Shown here piece after piece: positions 1 through 64,000 of a stretch of DNA of 64,000 bases. Source of the DNA: Bacillus sp. FJAT-29937 (GTDB taxonomy: Bacteria > Bacillota > Bacilli > Bacillales > Cytobacillaceae); the NCBI RefSeq assembly GCF_001509555.1, contig NZ_LMAS01000001.1, forward strand, positions 218,971 to 282,970. The letters run 5' to 3'. The notes beneath the pieces were generated by a model that was not told where the DNA came from, did no database searches, and worked only from the letters and a program-made list of their open reading frames with translations. The position numbers and the translations under genes are program-made. Position 1 is the stretch's first letter. The number at the start of each line of letters is the position of its first letter.

Positions 1-648
1 GGCTGCGGGAAATCTACCTTGCTTAATATTGTTGGCGGCTTAATGTCGCCTAGCGAAGGACAAGTATATTTTGAAGGCACCCAAGGAAGAGAGCCCAATT
101 TAGGGATCGTTTTTCAGGAAATTGCTTTATTTCCTTGGCGTACTGTTTTTGAAAATGTCGTTTATGGTCTTGAAGAAAAGGGAGTCAGTAAAAAAGAAAG
201 AGAAGAAAAAGGAAAATACTATATTGATATGGTAGGTCTAACTGGTTTTGAAGGTGCTTATCCTAAGCAGCTTTCGGGTGGAATGAAACAGCGGGCAGGT
301 ATTGCCCGTGCCCTTTCTGTCGAACCGGACCTTCTTCTCATGGATGAACCATTTTCTGCATTAGATGCTCAAACCCGAACAATTATGCAAGAGGAGCTCT
401 TAACGATTTGGAATCGTACGAAATTAAGTACCCTATATGTTACACATAACATTCAGGAAGCTGTCTATTTAGCTGACCGAGTTATCGTATTATCCCGTCA
501 TCCAGGCAAAATCAAAAGCATTATTCATATTGATTTACCGAAAATGGGCCGGGATGAAGATAAGTATCGCAGTCAATTTGAACAATATTCCACTGATATT
601 TGGAATTTAATACGCCATGATGCCCAGGAAGCATTAAAGGAGGCGTAG
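1..648 (+). CDS. ABC transporter ATP-binding protein, nitrate/sulfonate/taurine type (5' partial)
   Basis: The reading frame is open from base 1, so the true start lies upstream of the window. The first residues in view, GCGKST, are the end of the Walker A loop. The Q-loop (GIVFQE), ABC signature (LSGGMKQR), Walker B (LLLMDEPFSALD) and H-loop (VTHN) follow in order, so the nucleotide-binding domain is complete apart from its first 35 or so residues. The FPWRTVFENV stretch after the Q-loop is typical of SsuB/TauB/NrtD-type ATPases. It energises the permease that starts 4 bases downstream. The substrate (sulfonate, nitrate or a pyrimidine precursor) cannot be told because the binding-protein gene is not in view. 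Confidence 0.9.
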   Translation, partial: GCGKSTLLNIVGGLMSPSEGQVYFEGTQGREPNLGIVFQEIALFPWRTVFENVVYGLEEKGVSKKEREEKGKYYIDMVGLTGFEGAYPKQLSGGMKQRAGIARALSVEPDLLLMDEPFSALDAQTRTIMQEELLTIWNRTKLSTLYVTHNIQEAVYLADRVIVLSRHPGKIKSIIHIDLPKMGRDEDKYRSQFEQYSTDIWNLIRHDAQEALKEA

Positions 649-651
649 AAA

Positions 652-1443
652 ATGAGTGAAAATAAACAAATCATCAAAAATCGAGTCGGGTTTCTTGAAA
701 AGAAAATACCAACCTATGCATCCGTATTAGGCATTACAGGGCTTTTGCTCATTTGGGAACTCGTTTGCCGAATGAACATCGTCCCGCCGCTTTTCTTACC
801 GGCACCAACAGCCATTGTCACAGCTGGCTGGGAATTGATTAGCAGCGGGGAGCTCATGAAAAACTTATTAGCAAGTTTATATCGAATTGGCTGGGGCTAC
901 CTACTTGGAGCTACTGTAGGTATTATTATTGGTCTCATTCTTGGCTTTTCAAAATGGGCCGATGCTATCTTTACACCTATTGTATATTCAATTTATCCGA
1001 TACCAAAAATCGCGTTACTCCCGCTTATTATCTTATGGTTCGGAATTGGGGAATTGCCAAAAGTCGCCATTATTGCGCTAGGTGTATTTTTTCCAGTATT
1101 AATTAACACATTTTCCGGAGTAAAAAGTGTAGACCAAATCTTAATAAAAGCGGCAGTCACCTTTGGGTCCAATCATTTCAATGTGATTCGAAAGGTCATA
1201 TTGCCTGGAGCGCTTCCAACCATTTTTGCAGGTCTTAAGTTGGCAGCTGGTACAGCTCTTTTGCTATTAGTATCTGCTGAAATGATTGCTGCACAGTATG
1301 GAATTGGCGCAATGGTGCTGCATTACGGGAACCTGATGATTACGAATAAATTAATGGTGGGCGTTTTATTACTTTCGTTTTTAGGATTGCTTTTTAACCG
1401 GGTGCTTCAGTGGCTGGAAAGAAAGCTTATTCCGTGGAAATAG
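652..1443 (+). CDS. ABC transporter permease, SsuC/TauC family
   Basis: This 263-residue inner-membrane protein has about six hydrophobic segments. A cytoplasmic EAA-like loop near residues 165-200 (KAAVTFGSNHFNVIRKVILP) contacts the ATPase. The start ATG follows GGAGGCGTAGAAA, which overlaps the end of the ATPase gene, so the two are co-translated. Length and architecture match single-domain BPD permeases of the nitrate/sulfonate/taurine importer group. It forms the membrane channel for the upstream ATPase. The substrate is unknown. Confidence 0.88.
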   Translation: MSENKQIIKNRVGFLEKKIPTYASVLGITGLLLIWELVCRMNIVPPLFLPAPTAIVTAGWELISSGELMKNLLASLYRIGWGYLLGATVGIIIGLILGFSKWADAIFTPIVYSIYPIPKIALLPLIILWFGIGELPKVAIIALGVFFPVLINTFSGVKSVDQILIKAAVTFGSNHFNVIRKVILPGALPTIFAGLKLAAGTALLLLVSAEMIAAQYGIGAMVLHYGNLMITNKLMVGVLLLSFLGLLFNRVLQWLERKLIPWK

Positions 1444-1466
1444 AACAATAAAGGTGGTCTTTAAAC

Positions 1467-1787
1467 ATGAAAACAATGACTGCATCAGAACTTGCTGAAA
1501 AACTCACTAAGAATGAAGAAGTGTGTATTCTTGACGTAAGATCGTCTGAAAAATATAATGCCTACCATATTGATAATGAAAATGTTCGCAGTTTAAACAT
1601 TGAAAAATCGAATATTTTTACTTTTAACGAAGAAGTGGTTTCGTCATTGCCGAAGAACCAAGAAATCATCGTCACTTGCACGACAGGCAATTCCGCAAGA
1701 AAATGTGCTGACATACTGTCTGAGAAAGGCTTTGATGTTACCGTGCTATCAGGCGGCGTTACTGCCTGGAAGGAAATAAATGATTAA
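1467..1787 (+). CDS. single-domain rhodanese-like protein
   Basis: This 106-residue cytoplasmic protein spans one rhodanese domain. The substrate loop CTTGNSAR carries the catalytic cysteine and the loop form typical of short sulfurtransferases such as GlpE/YqhL. The LDVRSSEKYNAYHI stretch near residue 23 is the usual CH2A-like motif, and LSGGVTAWK closes the domain. The start follows AAAGGTGGT. It is the last gene before a terminator and probably belongs to the transporter operon. A sulfur-related job would fit a sulfonate importer, but that link is inference. Confidence 0.85.
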   Translation: MKTMTASELAEKLTKNEEVCILDVRSSEKYNAYHIDNENVRSLNIEKSNIFTFNEEVVSSLPKNQEIIVTCTTGNSARKCADILSEKGFDVTVLSGGVTAWKEIND

Positions 1788-1796
1788 GACACACGA

Positions 1797-1827
1797 AAGA
1801 AGCAGCCGATTAGGCTGCTTTTCATTA
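1797..1827. terminator. bidirectional intrinsic terminator
   Basis: AGCAGCC (1801-1807) pairs with GGCTGCT (1813-1819) around a 5-base loop, followed by a T-rich stretch on the plus strand and an A-rich lead-in that serves the minus strand. It lies between the convergent rhodanese and membrane-protein genes. Confidence 0.8.
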
Positions 1828-1830
1828 TGT

Positions 1831-2286
1831 TCAACGTGAATCTGATTTAAAGGCCATTCGATTAAATAAATAAACAAAGACTAGAAATATCGTATAACCG
1901 CAAAAGGAATACGAGTGCTTCCAAGAATCTTCATGGATAAAAAATCCGATTTCCTCTGCAAACTTTTCTGCGCATGCTGCAAGTAAGCTAACAACCAAAA
2001 TAAGGACAGCTTTTTTCCAAACATTTAACCTGTTCATCAATAATAGAAAGATAGAAACGAAAAGAGGTAATCCAATTAAAGTAAACATTATATTTATGGA
2101 GAAAACTTCTGGAAAAATTCTTTTTGGAAAAGAATACATGCCAATCCCAACAAAAACTAGATCAAGATACGTCCCAATTAATGATGCAAGAAGAAGGGCG
2201 GGAATCATCTTTTTAATCTCGCAGAAAAATGGCCTTTTTTGTAATTCCTGCAAGTTCGATCCTTTCAAGTGTTTTGCAATAGTCAT
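1831..2286 (-). CDS. CBO0543-like small integral membrane protein
   Basis: An ATG at 2286 preceded by GGAGAGATCGAAA gives a 151-residue protein. The open frame continues upstream to 2442, but that part lies inside the neighbouring gene and has no better start. The sequence has four to five hydrophobic helices with the pattern GTYLDLVFVGIGMYSFP, a WKK loop and a C-terminal YSFCGYTIFLVFVYL helix, which resembles the CBO0543 family of Firmicute membrane proteins. It overlaps the end of the DUF2515 gene by 74 bases, implying translational coupling. Its function is unknown. Confidence 0.65.
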   Translation of the reverse strand: MTIAKHLKGSNLQELQKRPFFCEIKKMIPALLLASLIGTYLDLVFVGIGMYSFPKRIFPEVFSINIMFTLIGLPLFVSIFLLLMNRLNVWKKAVLILVVSLLAACAEKFAEEIGFFIHEDSWKHSYSFCGYTIFLVFVYLFNRMAFKSDSR

Positions 2287-3367
2287 TTTCGATCTCTCCA
2301 TCAACTTTTTCTTCGGTTGCAGCCAAGTATTGAACGACCTTCCAATCGTTAAACCAGTCCCCTGGTTCAGCTGGCTGATGTACTTTATTTCTCCATGCAA
2401 ATTCAAGCCTCGGACTGTACAATTTAGATGAACCTTGAGCAATCTTGCAAGATTTAATACTAGGATTCAGCAACGTTCCTGGGGCCCCTTCATTGATATT
2501 GTTAAACATATGCGGCCAATAATCCTTTCGCGAACCAGTATGTGGATTTTCATTAGCCCATTCTTTCACTAATAAATATCTTTCTTTATTGCTGAATAAA
2601 ACGGCATATAATCTTTTTCCTAACAAGATCCGCTCATGCAAGCTTTCAAAATGGCGCAGTGTCTGCCCATTCAGCTTCATGATCCCATTTTCTAAAAATG
2701 GAAAAAGAATATGGTTCATCGAGAGGAAATCCTGCAGCATAAATTCTAATGTGTTAAGGACATTCTTTTTGTATGTGGGATGTTTAAGCACCCTTTCTTC
2801 AAGATAGCTTTGTTCATTAACTACTAGAGCCATAGTAAGAATATATGGATCACGATTATACAAAAAATGATTCCAAATCGTTTCCATGAACGAGGATATA
2901 TGTAAATGAGGCAATAGGTGAAAAAAGTTTCTTCCCCACTTCAGGCTTTCTTCATAGATTAAAAATTGCGGGTAAGCATCTTGAAAAATCAGCCAATTCC
3001 CACGTTCCAAAAACGAAAAGAACGAATCAGCTTCTTTTCTTGAAAGCAACCTCTTTAATAAGCTCCCCTTTAAATCCGTCATATTCCAGCCGCCATTTCG
3101 CGATACCATGTGCCCGAGAAAGGCCCAGTGAATCTCTGGAAACCGATTATAGAAATCTAAATATGCTTTCGTTCGAGTGATATTATTTTTATTTAGCAGA
3201 CTTGTCCGAGCTTTAATTCTTTGAAGAAGGGACTTTTCATCGAGGGAGAGCTCAGCTTTGATATTTGGCATTCCGCTTTTTTTCTTTAAATCTTTCTTTA
3301 TATGAATAAGAGTTTCGGAAAGCGGCGGTTTGTTTTGTTGAAAAATGTTTAATAAGATGATAATCAC
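2213..3367 (-). CDS. DUF2515 (YppC-like) protein
   Basis: This 384-residue soluble protein is rich in aromatic residues. It has the HWAFLGHMVSRNGGWNMTDLKG block near residue 80 that I associate with the DUF2515/YppC family of Bacillus. No catalytic motif is evident and the function is unknown. The first usable codon is GTG at 3367, but it sits inside the Shine-Dalgarno-like stretch GAGAAGGTGATTATC. The true start may therefore be a few codons downstream or at a non-canonical ATT/ATC. It is transcribed divergently from the terpene cyclase. Confidence 0.6.
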   Translation of the reverse strand: MIIILLNIFQQNKPPLSETLIHIKKDLKKKSGMPNIKAELSLDEKSLLQRIKARTSLLNKNNITRTKAYLDFYNRFPEIHWAFLGHMVSRNGGWNMTDLKGSLLKRLLSRKEADSFFSFLERGNWLIFQDAYPQFLIYEESLKWGRNFFHLLPHLHISSFMETIWNHFLYNRDPYILTMALVVNEQSYLEERVLKHPTYKKNVLNTLEFMLQDFLSMNHILFPFLENGIMKLNGQTLRHFESLHERILLGKRLYAVLFSNKERYLLVKEWANENPHTGSRKDYWPHMFNNINEGAPGTLLNPSIKSCKIAQGSSKLYSPRLEFAWRNKVHQPAEPGDWFNDWKVVQYLAATEEKVDGEIENDYCKTLERIELAGITKKAIFLRD

Positions 3368-3436
3368 CTTCTCAAAGAATTCTCCGGTTCAGAGATGAAT
3401 ATGTATTTTGTAAGACGCAATTTGCTAAGGAGATGA

Positions 3437-5317
3437 ATGAGATTGATGAATCATGCCATAATGGAAGGAATTAATAATCTTATAGAGGTGCTAAGAAAAG
3501 ACCAGAAACCCGATGGCAGTTGGGATTATCCCTTTGAAACGGGCATTTCCACAGATTGCTATATGATTATTTTATTAAGGACATTAGAAATAAATGATGA
3601 AAAATTAATTTTGGATTTGACGAAGAGGATTTTAAACAGACAAGATGGAAACGGGGCTTGGAAGTTATATTATGATGAAGGCGATGGGAATCTCACTGCA
3701 ACTATTGAGGCTTATTACGCATTGCTCTATTCTGGGTATTATCAGAAAACGGACATTAGATTAAGGGCAGCCAAAAAGTTTATATTGAAAAAAGGCGGCA
3801 TAGAAAAAGCACAAATGTTTACAAAAATTATGCTGGCGATGACAGGACAAATGAATTGGCCTAGTTTTTTTCCTGTTCCATTAGAATTGATCCTGCTCCC
3901 AATTTCCTTCCCAATAAATTTCTATAGTTTTTCGGAATATGGAAGAGTAAATCTCGCCCCAATCATGATTCTTGCAGATCGAAAGTTTCAGCTTAAATCA
4001 AGCAGCAGTCCGGATTTATCAGATTTATTCATTCAGAGAGGTTCAGAGTTTGAAGGTGAATTGGATGAATGGCGATCCGTGCTCTCAACAATTGAAAAAG
4101 GGATTAAAAGTTTAATAGGATTGCCGAGCCAAATTCATAAACTGGCCACAGAACAAACTAAACAATTTATGCTCCAGCGAATTGAGCCAGATGGAACTTT
4201 TTTTGGATATTTTAGCTCCACATTTCTGATGATTTTTGCGTTATTATCCCTTGGTGTTTCAAAAAAAGATTCAGTCATTACAAACGCAATCAATGGGTTA
4301 ATGAAAATGAAATGTGACATTAAAGGACTTCCCCATATGCAATACACAACGGCAACCGTGTGGAATACTTCATTAATCAACTATGCATTGCAGGAGGCTG
4401 GCGTTTCTGAAAAAGACGCAATGGTAAGAAAAGCAAACCATTATTTGCTGAAAAAACAGCAGTATAAATATGGAGACTGGGTCGTAAATAATCCAAATGC
4501 ATTTCCAGGAGGCTGGGGTTTTGGTGATGTAAATACGCTCCACCCGGATGTAGATGACACTACCTCTTCATTACGTTCGATTGCAAGAAGTGTTATGACG
4601 AATCCGAGTTACCGTCAATCATGGGGCTTAGGGGTATCATGGGTCCTATCCATGCAAAACGACGATGGGGGCTGGCCAGCTTTTGAAAAAAATACAAATA
4701 GTAAGTTACTTCAGTTATTGCCTATTGAAAAGGCTGAGTATTTATTAGTTGACCCATCTTATGCAGATTTAACAGGGCGGACCCTTGAATTTCTTGGAAA
4801 CTTCACGAATCTAGCAAAGAATTATGCTCCTATCCAAAGTGGAATGAATTGGCTAATTAGAAGCCAAGAAAAGAATGGTTCCTGGTATGGAAGATGGGGG
4901 ATTTGTTATATTTACGGGACATGGGGTGCGTTAACAGGGCTTAAAGCAGCCGGTGCTTTACCCGGAAATCAGACGATTATAAAAGCGGTCAACTGGCTGA
5001 AGGAAATCCAAAACCCAGATGGCGGCTGGGGAGAGTCGTGTAAAAGTGATAGTGAACAAAGATATATTCCTTTAAATATTAGCACATTAACGCAAACTGC
5101 TTGGGCAGTAGATGCACTAATTTCGGTTCATGAACAGCCAACAAAGGAAATAGAGTCTGGGGTACAATTTATTTTAAATAATCTTAATAATGACGACTGG
5201 ACGACAGATTACCCAAAGGGGCAAGGACTGGCAGGCGATTTTTATTTTCACTACCACAGCTATCGCTATATATTTCCGTTGCTTGCTTTAGCACATTATC
5301 ATGGAAGATATTCTTAA
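3437..5317 (+). CDS. sqhC: squalene-hopene-cyclase family terpene cyclase (sporulenol synthase type)
   Basis: This 626-residue protein has the class II triterpene cyclase plan. The catalytic DxDD acid motif (DVDDTT) lies near residue 370. Several QW-type repeats are visible (GNGAWKLY, GGWPAF, GSWYGRWG, GGWGESCKS). Length matches Bacillus SqhC, which cyclises tetraprenyl-beta-curcumene to the spore lipid sporulenol; squalene-hopene cyclases are a little longer on average. An AAGGAG at 3427 sits 4 bases before the first ATG, so the ATG at 3446 is a possible alternative. It is membrane-associated and monocistronic. Assignment to sporulenol rather than hopene is inferred from the Bacillus context. 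Confidence 0.85.
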   Translation: MRLMNHAIMEGINNLIEVLRKDQKPDGSWDYPFETGISTDCYMIILLRTLEINDEKLILDLTKRILNRQDGNGAWKLYYDEGDGNLTATIEAYYALLYSGYYQKTDIRLRAAKKFILKKGGIEKAQMFTKIMLAMTGQMNWPSFFPVPLELILLPISFPINFYSFSEYGRVNLAPIMILADRKFQLKSSSSPDLSDLFIQRGSEFEGELDEWRSVLSTIEKGIKSLIGLPSQIHKLATEQTKQFMLQRIEPDGTFFGYFSSTFLMIFALLSLGVSKKDSVITNAINGLMKMKCDIKGLPHMQYTTATVWNTSLINYALQEAGVSEKDAMVRKANHYLLKKQQYKYGDWVVNNPNAFPGGWGFGDVNTLHPDVDDTTSSLRSIARSVMTNPSYRQSWGLGVSWVLSMQNDDGGWPAFEKNTNSKLLQLLPIEKAEYLLVDPSYADLTGRTLEFLGNFTNLAKNYAPIQSGMNWLIRSQEKNGSWYGRWGICYIYGTWGALTGLKAAGALPGNQTIIKAVNWLKEIQNPDGGWGESCKSDSEQRYIPLNISTLTQTAWAVDALISVHEQPTKEIESGVQFILNNLNNDDWTTDYPKGQGLAGDFYFHYHSYRYIFPLLALAHYHGRYS

Positions 5318-5425
5318 GAACTATTAAATGATACTTTTTTACAATTTCTTACTCAAGTAACCTAGAATAATGATAAAATAGGCAATATTACCATTTAGTT
5401 TTCATAGTCAGGAGGAGTACTACAA

Positions 5426-6331
5426 TTGAACCCAAAATTTAACAAACCAAAAGGATTCAGTGAAATATTAGATCACACCTTTAGTTTAAGTAAAAATCGA
5501 TTTAAAGATTTTTTTATGATTTTACTTATTTTAATAGGACCGGTTTACTTGCTTCAGGCGATTATTCAGCTGTTTTCTGGAGTAAGCTTCTTTAGAGAGC
5601 TTGGGAGCGGGGGTGCTTGGTACGAGAAAATTCTATCAGGTATGGAAGCAGAATCATCCGTAAACAGTCTCGGATCAGGTGTTGGTTTATTCCTTGTAGG
5701 CCTTATTAGCTTTCTATTATTTCCAGTTGCAGAAGGAGCGATATTATTCGCCATCAATCATATTCGAAAAAATGAAGAATACACAGTTGGATCAGTGATA
5801 AAAGAAGCCTTTACTAGGTTCTGGCCAATGATTGGCAGCAGTATTTTATTTGGATTAATCACATTTGGTTTAGTGATTGTTCCCGTTTTCTTTGTCAGTA
5901 TGACTGGATTCATTGGATCTATTTTGCATCCTGCCATCGGAATTCTGCTAGCTATTATACTATTCCTAGGCTGTGCAGTCGGCATTGGCTACTTATTGAC
6001 ACGCTGGAGCTTTTATTTTGGTTCAGTTGTGCTTGACCGGGAATCTCCAGGATTTTCAAATAGCTGGAGGCTCACCCAAAAACGGACTTGGATTTTAATG
6101 GGACTATATATTTTATTCTTTTTAATTATTTCAAGTATTAGTTTTGCAGTTGAAATGACTTTTAGTATATTCCTAGGCTATAGTGTATTGCTGTCAATCA
6201 TTTCAAATCTAGTCACTTTATTCACTACTATGATTCTTTCTGTAGGCTATGGAGTCATGTATCTTGATCTAAAAATTAGGCATGATGCAGACGACTTAAA
6301 GGAAATGATTGATGACTATCATAATTATTAA
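5426..6331 (+). CDS. polytopic membrane protein opening the MoxR-DUF58 operon
   Basis: This 301-residue protein starts at TTG after AGGAGGAG. The cytoplasmic N-terminus (KPKGFSEILDHTFSLSKNRFKDFF) and about six hydrophobic segments resemble the glycerophosphoryl-diester-phosphodiesterase membrane-domain group often found beside DUF4129 and MoxR genes. No catalytic domain is present. It probably acts as a membrane partner of the downstream DUF4129/DUF4350 proteins. The function is unknown. Confidence 0.7.
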   Translation: MNPKFNKPKGFSEILDHTFSLSKNRFKDFFMILLILIGPVYLLQAIIQLFSGVSFFRELGSGGAWYEKILSGMEAESSVNSLGSGVGLFLVGLISFLLFPVAEGAILFAINHIRKNEEYTVGSVIKEAFTRFWPMIGSSILFGLITFGLVIVPVFFVSMTGFIGSILHPAIGILLAIILFLGCAVGIGYLLTRWSFYFGSVVLDRESPGFSNSWRLTQKRTWILMGLYILFFLIISSISFAVEMTFSIFLGYSVLLSIISNLVTLFTTMILSVGYGVMYLDLKIRHDADDLKEMIDDYHNY

Positions 6332-6358
6332 AAACCTATTTAAGTTAGGTGATCATTA

Positions 6359-7000
6359 ATGTTGGAGACGAACAAGACAAAGGATGAGCTTCAGCGAATA
6401 TTAGGTGACAAAGAATACCGAGTTTATTATAGCGATTCCAAAAGTATGTTAGAGATTTGGTGGGAAGAAGCGAAAAAGTGGATGGCAGAGCAGCTGTCGA
6501 AGCTTTTTCCTTCTTTCGAACCATCGAGTGGTGCATCAGGATTTATTTTAATCGTTATCCTCATTATCGTTGTTGTATTGCTCAGTATTGCTGTATTTGT
6601 AATTGGAAGAAATACAAAAAGAAATCGAATGCTGCGTGACAAAAAACCGCTTCAATCTGTGAAGGAATTGAATTGGTCGTTTCAGCGGCATCTATTAGAA
6701 GCAAGGAACCGTGAAGCTTTAGGGGAATACACATTATCAACCAGACATATGTTTTTAGCTTTGCTATTTTATTTTCATGAGAAAGAATGGCTGGAGGCTA
6801 GGATTTGGAAGACAAACTGGGAATATTATGACGAGCTCCAAAAGGTAAACTCTAGCTGGGCAAAAGCTTTTTTTAACCTTACCAATTTATTCGATGAGGC
6901 GGCATATGGAGAACGTGAAATTACGAAGGAAGAATACACCCAGTTCCGCAGTGAAGCGATGTATTGGCTACAGGAAACAGATGCTAAGCTTAAGGGATAA
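6359..7000 (+). CDS. DUF4129 domain protein
   Basis: This 213-residue protein has one membrane helix near residues 60-83 (GFILIVILIIVVVLLSIAVF) followed by a cytoplasmic, tryptophan-rich C-terminal domain (EARNREALGEYTLSTRHMFL). That is the usual DUF4129 arrangement at the end of the domain. The start is ATG 6359, 28 bases after the previous gene. It sits between a membrane protein and DUF4350/MoxR/DUF58 genes, the standard family context. The module is thought to act in envelope or protein-complex assembly, but its role is unproven. Confidence 0.78.
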   Translation: MLETNKTKDELQRILGDKEYRVYYSDSKSMLEIWWEEAKKWMAEQLSKLFPSFEPSSGASGFILIVILIIVVVLLSIAVFVIGRNTKRNRMLRDKKPLQSVKELNWSFQRHLLEARNREALGEYTLSTRHMFLALLFYFHEKEWLEARIWKTNWEYYDELQKVNSSWAKAFFNLTNLFDEAAYGEREITKEEYTQFRSEAMYWLQETDAKLKG

Positions 7001-7014
7001 GGGGGGAGGTCAAC

Positions 7015-8154
7015 TTGTTAAAATCTATTTCAAAGGGACGAGCCTGGATATACCTAATCACACTTCTAATCTTATTTACGGTGATTAGTTATTTCTCTTT
7101 TTCTCCTGAACCTAAGTTCTATCCCAATTATGTATCGGACTCTCCATCCCCAACAGGTGTAAAGGCATTGTATACATACTTAGGCAAGGAAAATAAAGTG
7201 AAGAAATGGTCCCATGCCCCAAAGTTTTTGAACAAAAGAGAAAATAAACAATTACTAATCATGGCAGAGCCGCATTTCTTCCCCAAAAATGAAGAAATAG
7301 AAGATTACATCGATTATATGAAAGCTGGTCATACGATTCTATTATTTAAAAAGAATCCTGCAGGGATATTCGATTTGAAAACAGTACCAATTAGCGGGCA
7401 TGCCTCAATTAATGATGAAGCTGAAGTATATAATCGTGATGGGAAGAATTATCAAGCCGAAATAAGCTCTGGCGTACGTATTCAAACAAGTCAGCACGAT
7501 GAAATATTATTGTCCGATCAAGCAGGTACAGTAGCAGTAAAACGTCCTATAGGCAATGGACAGTTAATTGTTTCCATTGCTCCTGAATGGATGACAAATG
7601 GAAAAATATTAGACTATGATCATCCTGCTCTTCTATCAGCTCTCTTAACTGAAGAGGGCGCACAGACGATTTTATTTGATGAATACATACACGGCGGGGA
7701 AAATGCCGCGAAGGTGTCAGCCTTATATCCTAAATGGTTCTTGCTGCTGATGCTTCAAGGGATCATCATTGCTGTTCTTTTTCTTTGGCACAAAGGAAAA
7801 CGATTCGGGCCTATCTTCACTCCGAGAGAGGAAACTGTTCGATTTAGCGACGAGAGCCTTCAGGCTTTGTCAGCTTGGTTTATTCGCGGCCGAAGATATC
7901 ATGATTCATTATTGATACAGGCTGATTATGTGAAGCTGCTCATGCAAGAACGATGGGGTATTCCTTACGGCAAGCAATGGGCTGACCTATCAGATGTTCT
8001 GAAACGAAAATGGGTGAATCTGCCGCAGAATGAGATTCAACCTTTTCTGTTAGGTTTATCCGCTATTTTAGCGAATGAAAAAATAAACAAGCAGGAATAC
8101 TTGCTATGGTCGAGAAAGCTTGATCGTTTAAAGAAAGAGGTGGAAGAAAGATGA
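7015..8154 (+). CDS. DUF4350 domain protein
   Basis: This 379-residue protein starts at TTG after GGGGGGAGGT. A signal-anchor helix at residues 8-27 leads into an extracytoplasmic domain with the SPSPTGVKALYTYL pattern typical of DUF4350. A second membrane helix lies near residue 245 (LLLMLQGIIIAVLFLW) and a charged cytoplasmic tail follows. The stop overlaps the MoxR start as ATGA, so translation is coupled. It is likely a membrane partner of the MoxR ATPase. Confidence 0.8.
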   Translation: MLKSISKGRAWIYLITLLILFTVISYFSFSPEPKFYPNYVSDSPSPTGVKALYTYLGKENKVKKWSHAPKFLNKRENKQLLIMAEPHFFPKNEEIEDYIDYMKAGHTILLFKKNPAGIFDLKTVPISGHASINDEAEVYNRDGKNYQAEISSGVRIQTSQHDEILLSDQAGTVAVKRPIGNGQLIVSIAPEWMTNGKILDYDHPALLSALLTEEGAQTILFDEYIHGGENAAKVSALYPKWFLLLMLQGIIIAVLFLWHKGKRFGPIFTPREETVRFSDESLQALSAWFIRGRRYHDSLLIQADYVKLLMQERWGIPYGKQWADLSDVLKRKWVNLPQNEIQPFLLGLSAILANEKINKQEYLLWSRKLDRLKKEVEER

Positions 8155-9080
8155 GGACGGAGTTAACATCCTTATTAGAAAAATATGAAGAGCGTATTTT
8201 AGGCCAGAGTTTAAATCTTCGGCTTCTATTATCCGCTATTTTAGCAGGCGGCCATGTACTGTTAGAAGGTGTACCCGGTACGGGAAAAACTCAAATGGTA
8301 CGAACTCTTGCCAGCCTGCTTGGAGGCAGCTTTAACAGAATACAATTTACTCCTGACCTTCTGCCTAGTGATATTACAGGCAGTACGATATATAACATGA
8401 AAGACAGCAATTTCCAAACATTAAAAGGGCCCGTATTTACGAATATTCTTTTGGCTGATGAGATAAACCGGACACCTGCGAAGACACAAGCTGCACTTTT
8501 AGAAGCAATGGAAGAAAAGCAGGTGACTATTCAAGGGGAAACTTATCAGCTGCCCGATGTCTTTTTTGTAGTGGCCACGCAAAATCCAATTGAATTTGAA
8601 GGAACCTATCCGCTGCCAGAGGCACAGCAGGATCGATTCTTATTTAAGCTTCACATTGACTTCCCAGCTTTTGAAGAAGAGAAGAATGTTTTAAAGCAGG
8701 TTATTGAAAACAGCTTTGACGGAAGTCTTGTTACTCCAATACTTGATATGAACCATTTTCTGTCGATCAAAAAAGAAATTCAAAAATCTACAATTGGTGA
8801 AGGTGTATTAGACTATATTATGCAAATCGTACGGAAAACACGTGAATCAGAGTCCATCCGCTTTGGGGCAAGTACGAGAGCTGCCATTTCCATTGGAAAA
8901 GCGGCGCAAGCTTGGGCATATTTGGCTGGAAGGGATTATGTCACGCCAGATGATATTAAAATCGTGGCTAAATCGGCGTTAAGACATCGAATTCAGTTAT
9001 CTCCACATATAGAATTGGAGGGAGTGAGCGTTGACCAAATCATTGAAGAGCTTGTGGGGTCGATTCCTGTTCCAAGATAG
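8151..9080 (+). CDS. MoxR-family AAA+ ATPase
   Basis: This 309-residue cytoplasmic ATPase has Walker A GVPGTGKT near residue 41, Walker B LLADEINR, sensor ATQNPIEFEGTYPLPEAQQDRF, and a C-terminal lid with GASTRAAISIGKAAQAWA. MoxR proteins act as chaperone-like ATPases with DUF58/VWA partners, and the DUF58 gene overlaps this one by 50 bases. The cluster order DUF4129-DUF4350-MoxR-DUF58 is classical. Confidence 0.92.
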   Translation: MRTELTSLLEKYEERILGQSLNLRLLLSAILAGGHVLLEGVPGTGKTQMVRTLASLLGGSFNRIQFTPDLLPSDITGSTIYNMKDSNFQTLKGPVFTNILLADEINRTPAKTQAALLEAMEEKQVTIQGETYQLPDVFFVVATQNPIEFEGTYPLPEAQQDRFLFKLHIDFPAFEEEKNVLKQVIENSFDGSLVTPILDMNHFLSIKKEIQKSTIGEGVLDYIMQIVRKTRESESIRFGASTRAAISIGKAAQAWAYLAGRDYVTPDDIKIVAKSALRHRIQLSPHIELEGVSVDQIIEELVGSIPVPR

Positions 9081-10389
9081 AGGGATATTGCCGACTAAAA
9101 GGTTGTTGTTGATTTTCTTTATTCTTTCTATTGTTTTAATAATGGGTACAGCTATAGATATCCCGTGGAAATTTGTCATTATCGTTAATATTTTTGTTTT
9201 TGCTGCTAGCCTTCTGGATTTACTGTTTTCACCTAACAAAAAGGAGATTATTCTTAAGCGTATCATTCCTGAGGAGATGGAAAGAGGGAAGTCATATGCC
9301 ATCCAAATCGAAATAAATAATCATTCACTGCAATCCTTTTATTTTCGATTGATAGATGGAATCCCTTTAGACTTTCATCGCCCTTTTCCTTTTCATGGAA
9401 AGATTGAAAAGGGATCTTCCACTATACCCTCATATGAAACAAGAGCAAGTGTGAGGGGAAAATATGAGATTCATAAGCTTTATTTCCGTTACTGCAGTTC
9501 TTTAGGCTTGTGGGAAAAACAGATGACGGTTGAATTACATGATTCTGTTAAAGTCATTCCCGATCTATCGGAGACGAAGCAATATTTAGAAAGTGCACAG
9601 GCGTTTTTACTATACGAAGGTGTAAAAATCCGTAAGCGGCAAAGTGGAGTAGGGGATTTTGCCAAAATTCGCAGCTATGTTGTTGGGGATGATCCTCGAA
9701 AAATTAATTGGCGGCAAACAGCGAAGCTTCGTGAAGTAATGACAAATGAATATGAACCAGAGCATGGGAAGTATGTGACGTTATTAATTGATTGCGGGCG
9801 AATGATGGGTGCTGAGCTTGAAAAGGGAAATCGGCTTGAAAGATCGTTAGAAGCAGCACTGACAGTAGCAGTAGCTGCCCTGCAAAAAGGAGATCAAGTG
9901 TCTGTCCTGGCTTTTTCCAAGGAAGTGAAAGTATTTGTTCCTCCAGCTAAAGGGTTGGCTCACTTGCAGACGATTCTTCATGCCATTTATAATCTTGAGG
10001 TGGATGCTTCCGAATCCAATTATGCTGCTGTCCTGCAATATTTAGAAACAATGCAGAAAAAGCGCAGCCTTCTTTTCCTATTCAGTGATGTCGCAACCTT
10101 TCTTCATGAGGAAACAGCCCTTGCCTATTTAAAACGGCTTAGACAGCGGCATTTGTTTCTAATGATGGGCCTAGAAGATGTGACGTTATTAAAAACAATC
10201 AATACTAAGCCAGACCAAGTACAAAAAGCAATGATAAAAAGTATCGCGCAGCAGCAAATGCTTATTAAGAAAAGAGAAAAACTGAAATGGGAAAAACAAG
10301 GCCTCTTAATCGTAGAGGCCCTTGAGGAAAAACTAGCGGTTACAGCCGTTTCTCATTACATAGATATTATGAATCGGAATCTATTATAG
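9031..10389 (+). CDS. DUF58 (VWA-like) protein
   Basis: This 452-residue protein has two adjacent N-terminal membrane helices (about residues 24-65), an extracellular-like beta segment, and a C-terminal VWA-like domain. The DUF58 hallmark (DDPRKINWRQTAKLREVMTN) is near residue 230, followed by a MIDAS-like LLIDCGRMM. The start is TTG 9031 after GGAGGGAGTGAGCG, inside the MoxR gene. It is the expected MoxR partner. The last 23 bases overlap the convergent SpoIIM-like gene. Confidence 0.88.
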   Translation: MTKSLKSLWGRFLFQDRGILPTKRLLLIFFILSIVLIMGTAIDIPWKFVIIVNIFVFAASLLDLLFSPNKKEIILKRIIPEEMERGKSYAIQIEINNHSLQSFYFRLIDGIPLDFHRPFPFHGKIEKGSSTIPSYETRASVRGKYEIHKLYFRYCSSLGLWEKQMTVELHDSVKVIPDLSETKQYLESAQAFLLYEGVKIRKRQSGVGDFAKIRSYVVGDDPRKINWRQTAKLREVMTNEYEPEHGKYVTLLIDCGRMMGAELEKGNRLERSLEAALTVAVAALQKGDQVSVLAFSKEVKVFVPPAKGLAHLQTILHAIYNLEVDASESNYAAVLQYLETMQKKRSLLFLFSDVATFLHEETALAYLKRLRQRHLFLMMGLEDVTLLKTINTKPDQVQKAMIKSIAQQQMLIKKREKLKWEKQGLLIVEALEEKLAVTAVSHYIDIMNRNLL

Positions 10390-11347
10390 CTTGTTTTCGC
10401 ATTAATGAAAGCTTACCAATCGCAATATAAAGGATTAAACCAATAATCGTAATGAAAGCAACGATATACTTTGCTTCTAATGAAATCTTTGCCGGTGTGA
10501 TAAAGCCTTCAATGATTCCAGCAATAACAAATAACGGAATGGTTCCGAGCAATAATTGAACAGAACGGCTAGCTTGGTGCTTTAGCTGAAACCCTCTTGA
10601 GAAATTTCCTGGAACGAAGAGCTTATAGCCCATTAACAATCCAGCACCGCCAGCAATGAAAATGGCTGTAAGCTCAATCATTCCATGTGGGACAATATAT
10701 GCCCAAAAATCATAAGACTTCCCATGATTCCAAAAGAGGGCGGCAAGTGCACCAACAATGATCCCATTATAAATCAATAAATAAATCGTTAATATTCCAA
10801 AGGTGACACCGCCGGCAAAAGCCAAAATCGCTACTTGAATATTATTCGTCATAATGCTGGCAGACATGAATGGGGAATCAACCGCTCCATCGCCGCTGCC
10901 TAATTTGTCAGGATCCACACCTTGGGCGATATCTGCAGGAAGGATCGAGTAAATATGCATCGGGTCATCAACAACTGAAAAAAAGCTGCCAACCCCGCCA
11001 ACAGTAAAAAGAACCATGGCGGCAATAATAAACTTCCATTGCTCTATTAATAGACCGATAAATTTCGTCCGGAAAAAATAGCTTGCTTGTTTCATACTTG
11101 TCATTTGATTTTTATACAATAAGTTATGTGATTTTGACACGAGTGCATTTAAATATTGGGTAACATCTTCATTTGGGAAGTAAGTTTGACTGTACGATAA
11201 ATTTTGGGCAGCCTTTTGATAAAGGCGGTAGTAGTGATTAATGTCTGCACCTGTTATCTTTCTTTTTCTTTTCTGCATGGATGCTGCCATCTGTTCAAGC
11301 TGCTGCCAATCTTCACGGTGCTGCTTAATAAATTGCTTAACATTCAT
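10367..11347 (-). CDS. SpoIIM-like (DUF95) membrane protein
   Basis: This 326-residue protein has a soluble helical N-terminus (about 100 residues) and about five membrane helices in the DUF95/SpoIIM pattern, including WAYIVPHGMIELTAIFIAGGAGLLMG, the most conserved block. It is longer than SpoIIM proper, which lacks the large N-terminal domain, and such versions usually accompany MoxR/RDD gene clusters. It is probably a partner of the neighbouring module rather than the engulfment protein itself. It is divergent from the RDD gene. Confidence 0.8.
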   Translation of the reverse strand: MNVKQFIKQHREDWQQLEQMAASMQKRKRKITGADINHYYRLYQKAAQNLSYSQTYFPNEDVTQYLNALVSKSHNLLYKNQMTSMKQASYFFRTKFIGLLIEQWKFIIAAMVLFTVGGVGSFFSVVDDPMHIYSILPADIAQGVDPDKLGSGDGAVDSPFMSASIMTNNIQVAILAFAGGVTFGILTIYLLIYNGIIVGALAALFWNHGKSYDFWAYIVPHGMIELTAIFIAGGAGLLMGYKLFVPGNFSRGFQLKHQASRSVQLLLGTIPLFVIAGIIEGFITPAKISLEAKYIVAFITIIGLILYIAIGKLSLMRKQAIIDSDS

Positions 11348-11446
11348 ATTGACACCTCTTGTAAACTGCTTTTCTCCTTATTATAGTAATTTTGTAGAAA
11401 AATAGAAACAGCTAGAGAAATATTATGAAAAATGGAGGGGACTTCA

Positions 11447-12250
11447 ATGAACCAAGACCGTATCGGAATAAAAACTCCAGAATATGTTTCACTAAATTTT
11501 CAGCTGGCTGGTCTTGGAAGCAGGACTGCAGCTTATATAATTGATCAGGCCATCTTAATCGTTGTGAACATTTTGATTGTCATTGTCCTTATTTTGTTAT
11601 TATCTGGACAGTCAGATATCGTATTATGGGCCGAATTAAATTCTGTCACTGCTGCAATCACAATCATTTTATTGTTCATTCTCAATTGGGGTTACTTTTT
11701 TGCATTTGAATACTTTTCCGGCGGGCGAACGATTGGCAAGAAAGTATTGGGTTTGCGTGTTATACAAGAAAATGGCCACAGCATTACTCTGCTTTCAAGC
11801 TTTATTCGCAATTTCCTCCGTATTATTGATTCCTTGCCAGCTAATTATTTTCTTGGCATGATGATGATCTTTTTTCATTCTAAGCATAAAAGAATCGGGG
11901 ATCTAGTTGCTGGAACGATTGTTGTACATGAAAGAAAAGCGAAAAAGAAAAAGAAACTATCCCCTATAGAAAAGGAAATTGAAAAACGCGGATTGGCAAA
12001 AAATGATCTCTTTATAGAGGAACAGGTTTTGAAAACATTCGGAGCGAAGGAATGGAATTTAGTTAAAACGTATTGCAGCCGGTTTTCTCATTTACCGGAA
12101 GAAGAGAGTATTAGACTGACAAGGCAGGTAGCAGAAATAGTACTTCCAAAAGCAAGGTTGGATGCAACAGGAATGAGCTTCCAGGATTTAGAAAATATTC
12201 TGCTCGTTCTATATTTACATTTAAGGGATGAATGGGAATATGAGTTATAG
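11447..12250 (+). CDS. RDD-family membrane protein
   Basis: The ATG at 11447 follows GGAGGGG with 6-base spacing; the in-frame ATG at 11432 precedes that site and is rejected. The 267-residue protein has an RDD domain (LGSRTAAYIIDQAILIVVNI, FSGGRTIGKKVLGLRVI, RFIRNFLR-like block, HSKHKRIGDLVAGT). A soluble C-terminal extension of about 100 residues follows. RDD proteins are common neighbours of SpoIIM-like and MoxR genes. The function is unknown; transport or ion exchange has been proposed for some members. Confidence 0.85.
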   Translation: MNQDRIGIKTPEYVSLNFQLAGLGSRTAAYIIDQAILIVVNILIVIVLILLLSGQSDIVLWAELNSVTAAITIILLFILNWGYFFAFEYFSGGRTIGKKVLGLRVIQENGHSITLLSSFIRNFLRIIDSLPANYFLGMMMIFFHSKHKRIGDLVAGTIVVHERKAKKKKKLSPIEKEIEKRGLAKNDLFIEEQVLKTFGAKEWNLVKTYCSRFSHLPEEESIRLTRQVAEIVLPKARLDATGMSFQDLENILLVLYLHLRDEWEYEL

Positions 12251-12260
12251 AATTTAATGA

Positions 12261-12303
12261 AAAAGGCTAAAGGAACGGATAAACGTCCTTTTAGCCTTTT
12301 TTG
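12261..12303. terminator. bidirectional intrinsic terminator
   Basis: A 17-base arm at 12261-12277 (AAAAGGCTAAAGGAACG) pairs with 12284-12300, with T-runs on both strands. It ends the RDD gene, and the stop codon of the convergent gene lies inside the stem. Confidence 0.85.
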
Positions 12304-13061
12304 ATTTTAGAAGGATTATTAATTTTATACAAGACAGGGTCAGCAACGATAAATTCTTCCCCCACATCTTTGCCTTTCGGTAATTTCTTCTTAACGATTT
12401 TCCCATCGAATTCAAGAATATCTCCAGGTGCCAGTTCATGTTTCTTCAAAGTCTTTGAGTGAGAACACCATGATAGCCCCACATCAATTGGATTTTCTTG
12501 CGTGATCATAACATTCTCTAGAATAATAACTTCATCATTTTCTTCATTAAAATTATTCCAGCTTAAAGAGAATTGTTTAACTGCTGCCGTAAAATGCACC
12601 TTTTCTTCGGGAAGCTCAAGTTTAGCTGGCTTTTCTTTCTTCTCATTTTTCTTTTTTGGTTCTTTTATGCTTTTATTTTCCTCAGGTTTTATTTCTTCCT
12701 TTGGCGCCTCTTGAATAGTGGAAGGTAAAGAATGTTCAACTGCATCGGTAAAGGTTCCTTTTCCAAAGCTTGAAGCCTGCATTTCCTTCAAATAGGCTGG
12801 ATGAATGCAGCTTAAGCTTCCGTCTTGAAATTCAATAATGATTGTGTTTAATTCGCTATTTTTTTCATAAACCTCATAGCCTTTTACCGATACGGTATAC
12901 TGAAGGTTTTTTTCCTTGTAGAGAAATTGCTTTTTGACCTCTTTCGTTGCAGATAGACCCCATTCTCTAACTTTATCCGCATAATGCTGTTCATCAGTAA
13001 AGGTTTCATAATTCCCCTTTGGAGGAAGATGGGTAATGGCGACAGTTGCAGTAATATCCAT
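12291..13061 (-). CDS. uncharacterised two-domain protein with charged linker
   Basis: This 256-residue soluble protein is not recognised. Residues 1-105 look like one compact domain. Residues 115-150 form a Lys/Glu/Pro-rich linker. The last 100 residues are beta-rich, with LAPGDILEFDGKIVKKKL reminiscent of an OB-type barrel, though this is weak inference. It has no signal peptide or membrane helix. It stands alone between terminators, so the neighbours do not hint at a role. Confidence 0.6.
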   Translation of the reverse strand: MDITATVAITHLPPKGNYETFTDEQHYADKVREWGLSATKEVKKQFLYKEKNLQYTVSVKGYEVYEKNSELNTIIIEFQDGSLSCIHPAYLKEMQASSFGKGTFTDAVEHSLPSTIQEAPKEEIKPEENKSIKEPKKKNEKKEKPAKLELPEEKVHFTAAVKQFSLSWNNFNEENDEVIILENVMITQENPIDVGLSWCSHSKTLKKHELAPGDILEFDGKIVKKKLPKGKDVGEEFIVADPVLYKINNPSKIKKG

Positions 13062-13250
13062 TGATACTCACCCTTTCTTAGGTTTGGTGTATGCTTATGT
13101 ATTAGAATACGGTTAGATTATCATGAAATTAATGTTAACTCAATCTTTAAGAGTATGATGGTCATCACAATCCTTTATACAATTAAATGGTACTTTATTT
13201 ATGAGAACAATAATCAATTAAAATGAAGTCCATTGCAAAGGAGAATCCTT

Positions 13251-14477
13251 ATGAGTGAAATCATTAATAATCGAGAACACACAATTAAGAATACAGAACG
13301 CCAAACCGTTTTAAAACAAATATTTATCGATCTACATAACGGAAGAAATGTAGACGAAGTAAAAGCTCATTTTAATGCATTTGTCGGAAAAATTACCATT
13401 GAGGAAATTACTCAACTTCAGCATGATATAATGGAGGAGGGCGGCATTCCGCTAGATGATTTGCAGCGACTGTATGCAGCCCATACCGATATTTTTAGAG
13501 GCTCTATAGAGGAACCTGAAAGCGCCATAAAGCCGGAGAATGTGCCTGGACATCCGATTCATACATTCGTTCAGGAAAATCATGAGCTTGATAAGTTAAT
13601 TAAATCAAGAGTTCAGTTACATTTACAACAGTTTATCGATGAAGATACAGCTGAAATTGTTTACAAGCTATTGGAGGATTGCAATCTTTTATTAGATATT
13701 GATAAGCATTATAGCCGAAAAGAAAATCTGCTTTTTCCATATCTTGAAAAGTATGGGATCTATGGTCCGACAAATAATATGTGGAGAATTGACGACTTTA
13801 TTAGAGATGGCATTAAAGAAGCAAAACATAAGCTGTCCAATTATGATGGCAATAAACAAGAAATCGTGAATCTCGTTCATTTTATAATGGAAGAAGTAAT
13901 CAACATGATCTATAGGGAAGAGCATATACTCTTCCCGATGGCTTTGAAAAATTTAACGGAGGATGAATGGGTCAAAATCGCACATGAAAGCGATGAAATC
14001 GGTTTTTGTTTAACTAGCCCTACGGAGGAATGGAAGCCGGAAAGGAAGGATTTAGGCGAAAATGCCATCTCAGAGGGTTATATTAAAATGGAAACAGGGA
14101 TTTTATCTTTAAAACAGCTGGAGCTGCTTTTGAATCATTTGCCTGTCGACATTACATTTATTGACCAAGACGATGTTGTCCGCTATTTCTCACATGGTAA
14201 AGAGAGGATTTTTGCAAGGACGAAGGCTGTTATCGGCCGTACCGTCCAAAACTGTCATCCGCCAAGAAGTGTGCATGTTGTTGAAGAATTATTAGCTGAC
14301 TTCAAATCAGGACGGAAGGATACTGAGGATTTCTGGATTAAGTTCCGCGATAAATATGTATATATTCGTTATTTCGCCGTAAGGGACGAGAACGAAAATT
14401 ATATTGGCACATTAGAATTCACCCAAAATATTGATCCTATCAAAGCAATAGAAGGGGAAAAAAGAATTTTATCATAG
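13251..14477 (+). CDS. DUF438 protein with hemerythrin and PAS domains
   Basis: ATG 13251 follows AAAGGAG; the frame opens 18 bases earlier but without a site. The 408-residue protein has an N-terminal DUF438 domain (about residues 12-80) and a hemerythrin HHE region (HPIHTFVQENHELDKL, DKHYSRKENLLFP, REEHILFP) with the histidines and glutamates expected for a di-iron site. A C-terminal PAS-like domain near residues 290-400 (LPVDITFIDQDDVVRYFS) completes it. Such proteins are thought to sense oxygen, NO or redox state. A TGATG-gt-CATCA inverted repeat at 13156-13167 lies upstream and could be an operator, at low confidence. Confidence 0.88.
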   Translation: MSEIINNREHTIKNTERQTVLKQIFIDLHNGRNVDEVKAHFNAFVGKITIEEITQLQHDIMEEGGIPLDDLQRLYAAHTDIFRGSIEEPESAIKPENVPGHPIHTFVQENHELDKLIKSRVQLHLQQFIDEDTAEIVYKLLEDCNLLLDIDKHYSRKENLLFPYLEKYGIYGPTNNMWRIDDFIRDGIKEAKHKLSNYDGNKQEIVNLVHFIMEEVINMIYREEHILFPMALKNLTEDEWVKIAHESDEIGFCLTSPTEEWKPERKDLGENAISEGYIKMETGILSLKQLELLLNHLPVDITFIDQDDVVRYFSHGKERIFARTKAVIGRTVQNCHPPRSVHVVEELLADFKSGRKDTEDFWIKFRDKYVYIRYFAVRDENENYIGTLEFTQNIDPIKAIEGEKRILS

Positions 14478-14483
14478 CAATGA

Positions 14484-14520
14484 AAAGCACCGTTCAGAAT
14501 GGCTGAATGGTGCTTTATTT
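14484..14520 (+). terminator. intrinsic terminator
   Basis: AGCACCGTTCAG pairs with CTGAATGGTGCT across a short loop and is followed by TTTATTTT. It lies directly after the DUF438 gene. Confidence 0.85.
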
Positions 14521-14604
14521 TATGAAAATTAAAAAGAATAATATTTTTCTATTAAAAGTCATGATAAACTAGTATTTAAAATAATACATAAAGAGAGGCT
14601 CAAA

Positions 14605-15390
14605 ATGATAAAAGCAGTTTTTTTCGATTTAGATGATACTCTACTTTGGGATCAAAAAAGCGTGAAGGAAGCCTTTGCTGCTACGTGTAAATTGGCAGGG
14701 GACCGTTATAGATTGGACCCTCAACAGTTTGAGGAAACCGTTCGTGCGGAAGCGAGAAACCTTTACGCCAGCTATGAAACTTATCCGTTTACACAAATGA
14801 TTGGGATCAATCCGTTTGAGGGGTTATGGGGTAACTTTTTAGATGATCAGGATGATTTCAGAAAAATGAAAGAAATTGTTCCTGGATATCGGAAAGACGC
14901 TTGGACAAGGGCGCTTAAGCTGTTGGGTGTCGATGATCCAGACTTTGGGCATGAATTAGCAGAATGTTTCCCACAGGAGCGCCGAAAATCTCCTTTCGTC
15001 TATGAAGAGACTTTTCAAGTTTTGGATAAGTTAAAAGGGAACTACAAACTCCTTTTACTTACAAATGGTTCACCCGATTTACAAAACACGAAATTGACGA
15101 TTACACCTGAAATAGCCCCTTATTTTGACCAAATTGTCATTTCAGGCGGGTTTGGAAAAGGGAAGCCGGATCCTTCTATTTTTGAACATGCCTTATCACT
15201 AATGTCGCTGCACAAAGATGAAGTGATTATGGTAGGGGATAATCTGATGACTGATATCCTTGGCGCTAATCGTGCTGGCATACGATCTGTTTGGATCAAT
15301 AGGGAGGATAAAGAAAGAAATGAAGTAATTCCAACCTATGAAATCAGTCATTTGGAAGAGCTTTTTCAAATACTCGATGACATACAATGA
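14605..15390 (+). CDS. HAD-superfamily hydrolase (YsaA-like)
   Basis: This 261-residue cytoplasmic phosphatase-like protein has all four HAD motifs: [10 protein letters not shown] (nucleophile Asp), [16 protein letters not shown] (Lys) and [13 protein letters not shown]. The helical cap between motifs I and II is about 110 residues, a C1-type cap as in N-acylneuraminate-phosphatase-like members. The natural substrate cannot be deduced. The start follows AGAGAGG. It is a single gene with its own terminator. Confidence 0.85.
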
Positions 15391-15403
15391 AAAAAGGGTT
15401 AAA

Positions 15404-15438
15404 GAAAGCGCTGATTTGAAAAACATCAGCGCTTTTTC
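15404..15438. terminator. bidirectional intrinsic terminator
   Basis: AAAGCGCTGAT (15405-15415) pairs with ATCAGCGCTTT (15425-15435), with T-runs on both sides. It separates the convergent HAD and germination-receptor units. Confidence 0.9.
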
Positions 15439-15446
15439 ATTAGAAA

Positions 15447-16550
15447 TTAACTTGTTTTATTGGCGGGAGAAAATCGTTTTCTGATTCCTCCAACGATTAA
15501 AAGCAATATAGGGATTGCAACCATATTGATAGGCAATACATATTTCACCCAATACTTTTTTACATATTCGACTCCAAATAACGTAATGGTCGGCTGAAAA
15601 ATCGCTAATGCAAAGGTCACGATGGCGACAAACCAAATGGCTTTTTTCCAATCTTTAATTTTTAGTAATTGGGCTGTACCATAACTTGCCGCAAAAAAGT
15701 ATACAGATAGCTTGATAAAAACACTTAAAATCCAAATTAAAACTGCAATAATTTCCAAATTCTGAATAAAATCCATAATGGAAATAAAGCGAACCATATC
15801 TATAGCTGGGAACAATAATTTTTGCGAAATTTGAGGGCCAAATACCATCAATACATTAATTGTCGCAGTGGTCACTAAGAAACCAGAAAGAACTAGTCCC
15901 CATATTGCCCTAGATGGACCTTTCTTCGGTTCATCCATAAATGCAATAAGCATCATCATTATTACTGATTCGCCAATAAATGAAAGTGGCGAAAAAGAAC
16001 CCTTTATTATTTGGATATATCCATTTTGGGAATAAATTGGAAATATTTTCCGAAAATCCAAATCGGGAATCGTAAGAGTGATTAATGAAATGACCATGAT
16101 GAGGACGAGTGGTCCAAATACTTCGCTGCAACGTGCGATTCCTTCAATCCCTCCAATATTGGTGACGTAAATAATGACAATAAGCATCGTTATCATTAGC
16201 GACCACGCCGGGGTTCTAGGTAATAGGATGGTAATGGTAAACTGTGCAAACTCCCCGAGAATATTACCAATTACCGAGTACCATTGAATAAAATAACAAA
16301 AGAGAACAGTTGTCCCAATCCATTTGCCCAAAATTTGTTTACAGAATTCTATCAAGGTTTGTTTTGGATAAAATAGTGCTACCGTTGTTGCTATCAATAC
16401 AATTACGATACCTAATATTATGGCGATAAGCATGGAAATCCATGCATCCTGTTTTGCATCGATGATCGTTGGATTTAACGCTAACAGAAGCATATTGCCT
16501 GTTTGAAAGGTGAATATGATCCAAAAAATTTGCAAACCATTTATTTTCAT
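15447..16550 (-). CDS. spore germination receptor B subunit (GerAB/GerKB permease family)
   Basis: This 367-residue protein has about ten membrane helices and begins MKINGLQIFWIIFTFQTGNM, the usual start of GerAB-type endospore germination permeases of the amino acid-polyamine transporter fold. These inner-membrane subunits bind the germinant. The start overlaps the C-subunit stop by 4 bases (ATGA). It is the third gene of an A-C-B operon, the same order as B. subtilis gerK. The germinant cannot be inferred. Confidence 0.92.
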   Translation of the reverse strand: MKINGLQIFWIIFTFQTGNMLLLALNPTIIDAKQDAWISMLIAIILGIVIVLIATTVALFYPKQTLIEFCKQILGKWIGTTVLFCYFIQWYSVIGNILGEFAQFTITILLPRTPAWSLMITMLIVIIYVTNIGGIEGIARCSEVFGPLVLIMVISLITLTIPDLDFRKIFPIYSQNGYIQIIKGSFSPLSFIGESVIMMMLIAFMDEPKKGPSRAIWGLVLSGFLVTTATINVLMVFGPQISQKLLFPAIDMVRFISIMDFIQNLEIIAVLIWILSVFIKLSVYFFAASYGTAQLLKIKDWKKAIWFVAIVTFALAIFQPTITLFGVEYVKKYWVKYVLPINMVAIPILLLIVGGIRKRFSPANKTS

Positions 16551-17743
16551 TTGTGAATCTCACTTTCTTTTAACAAGATGGATGGTCCTGTCATGCCAAT
16601 TCGCCTAATTTCAATATTTGTTTTTACAATTATTTCAGCTTCAGAAAAATGCTTATCCCAATCCTTGCTTAATTCCTTCCACTGATGAGGATATTTTAAA
16701 TGAATTGCATCACCAAATCCAAAAATATCCTGACCATATTTACTTTGAACCTTCTTAATCGTTTTTAGTGCTCTTTTATTTTCTTCTTTTTCAAATGCCC
16801 TTCTCATCTTATGAACATTTTTTGGATCATTAAGATCTACATTTGTATTGTTTTCAAGAAGGGCTCCTTTCCCAGACAATTTCACATTAATTATGATTTT
16901 ATTATCTCTCCCCAATTTTGGTTCAATTTCACTTTTTATTTTAGTTAAAATCAAACTTGCGTTTCCATCATCAAATGGAATGGTAATAGTTAACTTTTTT
17001 AACAAACCTTTTATCCAAAGAAAGGCTCTGTTTTCCACATTATTTAAATAGCCAACTAATTTTAAGTCTTGATTAAAAACAGCTAAACCTGCAATTTTCA
17101 AAATATCATCGGAGGAATTATACCCTCCGGAGGATTTCCCCGTTTGAATTTGTGTGATATCTACAACAGGAAGAGATGGCCGAATCCCATCGCTGTTAGC
17201 AGCAATTAAAAAGTTTACTAAAGCTATGTCGCCCCTCCCTCCATATTGCACATGCCCTTTAATTGCGGCAACAGCTGGTGGTTTTTCTAAAGGATCCGAA
17301 AGATTAAGTGCTTCTAAGGCTGTAGCACCTTTGACGACAAAAGCATCCGTGCGCAAGCTGACATCAGAACCGCGGGTAACTGCATCAATTTGGTGTTTAA
17401 CCCCGAGTTTGGCAAATTCCTCCCCAAAGAAAATAACTCTTCTGTGCCCTGGAAAGGATTCTCTTGAAAGCTTTTCCTGCAAATTTTGCGTGGCATCGTT
17501 GACATTTTTCCCCTCTGCCGAAATTGTAAAAGACTCTTTAGCGCCGGCACTGCTCCCACTTTGGGATTGCATATTGGATGGGACAACAATTTGGCCACTA
17601 AGCTGAATGTTTTTTTTCTCTCCTACATCCCATCCAGTTGCAAGCCATATAGCTCTTTCGTTTAATTCCTTCCGATCCCAACAGCCGGCGGTGAAAATTA
17701 AAAACATGCAAATTTGAATAATGATCAAGCATCTTTTGGTCAT
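16547..17743 (-). CDS. spore germination receptor C subunit, Ger(x)C lipoprotein
   Basis: This 398-residue lipoprotein has a signal peptide ending in the lipobox TAGC followed by WDRKELNERAIWLATGWD, the diagnostic start of Ger(x)C proteins. The C-terminal domain carries the expected KVQSKYGQDIFGFGDAIHLKYP block. It is lipid-anchored on the outer face of the spore inner membrane as part of the receptor. It overlaps the A subunit by 4 bases. Expression in the forespore (sigma-G) is expected from the family. Confidence 0.92.
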   Translation of the reverse strand: MTKRCLIIIQICMFLIFTAGCWDRKELNERAIWLATGWDVGEKKNIQLSGQIVVPSNMQSQSGSSAGAKESFTISAEGKNVNDATQNLQEKLSRESFPGHRRVIFFGEEFAKLGVKHQIDAVTRGSDVSLRTDAFVVKGATALEALNLSDPLEKPPAVAAIKGHVQYGGRGDIALVNFLIAANSDGIRPSLPVVDITQIQTGKSSGGYNSSDDILKIAGLAVFNQDLKLVGYLNNVENRAFLWIKGLLKKLTITIPFDDGNASLILTKIKSEIEPKLGRDNKIIINVKLSGKGALLENNTNVDLNDPKNVHKMRRAFEKEENKRALKTIKKVQSKYGQDIFGFGDAIHLKYPHQWKELSKDWDKHFSEAEIIVKTNIEIRRIGMTGPSILLKESEIHK

Positions 17744-19341
17744 TTTTCTTCCCTGCCTTGACCTGGATTTGGTCTTTGTCCAAATGGGATTCGTATTTTA
17801 TTCACGCCACTTGTTTGTGGTGGCCGATAATTATAAGCCCATTTAGGCACTCTAATGATTACATCCTTCAAGCCTGAAAAAATCTGCGGTGCAAATGGAC
17901 TAAAATAAGGAACACCAAAGGAACGTAGAGTAACAAGGTGAATAGTGATTGCAATAAATCCCAAAACAAGTCCATATAAACCAAATATTCCTGCCAAAAT
18001 TAATAAAACCATCCGGATCATTCGAAAAGCAGTTCCAAAATTATAGCGAGGAATAGCAAAGGAGGCAATTCCCGTTGTTGCTACAACGATTACCATCGGA
18101 GCAGAAACAATACCTGCCTGTACGGCTGCCTGACCGATGACGAGTGCCCCTACAATACTGACTGCTGAGCCAATTGGTTTGGGAAGCCGTATTCCCGCTT
18201 CGCGAAGGCCTTCAAATACGATCTCCATAATTAAAGCTTCAATAATAGCTGGAAAGGGCACTCCTTCCCTTGCGGCTGCAACACTTATAAGTAAAGTAGT
18301 TGGTATAAGTCCGGGATGATAGGTTGTCAGAGCTACATAAATGGAAGGAAGGAATTGAGCTATATTTAATAATGTAAAACGAATCATCCTAATAAAGGTA
18401 GTATAAATAAAGCGTTCGTAATAATCCTCGGCTGCCTGCAAACCTCCCCAAAATGTCATCGGAACTATGAGAACAAATGGGGTATTATCGACAAAAATAG
18501 CCACTCGTCCTTCTAACAGATTTGCAGTTACGACATCTGGTCTTTCCGTATTTTGAATTTGCGGGAACGGAGAAAAGGGGAAGTCTTCAATAAATTCTTC
18601 TATATACTCTGATTCTAATATCCCATCAATTTTAATTCGCTCGACTCTTTTTCGTACTTCTTCAATTAAAGAGTTTGGGGCAATCCCCTCAATATAAGCA
18701 ATTGCGATATCCGTCTTGGAATATTCTCCAATCGTAAATGGCTCGAATTTAAGCTTGGGACTTCTTATTCTCCTGCGGATAAGGGAAGTATTAGTCCTTA
18801 TTGATTCAATAAATCCGTCTCTTGGGCCACGAACAGTAACCTCAGTTTGTGGTTCATCTATCCCTCTTTTTTCAAAACCTTTCATATCAGCAATTAACGC
18901 TTTTTGTTCTCCATCAATAATTACCCCAACATTCGCCTTTAATACCCCATCAACAAGATCCTTAAGAGTGGATACATTCTTTACTTGGGCACTTGAAAAT
19001 AACTGTTGTTCAATCACATTTCCGAATGTTTGAAGTTCACCCGAACCTTTAGGTGGACCTTCAAACATTAAAGGCTTTAGAAAAACCTCTTCCAGGCTTT
19101 TCGTATCAATTAAACCATCAATATAAACAAGTAATATTTTTATTTCATTGAACACATAAATAGGTCGCAGGACAAAATCTGAACAGTTTTGGAAAATCTC
19201 TTTTAGGGCACTTTCATTCGCAGAAAGGTCAGAATTCAATATTTCAGATTGGTCAATGGAAGGCACTGGTAATTTCTCATTAATAAAGTCAAATAATTTT
19301 TTCTTATTCCTCAGCTTAACCAAGATAAATAGGCCTCCCAT
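17740..19341 (-). CDS. spore germination receptor A subunit (GerAA/GerKA family)
   Basis: This 533-residue protein has a large cytoplasmic N-terminal domain (residues 1-290) with the family blocks LLVYIDGLID and EVTVRGPRDGF, and four to five C-terminal membrane helices (RVAIFVDNTPFVLIVP through IFGLYGLVLGFIAI). ATG 19341 precedes GGGAGG, so a TTG at 19323, 10 bases after that site, may be the true start. A possible forespore-type promoter (GTATA and an AATATACTT-like -10) lies upstream at low confidence. It forms the ion-channel-like part of the receptor. Confidence 0.92.
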   Translation of the reverse strand: MGGLFILVKLRNKKKLFDFINEKLPVPSIDQSEILNSDLSANESALKEIFQNCSDFVLRPIYVFNEIKILLVYIDGLIDTKSLEEVFLKPLMFEGPPKGSGELQTFGNVIEQQLFSSAQVKNVSTLKDLVDGVLKANVGVIIDGEQKALIADMKGFEKRGIDEPQTEVTVRGPRDGFIESIRTNTSLIRRRIRSPKLKFEPFTIGEYSKTDIAIAYIEGIAPNSLIEEVRKRVERIKIDGILESEYIEEFIEDFPFSPFPQIQNTERPDVVTANLLEGRVAIFVDNTPFVLIVPMTFWGGLQAAEDYYERFIYTTFIRMIRFTLLNIAQFLPSIYVALTTYHPGLIPTTLLISVAAAREGVPFPAIIEALIMEIVFEGLREAGIRLPKPIGSAVSIVGALVIGQAAVQAGIVSAPMVIVVATTGIASFAIPRYNFGTAFRMIRMVLLILAGIFGLYGLVLGFIAITIHLVTLRSFGVPYFSPFAPQIFSGLKDVIIRVPKWAYNYRPPQTSGVNKIRIPFGQRPNPGQGREEK

Positions 19342-19514
19342 AATTTCTTAAGTATATTTTTCCAATTAAGTGGTTTAGTATACGCATTGTAGTTTTTTTA
19401 GGAGAAAAAAGAAGGGATATCCATTAAGATGCCTGCCAGTAAAAAAATAAAGGTATAATAAATAATGGATTCGTGATTGAGGGAAATATTATTTACGAAA
19501 AAGGTGCATATTCA

Positions 19515-20630
19515 ATGAAAACATATATTGTCATAGGGGCAGGAATTTTAGGTTCATCCACCGCCTATCATCTTGCAAAGGAAGGTGCCGATGTCATACT
19601 GGTCGATCGCCAAGACCGTGGACAAGCTACCGATGCTGCGGCAGGGATTGTTTGCCCTTGGCTTTCACAAAGACGAAATCAAGCATGGTACAAGCTGGCA
19701 AAAGATGGGGCAAAATATTATCCATCTCTAATTAGTCAATTGGAAGCGGATGGGGAAACAGAAACTGGCTATAAGAAGGTGGGAGCTATTTGTATCCATA
19801 CAGACGAAAATAAACTAGAAAAGATGGAGGAAAGAGCGCTCCACCGTCTAGAAGGCGCACCAGAAATCGGTGAAATTACAAAATTATCTCCTGATGAAAC
19901 ACATAAACGATTTCCTCCTTTAGCAGAGGAGTATTCATCAGTATATATAAGCGGAGGAGCTAGAGTAAATGGCAGGGCTCTTTGCCAATCCCTAATAAAG
20001 GCTGCAAAAAAGCATGGTGCTTTATTTATCCAAGGGAATGCAAAAATACAATTTGAAGAAAGAAAAATAACTGGTATAAAGGTTAATGGAGAGACTTTGT
20101 TTGCAGATAATGTTATCGTTACAGCAGGTGCATGGGGAAAAGAACTATTGCAGCCGCTTGGGGTAGATTTTTTAGTTTCTCCGCAAAAAGCACAAATTGT
20201 ACACCTGCACTTAGCAGATACTAATACACAGGAATGGCCAGTCATAATGCCGCCGAATAACCAATATATTTTAGCTTTTGATGGCGGAAGAGTGATTATA
20301 GGAGCCACACATGAAGACGATACAGGCTTTGATAACAGGGTTACAGCAGGCGGATTAAATGAAATTTATAGTAAAGCTCTAGCAGTTGCGCCGGGGTTAA
20401 GTAATAGCGAGGTACTTGAAACGAGAATAGGGTTTCGCCCGTTTACCCCTGGATTTCTCCCAGTGATCGGTGCATTGCCTAATTATGAGGGAATTTTAAT
20501 TGCCAATGGACTTGGTGCATCAGGTCTAACTGTTGGGCCGTATTTAGGTTCAGAATTAGCAAAGCTTGCACTTGGTCAACCATTAGACATAGACCTGACT
20601 CTTTATGATGTAGCAGGAGCAATTGAATAA
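19515..20630 (+). CDS. FAD-dependent amino-acid oxidoreductase (DadA/GlyOx-like)
   Basis: ATG 19515 follows AAAAGGTG; the frame opens earlier at 19473 without a site. The 371-residue protein starts with the Rossmann FAD motif VIGAGILGSSTAYHLAKEGA and ends with GFRPFTPGFLPVIGAL and NGLGASGLTVGPYLG, typical of DAO-family oxidases/dehydrogenases such as DadA or glycine oxidase. It probably deaminates a D-amino acid or glycine derivative. A TATAAT at 19454-19459 could be its -10 element, with no clear -35. It is monocistronic with its own terminator. Confidence 0.85.
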   Translation: MKTYIVIGAGILGSSTAYHLAKEGADVILVDRQDRGQATDAAAGIVCPWLSQRRNQAWYKLAKDGAKYYPSLISQLEADGETETGYKKVGAICIHTDENKLEKMEERALHRLEGAPEIGEITKLSPDETHKRFPPLAEEYSSVYISGGARVNGRALCQSLIKAAKKHGALFIQGNAKIQFEERKITGIKVNGETLFADNVIVTAGAWGKELLQPLGVDFLVSPQKAQIVHLHLADTNTQEWPVIMPPNNQYILAFDGGRVIIGATHEDDTGFDNRVTAGGLNEIYSKALAVAPGLSNSEVLETRIGFRPFTPGFLPVIGALPNYEGILIANGLGASGLTVGPYLGSELAKLALGQPLDIDLTLYDVAGAIE

Positions 20631-20635
20631 AAGAC

Positions 20636-20666
20636 AAAAAGCCCACATATATGCGGGCTTTTTTCG
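20636..20666 (+). terminator. intrinsic terminator
   Basis: AAAGCCCACAT pairs with ATGCGGGCTTT (one mismatch), followed by TTTTTTCG, directly after the oxidoreductase gene. Confidence 0.85.
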
Positions 20667-20788
20667 TTTGCAGAAAATACTATTAGGATTCTAAAAATTG
20701 GATAAGCAATTTTATTCTAATATTCACATATATATGACTAGGACTTTTAGCATTGTAATCAAATACAGGAATGGAGGAGGTGAATAAA

Positions 20789-21007
20789 GTGTCCGGAGGG
20801 CAAAGGGTTTTATTTTACCTGCTTTCTTTTTTTATTCCGATCGTAGGGATTATATTAGGAATTATTTGGATGAATGATCAAGACATTGACAAAAAGAGTG
20901 TCGGTAAAAATTGTTTGCTAATAAGTATCATTTCAATTGTTCTTAGCTGTGTATGCTGGTTTGCCTTATCAGCATTTTCCATGTTGCCAGCATTTTTCAC
21001 TTATTAA
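20789..21007 (+). CDS. small two-helix membrane protein
   Basis: A very strong GGAGGAGG (20773-20780) is 8 bases before GTG 20789, giving a 72-residue protein; the ATG at 20771 lies before the site. Two hydrophobic helices (VLFYLLSFFIPIVGIILGII and LISIISIVLSCVCWFALSAF) flank a short polar loop (NDQDIDKKSVGKN). It looks like a small DUF4190-like envelope protein. It is first in a run of genes leading to the kinase/phosphatase cluster. The function is unknown. Confidence 0.7.
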   Translation: MSGGQRVLFYLLSFFIPIVGIILGIIWMNDQDIDKKSVGKNCLLISIISIVLSCVCWFALSAFSMLPAFFTY

Positions 21008-21015
21008 TAATGTAA

Positions 21016-21082
21016 GGCTGACCTCTAGAATCTTTCATACGACCACCATTTCCATAATAGCGCCTTTTCAAAAAGGTCAGCC
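21016..21082 (+). other. long-range inverted repeat between two genes
   Basis: GGCTGACCT (21016-21024) is perfectly complementary to AGGTCAGCC (21074-21082), separated by 49 bases, just ahead of the DUF2085 ribosome site. No T-run follows, so it is not a standard terminator. It could fold the intercistronic mRNA. Confidence 0.4.
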
Positions 21083-21110
21083 CCTTCCTTCAAAATGGAG
21101 GTTGTTGTGT

Positions 21111-21773
21111 ATGCTCTCAAGTATTGAAAAATTTACATTCTTTATAGGAAGAGCCATCTGTCATCAGCTTCCCGAACGTTCATTCCAGCTGGAAGGACAT
21201 TACTTGCCTGTCTGTGCTCGAGATTCAGGAATCTATCTGGGCATTTTTAGTTCCCTCATGTTTATCACTCTGCTGAAAAGGTATAAGAATATAACCATTC
21301 CTAATAAAAAAAATAGCTTTTTCCTGCTGATTCTGCTATTGCCATTAGTAGTTGACGGGTTCGGATCTTACTTAGATGTTTATTCAACAAATAACTTTAT
21401 TCGTGTTACAACTGGCATCTTATTTGGAAGTGTATTGCCTTTTTTTCTGATCCCAATAATTTCTAATAATTCTTCAGATAAAAAGGCTGACCCCATCATT
21501 AAAAATATATGTGAACTGTTTATTCCCCTTTCTTTAGCAGGAGCTTTTGTTTACCTGGCTTTCCATTCCTTTGTCTCTTTTGCGATCCTTCACCTGTTAA
21601 TTAGCTTTACACTTCTTATTTGGATTTCACTATTCTTTTATCTATTATTTAAGCGTCTTAAGAACCGGTTTTTTTCCATTAGCTTATCAATAGCCAGCAG
21701 TTTCATGGTACTTAGTGTCATGTCCTATACACATAGTATAATTCGCCCCTTGTATTTACAAAATCTACTTTAG
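21111..21773 (+). CDS. DUF2085 family membrane protein
   Basis: The ATG at 21111 follows GGAGG at 21097-21101; the open frame extends upstream to 20937 but that part overlaps the previous gene and is rejected. The 220-residue protein begins with a cytoplasmic GRAICHQLPERSFQLEGHYLPVCAR-type block, whose paired Cys/His residues are the DUF2085 signature, followed by about five membrane helices. The function is unknown. Position suggests it belongs with the signalling cluster, but co-transcription is not proven. Confidence 0.82.
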   Translation: MLSSIEKFTFFIGRAICHQLPERSFQLEGHYLPVCARDSGIYLGIFSSLMFITLLKRYKNITIPNKKNSFFLLILLLPLVVDGFGSYLDVYSTNNFIRVTTGILFGSVLPFFLIPIISNNSSDKKADPIIKNICELFIPLSLAGAFVYLAFHSFVSFAILHLLISFTLLIWISLFFYLLFKRLKNRFFSISLSIASSFMVLSVMSYTHSIIRPLYLQNLL

Positions 21774-21791
21774 ATTGAAGGTGCTTTAAAC

Positions 21792-22763
21792 ATGATGCTA
21801 GTTATTTTCACAGCTACTATGAATACCATTACTAAAGATTTTTCAAATGTAAAGAACATACTTAAAAGCTTGCCATGGTGGGGGTACCTGATCATATTGG
21901 GTATTATTGTTTTGGCTATCTATTTGCCTATTCATATTAAAGCTTTAAAGAAGCGGCAATTTCCTGCTGCACATGACCCCATAACAAAAACAAATTTGCC
22001 TCTAACCGTTATTCCTGGTAATGCCCAGCATATTGGAAGCCGCTCTGAGCAGCAGGATTCATTTGCGTTCACAGATATTTATGATCATTCTTTCATTAAC
22101 AAGTATGGAGTTCTTGCGGTTTTAGCAGATGGAATGGGTGGACTAATAGGCGGAAAGGAAGCTAGTTTCCTTGCGGTACAAACGTTTGTCAAACATTATC
22201 AGGAATTCACGTGTTTTGACTCGATACCTGACAAGTTAGTATCTGCAATTCAAGAGGCGAATCAATCAGTTATTGCATTTGCTAAACAAAATGGGTTAGA
22301 TGGGGGAATCGGAACGACACTCATTGCTGCAGTTGTTTTCAAGAATCAGTTGTACTGGTTATCTGTCGGGGATAGCCGAATTTATTTATACCAAAATCAT
22401 ACTGTAAAGCAACTAACAACAGATCATATTTATGCTAAAGAGCTGGAGGAAAAAGCAGCTTCTGGACATATCTCCTGGGAGGAGGCAGAAAGTGATCCCC
22501 AAAGAGAAAGCTTAACGAGTTTTCTAGGTTTAAAGGAAATCAAGGAGCTCGATGTTACATTTGACCCGATTCCGCTAGAAAAGGGAGACTCCATTATCCT
22601 CTGCAGCGATGGTCTTTATGGTTCTGTTACAAATGAAGAGATGATGGAAGCATGCAGTTCTTTATTAACACAGCAAGCTGCAGATCGATTAATTGAATTG
22701 GCGCTTAAGCAACAAAAGCCTCATCAAGATAATGCGACCGTAGCTATTTTGAGGTTAGGATAG
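21792..22763 (+). CDS. membrane-anchored PP2C-type Ser/Thr phosphatase
   Basis: This 323-residue protein has one membrane helix near residues 28-50 and then a PP2C domain with GSRSEQQDSF, LADGMGGLIGG, VGDSRIYLY and a C-terminal HQDNATVAIL, supplying the metal-binding aspartates. It should dephosphorylate phospho-Ser/Thr at the membrane, probably reversing the kinase encoded 3 kb downstream. The start ATG 21792 follows GAAGGTG. Together with the second PP2C at 24038 it gives this cluster two phosphatases. Confidence 0.9.
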   Translation: MMLVIFTATMNTITKDFSNVKNILKSLPWWGYLIILGIIVLAIYLPIHIKALKKRQFPAAHDPITKTNLPLTVIPGNAQHIGSRSEQQDSFAFTDIYDHSFINKYGVLAVLADGMGGLIGGKEASFLAVQTFVKHYQEFTCFDSIPDKLVSAIQEANQSVIAFAKQNGLDGGIGTTLIAAVVFKNQLYWLSVGDSRIYLYQNHTVKQLTTDHIYAKELEEKAASGHISWEEAESDPQRESLTSFLGLKEIKELDVTFDPIPLEKGDSIILCSDGLYGSVTNEEMMEACSSLLTQQAADRLIELALKQQKPHQDNATVAILRLG

Positions 22764-22787
22764 ATTTAAACGGAAGAGGGGATGGAA

Positions 22788-24038
22788 ATGCCAAAATTGA
22801 ATATGCGGATTAGCTCCTTTCATAGGGCTTTAATTACTTTCCTATGTTCCATTGTTTTACTGTTTTTTTATACTCATGTGGCAATGGCGGAATCTAGATC
22901 GACCGATGAGCTCCGAAACAGTGTGGTAAGAATTCTTTGCTATGGTTCAGATGGAGGCTTATATACAGGAACTGGCTTCGCTGTCGGCAATTCAGAGCCT
23001 GTCCGTCATATTGTCACAAACTATCATGTTGTAGAACCGAATTTAAATGGTGTCAATATTCTCCTTTCAAAGGAGGACCAAATTGAAGCGACTGTTATCG
23101 CTTATGACAAAATAAAAGACTTGGCTATATTGGAATTGTCGCAGGACTTATTTAAACGGCCTCCTATGGAGTTAGGAGATAGTGACGAAGTAAAAGCAAG
23201 CCAAGAAGTATATGCCCTAGGCTTCCCTGGGGACGCAGATTTAATCGATGATACTCCATCTGGTGAACCTAATGATGTGACGATTACGAAAGGAATTATT
23301 AGTAAAATATCTACCCAAGGCGGCAGGGGGATCTTGCAAATAGATGTCAATATTAATCCCGGAAATTCCGGTGGTCCGCTCGTGAATGTTAATGGCCAAG
23401 TAATCGGAGTTAATACATTTGGCGTTACTAGTGCTTCGGGGATAAATGGCGCCGTCCAAATCGAAGAATTGATTCCGATGCTGGAATCACGTGGGATTAA
23501 CTATTTAACTGCCGCTAATCCAATTGTGGAAGTAATGGTTGATGATCCTGCAGAAAAATCTACAGCCATATGGTGGATAATCGGAATAGCAGCAGCAGGT
23601 CTGTTTTCCTTAATTATTATTATTGTCGTGATCATATTAATAACGCGGAAAAAAGGAAATAAACCTGGAAATGCAGCACCTTCTGCTCCGATCACACCTT
23701 CCAATCCAACTTCAGTGCCAAAATTAAAGGGCCTTTCTGGTTATTTTGTCGGGCAAACACTTGAATTAAATGGGACCCAATTATCAATTGGACGGGATGC
23801 AAAGCAGTGCCAGCTTGTTTATCCTCATACTTCTGAAGAGATTAGCAGGAAGCATTGTACGGTCCGATTTGATCATTATAATCAGACGTTTATGATTGAA
23901 GATCACAGTTCTAATGGAACATTTCTTGTATCAGGTGAACGGATTCCCCAAGGAAAAATAACTCAATTGCGTTCAGGTGATCGTTTTTATTTAAGCTCGA
24001 ATGAAAATATGTTTGAAGTAAGCTGGGAGATTAAATAA
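22788..24038 (+). CDS. HtrA-like serine protease fused to membrane helix and FHA domain
   Basis: ATG 22788 is better spaced from GAGGGG than ATG 22782. The 416-residue protein has a signal sequence (about residues 15-36) and a trypsin-like domain with the triad visible as TNYHVV (His), KDLAILEL (Asp) and NPGNSGGPLV (Ser). A membrane helix follows near residue 262 (WWIIGIAAAGLFSLIIIIVV), then a cytoplasmic FHA domain (LSIGRDAKQC, SRKHCTVRF, SSNGTFL). No PDZ domain is seen. The design puts a protease outside and a phosphothreonine reader inside, which suggests control by the cluster kinase. Confidence 0.9.
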   Translation: MPKLNMRISSFHRALITFLCSIVLLFFYTHVAMAESRSTDELRNSVVRILCYGSDGGLYTGTGFAVGNSEPVRHIVTNYHVVEPNLNGVNILLSKEDQIEATVIAYDKIKDLAILELSQDLFKRPPMELGDSDEVKASQEVYALGFPGDADLIDDTPSGEPNDVTITKGIISKISTQGGRGILQIDVNINPGNSGGPLVNVNGQVIGVNTFGVTSASGINGAVQIEELIPMLESRGINYLTAANPIVEVMVDDPAEKSTAIWWIIGIAAAGLFSLIIIIVVIILITRKKGNKPGNAAPSAPITPSNPTSVPKLKGLSGYFVGQTLELNGTQLSIGRDAKQCQLVYPHTSEEISRKHCTVRFDHYNQTFMIEDHSSNGTFLVSGERIPQGKITQLRSGDRFYLSSNENMFEVSWEIK

Positions 24039-24763
24039 TGCAGTATAACTCAGCTTCCATATCAAATAAAGGCGGAAGGGAAGTTAACCAGGATTTCATT
24101 GGATTAACCCAATCGGAAAACGGTGGATGCTGGGTAGTTGCTGATGGACTTGGCGGATATCAGGCAGGAGAGATTGCATCAAAACTTGCGGTAGAAACTA
24201 TTTTAAGAGAATCAAAGATGAGAAATGATATTCATTGGCTAAAGAAGGGCATCGAACAGACACAGAAGGTTATCCGTGAACACCTATTATCAGAAACAAA
24301 TGCAAGATCAATGAGGACGACCGTGGTGGCCCTTTCTTGTATAAATAATCTAGCCACCTGGGCACATGTTGGAGACACCCGCCTATATATGATTAGAAAT
24401 GGAAAGGTAGTTGTACAAACAAAGGATCATAGTGTCTGCCAAGCTCTTGTCAATGCAGGAGAAATAACAGCCGACCAAATTCGCTTTCACGAGGATCGGA
24501 ATCGGTTATATCGAGTGTTAGGATCGGAAGGAGCCGTCAAAGCAACTATTCTTGAAAATGAAATAACCGTGCATCCAGGGGATTCCTTTTTACTATGTTC
24601 TGACGGGTTTTGGGAATATATCACAGAGGAAGAAATGGAGAATACTAGGCTAGTATGTTCTATCCCCTCAGACTGGCTGTACTTAATGGAGAGCATTCTG
24701 AAGGGGCGCATTCTCAAAAACAATGATAATTACAGCGCCATTGCTGTGTTTGCAAGTGAATAA
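24038..24763 (+). CDS. soluble PP2C-type Ser/Thr phosphatase
   Basis: This 241-residue cytoplasmic protein has PP2C motifs GGREVNQDF, VVADGLGGYQAGE, HVGDTRLYMI, LCSDGFWEY and NNDNYSAIAVF. It has no membrane segment, unlike the PP2C at 21792. The start overlaps the previous stop as TAATG, so translation is coupled to the protease-FHA protein. It is the probable antagonist of the downstream kinase. Confidence 0.9.
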   Translation: MQYNSASISNKGGREVNQDFIGLTQSENGGCWVVADGLGGYQAGEIASKLAVETILRESKMRNDIHWLKKGIEQTQKVIREHLLSETNARSMRTTVVALSCINNLATWAHVGDTRLYMIRNGKVVVQTKDHSVCQALVNAGEITADQIRFHEDRNRLYRVLGSEGAVKATILENEITVHPGDSFLLCSDGFWEYITEEEMENTRLVCSIPSDWLYLMESILKGRILKNNDNYSAIAVFASE

Positions 24764-24785
24764 TTTGTCAGAATGAGGTGAAGGG

Positions 24786-27251
24786 ATGGCGGATATTAAT
24801 CATCTTTGTTTAGGGTGTATGGGGGATAAGGGTTCTGAACATGTATGCCCCCACTGCGGCTGGGTCACGGGAACAGCCGCGGAAGCACCGCAGCATTTAC
24901 CGCCTGGAACGATTCTGCATGAGAAATACCTTTTGGGGAGGGTTCTTGGACACGGCGGTTTTGGTATAACGTATTTAGCGTGGGATTTAAATCTCGATAT
25001 GAAGCTCGCTATTAAAGAATATATGCCTCGGGATTTTGCTACAAGATCGACTGGGCATACGATGGTATCTGTATTTTCAGGCAGTCTAAATTCTCATTTT
25101 GAACATGGATTGAATAAATTTTTAGATGAAGCAAAGACTTTGGCTCAATATAATAATCATCCTGGAATTGTTGGGGTACGGGATTTCTTTAGAGAAAATG
25201 GCACGGCCTATTTAGTTATGTACTATTTAGAAGGTGTTGATTTCAAGCAGTACCTAGAAATGCAGGGAGGAAAAGTCCCTTATCAGACCGCCCTAATGAT
25301 CATGATGCCTGTTATGGATGCATTAAGGGAGGTTCATCGGTCTGAAACACTTCACCGGGATATTAGTCCGGATAACATTTACATTACTGCCGAAGGGCAA
25401 GTGAAAGTATTGGATTTTGGAGCGGCTCGCCATGCCATAACAGAATTTAGTAAGAGCATTTCCGTTATATTAAAACCAGGCTATGCACCCGAAGAACAAT
25501 ACCGAAGTAAAGGAAAACAAGGGCCTTGGACAGACGTTTATGCAACGGCTGCCACGTTTTATCGCGCCATTGCCGGTCATGTGCCGCCTGAATCGCTTGA
25601 TCGGCTAGAAGAGGATGCCATCATTCCACCATCTAAGCTTGGTGTTGATATTCCGGCTAAAGCAGAGGATGCGCTTATGAAGGCATTATCTGTAAAAGCA
25701 GCAGACCGGTTCCAGTCTATGGATGAATTTCAGCAGGAGCTGCTTGAGAATTTACATGAAACAGCACCCGTTACAACTAAAGCAAAGGAAAACAATAATA
25801 TAGAACCAGTTAAGCAGGAAACAACGAAAGCGGCAGTTACACCCCATCAAAAATCAACAAATAAAAAGGGAATCTCTAAATGGGTTTGGATTGGCGGAGG
25901 AGCGGCGGCTGCGATCCTTTTGTTTGTTGGTATATTTGCTGCAACCATCTTATTCGGCGCAAAAGCGGGAAAAGAAATAGTTAAAACGAAAGATAATCCT
26001 GTAGCCGTCAATAAAACTCAAGAAGCCCCTAAACCTGTTATTAAACAAGTCACTGTTCCAAATATTATGAATATCCGTGAGGAAGAGGCAAAGAACCTCT
26101 TAACTAAAGAAGGATTAAAGATCGGTAATGTCACTTATGCAGAAAGTTTATTCCTTGAAAAAGGATGGGTAATGAAGCAATCAATAAATCCCGATCAAAA
26201 GGTAAATGAAAACGATTTAGTCAATCTGGAAGTCAGTAAAGGAATTGATCTGCCCGTCGATGAAGAAACCATTAAAATTCAGAAGCTTTCAATTGTCAAT
26301 GAATATTGGGATAAAGGCTATAACCTAGATATGAATAATGAATTGGAAGATGCGCTCAGAAATTATATTCAAGCTAGGGATATGGCAAAGGTTCTTTATG
26401 AAGTGAATGAATATGATTTTGATGCCCTATATTCGATAGGCGTATTATATAGAAATATTTCTCTTATCAAAAGTGATTTAGGTTATTTCGAATATGCACT
26501 GAAAGATATAGAGGAAAGTGTGGATATACTAGAGGAATTGCTTGAAGATGATCCTGTCTTTCAAGATGATTATGTTGAGTTAGCAAACTCTTACGGAATG
26601 CTGTCCTATGTTCAATTCTTAAATAAAATGCCAAATGATGCCATTGAATCGGCAGAATTGGCACTTGAGCTTGATCCGGGCAATATTGTGTTTAAAGTGA
26701 ATCTTGCACATGCCTATTTATTTTCTAATCAATTTAATGCGGCAGCAGCCCTTTATTCATCACATCAAGATGAATTAGTTTTGAATAATGAATCATTTAA
26801 GGATATTGTATTAGGAGATTTTAACTATTTTAAAGAGAATAATTTGTCACATCCCGATATGGCTAAAATTGAAGATATGTATAATAATCCCAAAAACGAG
26901 GTTTATACTGATGAATTTGAAATTGAAATTACAATTTACGCAAATGGGTTTGCGTTTGAGGATGAAGATGTAGAAACCTATTTAAGCACAATTGATCCAA
27001 GTGCAGCAGGGATTACGGAGCAAAGCATTACTAGTTTCTTTGAAACCTATGATGAGATTCAAGCTACAATTGAAAGTATTGAAGTTTTGGAGATAAAAGG
27101 AAACACTGCAAAGGCAAAAGTAGTTCAAACCTTGACCTACACGGACGGTACGCAAGATTTTGAAGCGAAAAGAACATTAATTCACAGCTTTATACGTTCA
27201 GACGGTATTTTTAAGTGGCTTATTTCCGCAACTGAGGTAGAAGGGGGATAG
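24786..27251 (+). CDS. zinc-ribbon Ser/Thr protein kinase with PASTA domain and TPR-like tail
   Basis: This 821-residue protein begins with a CxxC...CxxC zinc ribbon (Cys 8, 11, 21, 24). A kinase domain follows (about residues 48-320) with glycine loop LGHGGFGITYLAWD, Lys in AIKEYMP, catalytic HRDISPDN, and LDFGAAR (DFG). A membrane helix lies near 365-390, one PASTA-like repeat near 413-480 (VTVPNIMNIREEEAKNLL), then a long extracellular region with TPR-like helices. HRDISPDN replaces the common HRDLKPEN but keeps Asp and Asn. A GTAYL-like contact after the N-lobe is normal. It is likely a membrane receptor kinase sensing an envelope signal. Confidence 0.9.
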   Translation: MADINHLCLGCMGDKGSEHVCPHCGWVTGTAAEAPQHLPPGTILHEKYLLGRVLGHGGFGITYLAWDLNLDMKLAIKEYMPRDFATRSTGHTMVSVFSGSLNSHFEHGLNKFLDEAKTLAQYNNHPGIVGVRDFFRENGTAYLVMYYLEGVDFKQYLEMQGGKVPYQTALMIMMPVMDALREVHRSETLHRDISPDNIYITAEGQVKVLDFGAARHAITEFSKSISVILKPGYAPEEQYRSKGKQGPWTDVYATAATFYRAIAGHVPPESLDRLEEDAIIPPSKLGVDIPAKAEDALMKALSVKAADRFQSMDEFQQELLENLHETAPVTTKAKENNNIEPVKQETTKAAVTPHQKSTNKKGISKWVWIGGGAAAAILLFVGIFAATILFGAKAGKEIVKTKDNPVAVNKTQEAPKPVIKQVTVPNIMNIREEEAKNLLTKEGLKIGNVTYAESLFLEKGWVMKQSINPDQKVNENDLVNLEVSKGIDLPVDEETIKIQKLSIVNEYWDKGYNLDMNNELEDALRNYIQARDMAKVLYEVNEYDFDALYSIGVLYRNISLIKSDLGYFEYALKDIEESVDILEELLEDDPVFQDDYVELANSYGMLSYVQFLNKMPNDAIESAELALELDPGNIVFKVNLAHAYLFSNQFNAAAALYSSHQDELVLNNESFKDIVLGDFNYFKENNLSHPDMAKIEDMYNNPKNEVYTDEFEIEITIYANGFAFEDEDVETYLSTIDPSAAGITEQSITSFFETYDEIQATIESIEVLEIKGNTAKAKVVQTLTYTDGTQDFEAKRTLIHSFIRSDGIFKWLISATEVEGG

Positions 27252-27255
27252 GATC

Positions 27256-27867
27256 GTGAAAAGATGTATAAATGGACATTATTATGATGAAGCCAAACAT
27301 AGTTTATGTCCTCATTGTGGGGTCAATATTGATTTAAATCTTGGGATGACAATGCCGATGAGGCAGCCTGCCGGAAATGACCCTTCCAAAACTCAGGCAA
27401 AGATCCCAAATGAAAATGCTGAATTAGGCAAAACTGTAGCCAAAATACGAAATGATATTAGAAATACCCCTGTTCCACCTAACCAAAATGATGGAAAAAC
27501 AGTAGCTGTTTTCCGTAAACAAATGGGGATTGATCCAGTAGTTGGTTGGTTAGTGTGTGTAGAGGGGCCGGATAAAGGCAAGGATTTTCGGATAAGAAAT
27601 GAGCGAAACTTTATTGGCCGATCTGACAAAATGGATATTTGTATTGCAGGGGATGAGGCAATTTCAAGGGAGAATCATGCCATTGTCAGCTTTAGTCCAA
27701 AAAAACGTCAATTCCGAGTGTACCCTGGCGAATCACGGGGACTCGTCTATTTAAATGACGAAGAGGTTATAACAGCTGATGAACTGAAACCATATGACGT
27801 TATTGAGCTCGGGAAAACAAAGCTGATGTTTATTCCTTTTTGTGGGGAAAGATTTGTTTGGGATTAA
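27256..27867 (+). CDS. zinc-ribbon FHA-domain protein
   Basis: This 203-residue cytoplasmic protein has an N-terminal MKRCINGHYYDEAKHSLCPHC zinc-binding segment, a flexible threonine-containing middle (residues 40-95, including GKTVAKIR and GKTVAVFR, which look like phosphoacceptor peptides), and an FHA domain (NFIGRSDKMDICIAGD, ISRENHAIV). It starts 4 bases after the kinase stop. It is a likely kinase substrate and phospho-reader, by analogy with GarA-like proteins. Confidence 0.85.
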   Translation: MKRCINGHYYDEAKHSLCPHCGVNIDLNLGMTMPMRQPAGNDPSKTQAKIPNENAELGKTVAKIRNDIRNTPVPPNQNDGKTVAVFRKQMGIDPVVGWLVCVEGPDKGKDFRIRNERNFIGRSDKMDICIAGDEAISRENHAIVSFSPKKRQFRVYPGESRGLVYLNDEEVITADELKPYDVIELGKTKLMFIPFCGERFVWD

Positions 27868-27915
27868 CGGATGAAATCTTTCATTCGAAGAGGTTAAAAT
27901 AATATAGTGGTAAAT

Positions 27916-27962
27916 GAGGCGCCTTCCTGCGTTAGAAAAGTAATCAGGATAGCGCCTTTTCT
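27916..27962 (+). terminator. intrinsic terminator of the signalling cluster
   Basis: GAGGCGCCTTCCTG pairs with CAGGATAGCGCCTTTT with a small internal loop and is followed by a T-run. It lies after the FHA gene. Confidence 0.7.
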
Positions 27963-27967
27963 GTCGG

Positions 27968-28141
27968 TTATTCCTTTAGTTGAGACAAAGACACTACCTG
28001 TTCATTTGCTGGATCATCCAGGGGGTAAATTCTTGCTGTTTCATCCTCATTTACATGCTGAATATAAACTTGCTTGCCGTTATACGTCACTTTATGTATC
28101 TCTGGTGATTCTGAAATTTGTTTTGCACGCTGCTTATTCAT
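27968..28141 (-). CDS. sspH: small acid-soluble spore protein H
   Basis: ATG 28141 follows AGGAGGG, giving 57 residues beginning MNKQRAKQISES; the frame opens at 28168 but that start lacks a site. The sequence has the SspH-family pattern VTYNGKQVYIQHVNEDETAR followed by IYPLDDP. These minor DNA-binding-type SASPs accumulate in the spore core and are made under sigma-G/F control. It is a lone gene, convergent with the FHA gene. Confidence 0.9.
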   Translation of the reverse strand: MNKQRAKQISESPEIHKVTYNGKQVYIQHVNEDETARIYPLDDPANEQVVSLSQLKE

Positions 28142-28266
28142 TTTTTCCCTCCTGTCTTTAACTGCCAAGTATAATGTTTCCTAATTAACGGGGAAAATAC
28201 GGCTTTAAACATATGAATAATAATATTTTTAATTATTCAATCAAATAATTGCCATAAATCATTTAC

Positions 28267-28295
28267 TTGCAGTTGTTTTTGTGAAATATTATTTA
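28267..28295 (+). promoter_or_regulatory. candidate sigma-A promoter with Rex-like half-site
   Basis: TTGCAG (28267-28272), a 17-base spacer and TATTTA (28290-28295) lie upstream of the dehydrogenase gene. TTGTGAAAT at 28279 inside the spacer matches half of a Rex operator (TTGTGAA); the other half is poor. Redox control of an ldh-type gene by Rex is known in Bacillus. This site is tentative. Confidence 0.4.
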
Positions 28296-28332
28296 GAGAA
28301 ACATCTTTGACGAAAGCTTAGGAGGTATAAGG

Positions 28333-29310
28333 ATGAAAAAAAACAAATTAGTAATCGTTGGCGTAGGGCATGTGGGCTCTTATGTTCTAGCTGATGCAAT
28401 GAAGCTTGGCCTTTTTTCAGAAATTGCTGTTATTGATAGCAGAGAGGATGTTGCTTTTGGGGAAGCATTAGACCAATCACACGCAACTGCCCTTACATAT
28501 ATGTCCAATACGACAGTTCGTTCAGGTGATTATTCAGAATGTGCTGACGCAGATGTTATTATTTGTGCCGCTGGTCCAAGTGTCTTGAAAACCGAAGAGG
28601 ATGCGATGCCAGACCGGGCATTGTTAGCTGAAAAGAATGCAGAGGTTATTCGAGAGGTAATGACTGGGATCACTAAGTATACGAAGGAAGCCATTGTGAT
28701 CATGATTACAAATCCATTAGATACGATGGTTTACATTGCTGAAAACGAATTTGGCTATCCGAAGGGCCGTGTTTTTGGAACTGGGACGATGCTGGATTCT
28801 GCACGTCTTTGCTATGTCGTTGCTTCGAATTACAATATTGATCCAAAAAGTGTAACAGGATACATGATGGGTGAGCACGGCCATACATCCTTCCCTGTTT
28901 TTAGTCGCTTAAATGTTAAAGGGTTTGGAGAAGGGGAATTGGATCAAGTTTTTGAAGGGAAGGAACCTTTAAACAGAGAGAAAATGGGCAAGCAAGTCGT
29001 TAAAGAAGCATTTGCTGTTTTAAATAATAAAGGGTGGACAAATGCAGGAGTGGCGCAGGCTGCCATTACATTAGCAAAAGCCGTCATGCTTGATGAGCGC
29101 AGTGTATATCCAGTTTCCACAACCTTACATGGGCAATATGGCTATGATGGAGATGTTGCACTCAGCATGCCATGTGTGATTGGGAGAAATGGCGTTGAAA
29201 AGCAATGTGAAATTAAATTGGACGAGCAGGAAACAGAGTGGCTGCATAAATCAGCAAAGTATATACAGGAAACGATGGAAGTGGCTAAGACAGGAAAGAA
29301 CTATATGTAA
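28333..29310 (+). CDS. lactate/malate dehydrogenase family NAD-dependent 2-hydroxyacid dehydrogenase
   Basis: This 325-residue protein has the NAD-binding GVGHVGSYVLADAM, the Asp of VIDSREDV for NAD preference, and catalytic MMGEHGHTSFP containing the active-site His. The substrate loop reads SVLKTEEDAMPDRALLAEKN. It keeps the Arg before LLAEKN but is several residues longer than in standard L-LDH, and resembles L-2-hydroxyisocaproate dehydrogenases. It starts after AGGAGGT. It may act on lactate or a bulkier 2-hydroxyacid. Confidence 0.85.
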   Translation: MKKNKLVIVGVGHVGSYVLADAMKLGLFSEIAVIDSREDVAFGEALDQSHATALTYMSNTTVRSGDYSECADADVIICAAGPSVLKTEEDAMPDRALLAEKNAEVIREVMTGITKYTKEAIVIMITNPLDTMVYIAENEFGYPKGRVFGTGTMLDSARLCYVVASNYNIDPKSVTGYMMGEHGHTSFPVFSRLNVKGFGEGELDQVFEGKEPLNREKMGKQVVKEAFAVLNNKGWTNAGVAQAAITLAKAVMLDERSVYPVSTTLHGQYGYDGDVALSMPCVIGRNGVEKQCEIKLDEQETEWLHKSAKYIQETMEVAKTGKNYM

Positions 29311-29317
29311 TGAAATT

Positions 29318-29349
29318 GTTCCCATCTCCTGAAGGTGGGGACTTTTTAG
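29318..29349 (+). terminator. intrinsic terminator
   Basis: GTTCCCATCT (29318-29327) pairs with AGGTGGGGAC (29333-29342), including G-T pairs, and is followed by TTTTTAG. It ends the dehydrogenase gene. Confidence 0.8.
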
Positions 29350-29361
29350 TATTTTAAAAGG

Positions 29362-29390
29362 TTGATAATAAGAACGTTCGTTTGTATAAT
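29362..29390 (+). promoter_or_regulatory. sigma-A promoter with LexA-like box in the spacer
   Basis: TTGATA (29362-29367), an exact 17-base spacer and a perfect TATAAT (29385-29390). The spacer holds GAACGTTCGTTT (29372-29383), which fits the Bacillus LexA/DinR core GAAC-N4-GTTY. The next gene starts about 40 bases downstream. This predicts DNA-damage induction. Confidence 0.65.
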
Positions 29391-29397
29391 TGGATAA

Positions 29398-30225
<828 letters not shown>

Positions 30226-30244
30226 TTAATTAGGAGTGATTATT

Positions 30245-30616
30245 TTGTGGAAATTAGTAAATGGTAGATTAATGCAAGAAACAGATTCAACAAGGATAAA
30301 ATTTAGAACAAATATAAGCAAATCAATATTAGATCAATTGAATACTTTAGCATCGGATCATGATACATTTGCAAACTATCTTATCGAAAGCGGATTGCGA
30401 AAAGTATTATCTCAAGGTGTTATTACATTTAACAAAAAATTAAGACCTAAAGATAGAATTCAATATAAAACTACTTACGATAAAGAATTATTGGAAAAAG
30501 TGAAAAAGTTTGCTAAAGATCATAATATATTTATCAATGATGTCATTGAATACAGTACTAAATATATTGACTTGGAGAATATTAAAGACAGAAGTTATAA
30601 ACATAGAATAGAGTAG
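30245..30616 (+). CDS. small protein with an internal duplication, RHH-like
   Basis: TTG 30245 follows AGGAG with 8-base spacing; this is preferred over GTG 30236, which overlaps the site. The 123-residue protein consists of two copies of a 40-residue unit: RIKFRTNISKSILDQLNTLA and RIQYKTTYDKELLEKVKKFA, each continuing with (S/K)DH-x2-F-x-N-x2-IE. A strand followed by two helices resembles a ribbon-helix-helix DNA-binding fold in tandem. It is 19 bases after the endonuclease gene, so probably co-transcribed under the LexA-like promoter. The function is unknown. Confidence 0.6.
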   Translation: MWKLVNGRLMQETDSTRIKFRTNISKSILDQLNTLASDHDTFANYLIESGLRKVLSQGVITFNKKLRPKDRIQYKTTYDKELLEKVKKFAKDHNIFINDVIEYSTKYIDLENIKDRSYKHRIE

Positions 30617-30770
30617 CTTTTACTTTTATTTCTTAACTAACGCCCCCACCATAATATATATTATCGGAAGTTAAATAAAAACTGTCTTAATGGATAAGTA
30701 TACTTAAGATAGTGAGACGAAATTAAAAAATAACAAGATTCTATTGTTTCTTGTTTAATTTACAATTTTG

Positions 30771-30804
30771 AAAAAAACAGACACTATTTTTTTTAGTGTC
30801 TGTT
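30771..30804 (-). terminator. intrinsic terminator of the 43-residue gene
   Basis: AACAGACACTA (30776-30786) and TAGTGTCTGTT (30794-30804) form an 11-bp perfect stem around a 7-base loop. On the minus strand it is followed by a run of T. It lies 9 bases past the small minus-strand gene. Confidence 0.85.
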
Positions 30805-30812
30805 CACAAATT

Positions 30813-30944
30813 TCATTCACTATTTTGCGTACTGTTAAAAAAATCGGCATTTTCCTTTTTTGTTTCGTGCTGATTTTTATTTTTCCCCATTTTTCCGTCA
30901 GATTCATAACTCATTTTTGATGATTGCTCATTTTTGTTTTTCAC
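30813..30944 (-). CDS. small hydrophilic 43-residue protein, possibly spore-related
   Basis: GTG 30944 follows AAAGGAG with 7-base spacing, and a strong terminator sits directly after the stop, so expression is credible despite the length. The protein (starts MKNKNEQSSKMSYESDGKMG) is polar, rich in Lys, Asn and Glu, with no hydrophobic core, a composition like minor small acid-soluble spore proteins. It is not recognised as a named Ssp family. Confidence 0.55.
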   Translation of the reverse strand: MKNKNEQSSKMSYESDGKMGKNKNQHETKKENADFFNSTQNSE

Positions 30945-31032
30945 TTTGTCACTCCTTTCCATTTTATCGTGTGTTTAATGAAAGATTTTATGCTTATTGC
31001 ACGTGTAAACATCCAGAATGGTTCAGATCACA

Positions 31033-31803
31033 TTATTTTTTCATCTTTTTAAGATTCGTCTCCATGACCTTAGTATTCTTTAATGACCATTTTCCATTAT
31101 CATATAGCCATAAAGATTCAATTATGGCGATTCTGTCTGCATGATAGGCACCACTGACGGCTTGAGTACCTTTTAAACCATATAGTTTCCCATTAACTAA
31201 AACAGGCTTTAATGTTGAAAACGGATCGACCATTAACTCGGTTGGCTCACTTAATTTCCCTTTTTGATAAAGCCCTGACCGTTCGTAATCATCTGCCCGA
31301 TTGCTTAAGTCAAACGTATACGATTCACCTGTATCCTGGATCGTTATGACTGCTTTGTACCCATCAAGAAACTGACTGTTAATCACAAGTGGTTCTGGGA
31401 CTGTTAGGTCAGCCAATTCAAAATTCTTAACGGTGTACAAATAATGATTGGTTATGCCCCCACTTCCGCCTGTATCCACAGTAACAAAAATATCTTTTAG
31501 TCCATCGTGATTCAAATCCACAAAACTGGCTCTTGGATTATATCCGCTTTCCAGCTCTACCTTATAAGATTTCTTATTTGATGCCTTGATCTCCAAATAA
31601 ATTTCCTTAAAAAACTCAGTACCTTCTTCATAAGGCAATCCCTTTATTATAATTTCATCTTTTTTTCCGTCTCCTGTTACATCCATTTTATCATCAGAAA
31701 TAATCTCCATTTTATTGGCATTTTCACGTGCAAAAGTACTCGTCATTGCAGACATTGAAATAAAAAAAAACGCTGCAAGAGCAAAAAGTATTTCCTTTTT
31801 CAA
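31033..31803 (-). CDS. secreted FG-GAP/VCBS-like protein
   Basis: TTG 31803 follows AGGGAGG with 8-base spacing, giving MKKEILFALAAFFFISMSAM, a clear signal peptide with cleavage probably after TSTFA. The mature protein of about 230 residues carries two calcium-binding-like DxDxDG motifs, DVTGDGKKDEI and DLNHDGLKDIF, typical of FG-GAP repeats. The upstream frame to 31830 overlaps the ribosome site and is rejected. It is likely extracellular or envelope-attached. The function is unknown. Confidence 0.7.
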   Translation of the reverse strand: MKKEILFALAAFFFISMSAMTSTFARENANKMEIISDDKMDVTGDGKKDEIIIKGLPYEEGTEFFKEIYLEIKASNKKSYKVELESGYNPRASFVDLNHDGLKDIFVTVDTGGSGGITNHYLYTVKNFELADLTVPEPLVINSQFLDGYKAVITIQDTGESYTFDLSNRADDYERSGLYQKGKLSEPTELMVDPFSTLKPVLVNGKLYGLKGTQAVSGAYHADRIAIIESLWLYDNGKWSLKNTKVMETNLKKMKK

Positions 31804-31917
31804 TGTAATTTCCTCCCTTGACAAATTCACACTTATTTTGTCCAGTTTTGGTAAAATAATGTATAATGATTCTTCAATTTATGAATTTGAAAAGGGAAAA
31901 AATTTATTTAATATCTT

Positions 31918-32655
31918 TTATTCGTCATTTTTCTCTTCTTCAATCAGTACTTCTGAAAAATCTTCTTCTTCTTCAAACGAATTAGTCTCTTCATTCTGAT
32001 GTGGAGAAGAATCCCCGTTTTTTTCCTTTTTAATAGCAATGACCTCTTCAAAATGTTCCCTTAACTGATTATTCATTTCTTTAGGGATCGTATCCTTACC
32101 AAAGGTTGCCCCAATATTCAGAGCTCCACTCAATTCCTTAATGCCGACTTGAGCAATATTATTATTTTGCTCATATTTATCTAAATAAAATTTATCTATG
32201 TGTATCTCACGAATGACAATGGGCTCTTCAGATGGAGACTTAGAATTTTGCTGAAGCTTTTCTTGAACTTCCTCAAGCTTCCTCCATGTCAATTCTTGAA
32301 TTCTATCCTGATCAGCGATTTTTTGATTTATCTTATCAACTGCTGCTTCTAAATAACTCATCTTTTCAGAAAGCTTTTCCAATTTTTCAGCTGTTATATA
32401 TTCAGCCGCTTTCATTTTCGATTCAAAAACAGCTTCAAATTTATCAGGGCTGTTAACACTCTTTATACCTTTCGTTGCTTTAATCCAGTCTTCCTTAACC
32501 TTTTGAAGAGAATATATTTTTTCCTCAAGCTTAAACAACCTGTTTAAACGTACTTCAATTGCGTTGATCTTTAAGTAATTTTTCTCTAATTCATCTATCT
32601 TTTTATTTATTTTCTCATGATTTCGATTTTGATTGAATAATTCTTTAATAGACAT
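31918..32655 (-). CDS. GerPC-like coiled-coil spore protein
   Basis: ATG 32655 follows GTGGGGGAAAAT; the frame continues upstream to 32733 but overlaps the divergent gene's leader. The 245-residue protein has a coiled coil across residues 10-145, then the block IVIREIHIDKFYL and IKELSGALNIGATFG, which matches the C-terminal signature of GerPC proteins (ELSGTLNIG). The acidic tail is low complexity. GerPC helps nutrients cross the spore coat. This copy is outside a standard gerPABCDEF operon and sits with short GerPA/F-like genes. Confidence 0.7.
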   Translation of the reverse strand: MSIKELFNQNRNHEKINKKIDELEKNYLKINAIEVRLNRLFKLEEKIYSLQKVKEDWIKATKGIKSVNSPDKFEAVFESKMKAAEYITAEKLEKLSEKMSYLEAAVDKINQKIADQDRIQELTWRKLEEVQEKLQQNSKSPSEEPIVIREIHIDKFYLDKYEQNNNIAQVGIKELSGALNIGATFGKDTIPKEMNNQLREHFEEVIAIKKEKNGDSSPHQNEETNSFEEEEDFSEVLIEEEKNDE

Positions 32656-32703
32656 ATTTTCCCCCACTATGCTAATAAATTTTGAAAAAAGGAGCTGGAA
32701 TAA

Positions 32704-32928
32704 ATGGTTATGCCTACAAATATTTACATCCAAGGTGTAAAAATAAACAATGCTGATAGACTAGCTAAACTTTCACTGAGTTCGACATACCAAGTTGGAA
32801 ATCATGTTAAAAATAAACGTGTCGAGGGATTTGGTGAACAAAATGGTGATAACGGTTTCGTTCATAATCCGCAAGTAATGATTGATGATACTGACATTGA
32901 TGACTCATCATCTGAAAAAATTGGTTAA
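32704..32928 (+). CDS. GerPA/GerPF-like short spore protein (copy 1)
   Basis: This 74-residue protein starts at ATG 32704, 9 bases after AAAGGAG. It shares with the genes at 33472 and 33728 an N-terminal hydrophobic strand, then GFGEQNGDNGF and a final acidic DDTDIDDS. The GF...NG...D-D-D tail resembles GerPF/GerPA proteins (PF10676), which affect coat permeability to germinants. It is divergent from the GerPC-like gene and its stop overlaps the convergent Hsp20 gene. Confidence 0.6.
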   Translation: MVMPTNIYIQGVKINNADRLAKLSLSSTYQVGNHVKNKRVEGFGEQNGDNGFVHNPQVMIDDTDIDDSSSEKIG

Positions 32929-33398
32929 TCAATAATAACCTTTTCTTCATAGATATATTTCCTTTTATATGTGAGTATTAGTATGCCATTTTGAAACTTA
33001 GCCTTTACCTGATTAGATTCTGTTGGTTCTGGTAATTCGATTATTCGCTGAAATTCTCCTTGTACTCTTTCCTGAAGTACGGGCTGGCCGGTAATGATAG
33101 GTACAGAGGTACCCTTTAATAATAATTTATTGCCCGAAATCGAAACGTGCAGATTCTCTTTTTTAAAACCAGGCAAGTCGGCAATGATGATCACTTCAAA
33201 TTCATTTATGTAAATATCCGTATTGGGAAAGTTATTATTCATTGAAGTTTGAGCTGGCGGCTCATTATTTGAAGCCATATCCATATTTTCTTTCATAAAT
33301 TGCTGAAAGGATGATTGGTCGAGCATGCCATTCCAAAAATCGCCTGATTGATATTTCTTAGCTAATTCCATCCATTGCTTAAATTTATCGAAATCCAT
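32925..33398 (-). CDS. Hsp20/alpha-crystallin family protein, spore-coat (CotP-like) context
   Basis: ATG 33398 follows GGAAGGTGG; the frame extends to 33494 without a site and into the neighbouring leader. The 157-residue protein has a helical N-terminus (KFKQWMELAKKYQSGDFWNG) and a C-terminal alpha-crystallin domain (NEFEVIIIADLPGFKKENLH, ISGNKLLLKG, FQRIIELP, KFQNGILILTYKR). Its length and Hsp20 fold recall the spore coat protein CotP. It lies within a set of GerP-like genes, which supports a spore-coat role. Confidence 0.75.
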   Translation of the reverse strand: MDFDKFKQWMELAKKYQSGDFWNGMLDQSSFQQFMKENMDMASNNEPPAQTSMNNNFPNTDIYINEFEVIIIADLPGFKKENLHVSISGNKLLLKGTSVPIITGQPVLQERVQGEFQRIIELPEPTESNQVKAKFQNGILILTYKRKYIYEEKVIID

Positions 33399-33471
33399 GC
33401 TTTTTTTCCACCTTCCTTTGTAACATAAAATTACGCAATTTGAATATAGTTCGATAAGGAGGTGAACTCCA

Positions 33472-33711
33472 TTGGCAGGTGCCTCTATTAACATTAATAT
33501 TTTTCTATTAAAAATTAATTCCTTTGAAAATGCTTCGGCTGTAAATATTGGTCAAAATTTATTAGCAGATTGGAATAATTCCGATAAAAAAACTCAAGGG
33601 TTTGGGCAGAACTTCGGAGACGACAGTGGTTTTATTGGAACAAAAAGTGCAGTAGATGATAGGGATCTAGTTGATAGCCCTTCAACATTTCAAAAAGTTC
33701 CATTACCATAA
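33472..33711 (+). CDS. GerPA/GerPF-like short spore protein (copy 2)
   Basis: TTG 33472 follows the strong AAGGAGGTGA. The 79-residue protein has INININIFLLKINSFENAS-type beta residues, then TQGFGQNFGDDSGF and VDDRDLVDSP, paralogous to copies 1 and 3. It is divergent from the Hsp20 gene and 16 bases upstream of copy 3, so the two form one unit. Coat-permeability function is inferred from the GerP resemblance. Confidence 0.6.
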   Translation: MAGASININIFLLKINSFENASAVNIGQNLLADWNNSDKKTQGFGQNFGDDSGFIGTKSAVDDRDLVDSPSTFQKVPLP

Positions 33712-33727
33712 ATCGGGAGGTGGAAAA

Positions 33728-33964
33728 ATGGTCTTTTTTGGACCTGTTTTTGTCAATTTACTAGTCTTTAAAGTGAATGTTATGGACCGAGGGGCAAGTA
33801 CTAGTCTAGGTCCCAATCAGCACATTGATACATTTATGTCCAACAAACAAAACCAAGGTTTTGGTGAGGAAAACGGGGATTTCAGCTTTACTAACATACC
33901 AATGATTTTGCAGAATGATTCAGATGTCAGTGATACTAATTCCGCAAAAGTAAGTGTAATATAA
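33728..33964 (+). CDS. GerPA/GerPF-like short spore protein (copy 3)
   Basis: ATG 33728 follows GGGAGGTGG; the earlier in-frame ATG 33671 lies within copy 2. The 78-residue protein contains VFVNLLVFKVNVMDRGAS, NQGFGEENGDFSF and NDSDVSDTNS, clearly paralogous to copy 2. It is probably secreted into or assembled on the spore coat from the mother cell. No catalytic motif is present. Confidence 0.6.
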   Translation: MVFFGPVFVNLLVFKVNVMDRGASTSLGPNQHIDTFMSNKQNQGFGEENGDFSFTNIPMILQNDSDVSDTNSAKVSVI

Positions 33965-34030
33965 AAAAAATTATTTAGCGACATCAAGAGCCCTGCCAAC
34001 TTAGAAGTGGATTACGGACGAATGACGATA

Positions 34031-34070
34031 AAATCCCCGCCCATCATAAAAATAGGCAGGGATTTTTTTC
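34031..34070. terminator. bidirectional intrinsic terminator
   Basis: AAATCCCCGCC (34031-34041) pairs with GGCAGGGATTT (34055-34065) with one mismatch, followed by T7. It serves the GerP-like gene and, on the other strand, parC. Confidence 0.85.
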
Positions 34071-36523
34071 TAGTCCTCATCAGAAAGAGCAGTTTCTTTT
34101 TCTTTATTGTCAATTTTCCAGACAGTTTTTGGCTTTCCGCTTTCTGATTCATCTAATATAAATGATCCATTTGAATAGCGATCATTAAATCTAATCGCAG
34201 AAGCTTTAGTTGATTCAATATTACCCTTTTCCGTTTCCATGTAAATATCATCATTTTCATTTACAATGACAGATCCAACAACTCGATGAGGGGATGATTT
34301 CAATTCTCTTAACATGACAACTCCACGTTTAGCACGGGAAACTCGTTCAAATTCTGCAAATTTCATCTTCTTAATAGCTCCGCGCTGGGTAACAATGACC
34401 ACTGACTGTTCTTGCGAATTCTCAACTATTTGTCCGCTCGTTACATAGTCACCGTCTTTTAAATTTATCCCTTTTACTCCCGCAGCCCTTGTGCCCACGA
34501 TACTGATTTCATCCTCAGGGAACCATAATGAATAGCCATTGTATGTAGAAATAAACAGATCTTGAGAGCCATCTGTTTCATGGACATCAATCACTACATC
34601 ATCTTCTTTTAAATTAATCGCGACTAAAGGTTTTGAATAACGCTGTGCCTTGTACATCTTAAGCTCCGTTTTCTTCACCATTCCATTTTTTGTGACAAAA
34701 AGTAAATAGGACTCTGTGTCGAAATCCTTCACAGGAAGAGCCTTTACTATTGATTCGTCACCGTCAATTGGAATGATATTAGCAATATGCTGCCCAAGAT
34801 CCTTCCAGCGAATATCAGGAAGCTGATGAACAGGGCAATATAAGTAATTCCCTTTATTAGTGAACAATAATAGAACATCTGTCGTATTCATATCTAGCTG
34901 TGCGAGCAGACGATCGGAATCCTTCATGCCGAAATCCTGTCCGTTGGAGGCTGCAAAGGAGCGAGGACTTGTCCTCTTCACATAGCCTTCCTTTGTAACA
35001 GTTACAATAACGTCCTCACTTGCGATTAGAACTTCCAAATTGATTTTTATTTCTTCAATTTCGGCCTCTATCACTGTACGGCGATTATCAGCAAAGCGTT
35101 TTCTCACGTCTTTTAATTCTTTTTGTATGACAGAATACAGCTTTTTCTCGCTCTCTAGAATAGATGTTAGCTCGGCAACTCTTTTTGATAATTCATCTGC
35201 CTCAGCTTGAAGTGCCGTAATATCCGTATTCGTTAAACGGTATAGCTGCAATGACACGATTGCTTCTGCCTGTGGCTCAGTAAATGCAAACTTGGCCATT
35301 AAATTATCTTTTGCATCTCTTTTATCTTTCGATGCCCGGATGGCGGCAATGACTTCATCAAGGATCGATAAAGCCTTCATCAATCCTTCAACAATATGCT
35401 GCCTTGCTTTGGCTTTTTCAAGATCAAATGCGGTTCTTCTTGTGACAACCTCTTTTCGATGCTGAATATATGCATCTAAAAGCTCTCTAAGTCCCATTAA
35501 TTTCGGATGTCTGTTATAAATGGCGACCATATTAAAATTATATGGTACTTGTAGATCACTGTTTTTGTATAAATAATGAAGGACACCTTCAGGATCTGCG
35601 TCTTTTTTCAATTCAATAACTATACGCAAGCCAGTACGGTCTGTCTCATCTCGAACCTCGGCAATCCCTTCGATTTTTCGATCTAGCCTGAACTCATCGA
35701 TTTTCTTGACAAGATTTGCTTTATTGACATCAAACGGTATTTCTGTAATGACAATTTGTTTCTTCCCGCCGCGAATTTCTTCAAATTCAGCTTTCCCACG
35801 GACAATGATTTTCCCTTTTCCTGTTTCATAGGCCTTCTTTATTCCCTCAACACCTTGAATAATCCCGCCAGTTGGAAAATCTGGCCCTTTTATATATTTC
35901 ATAAGGTCATCTATTGAGCAATTTGGGTTGTCCATACGATGAATGACACCATCAATCACTTCATTTAGGTGATGAGGAGGAATTTCTGTTGCATATCCAG
36001 CTGATATACCAGTTGAGCCATTAACTAATAGACTCGGAAACATAGCTGGCAAAACGGTAGGTTCATTCGAAGTATCATCGAAGTTTGGGACAAAATCGAC
36101 CGTTCTTTTTTCAATATCCTTAAGCAGTTCAGAAGAAATAGCCGAAAGTCTTGCCTCCGTATAACGCATAGCTGCAGGAGGATCTCCATCAATACTTCCG
36201 TTATTCCCGTGCATTTCGACAAGCAAGTTTCGCAGCTTCCAATCTTGACTCAATCGAACCATTGCATCATAGACCGATGTATCACCATGAGGATGATAGT
36301 TGCCAATTACATTTCCAACTGTTTTTGCAGATTTTCTGAAGCCCTTTTCATGTGTATTTCCTTCCACATGCATGGCATACAATATTCTTCGCTGTACAGG
36401 CTTTAGGCCGTCCCTTGCGTCAGGCAAGGCCCTTTCCTGAATAATGTATTTACTATAGCGGCCAAAACGATCACCAATTACGTCTTCTAGAGGGAGATCG
36501 CGGAATTTCTCTTGTGAAGCCAT
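34070..36523 (-). CDS. parC: DNA topoisomerase IV subunit A
   Basis: This 817-residue DNA-breakage subunit begins [29 protein letters not shown]. The catalytic tyrosine lies in [11 protein letters not shown] near residue 122. The quinolone-resistance region reads [17 protein letters not shown], where most Firmicute ParC proteins have Ser at the Thr position. Six C-terminal beta-pinwheel blades follow. With ParE it decatenates replicated chromosomes. Its ATG overlaps the parE stop as TAATG. Confidence 0.96.
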
Positions 36524-38499
36524 TATTCAATCTCCTCCTCTATGACTGATATATTTTCATTTTCTAGTATACTTGCATCCTCTTCTAAACCAAATGCCAC
36601 ATTTGTTTCAATCCACTTTCTTCGCGGCTCAACCTTATCACCCATTAACGTTGTTACTCGTCGTTCCGCTCTAGCCGCATCATCTATTCTAACCCGGATT
36701 AAAGTGCGTGATTCCGGATTCATTGTCGTATCCCATAACTGATCTGCATTCATTTCTCCTAAACCTTTATAACGCTGAAGCATATAGCCTTTTCCAACCT
36801 TTTTGATGGCGTCCTGCAAATCATCCTCACTCCAGGCATATTCAATAATTTCTTTTTTGCCTGTACCTTTGCTGACTTTATATAAAGGGGGAAGCGCAAT
36901 ATAAATTTTACCGGCGTCCAGCAACGGCTTCATATACCGATAGAAAAAGGTTAGAAGAAGAACTTGAATATGAGCTCCGTCTGTATCCGCATCAGTCATA
37001 ATAATAACTTTATCGTAATTAACATCATCTAAATTAAAATCCGATCCAACTCCAGCACCTACAGCATGGATGATCGTATTAATTTCTTCATTCTTAAAAA
37101 TGTCCTGAAGCTTTGCTTTTTCAGTATTAATAACTTTTCCTCGCAATGGAAGAACCGCTTGAAAACGACGGTCACGCCCTTGTTTTGCGGAGCCGCCAGC
37201 TGAATCTCCTTCCACTAAATAGATTTCGTTTTTTTGAGGATTCCTTGATTGGGCAGGTGTTAATTTTCCTGAAAGGACCGCATCCGAACGTTTTCTTTTT
37301 TTGCCGCTCCTTGCATCCTCACGTGCTTTTCGGGCTGCTTCTCTCGCCTGATAAGCCTTAATGGCCTTTTTTATCAATAAAGAACTTATGTTCGGATTTT
37401 CTTCAAGAAAATAAGATAAATGCTCAGATACTACTGCATCAACTGACGATCTTGCTTCACTTGTGCCAAGCTTTCCCTTTGTTTGTCCCTCAAACTGGAG
37501 CAAATCCTCTGGAACGCGTACAGAAACAATGGCAGTAAACCCTTCACGAATATCGGCCCCATCTAAATTTTTATCTTTTTCTTTAAGAAAATTAACCTTC
37601 CTAGCGTATTCATTAAAAATACGAGTCATCGCTGTTTTAGCACCAGCCTCGTGTGTCCCGCCATCTTTCGTTCGAACATTGTTAACAAAGGAAAGAACAT
37701 TTTCCGAATACCCATCATTAAATTGGAAAGCAAAATCTACTTCAATTCCATTTTGCTCCCCTTCAAAGCTAACGACTGAATGCAAAACATCCTTTTCTTC
37801 ATTTAGGTATTCAACAAAGGCTTCAAGCCCATTTTCATAATGAAAGACTTCCTGAAGACCATGTCTTTCATCAATTATTTCTATTTTCATTCCTTTTAAT
37901 AGGAAAGCTGATTCACGCAGCCGCTCACATAATGTTTCATAATTATACGTCGTGATTGAAAAAATGGTTTCATCTGGCTTAAAGTGTATGGTTGTTCCCG
38001 TTTGATTTGTTTTTCCTATTTTTTCAAGAGTCGTTACTGGTTTACCGCCGTTTTCAAATCGCTGTTCATAAACAATCCCATCTCTCTTGATGGTGACAAC
38101 AAGCCATTCGGAAAGAGCATTCACAACAGATGCACCAACGCCATGAAGCCCTCCGCTCGTTTTATAACCACCCTGCCCGAATTTACCTCCAGCGTGCAAG
38201 ACGGTTAATATCACTTCAGGAGTTGGTTTGCCCATACGATGCATTCCAGTTGGCATCCCACGACCTTTATCAATAACACTAATTGAGTTGTCTTTATGTA
38301 TTTTGACAATGATTTGTTCACCGTAACCTGCCAATGCTTCATCGACAGCGTTATCGACAATTTCATACACAAGATGGTGAAGACCTCTTGCGTCAGTACT
38401 TCCAATGTACATTCCGGGGCGCTTTCTAACAGCTTCAAGCCCTTCGAGTACTTGTATGGCATCATCATTGTAGTCAAAAGCATTCTGATTTCTTGCCAC
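36523..38499 (-). CDS. parE: DNA topoisomerase IV subunit B
   Basis: This ATPase subunit of about 658 residues has GHKL motifs [12 protein letters not shown] and [18 protein letters not shown], a TOPRIM domain ([25 protein letters not shown]), and the C-terminal [17 protein letters not shown] 38499 lies 7 bases from AAAGGGG and is preferred over ATG 38505, which is only 2 bases away. It is the first gene of the parE-parC operon, with a LexA box about 150 bases upstream. Confidence 0.95.
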
Positions 38500-38644
38500 T
38501 AACATACCCCTTTCATTACTGCAAAAAAAGAATTGCTGAAAAAATATTTAATCATTACATTCATCAAATAAGAAACATTTTGATTATACATTCATCTTAC
38601 GTATTCGTCTAAAAAAGTTTTTTTCCTCTTTATTATAAGGGAAT

Positions 38645-38673
38645 ATTATACTAAGAACGAATGTTCGTTTAAT
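38645..38673 (-). promoter_or_regulatory. parEC promoter with LexA box
   Basis: On the minus strand ATTAAA (38668-38673), 17 bases, TATAAT (38645-38650). The spacer holds GAACGAATGTTC (38655-38666), an exact GAAC-N4-GTTC LexA/DinR core. The parE-parC operon is listed in the B. subtilis LexA regulon as I recall. The 38506-38816 stretch otherwise holds only the parE leader and a terminator. Confidence 0.7.
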
Positions 38674-38770
38674 GTATTTTACCACAGTTTGATGAAGCGT
38701 CTATGTTTTATTGTATCTTTTTATTCCAATTTGGCAAATGAGATTTAAAAGAGAGGCGGTATAAATGACT

Positions 38771-38807
38771 AGAGAAATAAAAAATGAGACCTATAAAAGA
38801 TCTCATA
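38771..38807 (-). terminator. intrinsic terminator of the CoA-binding gene
   Basis: ATGAGA (38784-38789) and TCTCAT (38801-38806) pair, and on the minus strand a TTTTTATTT run follows. It is AT-rich and of moderate strength. Confidence 0.6.
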
Positions 38808-38816
38808 TCTAAAGCC

Positions 38817-39230
38817 TTATTTTGTCAAAGCATGCTCTACTTTAATACAGCGATCCATAACAACTGTATAGCCCTTTTCCTTTAAAAAATTATAAGCATT
38901 CTCATCAATGCATCCGAGCTGTGACCAAAATACATCCGCATTTATTTCAGCAAATTCTTTAGCTACCTCTAATAAATGCTCTGAGCGGCGAAAGACGTTT
39001 ACAATATCAACATGACCATCAATATCCTTCAAACTCTTGACAGACTTTACACCGAGCACTTCATCAACAGTTGGATTAACTGGAATAATTTCGTATCCAG
39101 CATCTTGCATCGCCTTTGACACCATATAAGAAGTTCTCTCAGGATTGCCGCTTAAACCGACTACAGCGATTTTTTTTGCCTTTTTGAGAATAACACCGAG
39201 CTCTTCCCGGCTTGGAATTTCAATCGACAT
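38817..39230 (-). CDS. CoA-binding domain protein (YccU-like)
   Basis: This 137-residue protein is a single CoA-binding Rossmann domain: KKAKKIAVVGLSGNPERTSY, then GYEIIPVNPTVDEVLG and a C-terminal CIKVEH motif. It is common in Bacillus as a stand-alone protein of unknown role, related to the N-terminal domain of succinyl-CoA synthetase alpha. ATG follows GGAGGGTACATAAC. It is monocistronic. Confidence 0.85.
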   Translation of the reverse strand: MSIEIPSREELGVILKKAKKIAVVGLSGNPERTSYMVSKAMQDAGYEIIPVNPTVDEVLGVKSVKSLKDIDGHVDIVNVFRRSEHLLEVAKEFAEINADVFWSQLGCIDENAYNFLKEKGYTVVMDRCIKVEHALTK

Positions 39231-39356
39231 GTTATGTACCCTCCTAATATAACATTACTTGCTTATCTTTATCATACCGAAAAATCGGTTATTTTACTAA
39301 TAATGGACTCATATTGGTTGAAAGGAGGGTACATATTTTTAAAAATTGCAACGCCT

Positions 39357-40694
39357 TTAGTACAATACTGTTTCTAATTTTTTCACTAATCGCTGAATGG
39401 ATTTATTTGATTCTCTTAAAATAGTTGCTTTATTCATTGTAGTCATCTGTCTATTTTCCATTAGTACTTTTCCGTTCACAATCGTTGTTTCAACATCCGC
39501 TCTTGTAGCAGAATAAACAATTCTGGAAATCGGATCAATATCAGAGGATGGATATGTGTGGAAATCATTTAAGTTCAATATAGCTAGATCTGCTTTTTTC
39601 CCCGGTTCAATACTGCCAATTTCATTTTCCAATCCAACAGCTTTTGCTCCACCAATTGTAGCCATACGAAATACAGTTCTGGCGTTCATTGCTGATGGTC
39701 CATGAATAGGCTTCTGTATAATTGCAGCGAGTCTCATTTCATTGAACATATCCAGATTATTATTACAAGGAGCACCATCAGCTCCAAGGCTCACATGTGC
39801 ATGTTTATCGAGCAAAGACGGGATTTCAGCAACTCCTGAAGCGAGCTTAAGATTAGATCCCGGACAGTGGCTTACCTTAACGCCGCGCTCTTTAATAATT
39901 CTTTTCTCTTCCTCATCCAGCCATACACAATGAGCGAGGATTAAACGCTCATTCGCAAGACCTATGCTATCTAGGTAGACGACATTTCTCATCCCATGTT
40001 CTTTTTCTACCAATAAAATCTCTGTTGCATTTTCGGAAGCATGTGTATGAACTCTAACATTGTATTGCTTAGAAAGATCCCTTACTGTTGTTAATAATTC
40101 CTCCGTACAGGAAACAACAAAACGTGGGCAGAAGGCATACTGAATTCTGCCGCCATCATGATTGTGCCACTTTTCAAGCAGATCGACACTTTGCTTAATG
40201 GAATCTTGCGTATTTTCTCTTAAGAGAACTGGAACTTCGTCTCCCTTATCCATCATGACCTTCCCTGCTAAGGCTCGAATTCCACTTTCGGCAATCGCCT
40301 TAAAAGCATAATCTGTATGATGAACAGTTTCCATATCAACGACTGTCGTTGTTCCGCTTTGTAATAACTCCCCAATGCCAAGCATCGCAGAATAATAAAT
40401 GGATTCCTCATCATGAGATGCTTCCAATGGCCAAATTTTCTGCTTTAGCCAATCCATCAGTTCAAGGTCATCAGCCTGTCCTCTGAATAATGTTTGGCAT
40501 AAATGTATATGAGTTTGAATAAATCCTGGTATCACTGTGCGTCCTGTTGCATCAATTATTTTACTTGCGAAATGGGGAAGATTTTGTCCGATTTCAACAA
40601 TTTTGTCATCTACAATATAAATGTCTCCTTTAATAATTTCTTCCTTCTCATTCATCGTAACGATTTCCGCGTTCCTAATGAGAATGCTGCTCAT
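39357..40694 (-). CDS. amidohydrolase-family deaminase (guanine/8-oxoguanine/5'-deoxyadenosine deaminase type)
   Basis: ATG 40694 follows AGGAGGTG; the upstream frame overlaps the M20 gene. The 445-residue metal-dependent hydrolase has QTHIHLCQT (metal His pair), a VHTHASEN, LAHCVWL, SHCPGSNLKLASG and LGADGAPCNNNLDMFNEMR set typical of the TrzN/SsnA/MtaD group. In this operon it most probably deaminates a purine or aminoimidazole, such as guanine to xanthine or 4-aminoimidazole to 4-imidazolone. It is the last gene of the BMC operon and overlaps the M20 unit. The exact substrate is inference. Confidence 0.8.
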   Translation of the reverse strand: MSSILIRNAEIVTMNEKEEIIKGDIYIVDDKIVEIGQNLPHFASKIIDATGRTVIPGFIQTHIHLCQTLFRGQADDLELMDWLKQKIWPLEASHDEESIYYSAMLGIGELLQSGTTTVVDMETVHHTDYAFKAIAESGIRALAGKVMMDKGDEVPVLLRENTQDSIKQSVDLLEKWHNHDGGRIQYAFCPRFVVSCTEELLTTVRDLSKQYNVRVHTHASENATEILLVEKEHGMRNVVYLDSIGLANERLILAHCVWLDEEEKRIIKERGVKVSHCPGSNLKLASGVAEIPSLLDKHAHVSLGADGAPCNNNLDMFNEMRLAAIIQKPIHGPSAMNARTVFRMATIGGAKAVGLENEIGSIEPGKKADLAILNLNDFHTYPSSDIDPISRIVYSATRADVETTIVNGKVLMENRQMTTMNKATILRESNKSIQRLVKKLETVLY

Positions 40695-40695
40695 T

Positions 40696-41859
40696 TTACA
40701 CCTCCTGTATCTGACTAGTCTTGTCTGCTTTCTTTTCGTCAAAGTTAAGAATTAATGATTTATAAAAATCAATTGATCTTTTATAGGCAGCGACACTAAC
40801 CCATTCATTTGGCTGATGAGCAAGCTTCTCATCACCTGGTCCATAGATTAATGTAGGGATTTCGCTTCTTGGATTTAATACAGCTGCATCAGTATAATAA
40901 GAAACGCCAAAGCAATTAGAGTCCTCTTCATTTTTTATTTCTAACGCACAGTGAATTATATCTGATGAAACAGCGGTTAGAATAGGTGGACGGTCTAACA
41001 CTTTCGTTATCTTGAACTGATGTAGCTCCTCATTTTCAACAAGTTTATTAAGTTTTTGATTTAGCTCTTCGATTAAATGGTCATGTGATTGTGGAGGAAC
41101 TGTCCGAATATCCACCCGAATGGAACATCTATCAGGAATAACATTCGTTTGAACTCCCCCATTGATCATCGTAACCGCTAAGCTGCTGCTTCCTAGCGGC
41201 TCCTTCTCTAGTTTCCACTCCACTTTTAACGCATCTAGAATCTTAATAATTTGCACCATATGATCAACAGCATTGATTCCATGATCTGGCATTGACCCGT
41301 GTGCGGTTTTTCCATATGTGCTAATTTCTAGCCATAGTGCTCCCTTATGTCCAACGACAACCTTTTCATTCGTTGGTTCGCCGATTACTAGTGCATCAAT
41401 GACCCGATCGTCCTTTCCTTCCAAAAACGCTCGAGCTCCACAGCTATCGACTTCTTCACCAGCTGTTGCCAGAAATGTAATGGAAGCGGCTGGTGTCTTT
41501 TTTTCCAAAATCAAAGATTCTAGCGCTAAATACATGGCTGCCAAGCCGCTTTTCATATCTGAAGCCCCTCTGCCGTAAATCCTTTCTCCAACAATGTCAC
41601 CTGAAAAAGGGGCATACTGCCATTCAGACTCTCCAGGAGAAACTGTATCCATATGGCCGCACAAAAATAGATGCTTATCACCACTGCCTCCCAGCGTCAC
41701 CTCTAAATTACTGCGGTTTTCTTCAAGATAAGTCATCTTGAATGGGATACCTTTCTTCTTGCACCTTTCAATAAAAGCCTCAGTCACCTCATGCTCGTTA
41801 CCTGGTGGATTTGAGCTATTGATCCGCAAAAGCTTCTGAAGGAATTGAATATCATCCAT
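40696..41859 (-). CDS. M20-family metallohydrolase (ArgE/DapE/YgeY-like)
   Basis: ATG 41859 overlaps the preceding stop as TAATG. The 387-residue protein has the di-zinc residues LCGHMDTVSPGE, GRGASDMKSGLAAM, ATAGEEVDSCGA and VIGEPT, plus a terminal LAHQPNEWV. These hydrolases cleave N-acyl, N-formyl or N-carbamoyl amino acids. In this operon it may remove the formyl group from N-formylglycine or act on an N-carbamoyl or ureido intermediate. YgeY-like M20 proteins occur in another bacterial urate cluster. Confidence 0.82.
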   Translation of the reverse strand: MDDIQFLQKLLRINSSNPPGNEHEVTEAFIERCKKKGIPFKMTYLEENRSNLEVTLGGSGDKHLFLCGHMDTVSPGESEWQYAPFSGDIVGERIYGRGASDMKSGLAAMYLALESLILEKKTPAASITFLATAGEEVDSCGARAFLEGKDDRVIDALVIGEPTNEKVVVGHKGALWLEISTYGKTAHGSMPDHGINAVDHMVQIIKILDALKVEWKLEKEPLGSSSLAVTMINGGVQTNVIPDRCSIRVDIRTVPPQSHDHLIEELNQKLNKLVENEELHQFKITKVLDRPPILTAVSSDIIHCALEIKNEEDSNCFGVSYYTDAAVLNPRSEIPTLIYGPGDEKLAHQPNEWVSVAAYKRSIDFYKSLILNFDEKKADKTSQIQEV

Positions 41860-42482
41860 TATTCTGCCTCCACTATTTGCATTTTTAGAGATGTAACCTT
41901 CCATCCGTTTACAGGTGCCATATCTTGAGAACATGTCGTACAGGCAATGACCACGTCCTCCAAGGCTTTGAGTTTCACATAATCCCCCGGCTTTGAAAGG
42001 GGTTCTTCAATAACATAATCACCTTGATCATCCAGCACATTATTCATAAAAAGATTAATAGGATCTGGAACGATAGCTGGGTGTATATTAAATTTCTTAA
42101 GAGCTGTTTCTAAATTGTCATGGCAATTTGGATGATCATCGTGATCAAAATCCATTTTATACCGATAATAATCGCAAGCCGGAAAAAATATATCGTGAAC
42201 ACCCACAGTATCCTCAACAAGCTGCATTAGAGGTCTGCGTCTATTGCTGTATAGTAAATCGCCTTTTTTTAACCGAATACTGCTTAATGATGCTCTCATA
42301 TGAACGGGGGATACATATTCTTGTGGATCTGCATGATTGAAACAAACAAAATCCCCAACCTGCTTCCCTTCCATATCAATGATAATTAGCACTTCGCCTT
42401 TTCTTAAAAAAGCGCTCCTGCCTTCGTAGGGAGGAATGATGATTTCTTCACGAATTCTGTCCCTATTAAAGATTCCTTTCAC
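41859..42482 (-). CDS. DUF1989 (urea carboxylase-associated) protein, candidate imine deiminase
   Basis: This 207-residue protein has the DUF1989 signature with conserved Cys: FPACDYYRY, HPNCHDNL, ACTTCSQDMAPVNG. Homologues in guanidine-degrading operons form carboxyguanidine deiminase, which removes an imino nitrogen as ammonia. By analogy this protein could deiminate formiminoglycine, which carries an HN=CH-N group. It is co-translated with the M20 protein and lies between it and the cyclase-family gene. The function is inference; the family call is firm. Confidence 0.8.
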   Translation of the reverse strand: MKGIFNRDRIREEIIIPPYEGRSAFLRKGEVLIIIDMEGKQVGDFVCFNHADPQEYVSPVHMRASLSSIRLKKGDLLYSNRRRPLMQLVEDTVGVHDIFFPACDYYRYKMDFDHDDHPNCHDNLETALKKFNIHPAIVPDPINLFMNNVLDDQGDYVIEEPLSKPGDYVKLKALEDVVIACTTCSQDMAPVNGWKVTSLKMQIVEAE

Positions 42483-42497
42483 AAAATCACCCTCCGT

Positions 42498-43181
42498 CTA
42501 TTCAATAAAAACAGCAACTGCCCGGATCGGGGAGCCAGTTCCTTTCCGAATCCTGAGCGGAAGCCCAAAGTATAAAAATCTCATACCTGCTATTTGATCC
42601 AAATTACAAAGGTTTTCCGTATTTGTCATGCCATATTCCCTGCAAATTAAGTGGCCGGAATACTTTGGATCATCCGGATGGTCGATTGCTGGAGCATCGA
42701 TGCCAATGTTGACAACGCCTTTTTCCGCAAGCCACTTAGCTGCTTGGTAATCAAGCCCTGTATAGGTAGTTAACCATTCATCTGTGCCATATGACCTGTT
42801 ATAATGGCCGGTAAAGAGTAGAACGATATCTCCCTTCTCAATAAACTGACCAGATTTATTCAAGGCTCTTTCAAGATCTTGGCTCGTAATATAACGATTT
42901 GTCGAAACATGTGAAACATCCAGGCACACAGCTGGGCCATAAAAATATTCTAATGGCATTTCGTCAATATATTTCCCATTCGGATCGTACTCATATGTAG
43001 CATCACTATGGGTCGGTCCATGTTCATTAATGATTAAATTATTTGTTGCAAAAGGAAACCCTATCTTTTTTTCTGACTCTTCATGCGTAATATTCGTAAA
43101 AATCATCGTTGATGGATGAAGAGGGAAGACTGGCATCCCATGATAGATTTCCTGAGTTAAGTCTACTAATCTGACTCCCAT
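42498..43181 (-). CDS. cyclase-family hydrolase (kynurenine formamidase fold)
   Basis: ATG 43181 follows GGAGGG with 7-base spacing; ATG 43196 is part of that site. The 227-residue protein begins VDLTQEIYHGMPVFPLHP and has HGPTHSDATYEY, where the family motif is HxGTHxD, so the usual Gly is Pro but the His and Asp for metal remain. It also has HLICREYGMTNTENLCNLDQ. These enzymes hydrolyse cyclic or N-formyl amides. A 4-imidazolonase step fits the operon. That role is inference. Confidence 0.82.
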   Translation of the reverse strand: MGVRLVDLTQEIYHGMPVFPLHPSTMIFTNITHEESEKKIGFPFATNNLIINEHGPTHSDATYEYDPNGKYIDEMPLEYFYGPAVCLDVSHVSTNRYITSQDLERALNKSGQFIEKGDIVLLFTGHYNRSYGTDEWLTTYTGLDYQAAKWLAEKGVVNIGIDAPAIDHPDDPKYSGHLICREYGMTNTENLCNLDQIAGMRFLYFGLPLRIRKGTGSPIRAVAVFIE

Positions 43182-43197
43182 GATTTTTCCCTCCATT

Positions 43198-43242
43198 TCA
43201 AAAGCGTAAGCGCCTTTGGAACAATCAAAGGACGATTGTTCC
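43198..43242. repeat. intergenic hairpin element, repeat-like
   Basis: GGAACAATC (43218-43226) and GATTGTTCC (43234-43242) form a 9-bp perfect hairpin, preceded by AAAGCGTAAGCGCCTTT, itself a short palindrome. It lies in the 87-base gap between the cyclase and adenine-deaminase-like genes. The composition resembles dispersed intergenic elements of Bacillus, but only one copy is in the window. Confidence 0.4.
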
Positions 43243-43268
43243 TGAGCCGATCTTTTCCTGATGTATTT

Positions 43269-45077
43269 TTAAATAATCGTAGGAATAACCTCAAACTTGT
43301 CTACATCAATCAATCCCATATCAGTAATTTTCCATTTTGGACTTGTGACTAAAGACCAGAACGACAAATGCATGAACGGAACCTCCATACCGCATCCAAG
43401 CTCATCCTTTGCAAGTTTGGAAAGTTCATCAACCTTATCGCTCATTTCCTTACCGGTTAATTCATCCGTCATCAAACCACCGATACGGAGCGGAAGATCT
43501 CCAACCACTTTACTATCCTTGATCATTGCAATTCCGCCTCCCATTGCAATAACACGATTGACTGCGGTTACCATATCCTCATAATTCGTTCCAGTTACAA
43601 TAATATTATGAGTATCATGGGCCACACTCTCAGCGATGGCTCCACTCTTTAAATCAAAGCCATGCAGGAATGTTTTCCCTACTCTTCCTGTTCTTCCGTG
43701 ACGTTCCACAACAAGTAATGGCAATACATCCTGCTTTAGACATGGCTGGACAATTCCATCCTTTACATTCAGTGTATACTCGCCCTCGCCCGTTAAATTT
43801 TGGAAAGGAATGGCTTCAATCGCTCTAACCTTTGCACGAGTTCCTGATGCATTAATCGTCAGTTCATCTTTTGTAACTGCTTTTCGTTTAATCGATTTCT
43901 TAACACTTTCAGGATAAATATAAGGGACAATATCGATCGTTAGTTCGCCTTTTTCCGCAGCTTTTTTACCACCTAAATATACTTGATCTATCGTCATATT
44001 CATTAAATCGCTAATAACAGCAATGTCCGCCCTTTTACCAGGCGCGATCACTCCTACATCCTTAAATCCAAAGTGGGTAGCCGGGTTAATGGTTGCCATT
44101 TGGATAGCTTCGACTGGATCAATTCCTGCTGCGATTGTTCTCCGGACAATATCATTCATATGTCCATATTTCAGAAGATCTGCTGGAACCATATCATCTG
44201 ACACTAAAATAGCACGTCTTGAATCCAATCCATCCTCTGTGATCGCACGAATACACTCGGCCATATTTCTTTGGGAGGAGCCTTCTCTCATAAACACACT
44301 TACTCCATAGCGCAGCTTTTCAACCATTTCTTCCTTCGTCGTTGTTTCATGGCAAGAAACATGAGTGCCTCCGCTTATAATATGTGCAGCTAGTTCTTTT
44401 CCAAATAATCCAGGAGCATTACCCTCGACAGTTTTCCCAATACTGTTTGCATAGGAGACGGCTGCCACAAGATCATCTATTAATTCTGGGGCATGCTGAT
44501 ATACCGGCTGGATATTACTAAAGCTTTGAATTTCACCAATCCCTTGAACATATGGATCATTCAATAAGTCCTTCATATCCTTTGCTGAAACGTCATACCC
44601 TGAAGTTTCGAGACCAGGAGCATCGGGTACGGCACATGGAACAGTGAATAAGATACGGTTTGGAAGAGTTTTAGCTTCTTCAATCATCGCTTTCATTCCA
44701 TGCACACCGAGAACATTTCCAATCTCATGGGGGTCGCCAATTAATGTTGTCGTCCCTGTCGGTATGGACAGCTTAGAAAATTCCGTACATGTCAGCATGG
44801 CACTTTCGAAGTGCATATGAGAATCAATAAAACCCGGGCTAATAAATTTCCCTCGAACATCTTCTACCGTAGTTTTCGGACCAATGAGATCCTTTGCATC
44901 TCCGACCATCAAAATATATTGGCCTTTAATGGCAACATCTGCTTCATATATTTCACGGGTGATTACATTAATAAAATACCCGCCCCTAAGGACAATGTCC
45001 GCATATTGATGTGGATGCAATAATACATCAATTAATTTCCGATATTGAATAGCTTCTTTTATTTTAAGAGCGTCCAC
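43269..45077 (-). CDS. adenine-deaminase-family paralogue in the BMC operon
   Basis: This 602-residue amidohydrolase is related throughout to the Ade at 61799. It keeps SHMHFES and GEI but has GNAPG where the canonical Ade has GHAAG, and SCHETTT instead of TDHECVT, so a metal or substrate ligand His is Asn. It is also about 10 residues longer at the N-terminus. The changes argue for another substrate; 4-aminoimidazole deamination would be apt. The stop is followed within 4 bases by the EutN gene, so it is part of the shell operon. Substrate assignment is inference. Confidence 0.8.
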   Translation of the reverse strand: MDALKIKEAIQYRKLIDVLLHPHQYADIVLRGGYFINVITREIYEADVAIKGQYILMVGDAKDLIGPKTTVEDVRGKFISPGFIDSHMHFESAMLTCTEFSKLSIPTGTTTLIGDPHEIGNVLGVHGMKAMIEEAKTLPNRILFTVPCAVPDAPGLETSGYDVSAKDMKDLLNDPYVQGIGEIQSFSNIQPVYQHAPELIDDLVAAVSYANSIGKTVEGNAPGLFGKELAAHIISGGTHVSCHETTTKEEMVEKLRYGVSVFMREGSSQRNMAECIRAITEDGLDSRRAILVSDDMVPADLLKYGHMNDIVRRTIAAGIDPVEAIQMATINPATHFGFKDVGVIAPGKRADIAVISDLMNMTIDQVYLGGKKAAEKGELTIDIVPYIYPESVKKSIKRKAVTKDELTINASGTRAKVRAIEAIPFQNLTGEGEYTLNVKDGIVQPCLKQDVLPLLVVERHGRTGRVGKTFLHGFDLKSGAIAESVAHDTHNIIVTGTNYEDMVTAVNRVIAMGGGIAMIKDSKVVGDLPLRIGGLMTDELTGKEMSDKVDELSKLAKDELGCGMEVPFMHLSFWSLVTSPKWKITDMGLIDVDKFEVIPTII

Positions 45078-45080
45078 TGT

Positions 45081-45359
45081 TTAACCCCCTGTCATCATTC
45101 CTTCCAAACTATCAATAATTCCAATAATTGCAGCATCAATGGGTGCATCTTTATTCCTGATCGCTCGCGAAGCCATGCTTCCAGTCACATAGATGACTCT
45201 TTCACCTATTCCAGCTCCGACAGTATCAACAGTAATAATGGGATTTGGCAGTACCTGTCCATCTAATCCAATCGGCTGTGTAATTAATAGCTTCGTCCCA
45301 ACTAGATTTTCATCTTTTCTCGTAGCAGTTACCCGGCCAACCACTATTCCCATGTGCAT
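45081..45359 (-). CDS. EutN/CcmL-family BMC vertex (pentamer) protein
   Basis: ATG 45359 follows AAGGGG; the upstream frame is the overlap with the preceding gene. The 92-residue protein MHMGIVVGRVTATRKDENLV has the BMC-P pattern: GRVTAT, KLLITQPIGLDG, VDTVGAGIGERVIYVTGSMAS, and a C-terminal DAAIIGIID. Five copies cap the vertices of a microcompartment shell. It is the only BMC-P gene in the operon. Confidence 0.93.
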   Translation of the reverse strand: MHMGIVVGRVTATRKDENLVGTKLLITQPIGLDGQVLPNPIITVDTVGAGIGERVIYVTGSMASRAIRNKDAPIDAAIIGIIDSLEGMMTGG

Positions 45360-45372
45360 AAAGATCGTCCCC

Positions 45373-46107
45373 TTATTCTGTAATGATTGCAATATTCAAC
45401 TCTCTTGCCATATCCTTGGCAAGGGGAGTAATGATAGTCTGACTTGGCATTCTCAATGTATGTTGATTTTGCTGTTGCAAATATCGTATTGTTTCTGCAG
45501 AAACAATTGATTTTTTTTGTGAATGATAAAGAAAAGCATCAAAATGATCATCTTCATTGATCAGGTCAATTCCCAACCCTTTTAGCTGAATCATTTGTTC
45601 CTTTAGTTTTCTTTTAAAAGCTTGAGATCCTTTATCCATACCCTTAACTTTCCATAGCTGATGATCAGCGTCCATGCCTATTTTTAATGCCACTACCTTC
45701 TTACCTGTCATTAAACTATGAAGGATCAGACGGACAAAAGGCCTCTGTTCATTGAAGGAAAGAATATCTGAAACAATTGAAAATGAAAGGACTGGAAGAA
45801 ATACGATGTCAATCATTATGTTCTCAGATAATTGCTGATGAGAAATCCAATCATCATTGCCAATTATTCTCACAATCTCATTTCTTTCGTCATGAAAGTA
45901 AGGCAAATTCTCCACTGAGATTCGCAGCATGCATTGTTTATTAGTTAAATCCTTCAAATATAAAAGTCCTGGTTCCATTCCAATCAAATGAGAGGTAATT
46001 AGAGCCAGGACATATGGTCTTTTCTGCAGGCTCTTACTGTAGCTGTTTCGCTTCGACAGCTCTTGCAGAGTGTGTTTCATCATGACACTCTGCTTATTTG
46101 AGCTCAT
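45373..46107 (-). CDS. BMC-associated flavoprotein-like protein
   Basis: This 244-residue protein has a middle segment (DIVFLPVLSFSIVSDILS, then HSLMTGKKVVALKIG) that follows the PF02441 flavoprotein pattern seen in BMC flavoproteins. It ends SQTIITPLAKDMARELNIAI, the tail found in many BMC-associated proteins. FMN binding is not certain from the sequence. It lies between two BMC-H genes and EutN, and starts only 3 bases past the previous stop. It may serve redox or scaffold functions. Confidence 0.65.
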   Translation of the reverse strand: MSSNKQSVMMKHTLQELSKRNSYSKSLQKRPYVLALITSHLIGMEPGLLYLKDLTNKQCMLRISVENLPYFHDERNEIVRIIGNDDWISHQQLSENIMIDIVFLPVLSFSIVSDILSFNEQRPFVRLILHSLMTGKKVVALKIGMDADHQLWKVKGMDKGSQAFKRKLKEQMIQLKGLGIDLINEDDHFDAFLYHSQKKSIVSAETIRYLQQQNQHTLRMPSQTIITPLAKDMARELNIAIITE

Positions 46108-46109
46108 AT

Positions 46110-46394
46110 TTATTCACCAATCGTTTTGGATAATAAGGCTCTTTCCACTTCGCTGTGAGGTCTAGGAATCACATGGACAGATACTAATTCTCCAACGCGG
46201 CTTGCTGCTTCAGCTCCAGCATCAGTAGCTGCTTTAACAGCGCCTACATCTCCTCTTACCATAACAGTGACAAGTCCAAATCCAACCTTTTCATAGCCGC
46301 AAATTTCCACATTTGCTGCCTTAACCATTGCATCTGCAGCCTCTACTGCCCCAACCAAACCCTTTGTTTCTACTAATCCTAATGCTTCACCCAT
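46110..46394 (-). CDS. BMC-H shell protein (PduA/EutM type) 1
   Basis: This 94-residue single BMC domain begins [20 protein letters not shown] and continues with [31 protein letters not shown] residues, then [10 protein letters not shown] at the C-terminal. The length and IPRPH end are characteristic of PduA/EutM/CcmK hexamers. The pore-lining segment follows the KVG. It forms the hexagonal shell faces. ATG follows GGAGG. Confidence 0.95.
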
Positions 46395-46417
46395 GATTTA
46401 TTTCCTCCTCATATTGA

Positions 46418-46873
46418 TTAATTTGAGTTGTTATTATCTTCCTCTGATTGACTATTTTCCGTTCTATCATTTTCCACTTTTTTAGTGGTTCCTTTTTTCG
46501 TTGAGCCTTTATTATTTATTCCCTTTGCTTCGGCTTCCTTTTTGTTTCCCTCTGAGTCTTCCTTTTTACTTCGACTATTCTCTTCAAGCTTAAAATGCGG
46601 TAATAGTTTACTTGATACTTCATTGTGAGCCCTTGGTATTACATGAAAGGAAATGACTTTTCCAATACGATCAGCCGCTTCCTTACCAGCATCCACAGCA
46701 GATTTAACCGCGGCGACATCCCCGCTGAAATGAACCGTAACACCAAGATATCCATTTACTCCAATAACTTTTTCAATGCCTACAATTTCTACATCCGCTG
46801 CTTTAACTGCAGCGTCTGCAGCAGAAACAGCTGTTAAATAGCCCACTGTTTCAATTAATCCTAGTGCTTGCAA
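46418..46873 (-). CDS. BMC-H shell protein with charged disordered tail 2
   Basis: TTG 46873 follows GGAGGCTATG. The first 90 residues are a BMC domain (QALGLIETVGYLTAVSAADA; VISFHVIPRAHNEV), longer by two residues in the GVNGYLGVT loop, which lies near the pore. Residues 95-151 are Lys/Glu/Asn-rich low complexity, absent from ordinary hexamers. The tail may bind cargo or face the cytosol. Extended BMC-H proteins such as EutK/PduK carry other tails. Confidence 0.9.
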   Translation of the reverse strand: MQALGLIETVGYLTAVSAADAAVKAADVEIVGIEKVIGVNGYLGVTVHFSGDVAAVKSAVDAGKEAADRIGKVISFHVIPRAHNEVSSKLLPHFKLEENSRSKKEDSEGNKKEAEAKGINNKGSTKKGTTKKVENDRTENSQSEEDNNNSN

Positions 46874-46897
46874 TTACATAGCCTCCAGTCATAAATG

Positions 46898-47896
46898 TTA
46901 TTTAAGCTTCTCTGCTTCCTTTAATAATTCGTCAGAAACATTTGAAATCGTTAAGAATGAACCATAAAGAAGTAAAGAACCTTTCTCTACGGTATAGTTG
47001 AACTTAATATTTGGTGATTTTTTCAATAAACGATCTAATAGAAGAATGGACGAATATTGATTAATTCCGTCAAGAACAGCCACTCCATCTACATGGACAT
47101 TTAAATGAAGCTGTTTTGTTAACCAAGGACTAGGGGATTGAACTTTATAAAGCTGTAATGACTTATTTGAATGATGAGAAAGTTTTTGAAATAATGTTTT
47201 TACAGCTGCGGTAAGTTTAGCAGCATCCTCATCATATAACTCAAGGACAAAGCCGCTGCTTTTTTCTTTATCCCATATCAAACTATATTTCATCGTCGAA
47301 TACTCTCGTAAAATATCATTCACTAAAAATAATTGGCCGATTGAAGATTGTTCACTCAAGATGACTCCAATCGAATGTGACTTTAGCGGCCGCTGAAATG
47401 ATTCAAGCAATTTTTCAGAAAGACCAGAATATATCCAAGCTTTAATTCCATTTCTCGTTTGGCCGATAAACTTACTTTCTTCATTAATACGATTATTTAC
47501 ATACGAGCTATTTTGGGGCTTATTCAATGGCTGGTTCCCTTGTACAAGAGAGATCGTCTGCAGTTTTGAAAGGGTACCCATAATGGAATCTTTACTTGCG
47601 GTTTTTGGATGAGCTATTCTTTGTTCATTTTTCGATGAATAAATGTTTTTATTTTTATTTGTATTATTTTTTGTATTTTCAGGCAGTCCGGCTAGTCTTT
47701 TTTGGATATTTTTCTGCTGATAATTTGGCCGATTTATTCCAGCTATCGTTTGATTTGGCGTTTCCTTTCTGCTGTCATTAACAGTGGATTTCGAATAAAC
47801 GAACCTGGAATCTCCCCCGTTAAACAAAGGATTCTCTCTCGGCTTTTTGGCCGGCTGTAATACTTCCTGGACAATACTTTTCATGAATTCTGACAA
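46898..47896 (-). CDS. BMC-associated protein with encapsulation peptide, linker and possible divergent tandem BMC domain
   Basis: TTG 47896 follows AGGAGGTGAAT. Residues 1-17 (SEFMKSIVQEVLQPAKK) form an amphipathic helix of the type that targets cargo to shells. Residues 20-150 are polar and low complexity. Residues 165-332 contain two weakly similar blocks, SIGVILSEQSSIGQLFLVND and GVAVLDGINQYSSILLLDRL, each followed by beta-rich sequence like a BMC fold. No enzyme motif is seen. It is encoded between two BMC-H genes. It is likely a scaffold or an unusual shell component. Confidence 0.6.
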   Translation of the reverse strand: MSEFMKSIVQEVLQPAKKPRENPLFNGGDSRFVYSKSTVNDSRKETPNQTIAGINRPNYQQKNIQKRLAGLPENTKNNTNKNKNIYSSKNEQRIAHPKTASKDSIMGTLSKLQTISLVQGNQPLNKPQNSSYVNNRINEESKFIGQTRNGIKAWIYSGLSEKLLESFQRPLKSHSIGVILSEQSSIGQLFLVNDILREYSTMKYSLIWDKEKSSGFVLELYDEDAAKLTAAVKTLFQKLSHHSNKSLQLYKVQSPSPWLTKQLHLNVHVDGVAVLDGINQYSSILLLDRLLKKSPNIKFNYTVEKGSLLLYGSFLTISNVSDELLKEAEKLK

Positions 47897-47909
47897 GCAT
47901 ATTCACCTC

Positions 47910-48173
47910 CTAGAGAATCTTAGCAAGCTCTGCATGCGGCCGAGGAATGACATTAAAGGATACTAACTCTCCTCCGGTCTTAGAATGAGCCATTTTCCCT
48001 ACCTCGACAGCAGCAGTTACAGCTGCAACATCTCCTTCTACAATTACAGTCACTAACCCAGAACCGACCCGTTTTAAGTCTACTAAACTAACATTGGCTG
48101 CTTTAGCCATGGAATCAAGTGCTTCTATCGCAGCTGTTAATCCTCTTGTTTCAATCATCCCAATTGCCTTCAT
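47910..48173 (-). CDS. BMC-H shell protein (PduA/EutM type) 3
   Basis: ATG 48173 follows GGGGGACGGGAA; the frame extends upstream but without a site. The 87-residue BMC domain (MKAIGMIETRGLTAAIEALD; KRVGSGLVTVIVEGDVAAV; VSFNVIPRPHAELAKIL) is the closest in this set to PduA/EutM hexamers. It is the first shell gene of the operon, after UbiD. Confidence 0.95.
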   Translation of the reverse strand: MKAIGMIETRGLTAAIEALDSMAKAANVSLVDLKRVGSGLVTVIVEGDVAAVTAAVEVGKMAHSKTGGELVSFNVIPRPHAELAKIL

Positions 48174-48272
48174 TTCCCGTCCCCCTTCACAATACCAATA
48201 TGAGGAAATAGTCAAATAAACCTTAAAATTCCAAGTGGAAACTCAACTGTTTCATGAAGTTTTCTAGTTTTC

Positions 48273-49610
48273 CTATAAATAATCTTCAAGATTGACTTCA
48301 ATTGGAATGGATGTTCTCCTAAACATTTCTTCTTCTCCTAATGGATAGGTGGCGTCTATTCCCATTTTGTCGGAAACACCTCTTAGGTTATGGGAGGATT
48401 CGAGTGGAGAACCTTTAGCCCCGGGAACAATAAATACGTCATTTGAGGCCTGAACCCTAGTTGCAACCGCCCATTCAACATCCTCTGAATCGAAAATATC
48501 AACATCATCATTTACTACAACGACATGTTTTAAATCTTTATCACTAGCAAATGCAGCAAGTGCTGCTTGCTTTCCATCCCCTTCAGATTTCTTCTCAATT
48601 TGAATGACAGCATGGTAACGAGCAACACCTCCCATCGGAATATGTACTCCTTTAATATTCGGAATGACCTGTCTAACAGTACTTAATAAGGTCGCTTCCC
48701 GAACGAGAGCCATTGGCAGTCTTTCTTCATAGCTTGAAGGGAAGATGGTCTGGTTAATAGCTTGATTCCGATAGGTTACAGCTGATATTTCCACGATTGG
48801 CTGAGGGGATCTAAACCCATAATAGCCGGCTAATTCTCCAAATGGCCCTTCCATTTCACGTTCATTCGGTAACATTCGGCCTTCAAAAACAATTTCCGCT
48901 TCTGCCAGAACATCTAAATCTACCGTCTTACAACGAACAACATCTAAGGATTGTCCAAGTAAAGCTCCTGCAACATTTAATTTGTCTGTATGATATAGAT
49001 GTGTGCTAATCTGTGAACTCAATACGACAGCCGGCACTACCCCAAACATAACCGCCACTTCCATTGGCTCTCCCAATTTTTCAAAATATGAATACTGATC
49101 CAATAACTCTGGTGAAGTAATTAATATATTCGTTCGATTTCCGCCTAAATACTGCATCCTCCTTATAGATGTATATCTTTTCTTGCCAGTAATATCCTTC
49201 ACAACTAGTATCCCTGATACATAATAGGCACCTGAATCCCCTGCGTGAAAAGTCGGGATTGGAAACAGGTCTGCTAAATCAAAGTCGCCTGTAACTAGAT
49301 TTTCCTGTACAGGTCCAGTTTCTTTTAAAGTTGTAGGAATTGGATTAACAATTGAGTCAATAATTTTAGGGATTAATTCCGAAGTTTGAATACCCATGCT
49401 ATCAGCAAGTAGATCACGATCTCCGCCTAATCCTGCTGTCATAGCTGATTGATAACCTTTGACTTTTTCAAAGAGGAAAGGTTGTCTGCCATTTTTTGTG
49501 TTGACAATCGCACCTAATTCATAGCGGGGATCTACTTCTCGCTTAATTCGATATAGAAGGCCTTTATTCTCCCAGTCATCTAATAATGCTCTCATTGTTA
49601 CAGGTATCAT
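48273..49610 (-). CDS. UbiD-family prenylated-FMN decarboxylase
   Basis: ATG 49610 overlaps the UbiX stop as ATGA and has GGGGAG in front. The 445-residue protein carries the UbiD blocks RRMQYLGGNR (cofactor contact), PNEREMEGPFGELAGYYG (catalytic Glu) and IKGVHIPMGG. These enzymes decarboxylate unsaturated or heteroaromatic acids using prFMN from UbiX. In this operon a likely substrate is 4-amino-5-imidazolecarboxylate, giving 4-aminoimidazole. Substrate is inference; family call is firm. Confidence 0.92.
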   Translation of the reverse strand: MIPVTMRALLDDWENKGLLYRIKREVDPRYELGAIVNTKNGRQPFLFEKVKGYQSAMTAGLGGDRDLLADSMGIQTSELIPKIIDSIVNPIPTTLKETGPVQENLVTGDFDLADLFPIPTFHAGDSGAYYVSGILVVKDITGKKRYTSIRRMQYLGGNRTNILITSPELLDQYSYFEKLGEPMEVAVMFGVVPAVVLSSQISTHLYHTDKLNVAGALLGQSLDVVRCKTVDLDVLAEAEIVFEGRMLPNEREMEGPFGELAGYYGFRSPQPIVEISAVTYRNQAINQTIFPSSYEERLPMALVREATLLSTVRQVIPNIKGVHIPMGGVARYHAVIQIEKKSEGDGKQAALAAFASDKDLKHVVVVNDDVDIFDSEDVEWAVATRVQASNDVFIVPGAKGSPLESSHNLRGVSDKMGIDATYPLGEEEMFRRTSIPIEVNLEDYL

Positions 49611-50245
49611 GATTTTTCTCCCCACCTTTCCAGCAAACGATGATCAATATAAAGCATGTCTAAAATTCGCGCTACCATAAAGTTGGCCAGCTCCCATATT
49701 TCTGTTGGCTTATGGTAGAATCCTGGAGAGGCTGGCATAATACATGCACCTGTCTCAGCTAGCAGTGTCATATTACGCAAGTGAATTAGATTAAAAGGGG
49801 CTTCCCTTGGAACGATAATAAAATTTCGTTTTTCTTTTAAAACCACGCTTGCTGCTCTGCTTAGCAATGTATCCCCTACACCATTTGCAATGGCCCCAAG
49901 TGTATTCATGGAACATGGAACGATAACCATCCCGTCAGTCAAATAAGATCCGCTTGCTATGGACGCAAACAAATTTTTATTACTATGGACAGTGGCGTAC
50001 TCTTTAAGCTCCTCCATCGAGACTCCGCACTCAAATTGCATTACTTTCTCTCCCATATCCGTAACAATTAAGTGCGTCTCAATCCCTAATTGATGAAGGG
50101 CGCGGATCAAAGTGTATCCATACAATGATCCGCTAGCCCCAGTAATACCCACTAGAATTCTTCTTTTTCGTTCTCCGAAAGGGATAATTTTAGACAACCT
50201 TTTCGTCTTGGGAGAATTTAATTTTTGCTGCTTCTTTATATTCAT
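49607..50245 (-). CDS. UbiX-family flavin prenyltransferase
   Basis: The core begins RILVGITGASGSLYGYTLIR and contains VVPCSMNTLGAIANGVGD, PREAPFN and MTLLAETGACIMPASPGFY, all UbiX hallmarks. It makes prFMN for UbiD. From ATG 50245 there would be a 29-residue leader (MNIKKQQKLNSPKTKRLSKI...) in front of the usual start, 56 bases inside the isochorismatase gene. No good ribosome site is visible, so TTG 50197 is possible. A real leader could be an encapsulation signal. Confidence 0.9.
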   Translation of the reverse strand: MNIKKQQKLNSPKTKRLSKIIPFGERKRRILVGITGASGSLYGYTLIRALHQLGIETHLIVTDMGEKVMQFECGVSMEELKEYATVHSNKNLFASIASGSYLTDGMVIVPCSMNTLGAIANGVGDTLLSRAASVVLKEKRNFIIVPREAPFNLIHLRNMTLLAETGACIMPASPGFYHKPTEIWELANFMVARILDMLYIDHRLLERWGEKS

Positions 50246-50780
50246 CCGTTGTCATGATATCTCCGAAAATATCAATATCTCTTAATCCGGAGACATGCAT
50301 ATCGTCATCTTGTGAGGCTGTTCCATCAGAAAGACAGATGATATTATATCCATGATAAAGGGCATCAGATGCCGTGCTGCGAACACAAACATTAGTCCAC
50401 ACACCTGTTAATACGACTGTATCTATTTCCTCTTCCCTTAAGAACAGATCAAAATCGGTATAGCTAAACGCACTATGTCTTCTCTTCTGAACGACATAGT
50501 CACCCTTATCTTCTTCCGGCTGCAGTTCAGGTATGAACTCTGATCCCCATGTGCCTTTTACCGCATGAACAGGTCTTACACGGAAATCCCTGTCATTTTT
50601 TCGGTGAGCCTCCTGGACATGAACCACTTGAATATTGTGATCATGTGCAAAATCAATAAGCTCTCTAATTTTAGGTACAATTTTTTCCCCATTTTCACAG
50701 CGAAGTGCCGCATTTTCACCAATAAAATCATTAAGCATATCGATTACTACAACACAATGTTTTTTTCCTTTAAGTTCCAC
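50190..50780 (-). CDS. isochorismatase-family cysteine amidase
   Basis: This 196-residue protein has the triad: Asp in VVVIDMLNDF, Lys in YVVQKRRHSAF, and Cys in GVWTNVCVRSTA. It starts at GTG 50780 after AGGATGAAAG. Relatives such as RutB and N-carbamoylsarcosine amidase release a carbamoyl group as CO2 and NH3. In this operon it may convert 4-ureido-5-imidazolecarboxylate to the amino compound. The substrate is inference. Its end overlaps UbiX by 56 bases. Confidence 0.85.
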   Translation of the reverse strand: MELKGKKHCVVVIDMLNDFIGENAALRCENGEKIVPKIRELIDFAHDHNIQVVHVQEAHRKNDRDFRVRPVHAVKGTWGSEFIPELQPEEDKGDYVVQKRRHSAFSYTDFDLFLREEEIDTVVLTGVWTNVCVRSTASDALYHGYNIICLSDGTASQDDDMHVSGLRDIDIFGDIMTTDEYKEAAKIKFSQDEKVV

Positions 50781-50866
50781 TTATCTTTCATCCTTTCAAA
50801 AGGTTGATTTCATCTTTCTATTTGTTAGATGAAACTTGCTAAATCCAATTTTATTTACCTTTGCAA

Positions 50867-52336
50867 TCAATTTTGAGTTACAGCTTCAGCTTCCTTTGAT
50901 TCTACTTTTACTGCTTCATACTTTTCATATTTTAAAGTTCTTTCTAAACGTTGAATGCTTTGACGAGGTACATATTCGCCATAGCCAGCTTCACCAACAA
51001 TTCCACCATTATCTTCATCGTACACAAGATTTCCACGGATAATCGTCTGTACTGGTTTTCCTTTTAGTTCCAATCCGTGTAATGGATTATACTTTGCCAT
51101 TGATTCAGTTTTTTGTTCATCAATAACATATTCCTTCTCAAGATCAATGATTGTGAAGTCAGCATCACTGCCAATTTCCATTGATCCTTTTTTCGGATAT
51201 ATGCCATAATGAATAGCAGCATTCCGGCTCGTTACCTCAACAAAACGTGATAAGGATAGACGGCCTTTATTTAATCCTTCACTTACTAGGATAGGAACCA
51301 TTGTTTCTACGCCTGGAATACCAGGGAATGTATTCCATATATTCGCCCCTGGATAATCTTTTTCTGTTGCAATTTCATATGGAGCATGGTCGGTTCCAAC
51401 GAAATCGATTGTTCCATCGGCAAGTGCCTGCCAGTGGGATTCATTGTCTTCTTTACCGCGCAGCGGAGGAGCAATTTTTGCATATGAACCGCGTTCTGAC
51501 ATGGAATCCTGTGCGTTAAGTACGAGGTAATGAGGGCAAGTTTCTGAAGTTACTTTAATCCCTCGTTTCTTTGCGTTCCTAACTAGCTCCACTCCCTCTT
51601 TTGTACTCATGTGCACAACATGGACACGAGCATCTGTTGCTTCGGCAAAGCTTAGTATTAATTCGATTGCAACCTTTTCAGCTAGACTTGATCTTGCCTC
51701 CGCCCATGCAGGTCCATCAAAGCGCCCCTCTTTTTCTAGCTTCTTAGAGTTAAAAGTACAAATATCATAGTTTTCAGCATGCACACCTATTGGCAAACCT
51801 GTTTTTGCCACATGTTTAAAGATTTCAAGCATTTCAGCATCTGAAACCTTTGGGAAAGTTGGTACGGAAGGTGTCATATACACTTTAAAAGCGACAACCC
51901 CTTCATCAATTTGCGGGTAAATATTATCGATCCAGCCTTCACGGGCATCTTCTCCCGTCATTCCTCCCCAGAAGCAATAATCAATATATGCTTGGTCACG
52001 AATAGGTCCTATTTTCTTGTGAAAGCTGTCCCCATCCCGAACAGAAGGCTTGCTGCAGCATGGCATATCAATGATCGTTGTTAACCCGCCAGCTGCGGCT
52101 GACCGGCTTCCAGTTGCAAATGTTTCTCTATGAGTAAAGCCTGGATCCATAAAATGTGTATGCGGGTCAATACAGCCAGGAACTACTAGCTTTCCTTCCA
52201 CATCAATAACTTTTGTAGCATTTAAGAAGCTAATATCATTGGAATATCCTATAATTTTTCCATCATTTACAAGAATATTCGTTAGAACTTGACGATCCCC
52301 TTGTGGAATGTTTGCATTTTTCAGAATTAGATCCAT
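50867..52336 (-). CDS. cyclic amidohydrolase, allantoinase/dihydropyrimidinase family
   Basis: This 489-residue protein has the metal set DPHTHFMDPG, carbamylated Lys in VVAFKVYM, HAEN, VHVVHMST and FVGTDHAPY. After the usual end near GEYVPR at residue 454 there is a 35-residue extension, SIQRLERTLKYEKYEAVKVE and beyond, absent in ordinary allantoinases. It may hydrolyse xanthine to a ureido-imidazole or allantoin to allantoate; context (UbiD, no uricase) favours the first. The extension might direct it into the shell. Confidence 0.85.
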   Translation of the reverse strand: MDLILKNANIPQGDRQVLTNILVNDGKIIGYSNDISFLNATKVIDVEGKLVVPGCIDPHTHFMDPGFTHRETFATGSRSAAAGGLTTIIDMPCCSKPSVRDGDSFHKKIGPIRDQAYIDYCFWGGMTGEDAREGWIDNIYPQIDEGVVAFKVYMTPSVPTFPKVSDAEMLEIFKHVAKTGLPIGVHAENYDICTFNSKKLEKEGRFDGPAWAEARSSLAEKVAIELILSFAEATDARVHVVHMSTKEGVELVRNAKKRGIKVTSETCPHYLVLNAQDSMSERGSYAKIAPPLRGKEDNESHWQALADGTIDFVGTDHAPYEIATEKDYPGANIWNTFPGIPGVETMVPILVSEGLNKGRLSLSRFVEVTSRNAAIHYGIYPKKGSMEIGSDADFTIIDLEKEYVIDEQKTESMAKYNPLHGLELKGKPVQTIIRGNLVYDEDNGGIVGEAGYGEYVPRQSIQRLERTLKYEKYEAVKVESKEAEAVTQN

Positions 52337-52381
52337 AGTTTCTACCCCTTATACTGTTAAATTTCTGCTTTATGCAGATTA

Positions 52382-53710
52382 TTAAATGGTATCCATTGAG
52401 TGCTCAGTTTTTAACTGATTTATTTGCTCATTTTTAGATATATTTAAATCCTTATAATTAAAGACCACATTTAGTAAAATGGCGGTCAAGCTTCCAATGA
52501 CTATTCCATTTTCAACGAGTAAACGAACACTTATTGGAAGACTGCCAAACATAGCTGGAACAACTGCGGCTCCTAAACCGATTCCAACGGAGCAGGCAAT
52601 AATTAAGAGGTTTTCATTTTTGGAAAAATCTACAGCTGAAAGCATTCTAATCCCTGAAGAAATTACCATCCCAAACATTGGGATCATGGCACCACCAAGT
52701 ACAGCCATAGGGATAACGGTAGTTAGAGCTGCAATCTTAGGCAAAAGTCCTAAAATAATTAGTATGACCCCTGCTGAAATGACAACATTTCTAGTTTTCA
52801 CTTTAGTCAGAGCTACAAGGCCAACATTTTGAGAGAATGATGTATAAGGAAAAGCATTAAATATTCCTCCGATGACAACTGCAAGTCCTTCTGCTCTTAA
52901 TCCCTTTTTAATATCCTTGGATTCTAGTTTTCGTTCACATACATCACCTAATGCTAAAAATACGCCAGTAGACTCTATCATACTTACAATGGCGACTAAG
53001 GTCATTGTAAGTATAGCCGAGAAATTAAATGTAGGCAGACCGAAATAAAAAGGCTGAACAATATGGAACCAGGAAGCATTGGCAACTTCGGCAAAACTAA
53101 CCATTCCCATAAAATATGCGACTACCGTACCAGCAATTAATGAAAGAAGAACAGAAATTGCTTTCATATATCCTTTGAAGAACCGATTCATCAAGATGAT
53201 TAGAATTAGTGTAAATATGGCTAAAAATAAATTTTGGGAGCTGCCAAAATCCGGTGAGCCCAGTCCGCCAGCAGCATTATTCATAGCAACTGGAATTAAG
53301 GAAACCCCAATAATTGCAACAACTGAACCAGTGACAACTGGAGGGAAAAAACGCATGATCTTACTCATAAACTGCGATAATATCATAACGAAAATTCCAG
53401 ATGCAATGATGGCACCATAAATGGAGGTTATTCCTTGTAATTGTCCAATGGCAATCATCGGCCCAACTGCTGTAAATGTACAGCCTAAAATGACAGGTAA
53501 TTTAATACCGAAATGCTTCCCGCCTATGACCTGTAATAAAGTAGCTATCCCACATGTAAATAGATCAATCGAGATTAAATAAGCAAGTTGTTGAGCATTT
53601 AATCCAATTGCAGGTCCAACAATTAAAGGTACAATGACAGCCCCTGCATACATTGCCAAAACATGCTGAAATCCTAAGGTTCCAATTTTGAAAGGATTAA
53701 GTTTTTCCAA
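52382..53710 (-). CDS. NCS2-family xanthine/uracil permease
   Basis: TTG 53710 follows GGGGGA with 6-base spacing; the frame extends to GTG 53767 but with no near site. The 442-residue protein has about 14 helices, QHVLAMYAGAVIVPLIVG near the start and the NAT signature FSQNVGLVALTK, indicating a nucleobase:cation symporter-2. Xanthine or urate is the likely substrate given the operon. It is the second gene of the minus-strand unit. Confidence 0.9.
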   Translation of the reverse strand: MEKLNPFKIGTLGFQHVLAMYAGAVIVPLIVGPAIGLNAQQLAYLISIDLFTCGIATLLQVIGGKHFGIKLPVILGCTFTAVGPMIAIGQLQGITSIYGAIIASGIFVMILSQFMSKIMRFFPPVVTGSVVAIIGVSLIPVAMNNAAGGLGSPDFGSSQNLFLAIFTLILIILMNRFFKGYMKAISVLLSLIAGTVVAYFMGMVSFAEVANASWFHIVQPFYFGLPTFNFSAILTMTLVAIVSMIESTGVFLALGDVCERKLESKDIKKGLRAEGLAVVIGGIFNAFPYTSFSQNVGLVALTKVKTRNVVISAGVILIILGLLPKIAALTTVIPMAVLGGAMIPMFGMVISSGIRMLSAVDFSKNENLLIIACSVGIGLGAAVVPAMFGSLPISVRLLVENGIVIGSLTAILLNVVFNYKDLNISKNEQINQLKTEHSMDTI

Positions 53711-53809
53711 GTTCAGTCCCCCATATTTACAGAATATGTCTTCAGTATTACTTGGGATGCATTTCACTATTTTTCTTACAAATCACCTCCAAAAATAAAA
53801 ATTTGTATA

Positions 53810-53868
53810 TAAAAAACCGCAGTAATAGAAAACATCTTTCATAAGATGATTATCTACTACTGCGGTTT
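53810..53868 (-). terminator. leader hairpin / terminator upstream of the permease
   Basis: AAACCGCAGTA (53814-53824) pairs with TACTGCGGTTT (53858-53868), with inner pairs at TAGA/TCTA and CATCT/AGATG. On the minus strand a TTTTTATA run follows. It lies after the DUF2294 gene and before the permease, so it may be a simple terminator with readthrough or an attenuator controlling the BMC operon. Confidence 0.65.
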
Positions 53869-53967
53869 CAAATAACTTCCGTTAAACAAAAGCAAAAGGA
53901 ACCGCTTTCAAAATGGTTAAGAGAAGTTGCGACTTGCACAGCTCTCCCAAGCAAAATTGATAGCTTA

Positions 53968-54318
53968 TTATTCTATAAAATATATGATTGTACAAGCCTC
54001 TTCCGTGACAGGATCGTAATCTTTTAAAATGGTTTTCACTTTAAAATGCAGCATCTCTTCAATCTGATCTTTAAATAACGATTTGAATTCAACACTTAAT
54101 GCTGAATCAACCGAAATAGTCAAATGGTGGAAATTCTTACTAAGCATTTGTAGCGACTGGACCCGTTTATGCTGAGCAAAAATGATTACCCTGTCATCAA
54201 ATATTTCTATTCGCTGTTTCTTTACTCCAACACCGTGAATTTCTTGGTTGACTCGATTATAAAGATGAGCAATATCCTTTTTTAATGATTGATGGGTATG
54301 TATAGAAATAATAGACAT
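53968..54318 (-). CDS. DUF2294 family protein
   Basis: This 116-residue soluble protein follows the DUF2294 pattern, with DIAHLYNRVNQEIHGVGVKK near residue 15 and a C-terminal KTILKDYDPVTEEACTIIYF. ATG 54318 follows GGGGGGAAAAT. It is the first gene after the minus-strand promoter, thus the leader gene of the purine/BMC unit. The family function is not established; it could be regulatory. Confidence 0.75.
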   Translation of the reverse strand: MSIISIHTHQSLKKDIAHLYNRVNQEIHGVGVKKQRIEIFDDRVIIFAQHKRVQSLQMLSKNFHHLTISVDSALSVEFKSLFKDQIEEMLHFKVKTILKDYDPVTEEACTIIYFIE

Positions 54319-54339
54319 ATTTTCCCCCCGTTACTCACT

Positions 54340-54368
54340 ATATTAAACAAAGCCAGTTTTATTGTCAA
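54340..54368 (-). promoter_or_regulatory. sigma-A promoter of the minus-strand purine/BMC operon
   Basis: TTGACA (minus strand, 54363-54368), 17-base spacer, TAATAT (54340-54345). The transcript would start about 15 bases before the ribosome site of the DUF2294 gene. No PucR-type box was recognised. Confidence 0.65.
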
Positions 54369-54391
54369 TAGTATTATCTGAAAATTTGCAC

Positions 54392-54421
54392 TTGACAAAA
54401 TATTGGAATGGCATTTACACT
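54392..54421 (+). promoter_or_regulatory. sigma-A promoter of the xanthine dehydrogenase operon
   Basis: TTGACA (54392-54397), 18-base spacer, TACACT (54416-54421). It reads towards the purine riboswitch that starts about 65 bases downstream. The two divergent promoters are only 23 bases apart, so a shared regulator could cover both. Confidence 0.6.
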
Positions 54422-54486
54422 ACAAATCAACTTATACTTTTTTGAAAATTTAAACATTTTTGGTCAAAAATATCTAATATTATTAT

Positions 54487-54552
54487 TTTCGTATAACCTC
54501 AAAAATCGGTTTGAGGGTTTCTACTAGGGACCGTAAATTCCTAACTACGAAA
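54487..54552 (+). ncRNA. guanine-class purine riboswitch aptamer
   Basis: P1 is TTTCGTA (54487-54493) with TACGAAA (54546-54552). P2 is CCTCAAA with TTTGAGG. The J2/3 segment GTTTCTACTA is the conserved purine-aptamer core, and P3 is AGGGA with TTCCT around CCGTAAA. The base before the 3' P1 arm is C (54545), the position that pairs with guanine-type ligands (it is U in adenine switches). It should sense guanine, hypoxanthine or xanthine. Confidence 0.9.
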
Positions 54553-54592
54553 GGGTTTCTAACGTGTAAAAAAATCACGGCAGCCTTTTTGT
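54551..54592 (+). terminator. expression-platform terminator of the riboswitch
   Basis: AAGG...CTaaCGTG and CACGgcAG...CCTT form a stem with a bulge, followed by TTTTT. The 5' arm abuts P1, so ligand-bound P1 and an antiterminator would compete. Regulation by termination is inferred; direction (off or on) is not settled. Confidence 0.5.
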
Positions 54593-54860
54593 ATGGGAAT
54601 TTTTTTGTTCCTTAGCTAGTAAAAAAGCACCGTATTTTTAATCAAAATAACAATGAACTAAAACTTACTGCTTATTTTCCTGCACAATATTTTATCTTTC
54701 ATACACCCCGTGATTGCCACACTCTTCCAATTGTAAAATTTCCTATTACATAGTCCATTTACCTAATAGTCCAATTAAAAATAAATGTAGAAAACACTTT
54801 TTATCAACGCATCCTATTACGATTAATAACCAGAGAAATCAATTATATGGAGGGAATTTA
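54593..54860 (+). other. leader region between riboswitch and xdh operon
   Basis: Within this 268-base AT-rich stretch I see no convincing gene. The frame that runs from 54714 into the first xdh gene lacks a ribosome site until 54861. T-rich segments at 54599-54607 and 54631-54640 could belong to the expression platform. Confidence 0.5.
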
Positions 54861-55352
54861 ATGAGAACAATAAATTTTACTGTTAATGGCTCACCTTGTG
54901 CTGTATCATGCCCGCCGGCAAAAACTTTGCTGGACGTATTAAGGGAGGATCTAAAATTGACAGCCAGCAAGGAATGCTGTGGCAAAGGAGAATGCGGATC
55001 ATGCTCCGTTTTGTTAAATGGTGAAGTCGTCTGCTCCTGTTTGATTCTCGCGGGTCAAGTTGAGAATCAAGAAATAGTAACTTGTGAAGGGGTCGGCTTA
55101 ACTTCAAATATGGATGTTATCCAAGAATCCTTTGTAGTAGAGGGTGCCACTCAATGCGGGTATTGCACGCCAGGCATAATAGTTTCTGCAAGGGCCTTTC
55201 TAAATAGAATCGATTATGTGCCAACGACTAATCAAATTAAAACCGCATTAGGGGGAAATCTTTGCCGGTGCACCGGCTATACGAAAATTATTAAAGCCAT
55301 CCAAACCGCTGCCGAAAAGGAAATGAAATCAATAGGAAAAGCAACGACGTAA
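54861..55352 (+). CDS. pucE: xanthine dehydrogenase [2Fe-2S] subunit
   Basis: ATG 54861 follows TATGGAGGG. The 163-residue protein has an N-terminal plant-ferredoxin cluster site (CCGKGECGSCSV ... CSC) and a C-terminal helical cluster site (QCGYCTPGI and LCRCTGYTK), the standard small subunit of molybdenum hydroxylases. It passes electrons from the Mo centre. It is the first gene of the plus-strand operon. Names follow the B. subtilis puc genes. Confidence 0.93.
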   Translation: MRTINFTVNGSPCAVSCPPAKTLLDVLREDLKLTASKECCGKGECGSCSVLLNGEVVCSCLILAGQVENQEIVTCEGVGLTSNMDVIQESFVVEGATQCGYCTPGIIVSARAFLNRIDYVPTTNQIKTALGGNLCRCTGYTKIIKAIQTAAEKEMKSIGKATT

Positions 55353-55951
55353 TGAAGGTTTCAGCCATTTTGCTGTCTGCTGGGTTATCAAGCCGAATGA
55401 GGCCGCTCCCTCATAAAGGATTGCTTCAATGGAAAGGAAAAACGTTAATCGAACATCAAATTCAAATGCTGTTAAATTCAAATCTATCAGAAATAATTGT
55501 AGTTGTTGGCCATGAGGCTGAGAAATTTTTTCCTATTACAAATCAATATCCCGTTAAAGCGGTATATAACGAGAACTTTCTTCAAGGAAAATGCTCTTCC
55601 ATCATTAAAGGGCTTCAATCGATTGATCCTGCCTGTGACATGATATTAATTACAGCTGTTGATCAGCCAATTGATGATACTGTTATTAATCACCTAATTC
55701 AATCACTGCAAGAGTCTAATTGTTTAATTGCCATACCGTTAAATAATGGGAAAAGAGGGCACCCTATACTATTCTCAAAAAATATTATTCATGTGCTTCT
55801 ATCGATACAGGAAGAGACACAGGGACTCCGTAATATTATTCGCAAATATGAAAACCAAATAGTGGAAGCTGTCATCGACAATACCCTTATTTCTCAAAAT
55901 ATTAACACTCCAATGGACTACCGAATGTCTCTAACTATAAGCAATTCTTAG
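55352..55951 (+). CDS. pucB: MobA-like molybdenum-cofactor nucleotidyltransferase
   Basis: This 199-residue protein begins VSAILLSAGLSSRMRPLPHK (nucleotidyltransferase nucleotide loop) and has ITAVDQPIDDTVINHL (metal Asp) and GKRGHPILFSKN, typical of MocA/PucB. It attaches CMP to molybdopterin for xanthine dehydrogenase. Its start overlaps the pucE stop by one base (TAATG). Confidence 0.9.
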   Translation: MKVSAILLSAGLSSRMRPLPHKGLLQWKGKTLIEHQIQMLLNSNLSEIIVVVGHEAEKFFPITNQYPVKAVYNENFLQGKCSSIIKGLQSIDPACDMILITAVDQPIDDTVINHLIQSLQESNCLIAIPLNNGKRGHPILFSKNIIHVLLSIQEETQGLRNIIRKYENQIVEAVIDNTLISQNINTPMDYRMSLTISNS

Positions 55952-55993
55952 TAAGCAAAGAAAATCATTCAGATCATGCTAGGAGGTCTCAAA

Positions 55994-56869
55994 ATGCTAG
56001 TTTCAGAAATTGAAGTAATGTCTCCGGCTACATTATTGGAATGCCTTTCAATCATTTCTAATAAAGGCAATAATTCAAGACTCATAGCTGGAGGTACGGA
56101 CGCTGTTGTCCGAATGAAGGATGGAAAATGGCGCCCGGAAACTTGGATTAATATTAATGGTTTAAAGGAACTGAGATACATTCAAGAAAAGGATGGAGAA
56201 ATTCACATTGGACCTTTAACAACGCATACAGATATCGTCCACTCCTCCTTGCTTCAAGAAAAAGCGGATGTGCTTGTCCAAGCGTCAAGAGAAGTTGGAG
56301 CCATTCAAATGCAAAACATTGGAACAATTGGTGGAAATATTGGCACTGCCTCCCCTGCCGGAGATACGATTCCTGCCCTGTTTGTATTAAATACGGTTTT
56401 GCAGCTTAGCTCTTTAAACAATAAGCGGCTCATTCCAATTGAAGAATTTTTTATCGGGCCAGGCAGAACTGTTTTAAAGGAAAACGAAATGATTACAAAA
56501 ATTATTATTCAGCCTCAGGATGAAAATGAAATCGGGATATTCCAAAAGCTTGGACCGAGAAAAGCGCAATCCATTTCCATTGTAAATGTTGCTATTTCAT
56601 TATTAATGGGAGAAGGCCGTCAAGTTTTAAGAGGGAAAATTGCCTTCGGTTCTGTTGCCCCAACGATTATTCGTGCAAAAAAATGTGAATCAATAATGAC
56701 GCTTAATCCATTGACAGATGAATTAATACAAAACATTGCAAAAGTAGCCTGGAAAGAGGTTATGCCGATTACTGACGTAAGAGCAACAGCGGAGTACCGC
56801 CGTGATATGGCAAGTGCCCTTTTAGAGCGCGGACTATATCGACTTATGAGGAGGTGGGAGAATAAATGA
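55994..56869 (+). CDS. pucC: xanthine dehydrogenase FAD-binding subunit
   Basis: ATG 55994 follows AGGAGGTC; the ATG at 55976 precedes that site. The 291-residue protein has LIAGGTDAVVRMKDG and QNIGTIGGNIGTASPAGD, the two FAD-binding loops of the CoxM/XdhB family, and a C-terminal CO-dehydrogenase-flavoprotein domain. It takes electrons from the FeS subunit to NAD. It overlaps the next gene by ATGA. Confidence 0.92.
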   Translation: MLVSEIEVMSPATLLECLSIISNKGNNSRLIAGGTDAVVRMKDGKWRPETWININGLKELRYIQEKDGEIHIGPLTTHTDIVHSSLLQEKADVLVQASREVGAIQMQNIGTIGGNIGTASPAGDTIPALFVLNTVLQLSSLNNKRLIPIEEFFIGPGRTVLKENEMITKIIIQPQDENEIGIFQKLGPRKAQSISIVNVAISLLMGEGRQVLRGKIAFGSVAPTIIRAKKCESIMTLNPLTDELIQNIAKVAWKEVMPITDVRATAEYRRDMASALLERGLYRLMRRWENK

Positions 56870-59187
56870 AACAGATAAATGAACAAAACAGTAGCCAGGA
56901 ATTAAATTGGATTGGAAAAAGAGTAAAAAGAATCGATGGACCTGAGAAAGTAACAGGTGAATTAAAATACATGACAGATTATCATTTTGACAATATGGTT
57001 TGGGGAAAGGTTCTGCGCGCCAAATACCCTCATGCAAGAATTAAATCTATTCAAATTGAAAAAGCTGAACAGCTGCCTGGAGTAGTTTGTGTATTAACTC
57101 ATAAGGATATCCCCGGCTTTAACGGTTTTGGAATCGTGATCCCAGACCAGCCTGTGCTATGTTCTGATATTGTTCGCTGTACGGGAGATGCCGTAGCTTT
57201 AGTCGCTGCAGAAACTGAAGAGATTGCTGAAAAAGCTTTGGAATTAATTGAAGTTGACTATGAACCGCTTGAGTTTGTGATAGATGCTGAAAAAGCGATG
57301 ACCCCTTCATCACCTAAATTGCATCCGGATGGTAATGTTCATAGTCATGTCATCATCAAAAATGGCGATACTGAAAAAGCATTTGAGGAAGCAGATATTA
57401 TTGTCGAGAATACCTTCTATTCCCCACGGCAAATGCACGCTTTTATTGAAACAGAAGGCGGATGGGGTGTCATGGATGAGGAAGGATATATAACTATTCG
57501 CTGTCCTGGACAATATGCCCACCGTGACCGTGCGCAAATCGCACGTACCATTGCATACAATCCCGAAAGAATTCGAGTCATTTCCAGTCCGTTAGGCGGT
57601 GCCTTTGGAGGCAAGGATGAAATTACCGTACAAATATACTTAGCACTTCTTGCTATGTATACAAATGGCCGTCCTGTAAAGATCCATTTAAGCCGGGAAG
57701 AATCCGTAATCGCCGGGATTAAAAGGCACCCGTTTAAAGTGCAAATGAAAACAGCAGCAAAAAAGGACGGTACTTTAATCGCAAATGAAGTAAGAGCTGT
57801 AGCTGACACAGGTGCCTATGCCTCATTAGGCGGTGCTGTTATCGCTCTAGCCATTGAACATTCATGCGGTCCTTACAAAATTCCGAACATAAACCTTGAA
57901 GGGTTCTGTGTATACACAAATAATGGCATTGCAGGTGCCTTTAGGGGCTTTGGTGTTAATCAGGTTTGCATGGGTATTGAAACTCATATGGATATGATTG
58001 CCGAAAAGCTCGGCATGGATCCGATTGAAATTCGCAAGAAAAATGTTTATCACCAAGGCGAAATGTCCAGTTTAGGCCATATCGTCAAATCAAGCGTTGG
58101 CACGTTTAAAACGCTTGAAACAGCGGAAAATTGTGATCTCTGGAAAAACCGTGAAAAGTATAAAAAAGAAATAAGTGAACCATGGAAAAAACGAGGTGTT
58201 TCCCTAGCTACATCCTTTCACGGAATTGGGATGGGAATTGGACTGCCTGACTATGGTGCCGCTTCCATTGAACTCCTTCCCGACGGCAAGTTTCTAGTGG
58301 CAGTAGGGTGCGAGGAAATTGGTGGAGGAAATAGCACTGCCTATGCACAAGTAGCGGCCGAACTATTAAATTGTGATATTCAACTAATTAAAGTCGTTCA
58401 AGGTGATACGCTTCAAACACTTGATGGAGGAACGGTAACCGCCTCCCGCTCCACTTATACTGGAGGCAGAGCAGTTGCAACAGCTGCTCCGAAAATGATA
58501 AGCCTCTTAACAGAAGCGGCAGCTGAAATACTTAACGTACCTCCAGAAAGTGTTGAAATTCAACAAAACTGCCTTACAGCCAATGCAGAAAGCTTAACTT
58601 ACCAACAAATATACAATTATCTTCATGAACAGCACCGGAATACAAAAATTGAAGGACATTTTATTCTTCCTAAAGAAAAAACTGAAATTAAAGGATCTGG
58701 CGGAGCCCCTCACCATCTGTATGGGTACTTAACCCATGTTGTTATGGTTGAGGTTGATACATTGACTGGAGAAACAGATGTTCTTCATGTTGTATCTATT
58801 CCTGATGCAGGAAAAGTTATTAATCCGCAAGGACTAGAAGGTCAAGCTGAAGGCGGTGCTGTAATGGGCATTGGTTATACGCTTTATGAAGATATCGTAA
58901 TTGAAAACGGCTATCATAGAACAAAAAATTTTACAGACTATATTATCCCGACCATTAGAGAAACACCTATTATTGAAACGATTCCAGTAGAAGATGCACC
59001 TGAACAATCAGGTCCATTTGGCGCGAAAGGTATCGGAGAGGTCGTCATGATTCCAATCATTCCCGCCATAATGTCAGCTATTTATGATGCTACTGGGGCA
59101 AGAATCTTCCATTTGCCTGCAACCCCGGAAAGAACTTTCAACGCATTAAAAGATCTAAAAAAACAAAAGGCTCCTTCTGCTAGGTGA
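56866..59187 (+). CDS. pucD: xanthine dehydrogenase molybdenum-binding subunit
   Basis: This 773-residue catalytic subunit has the Mo-cofactor signatures GGAFGGKDE, IAGAFRGFGVNQ, and the active-site Glu in PFGAKGIGEVVM near the end. It also has GGTVTASRSTYTGGRA. It should hydroxylate hypoxanthine to xanthine and possibly on to urate. The start overlaps pucC (ATGA). Confidence 0.94.
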   Translation: MKQINEQNSSQELNWIGKRVKRIDGPEKVTGELKYMTDYHFDNMVWGKVLRAKYPHARIKSIQIEKAEQLPGVVCVLTHKDIPGFNGFGIVIPDQPVLCSDIVRCTGDAVALVAAETEEIAEKALELIEVDYEPLEFVIDAEKAMTPSSPKLHPDGNVHSHVIIKNGDTEKAFEEADIIVENTFYSPRQMHAFIETEGGWGVMDEEGYITIRCPGQYAHRDRAQIARTIAYNPERIRVISSPLGGAFGGKDEITVQIYLALLAMYTNGRPVKIHLSREESVIAGIKRHPFKVQMKTAAKKDGTLIANEVRAVADTGAYASLGGAVIALAIEHSCGPYKIPNINLEGFCVYTNNGIAGAFRGFGVNQVCMGIETHMDMIAEKLGMDPIEIRKKNVYHQGEMSSLGHIVKSSVGTFKTLETAENCDLWKNREKYKKEISEPWKKRGVSLATSFHGIGMGIGLPDYGAASIELLPDGKFLVAVGCEEIGGGNSTAYAQVAAELLNCDIQLIKVVQGDTLQTLDGGTVTASRSTYTGGRAVATAAPKMISLLTEAAAEILNVPPESVEIQQNCLTANAESLTYQQIYNYLHEQHRNTKIEGHFILPKEKTEIKGSGGAPHHLYGYLTHVVMVEVDTLTGETDVLHVVSIPDAGKVINPQGLEGQAEGGAVMGIGYTLYEDIVIENGYHRTKNFTDYIIPTIRETPIIETIPVEDAPEQSGPFGAKGIGEVVMIPIIPAIMSAIYDATGARIFHLPATPERTFNALKDLKKQKAPSAR

Positions 59188-59192
59188 TCATT

Positions 59193-60008
59193 ATGATGAA
59201 TCAAAATTTATACAATCGATTAACTGAATCACTTAAGCTGCGGAAAGATGTCTTTTTCATTACAATTACGGACCATACAAATTCTCATATGATTGGACAA
59301 AAAGCTTTATTATGGCCAAATGGGGATATTTATTCTGAAACTCCCCTCTCCCCTGCCCTTCAAAGTAAAATATTGGAGGGATGTGAAAAACTAATCCGAC
59401 GAAAAAGAACGGGTTTGATTTCCTTTCTTTTATTCGGGGATTACGTAGAATGCTTTGCTGAATACTATCCGATTCCGATACACCTTATTGTCGCTGGTGC
59501 AGGTCATGTATGTGAGCCTGTCGTTGAAATGGGAAAAATGCTTGGATACTATGTCACTGTCATTGATGATCGCATTGACTTTGCGAATTGGGACCGTTTT
59601 CCTAATGCGGATGAGGTTTGCTGTCAATCATATATTGACTATTTTCGTCATGTGAAATTAACGGATCATACGTATATCCTTCTAATCACAAGAGGTCATA
59701 AATATGATGTACTAAGTTTACAAGAGTTATTAAAACGGGAAGATAAAGCTGCCTATATTGGAATGATTGGAAGCAGACGGCGTATTTCCGGTGTTTTCAA
59801 CGAACTTATGCAGGACTTTCCACATGAAAGCTTTGACCATTTATTTACTCCAGTAGGGCTTGATATTGGTGCAGAGACCCCTTCTGAAATTGCAGTAAGT
59901 ATCATGGCTGAAATATTAAAAGTAAAAAATCGAACATCAGGAAGCTCCTTAAGCAGCAGCATTCGAGAATATGCGAGAATGGGTTTTCATGAGGGGGCAG
60001 TAAAATGA
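59193..60008 (+). CDS. pucA: XdhC-family Mo-cofactor insertion protein (Rossmann domain)
   Basis: ATG 59193 is about 7 bases after AGGTGA, better than GTG 59184. The 271-residue protein carries the XdhC C-terminal Rossmann domain (HLIVAGAGHVCEPVVEMG; YIGMIGSRRR; PVGLDIGAETPSEIAVSI). Its first 90 residues look like a degenerate CoxI domain lacking the GSTPR and GGGC motifs. It inserts sulfurated cofactor into xanthine dehydrogenase. The missing half-domain is provided by the next gene. Confidence 0.88.
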   Translation: MMNQNLYNRLTESLKLRKDVFFITITDHTNSHMIGQKALLWPNGDIYSETPLSPALQSKILEGCEKLIRRKRTGLISFLLFGDYVECFAEYYPIPIHLIVAGAGHVCEPVVEMGKMLGYYVTVIDDRIDFANWDRFPNADEVCCQSYIDYFRHVKLTDHTYILLITRGHKYDVLSLQELLKREDKAAYIGMIGSRRRISGVFNELMQDFPHESFDHLFTPVGLDIGAETPSEIAVSIMAEILKVKNRTSGSSLSSSIREYARMGFHEGAVK

Positions 60009-60319
60009 AACCATTACAGCTTTTACAAAGTACAATTGATTTACAGAAAGGGGGTGAGAAAGCAGCTCTTGCTACTGTTATTAGAACGAAAGGCTCGACA
60101 CCGAGAAAAGCGGGAACAAAAATGATCATTTTCCCGTGCGGAAAAATTGAAGGAACAATTGGAGGTGGCTGCGGAGAGGCGGAAGTTATTGAAAAAGCTC
60201 TAGAAGTGATTGATAGCAGAAGACCAACTAAATATGTTGTCGATCTTACGAAAGGTTTGCTGTATGAAGATGGTGGAATTTGCGGCGGCATTATGGATAT
60301 TTTTATCGAACCGATTTAG
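60005..60319 (+). CDS. stand-alone XdhC_CoxI N-terminal domain protein
   Basis: This 104-residue protein is only the CoxI half of XdhC: VIRTKGSTPRKAGTKMII, then GTIGGGCGEAEVIEKAL and EDGGICGGIMDIFIEP. Ordinary XdhC proteins fuse this domain in front of the Rossmann domain. Here it is encoded separately and after the Rossmann protein, with ATGA overlap. It probably pairs with the upstream protein to handle the cofactor. Confidence 0.85.
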   Translation: MKPLQLLQSTIDLQKGGEKAALATVIRTKGSTPRKAGTKMIIFPCGKIEGTIGGGCGEAEVIEKALEVIDSRRPTKYVVDLTKGLLYEDGGICGGIMDIFIEPI

Positions 60320-60403
60320 TCGATTATCATTGTGAAAAAATTGTACCGGGTCGTATTTTCTTCAAGCATTTTTGGTTATTAAAAAAGTTAGGAGTGAGCT
60401 TCT

Positions 60404-61768
60404 ATGTCCATGATAGAAAAGGGTTTAGGATCCAACCTCCCACCAACTAGAAATAACCTATTGGAAAAACTGTTCAAGCTGTCTGAAAGAAAAACAAATG
60501 TAAGAACTGAAATTCTTGCAGGTATTACTTCATTTTTAACGATGAGTTATATTATTTTCGTTAACCCTGCTATATTAGCTGATGCAGGTATTCCGAAAGA
60601 AGCTGCACTTGCCGCAACCATTTATGCAAGTGTTTTCTGTACCATCCTGATGGCTCTTTGGGCAAATTACCCAGTAGCAGTTGCGCCGGGCATGGGCTTA
60701 AATGCTTTTTTTGCCTATACGGTCGTCCTCGGTCAGGGACTAACATGGCAGACAGCACTTGGGGCCGTATTTATTTCAGGGGTTGTGTTTTTGATTTTGA
60801 CTGTAACAGGGATCCGGCAAAAAATCGTTGATGGAGTCCCAGATGTATTAAAATCTGCAATAGCCGTTGGAATTGGTTTATTTATTGCCTTTATCGGGTT
60901 GAAAAATGCAGAGCTCGTAGTTGCAAATGAAGCTACGTTTGTCGCTTTAGGAGATGTAACAAGCCTTGGCCCTCTTTTAGCATTGTTAGGATTTATTATT
61001 GCAGCCATTTTAATGGCCAAACGTGTAAAAGGCGCCCTCCTCATTAGTATTTTAGCAACAAGTGTGATTGCTATGATCGTTGGCTTCATTAGTTTTCCGA
61101 AATCCATTGGTGATATCGTTTCTCTAAACCTTCCAAGTATGTCTGAAACCTTCCTGGCTATGGACATAATGGGTGCTATTGGATACGGGGTCCTCTCTGT
61201 TATTTTCTCATTCACAATTGTTGAATTATTCGATAACCTGGCAACCTTAATTGGATTAACGAAGAAAGCGGGTCTTACTGATGAAAACGGTAAAATTGAA
61301 AATTTAGACCGGGCCCTTCAGGCTGATGCGATTGGGACTATGGCTAGTGCAGCCTTTGGAAGCACGGCATTAAATGCCTATGTAGAGAATGCAACCGGAA
61401 TTTCAGAAGGCGGGAGAACAGGCTTAACCGCTTTAACAGCTGGCATCCTCTTCTTTTTGGCATTAATATTTGCACCATTAATTGTCTTCATCCCTTCGGT
61501 TGCTACCGCACCAATCCTAATACTCGTTGGAGCATTAATGATTAGTGAAATTCGGCATATTAGCTTTGATGATTTCACTGATGTCATTCCAGTGTTTTTA
61601 ACTATTGTTTTAATGCCGCTTACATTTAGCATCGCTGAGGGCTTAGCATTTGGTTTCATTTCATACACACTCTTAAAGCTTCTAACGGGAAAAAGAAAGC
61701 AAATTCATTGGATAATGTATATCGTAAGTGCAGCTTTTATTATAAACTTTATAATGAGTGCACACTAA
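60404..61768 (+). CDS. AzgA-type adenine/hypoxanthine/guanine permease
   Basis: This 454-residue membrane protein has the AzgA/PbuG blocks FLTMSYIIFVNPAIL, VAPGMGLNAFFAYT, and ENATGISEGGRTGLTALTAG. It should import adenine, hypoxanthine or guanine with protons. ATG follows TTAGGAGTGAG. It lies between the xdh genes and adenine deaminase, supplying their substrate. Confidence 0.92.
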   Translation: MSMIEKGLGSNLPPTRNNLLEKLFKLSERKTNVRTEILAGITSFLTMSYIIFVNPAILADAGIPKEAALAATIYASVFCTILMALWANYPVAVAPGMGLNAFFAYTVVLGQGLTWQTALGAVFISGVVFLILTVTGIRQKIVDGVPDVLKSAIAVGIGLFIAFIGLKNAELVVANEATFVALGDVTSLGPLLALLGFIIAAILMAKRVKGALLISILATSVIAMIVGFISFPKSIGDIVSLNLPSMSETFLAMDIMGAIGYGVLSVIFSFTIVELFDNLATLIGLTKKAGLTDENGKIENLDRALQADAIGTMASAAFGSTALNAYVENATGISEGGRTGLTALTAGILFFLALIFAPLIVFIPSVATAPILILVGALMISEIRHISFDDFTDVIPVFLTIVLMPLTFSIAEGLAFGFISYTLLKLLTGKRKQIHWIMYIVSAAFIINFIMSAH

Positions 61769-61798
61769 AGCGATAAATAATTGAAAGAAGGGTATTGA

Positions 61799-63550
61799 TT
61801 GAAGTTAACAAAAGAAATAATTAAACGAAGAATTGATGTAGCAGCCAGAAGAAAACCTGCAGATTTGGTTATAAAGAACGGAAAGATTGTAAACGTTTTC
61901 ACCCGAGAAATTATTGAACAAGATATTGCCATTGTTGACGGCTATATTGCGGGGGTTGGAGAATTCGAAGGAATTGAATCAGTCGATGCATCAGGAAAAT
62001 ATGTAGTTCCTGGATTTATTGATGGTCATGTTCATATTGAATCTTCTATGGTCACCCCTGCAGAGTTTTGTAATGTAGTCCTGCCCCATGGGGTAACAAC
62101 CATTATGGCTGATCCGCATGAAATTGCCAATGTTTCTGGTACAGATGGTATTAATTTTATGTTGCAAGCGTCTGAAGAAATTCCGCTTGATGTATTATTA
62201 ATGCTGCCATCCTGTGTCCCGGCTACCCCATTTGAAAATGCTGGTGCAACATTGAATGATGAAGATTTAAATCCTTATTACGAACACCCAAGGGTTATTG
62301 GACTTGGCGAGGTTATGGATTACCCTTCTGTCTTCCAAAATAGTGATGAAATGCTTAACAAGCTTGAGAGTGCCAGTTTAAAAGGCAAATGCATTGATGG
62401 CCATGCTGCGGGACTTGATGAAAATGGGATTAATGTTTACATGGCTGCTGGGATACGAACTGACCACGAATGCGTAACAGCGGATGAAGCTCTTGAAAGG
62501 CTTCGAAAAGGAATGTATGTCATGCTGCGTGAAGGTTCAGCTGCAAAAGATTTAGTTGAACTATTACAGGCAGTCAATGAAAATAATTCACGCCGCTGTT
62601 TATTCGTTACTGATGATAAGCATTTAGATGAATTAATTGATGAAGGAAGTATCGATTTTAATGTTAAGGTGGCTATTGGAGAAGGAATTGACCCAATTCT
62701 CGCGATTCAAATGGCAACGTTAAATGCAGCAGAATGCTTCGGCTTAAAGACAAAAGGTGCAATTGCTCCAGGTTATGAAGCAGATCTGCTAATCTTAAAT
62801 AGTCTGGAAACAATTGAGATTGAACAAGTTTATAAAAGCGGGAAGCTTGTTGCTAAAAACGGGAAAATGATCTCCCCTGCCAAGTCAAACGTTGCTCCCC
62901 CTCCTGTTATTATCAACAGTATAAATATGAATCAGATAAATAGCGAGAATCTTCAAATCAGTCTTGAAGGGAGCAGTCAGGCAAATATTATTGAAATATT
63001 ACCGAATATGATTGTAACAAAGCATATCATTGAAGAAGTGGTGGTTGAAAATGGTCTTTTTCAAGCAAATATTGAAAGGGATCAATCAAAATTAGCTGTC
63101 CTTGAACGTCATCATAACACAGGCAATATCGGTCTTGGAATCATCAAAGGTTTAGGAATAAATAATGGAGCAATCGCTTCTACTGTAGCGCATGATTCAC
63201 ATAATATTGTGGCGGCGGGCACAAACGATCATGATCTTGTCAAAGCCATCAACTTTTCAAGAGAGATGAACGGAGGTTTAGTTGTCGTCCAGAATGGAAA
63301 CATTCTTGCATCACTTCCATTGCCAGTAGCGGGTCTCATGTCAAATTTAGATTTCGAGACAGTTAATGAGAATATCAAAGAGTTAAATAAAGCTTTAATC
63401 ACCATTGGCTGTTCCATGGAATTTAATCCGTTTGTAACCCTATCCTTCCTGGCCCTTCCTGTCATTCCTGAATTAAAGCTTACAGATATCGGATTGTTTA
63501 ATGTTAAAACCTTTAAACATATAGAAGTTGGAGTTAAATCATCACATTAA
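61799..63550 (+). CDS. ade: adenine deaminase
   Basis: This 583-residue enzyme starts at TTG after AAGGG and begins KEIIKRRIDVAARRKPADLV, the typical Ade N-terminus. It has metal ligands DGHVHIESS, GHAAGL, TDHECV and VTDDKH, and a C-terminal domain with LERHHNTGNIGLG and VAHDSHNIVAAG. It deaminates adenine to hypoxanthine for the xdh. It differs at active-site positions from the paralogue at 43269. Confidence 0.94.
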   Translation: MKLTKEIIKRRIDVAARRKPADLVIKNGKIVNVFTREIIEQDIAIVDGYIAGVGEFEGIESVDASGKYVVPGFIDGHVHIESSMVTPAEFCNVVLPHGVTTIMADPHEIANVSGTDGINFMLQASEEIPLDVLLMLPSCVPATPFENAGATLNDEDLNPYYEHPRVIGLGEVMDYPSVFQNSDEMLNKLESASLKGKCIDGHAAGLDENGINVYMAAGIRTDHECVTADEALERLRKGMYVMLREGSAAKDLVELLQAVNENNSRRCLFVTDDKHLDELIDEGSIDFNVKVAIGEGIDPILAIQMATLNAAECFGLKTKGAIAPGYEADLLILNSLETIEIEQVYKSGKLVAKNGKMISPAKSNVAPPPVIINSINMNQINSENLQISLEGSSQANIIEILPNMIVTKHIIEEVVVENGLFQANIERDQSKLAVLERHHNTGNIGLGIIKGLGINNGAIASTVAHDSHNIVAAGTNDHDLVKAINFSREMNGGLVVVQNGNILASLPLPVAGLMSNLDFETVNENIKELNKALITIGCSMEFNPFVTLSFLALPVIPELKLTDIGLFNVKTFKHIEVGVKSSH

Positions 63551-63555
63551 TTTAC

Positions 63556-63598
63556 AAAAAAGGTGGTTCACTATTAAATAGCAAACCACCTTTTTTAC
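63556..63598. terminator. bidirectional intrinsic terminator
   Basis: AAAAAAGGTGGTT (63556-63568) pairs with AACCACCTTTTTT (63584-63596), with a further CTAT/ATAG pair in the loop and T-run on both strands. It ends the purine operon and the convergent GH18 gene. Confidence 0.9.
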
Positions 63599-64000
63599 TT
63601 TTTCGTTAATTGTTCATTACCAAGTGATAAAGCCGCCCAGGCTGACTCGTCAGCAAAATATCTTGACCAGCTGGCGACCCCTGCTAAATTGTATTTTACC
63701 GCCAAATCAGCACGTTTCTTTAAGGATAGCTCATCCTCGAGCCAAATTTTATATGTCGTTTGTTCCTTTTCCGAATAAATTTCGGCATAATTTTGACCGC
63801 TCGCTTCATCATAAACAGGAGTTAGTTCATTTGCTGTTAGCCATTGCTTTACTTTCGCCATTGAAAGCGCTTTGGAAGAAACCTCCCCACTGTCTTTTTG
63901 TTCCCATAGTCTCGCATATAACGGTACACCAAGAATTAGCTTTTCGTTTGGCACAACCTCAAGCAGCCTTTTTAGATTTTCCTCAACCCACGGCAAGCTC
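63595..64000 (-). CDS. GH18-like glycosidase C-terminal end (5' partial)
   Basis: The frame runs off the window, so only the last 135 or so residues are visible. The sequence SLPWVEENLKRLLEVVP, then KLILGVPLYARLW and NLAGVASWSRYFADE, matches the last part of GH18 domains of the YaaH/SleL spore-cortex glycosaminidase or chitinase type. The catalytic DxxDxE would lie upstream, outside the window. LysM repeats, if any, would be at its missing N-terminus. Confidence 0.75.
   Translation of the reverse strand, partial: SLPWVEENLKRLLEVVPNEKLILGVPLYARLWEQKDSGEVSSKALSMAKVKQWLTANELTPVYDEASGQNYAEIYSEKEQTTYKIWLEDELSLKKRADLAVKYNLAGVASWSRYFADESAWAALSLGNEQLTKK

Follow-up and report, generated by a model that had tools for sequence, protein, structure and literature searches.

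A bacterial microcompartment (BMC) for xanthine, Xau, was predicted in 2019 (Front Genet, PMC6620236). No aldehyde chemistry is involved in this proposed BMC type, whose final reaction in Bacillus was not settled at that time. The paper notes that the cluster of B. fordii DSM 16014 lacks the formimidoyltransferase gene. A 'xanthinase pathway' gene cluster was identified by Tong et al. 2023, as cited in PMC12507026. For C. acidurici, PMC3519856 (2012) states that the gene for glycine formiminotransferase was not found. The main text of the 2021 BMC catalogue makes no mention of Xau, xanthine or purine. A prior account of a DUF1989-type last step was not found in the open-licence PMC literature; Tong 2023 and Schneider 2020 may contain one.

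The window analysed here, a stretch of 64,000 nucleotides, contains an operon of 16 proteins in one minus-strand run from 53767 to 39357. The first-pass annotation had read this run as a microcompartment operon for classical clostridial xanthine fermentation. All genes that it named were recovered. The findings are compatible with a shell operon that degrades xanthine without O2, in agreement with the published prediction (PMC6620236); the classical clostridial last step did not hold. In our reading, the operon is probably the Bacilli version of Xau, with a DUF1989-M20 gene pair, whose products would cleave formiminoglycine by simple hydrolysis, in place of the clostridial formimidoyltransferase gene. 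The usual BMC signature enzymes had been described as absent, and indeed no Pfam match (E <= 0.001) to aldehyde dehydrogenase, phosphotransacylase, diol dehydratase or glycyl-radical enzyme was obtained for the 16 operon proteins. The aldehyde dehydrogenase plus phosphotransacylase genes of a classical aldehyde metabolosome are thus not part of the operon; such genes lie in a separate Eut locus.

From the domains encoded in this run, all on the minus strand, we infer the following catalytic roles. The operon contains an NCS2 xanthine-type permease (NCS2/PbuX-type, 52382..53767; PF00860, E 3.4e-121; NCBIfam pbuX 557.6 bits, cut-off 414) and a hydantoinase-like cyclic amidohydrolase, the predicted xanthinase (50867..52336; PF01979), which would open xanthine to 4-ureido-5-imidazolecarboxylate; by NCBIfam, the latter protein falls just short of the allantoinase model (356.4 bits, cut-off 357.9) and is assigned to the dihydroorotase domain family. 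An isochorismatase-fold amidohydrolase (50190..50780; PF00857, E 2.5e-50) would then trim the ureido group to give 4-amino-5-imidazolecarboxylate, and a UbiD-family decarboxylase (48273..49625; PF01977/PF20695/PF20696; TIGR00148 308 bits, cut-off 245) is predicted to convert this to 4-aminoimidazole, using prFMN supplied by the UbiX flavin prenyltransferase (49607..50245; PF02441; NCBIfam UbiX 223 bits, cut-off 188). The candidate 4-aminoimidazole deaminase is encoded by adeL (43269..45077; PF13382 and PF01979), an adenine-deaminase-like amidohydrolase gene whose product barely passes the NCBIfam adenine deaminase model (475.4 bits, cut-off 472.5), for which the gene at 61799-63550 scores 681. 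The cyclase-family hydrolase (42498..43196; PF04199, E 9.7e-36), whose gene is found in the shell loci of Bacilli and in most of those of clostridia, is the predicted imidazolonase and would open the ring to formiminoglycine. The DUF1989 protein (41859..42482; PF09347, E 6.1e-54) would deiminate formiminoglycine to N-formylglycine and ammonia, and the M20 ArgE/DapE-type amidohydrolase (40696..41859, ORF opening at 41934 with an inferred start near 41859; PF01546, E 4.8e-34; TIGR01910 252 bits, cut-off 218), which shows the PF01546 plus PF07687 architecture of such enzymes, is the predicted N-formylglycine deformylase, releasing glycine and formate. The net last step would be the purely hydrolytic conversion of formiminoglycine to glycine, ammonia and formate. 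Finally, a deaminase-type amidohydrolase (39357..40694, ORF opening at 40742, start inferred; NCBIfam PRK07228 731.6 bits, cut-off 522), with 54-61% identical relatives in most clostridial shell loci, is a likely candidate for a purine-feeding deaminase. The enzyme assignment had initially been called unproven; this no longer applies to the xanthinase step at least, since PMC12507026 cites a kcat for it.

The divergent plus strand, missed in the first pass, carries a purine riboswitch (54469..54567; RF00167, 78.8 bits, cut-off 37) that precedes a xanthine-dehydrogenase-type operon of subunit genes and MocA-/XdhC-type maturation genes (54714..60319; PF01799, PF12804, PF00941, PF02738, PF20256, PF13478 and PF02625). 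The best NCBIfam names for this segment are of the PucE/PucC/PucD/XdhB type, every one below cut-off. A second NCS2-family permease (60404..61768; PF00860, E 3.3e-46) and an adenine deaminase (61799..63550; TIGR01178 681 bits, cut-off 472) follow on the same strand; the dehydrogenase-type genes and the adenine deaminase are predicted feeders.

With regard to the shell, three BMC-H genes and one EutN-type gene had been counted initially. All four are present on the minus strand, namely BMC-H a (46110..46394; PF00936, E 6.8e-30; 91-100% identical across the Bacilli loci showing it), BMC-H b with a long charged C-terminal tail visible in its sequence (46418..46873; PF00936, E 7.8e-25), BMC-H c (47910..48173, ORF opening at 48215 with an inferred start near 48173; PF00936, E 1.5e-27) and the EutN/CcmL vertex protein, BMC-P (45081..45359, ORF opening at 45392, start inferred; PF03319, E 4.2e-29). 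The count was one gene too low, as a cryptic BMC-T had been overlooked. This 332-aa protein (46898..47896, minus strand) is homologous to PduB/EtuB by profile match, and its predicted structure displays two tandem permuted BMC domains at about residues 139-332 (46901-47482), as in a PduB-type BMC-T, behind an N-terminal tail of about residues 1-138 (47483-47896). No Pfam model, PF00936 included, matched the protein; its clostridial counterparts are recognised by the Pfam BMC model. We consider the missing match a feature of detection that is outweighed by the predicted fold and the profile evidence for a BMC-T. An enzyme or a non-shell scaffold was also considered for this ORF and was ruled out by the same fold and profile match. 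Counting shell proteins with the Pfam BMC model probably misses one per Bacilli Xau locus. The shell, which presumably encloses the pathway and, as first proposed, might retain reactive intermediates, would consist of three BMC-H proteins, one EutN pentamer and the diverged PduB-type BMC-T.

The N-terminal tail of the BMC-T would tether the enzyme core to the shell, for which the core-binding tail of PduB in Pdu (PMC12108088) is a precedent. Enzymes from a subset of loci, inspected by eye, showed no clear added targeting helix. For operons in which targeting extensions on the enzymes are not obvious, the BMC-T offers a candidate PduB-like cargo-attachment tail. AF2 modelled the tail with pLDDT values mostly below 50. 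With a hydrophobic moment of 0.34, its first helix is only moderately amphipathic. Of the seven N-terminal stretches compared, that of the Bacilli BMC-T alone lies above the 95th percentile of the background (0.32), the rest ranging from 0.15 to 0.30; we regard hydrophobic moments as too weak to rest a case for targeting helices on. The remaining 244-aa protein (45373..46107, minus strand) has a UbiX/flavoprotein-like fold according to an AF2 model searched with Foldseek (best E 2.9e-5, TM about 0.44 by query) and a non-amphipathic first helix (hydrophobic moment 0.15). Its clostridial counterpart matches PF02441 and PF15953, with the PduM C-terminus and TIGR02536 matched below cut-off only. 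We predict it to be a PduM-like structural protein.

For comparison across genomes, the best 80 of 365 xanthinase relatives (60-94% identity) were taken as named loci. The isochorismatase-fold hydrolase gene accompanies the xanthinase in 75 of these 80, and since the gene order of the operon is seen again in dozens of the named genomes, the cluster is more than a chance arrangement. Xanthinase-type amidohydrolase, isochorismatase-fold hydrolase and UbiD are ordered as in clostridial shell loci, and BMC-H and BMC-P genes lie in the same operon, as expected for Xau. The formimidoyltransferase (XauG) is lacking in the genome, which we did not treat as excluding Xau because the 2019 authors include clusters without this gene (PMC6620236). 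Leaving aside 18 loci without BMC-H plus EutN in the stretch, some of them cut by contig ends, 62 shell-bearing loci remained. Whole-genome counts refer to 50 of these (33 Bacilli and 17 others); the other 12 are close Cytobacillus-like loci (L049, L050, L051, L053, L054, L055, L058, L059, L060, L062, L082 and L097), all with DUF1989 and without FTCD within the stretch.

FTCD_N is absent from the entire genome of our strain (listed with 9.28% contamination) and DUF1989 and M20 are present; the folate-dependent formimino transfer to glycine assumed initially is therefore not encoded. An unlinked FTCD_C homologue (92 bits) is kept, and two more DUF1989 genomes have marginal FTCD_C matches. Across the 50 shell-bearing genomes, counted without completeness figures, FTCD_N occurs in 18 and DUF1989 in 32, never both and never neither: 32 of 33 Bacilli have DUF1989 only and 17 of 17 non-Bacilli FTCD only. 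This exclusion mostly tracks the split between Bacilli and others, and two changes suffice to explain it on the adeL tree (without L090). Among xanthinase genomes, G164, which has no shell genes, carries neither FTCD_N nor DUF1989; two of 12 genomes (G341 and G045; about 41% identity, other arrangement) were not carried into the searches behind this result. In a class sample of 398 Bacilli genomes, taken as one draw and overlapping the loci in at least 3 of 11 xanthinase genomes (G596, G787 and G805), a xanthinase was found at 1e-150 in 11; in all 11 a DUF1989 gene lies at a distance of 8.8-12.6 kb, and the 14 genomes with FTCD_N include none of them. The Xau DUF1989s form one group in a tree with long branches (90/95). 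The DUF1989 protein of the operon is 30-46% identical to other DUF1989s, a range that does not fix the substrate. Its PF09347 match comes with conserved H96, C103, C120 and C184, which presumably have a metal role.

The sole Bacilli exception among the 33 is N. notoginsengisoli (G407), in which cyclase, deaminase, FTCD and FTCD_C are encoded consecutively; a genome-wide search detected neither DUF1989 nor, at 1e-40, M20. The adeL of this genome shares 94% identity with, and is sister to, that of N. mesonae, a genome with DUF1989-M20. Six FTCDs near a xanthinase are 41-52% identical to the N. notoginsengisoli FTCD; the value is 42% for the FTCD of a xanthinase genome lacking shell genes and 30-35% for two unlinked FTCDs. 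We lean, if narrowly, towards the wider view that spore-forming Bacilli uncoupled purine fermentation from folate via a new DUF1989 deiminase plus M20, replacing the energy-conserving formiminotransferase-cyclodeaminase, with one gene pair swapped for the other in a single Neobacillus operon and a shell PduB invisible to standard BMC models. If true, bacilli abandoned the folate-linked step of purine fermentation and the DUF1989 family, for which few reactions are known, gains one; the swap within one genus makes DUF1989 function in the Xau setting directly testable.

The strict association of DUF1989 with the shell operon is not shared by M20: in five Fictibacillus no orthologue was found (relatives of only about 30% in four, none at 1e-40 in one) and in four Paenibacillus M20 is on another contig (48-51% identity), while the FTCD genomes G439 and G444 have M20 relatives at 39-40%. 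This would suit a route finished by DUF1989 alone, yielding glycine and formamide (or products for a housekeeping enzyme) from formiminoglycine, with M20 as an accessory. We consider such a route rather unlikely, since the two genes are missing together in N. notoginsengisoli, M20 follows immediately after DUF1989 in 34 of the 45 Bacilli loci and the characterised DUF1989 deiminase, carboxyguanidine deiminase, releases ammonia (PMC11271267, PMC8390497). The pair might instead act on a side product or a guanidino/ureido compound, with an unlinked HutG-like hydrolase removing formiminoglycine. Bacilli commonly degrade formiminoglutamate by HutG, and of 387 Bacilli genomes lacking a xanthinase match, 36 have DUF1989, which points to other jobs of this family, but an unlinked hydrolase explains neither the one-to-one exclusion nor why formiminotransferase plus cyclodeaminase genes are found in the one Bacilli operon that lacks DUF1989 and M20; we judge it unlikely.

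The 2019 reading of two Bacillus clusters implies that the clostridial Xau pathway operates unchanged, its folate-dependent transferase being encoded elsewhere; the missing gene was taken there as support for a transferase step outside the compartment (PMC6620236). A transferase elsewhere in the genome was rejected here, as whole-genome searches found no FTCD_N in our strain or in 32 of the 33 Bacilli Xau genomes searched. One of these 32 is Siminovitchia (Bacillus) fordii DSM 16014 (L072/G412), in which DUF1989 is present. Unless an unrelated transferase exists, the absence of FTCD_N contradicts the implied pathway, which we hold to be highly improbable. Hydrolysis by DUF1989 and M20 remains our preferred reading.

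Compared with known systems, the operon shares SsnA-, HyuA- and M20-type (YgeY) hydrolases acting on purine fragments with the reductive urate pathway of E. coli and C. difficile, but its 16 genes include none of the YgfK/UacX, YgeW or YgeX type (PMC12507026), and UbiD/UbiX and a shell instead. The 332-aa protein has the predicted tandem circularly permuted BMC fold and an N-terminal extension in common with PduB/EtuB/EutL-type BMC-T proteins, but is 10-13% identical to the top solved relatives, has no PF00936 match and bears a tail of about 138 residues; it would fail the Pfam shell-protein criterion of PMC6620236. The DUF1989 domain, including H96, C103, C120 and C184, is common to the carboxyguanidine deiminase CgdAB and the N-domain of TMAO demethylase, whereas the DUF1989 of the operon is a single gene, linked to purine breakdown and apart from the tandem-pair DUF1989s on the tree. 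With the anaerobic xanthinase pathway (Tong et al. 2023, as summarised in PMC12507026), the operon shares a route to glycine that begins with a xanthinase and continues by hydrolysis and decarboxylation. The closest match is Xau as outlined in PMC6620236, where two Bacillus clusters are already mentioned: shell genes, two ring hydrolases, amidohydrolases and an aromatic-acid decarboxylase are common to both, and a xanthine dehydrogenase is often nearby, like the xanthine-dehydrogenase-type genes here, whereas our operon is without the XauG formimidoyltransferase and carries DUF1989 and M20.

Profile searches of the window proteins revealed one run of 16 genes on the minus strand (53767-39357), which starts with a PbuX-type permease, a hydantoinase-like amidohydrolase, an isochorismatase-fold hydrolase, UbiX and UbiD, continues with a shell part of BMC-H, a 332-aa protein (46898-47896), two further BMC-H, a 244-aa protein (45373-46107) and EutN, and ends with an adenine-deaminase-like enzyme (adeL, 43269-45077), a cyclase-family hydrolase, DUF1989, M20 and a deaminase-type amidohydrolase. 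Pfam gave no match for the 332-aa protein and none at E ≤ 0.001 for the 244-aa protein. Past the operon end lie topoisomerase IV genes and a gene for a CoA-binding protein; just upstream, a small MpsC-domain protein gene (53968-54318, minus strand) separates the permease from a purine riboswitch (54469-54567, plus strand; Rfam, 78.8 bits, with no other match at gathering score elsewhere in window positions 38000-64000). The riboswitch, whose specificity base appears to be a guanine-type C, is the first element of the divergent strand. It precedes an operon of xanthine-dehydrogenase-type subunit and maturation genes, whose NCBIfam names are all below cut-off; further on, a second permease precedes an adenine deaminase that scores far above its NCBIfam cut-off. 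Through these divergent genes, adenine and hypoxanthine would feed into xanthine. All genes named for the shell operon in the first-pass annotation were present, and the 332-aa and 244-aa proteins, the riboswitch and the feeder genes enlarge that observation.

In its model, the 244-aa protein adopts a fold resembling UbiX and flavoproteins, the N-terminal helix being poorly predicted (best Foldseek E 2.9e-5), and a clostridial counterpart matches Flavoprotein and PDU_like, with a PduM C-terminus match below cut-off; we read it as a candidate PduM-like structural protein. In a further set of loci (L091-L094, L096, L098, L099, L102, L103, L105, L109, L111, L123, L124 and L126), the place taken in Bacilli by the predicted BMC-T (the 332-aa protein) holds a 71-147-aa ORF, frequently starting with M-x-NPLxxxIMxN and possibly a tail or adaptor without shell domain. 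A EutJ-like gene occurs in some clostridial-type xanthine utilisation (Xau) loci, e.g. L026 (15184-15993, 352 bits), and had no match in the Bacilli Xau loci compared. Xanthinase-isochorismatase pairs without UbiD or shell match in the fetched flank were seen in Paenibacillus and Thermosyntropha (L101, L104, L107, L108, L112, L115-L118, L122); in other Paenibacillus (L100, L110, L119, L120), shell genes adjoin the pair on the opposite strand. The L058 record bears the name Pseudomonas sp. ISL-84; since its Xau locus resembles those of Cytobacillus and its DUF1989 nests within that genus, the record is likely mislabelled.

The host genome (4.55 Mb, listed as 100% complete with 9.28% contamination) contains no formiminotransferase (FTCD_N) in a whole-genome search, and a diverged, cyclodeaminase-like FTCD_C homologue (92 bits, C6:45432-45929) is unlinked to the Xau operon. 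About 100 kb from this operon lies a second shell locus (C1:357000-376900), for ethanolamine utilisation, with EutA, EutB, EutC, EutH, aldehyde dehydrogenase, PTAC and BMC proteins. Among the best 80 of 365 relatives, the nearest named Xau loci are those of Bacillus sp. S/N-304-OC-R1 and Cytobacillus.

Within these best 80, 62 loci bear shell genes: a formiminotransferase gene directly precedes the xanthinase in 14 of the 17 non-Bacilli loci, and among the 45 Bacilli loci, DUF1989 comes after the cyclase in 44 and M20 after DUF1989 in 34. One of the 11 loci scored without M20 (L056) is cut by the flank, with M20 just outside. Genomes of 50 of the 62 loci were searched whole; FTCD_N was found in 18 and DUF1989 in 32, never both and never neither, with DUF1989 only in 32/33 Bacilli and FTCD only in all 17 others (for the most part Clostridia with names, plus two records that give just Bacillota in the title and one Calditrichales). 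FTCD_C was strong in these 17 and in the exceptional Bacilli genome (G407), the other 32 Bacilli giving marginal matches only in G423 and G430. In a separate set of ten genomes, FTCD_N occurred in seven and DUF1989 in two (the host and G219); the tenth, G164, had neither and carries no shell genes near its xanthinase. In a sample of 398 Bacilli genomes, partly overlapping with the shell-locus sample, 11 had xanthinase at 1e-150. Each of these 11 had DUF1989 at a distance of 8.8-12.6 kb, and the 14 genomes with FTCD_N were all different ones; DUF1989 was present in 36 of the 387 genomes without xanthinase match at this threshold (Fisher p 2e-11, ignoring kinship). The 45 Xau DUF1989s group apart from 20 others with support 90/95, under the tool's 95/80 mark, some of the others being long-branched; six of the 20, one member each of tandem pairs, were taken to be CgdAB-like. 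H96, C103, C120 and C184, presumably with a metal role, are conserved in DUF1989s of Xau operons and in others.

The exception is Neobacillus notoginsengisoli (G407), whose shell operon is of Bacilli type. Its whole genome contains no DUF1989 and no M20 match at 1e-40; the genes directly 3' of the deaminase gene encode a formiminotransferase of 329 aa (PF07837 and PF02971) and an FTCD_C protein of 216 aa. The slot differs, as DUF1989-M20 sit between cyclase and deaminase. The G407 FTCD shares 52% identity with that near the G197 shell operon and about 41% with five more in xanthinase neighbourhoods. For two unlinked FTCDs the value is 30-35%, but an FTCD from a genome that has xanthinase and lacks shell genes reaches 42%, which puts it level with most of the linked FTCDs although it lies outside a shell operon. 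The adeL of G407 shares 94% identity with that of N. mesonae, a species with DUF1989-M20, and the two are sisters with support 100; across the adeL tree, the FTCD/DUF1989 state changes twice. One two-gene module has thus been swapped for another in a single operon inside a single genus.

Formiminoglycine is an amidine-like carboxylate. Carboxyguanidine deiminase, a characterised DUF1989 enzyme, frees ammonia from a comparable C=N group (PMC11271267, PMC8390497). Since the replaced FTCD pair performs formimino transfer and ammonia release, the simplest replacement would be deimination by DUF1989, followed by deformylation of the product by M20. This route would forgo the folate-linked energy gain, a loss that respiring bacilli could presumably afford. 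Alternatively, DUF1989 alone could complete the pathway, with M20 as an accessory: in five Fictibacillus genomes, M20 relatives are only about 30% identical (four genomes) or absent at 1e-40 (one), which suggests that M20 is replaceable or accessory and is the main point against two enzymes, and the 39-40% M20 relatives in two FTCD genomes count in the same direction. We consider DUF1989 acting alone unlikely. It is probable that the Bacilli Xau operon uses DUF1989-M20 in place of the formimidoyltransferase and splits formiminoglycine hydrolytically to glycine, ammonia and formate. The fuller proposal, that a predicted DUF1989 deiminase and M20 deformylase replace the FTCD pair, pair-for-pair in one Neobacillus, with a shell using a diverged PduB, is favoured by a narrow measure. 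The differing slot of the swapped pair, the closeness of an FTCD from outside shell operons and the M20 relatives in FTCD genomes weigh slightly against both. The earlier reading as classical clostridial xanthine fermentation holds in outline but not for its last step, FTCD_N being absent and DUF1989-M20 present.

The enzyme-to-step assignments are predictions drawn from family membership and literature. The abstract of Tong 2023 reportedly names four hydrolases from different families and a prFMN-dependent decarboxylase, a set matched by the xanthinase, isochorismatase, adeL, cyclase and UbiD of this operon. The first-pass remark that the full enzyme assignment looked unproven is out of date for at least the xanthinase step. 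The first author of the 2019 Xau paper is Ravcheev. In that paper, the purine compartment was predicted from Alkaliphilus Amet_4568-4587 and relatives, and Bacillus fordii DSM 16014 is named there (PMC6620236). The operon is a variant of this already known Xau compartment with a different last step, which gives a testable enzyme prediction.
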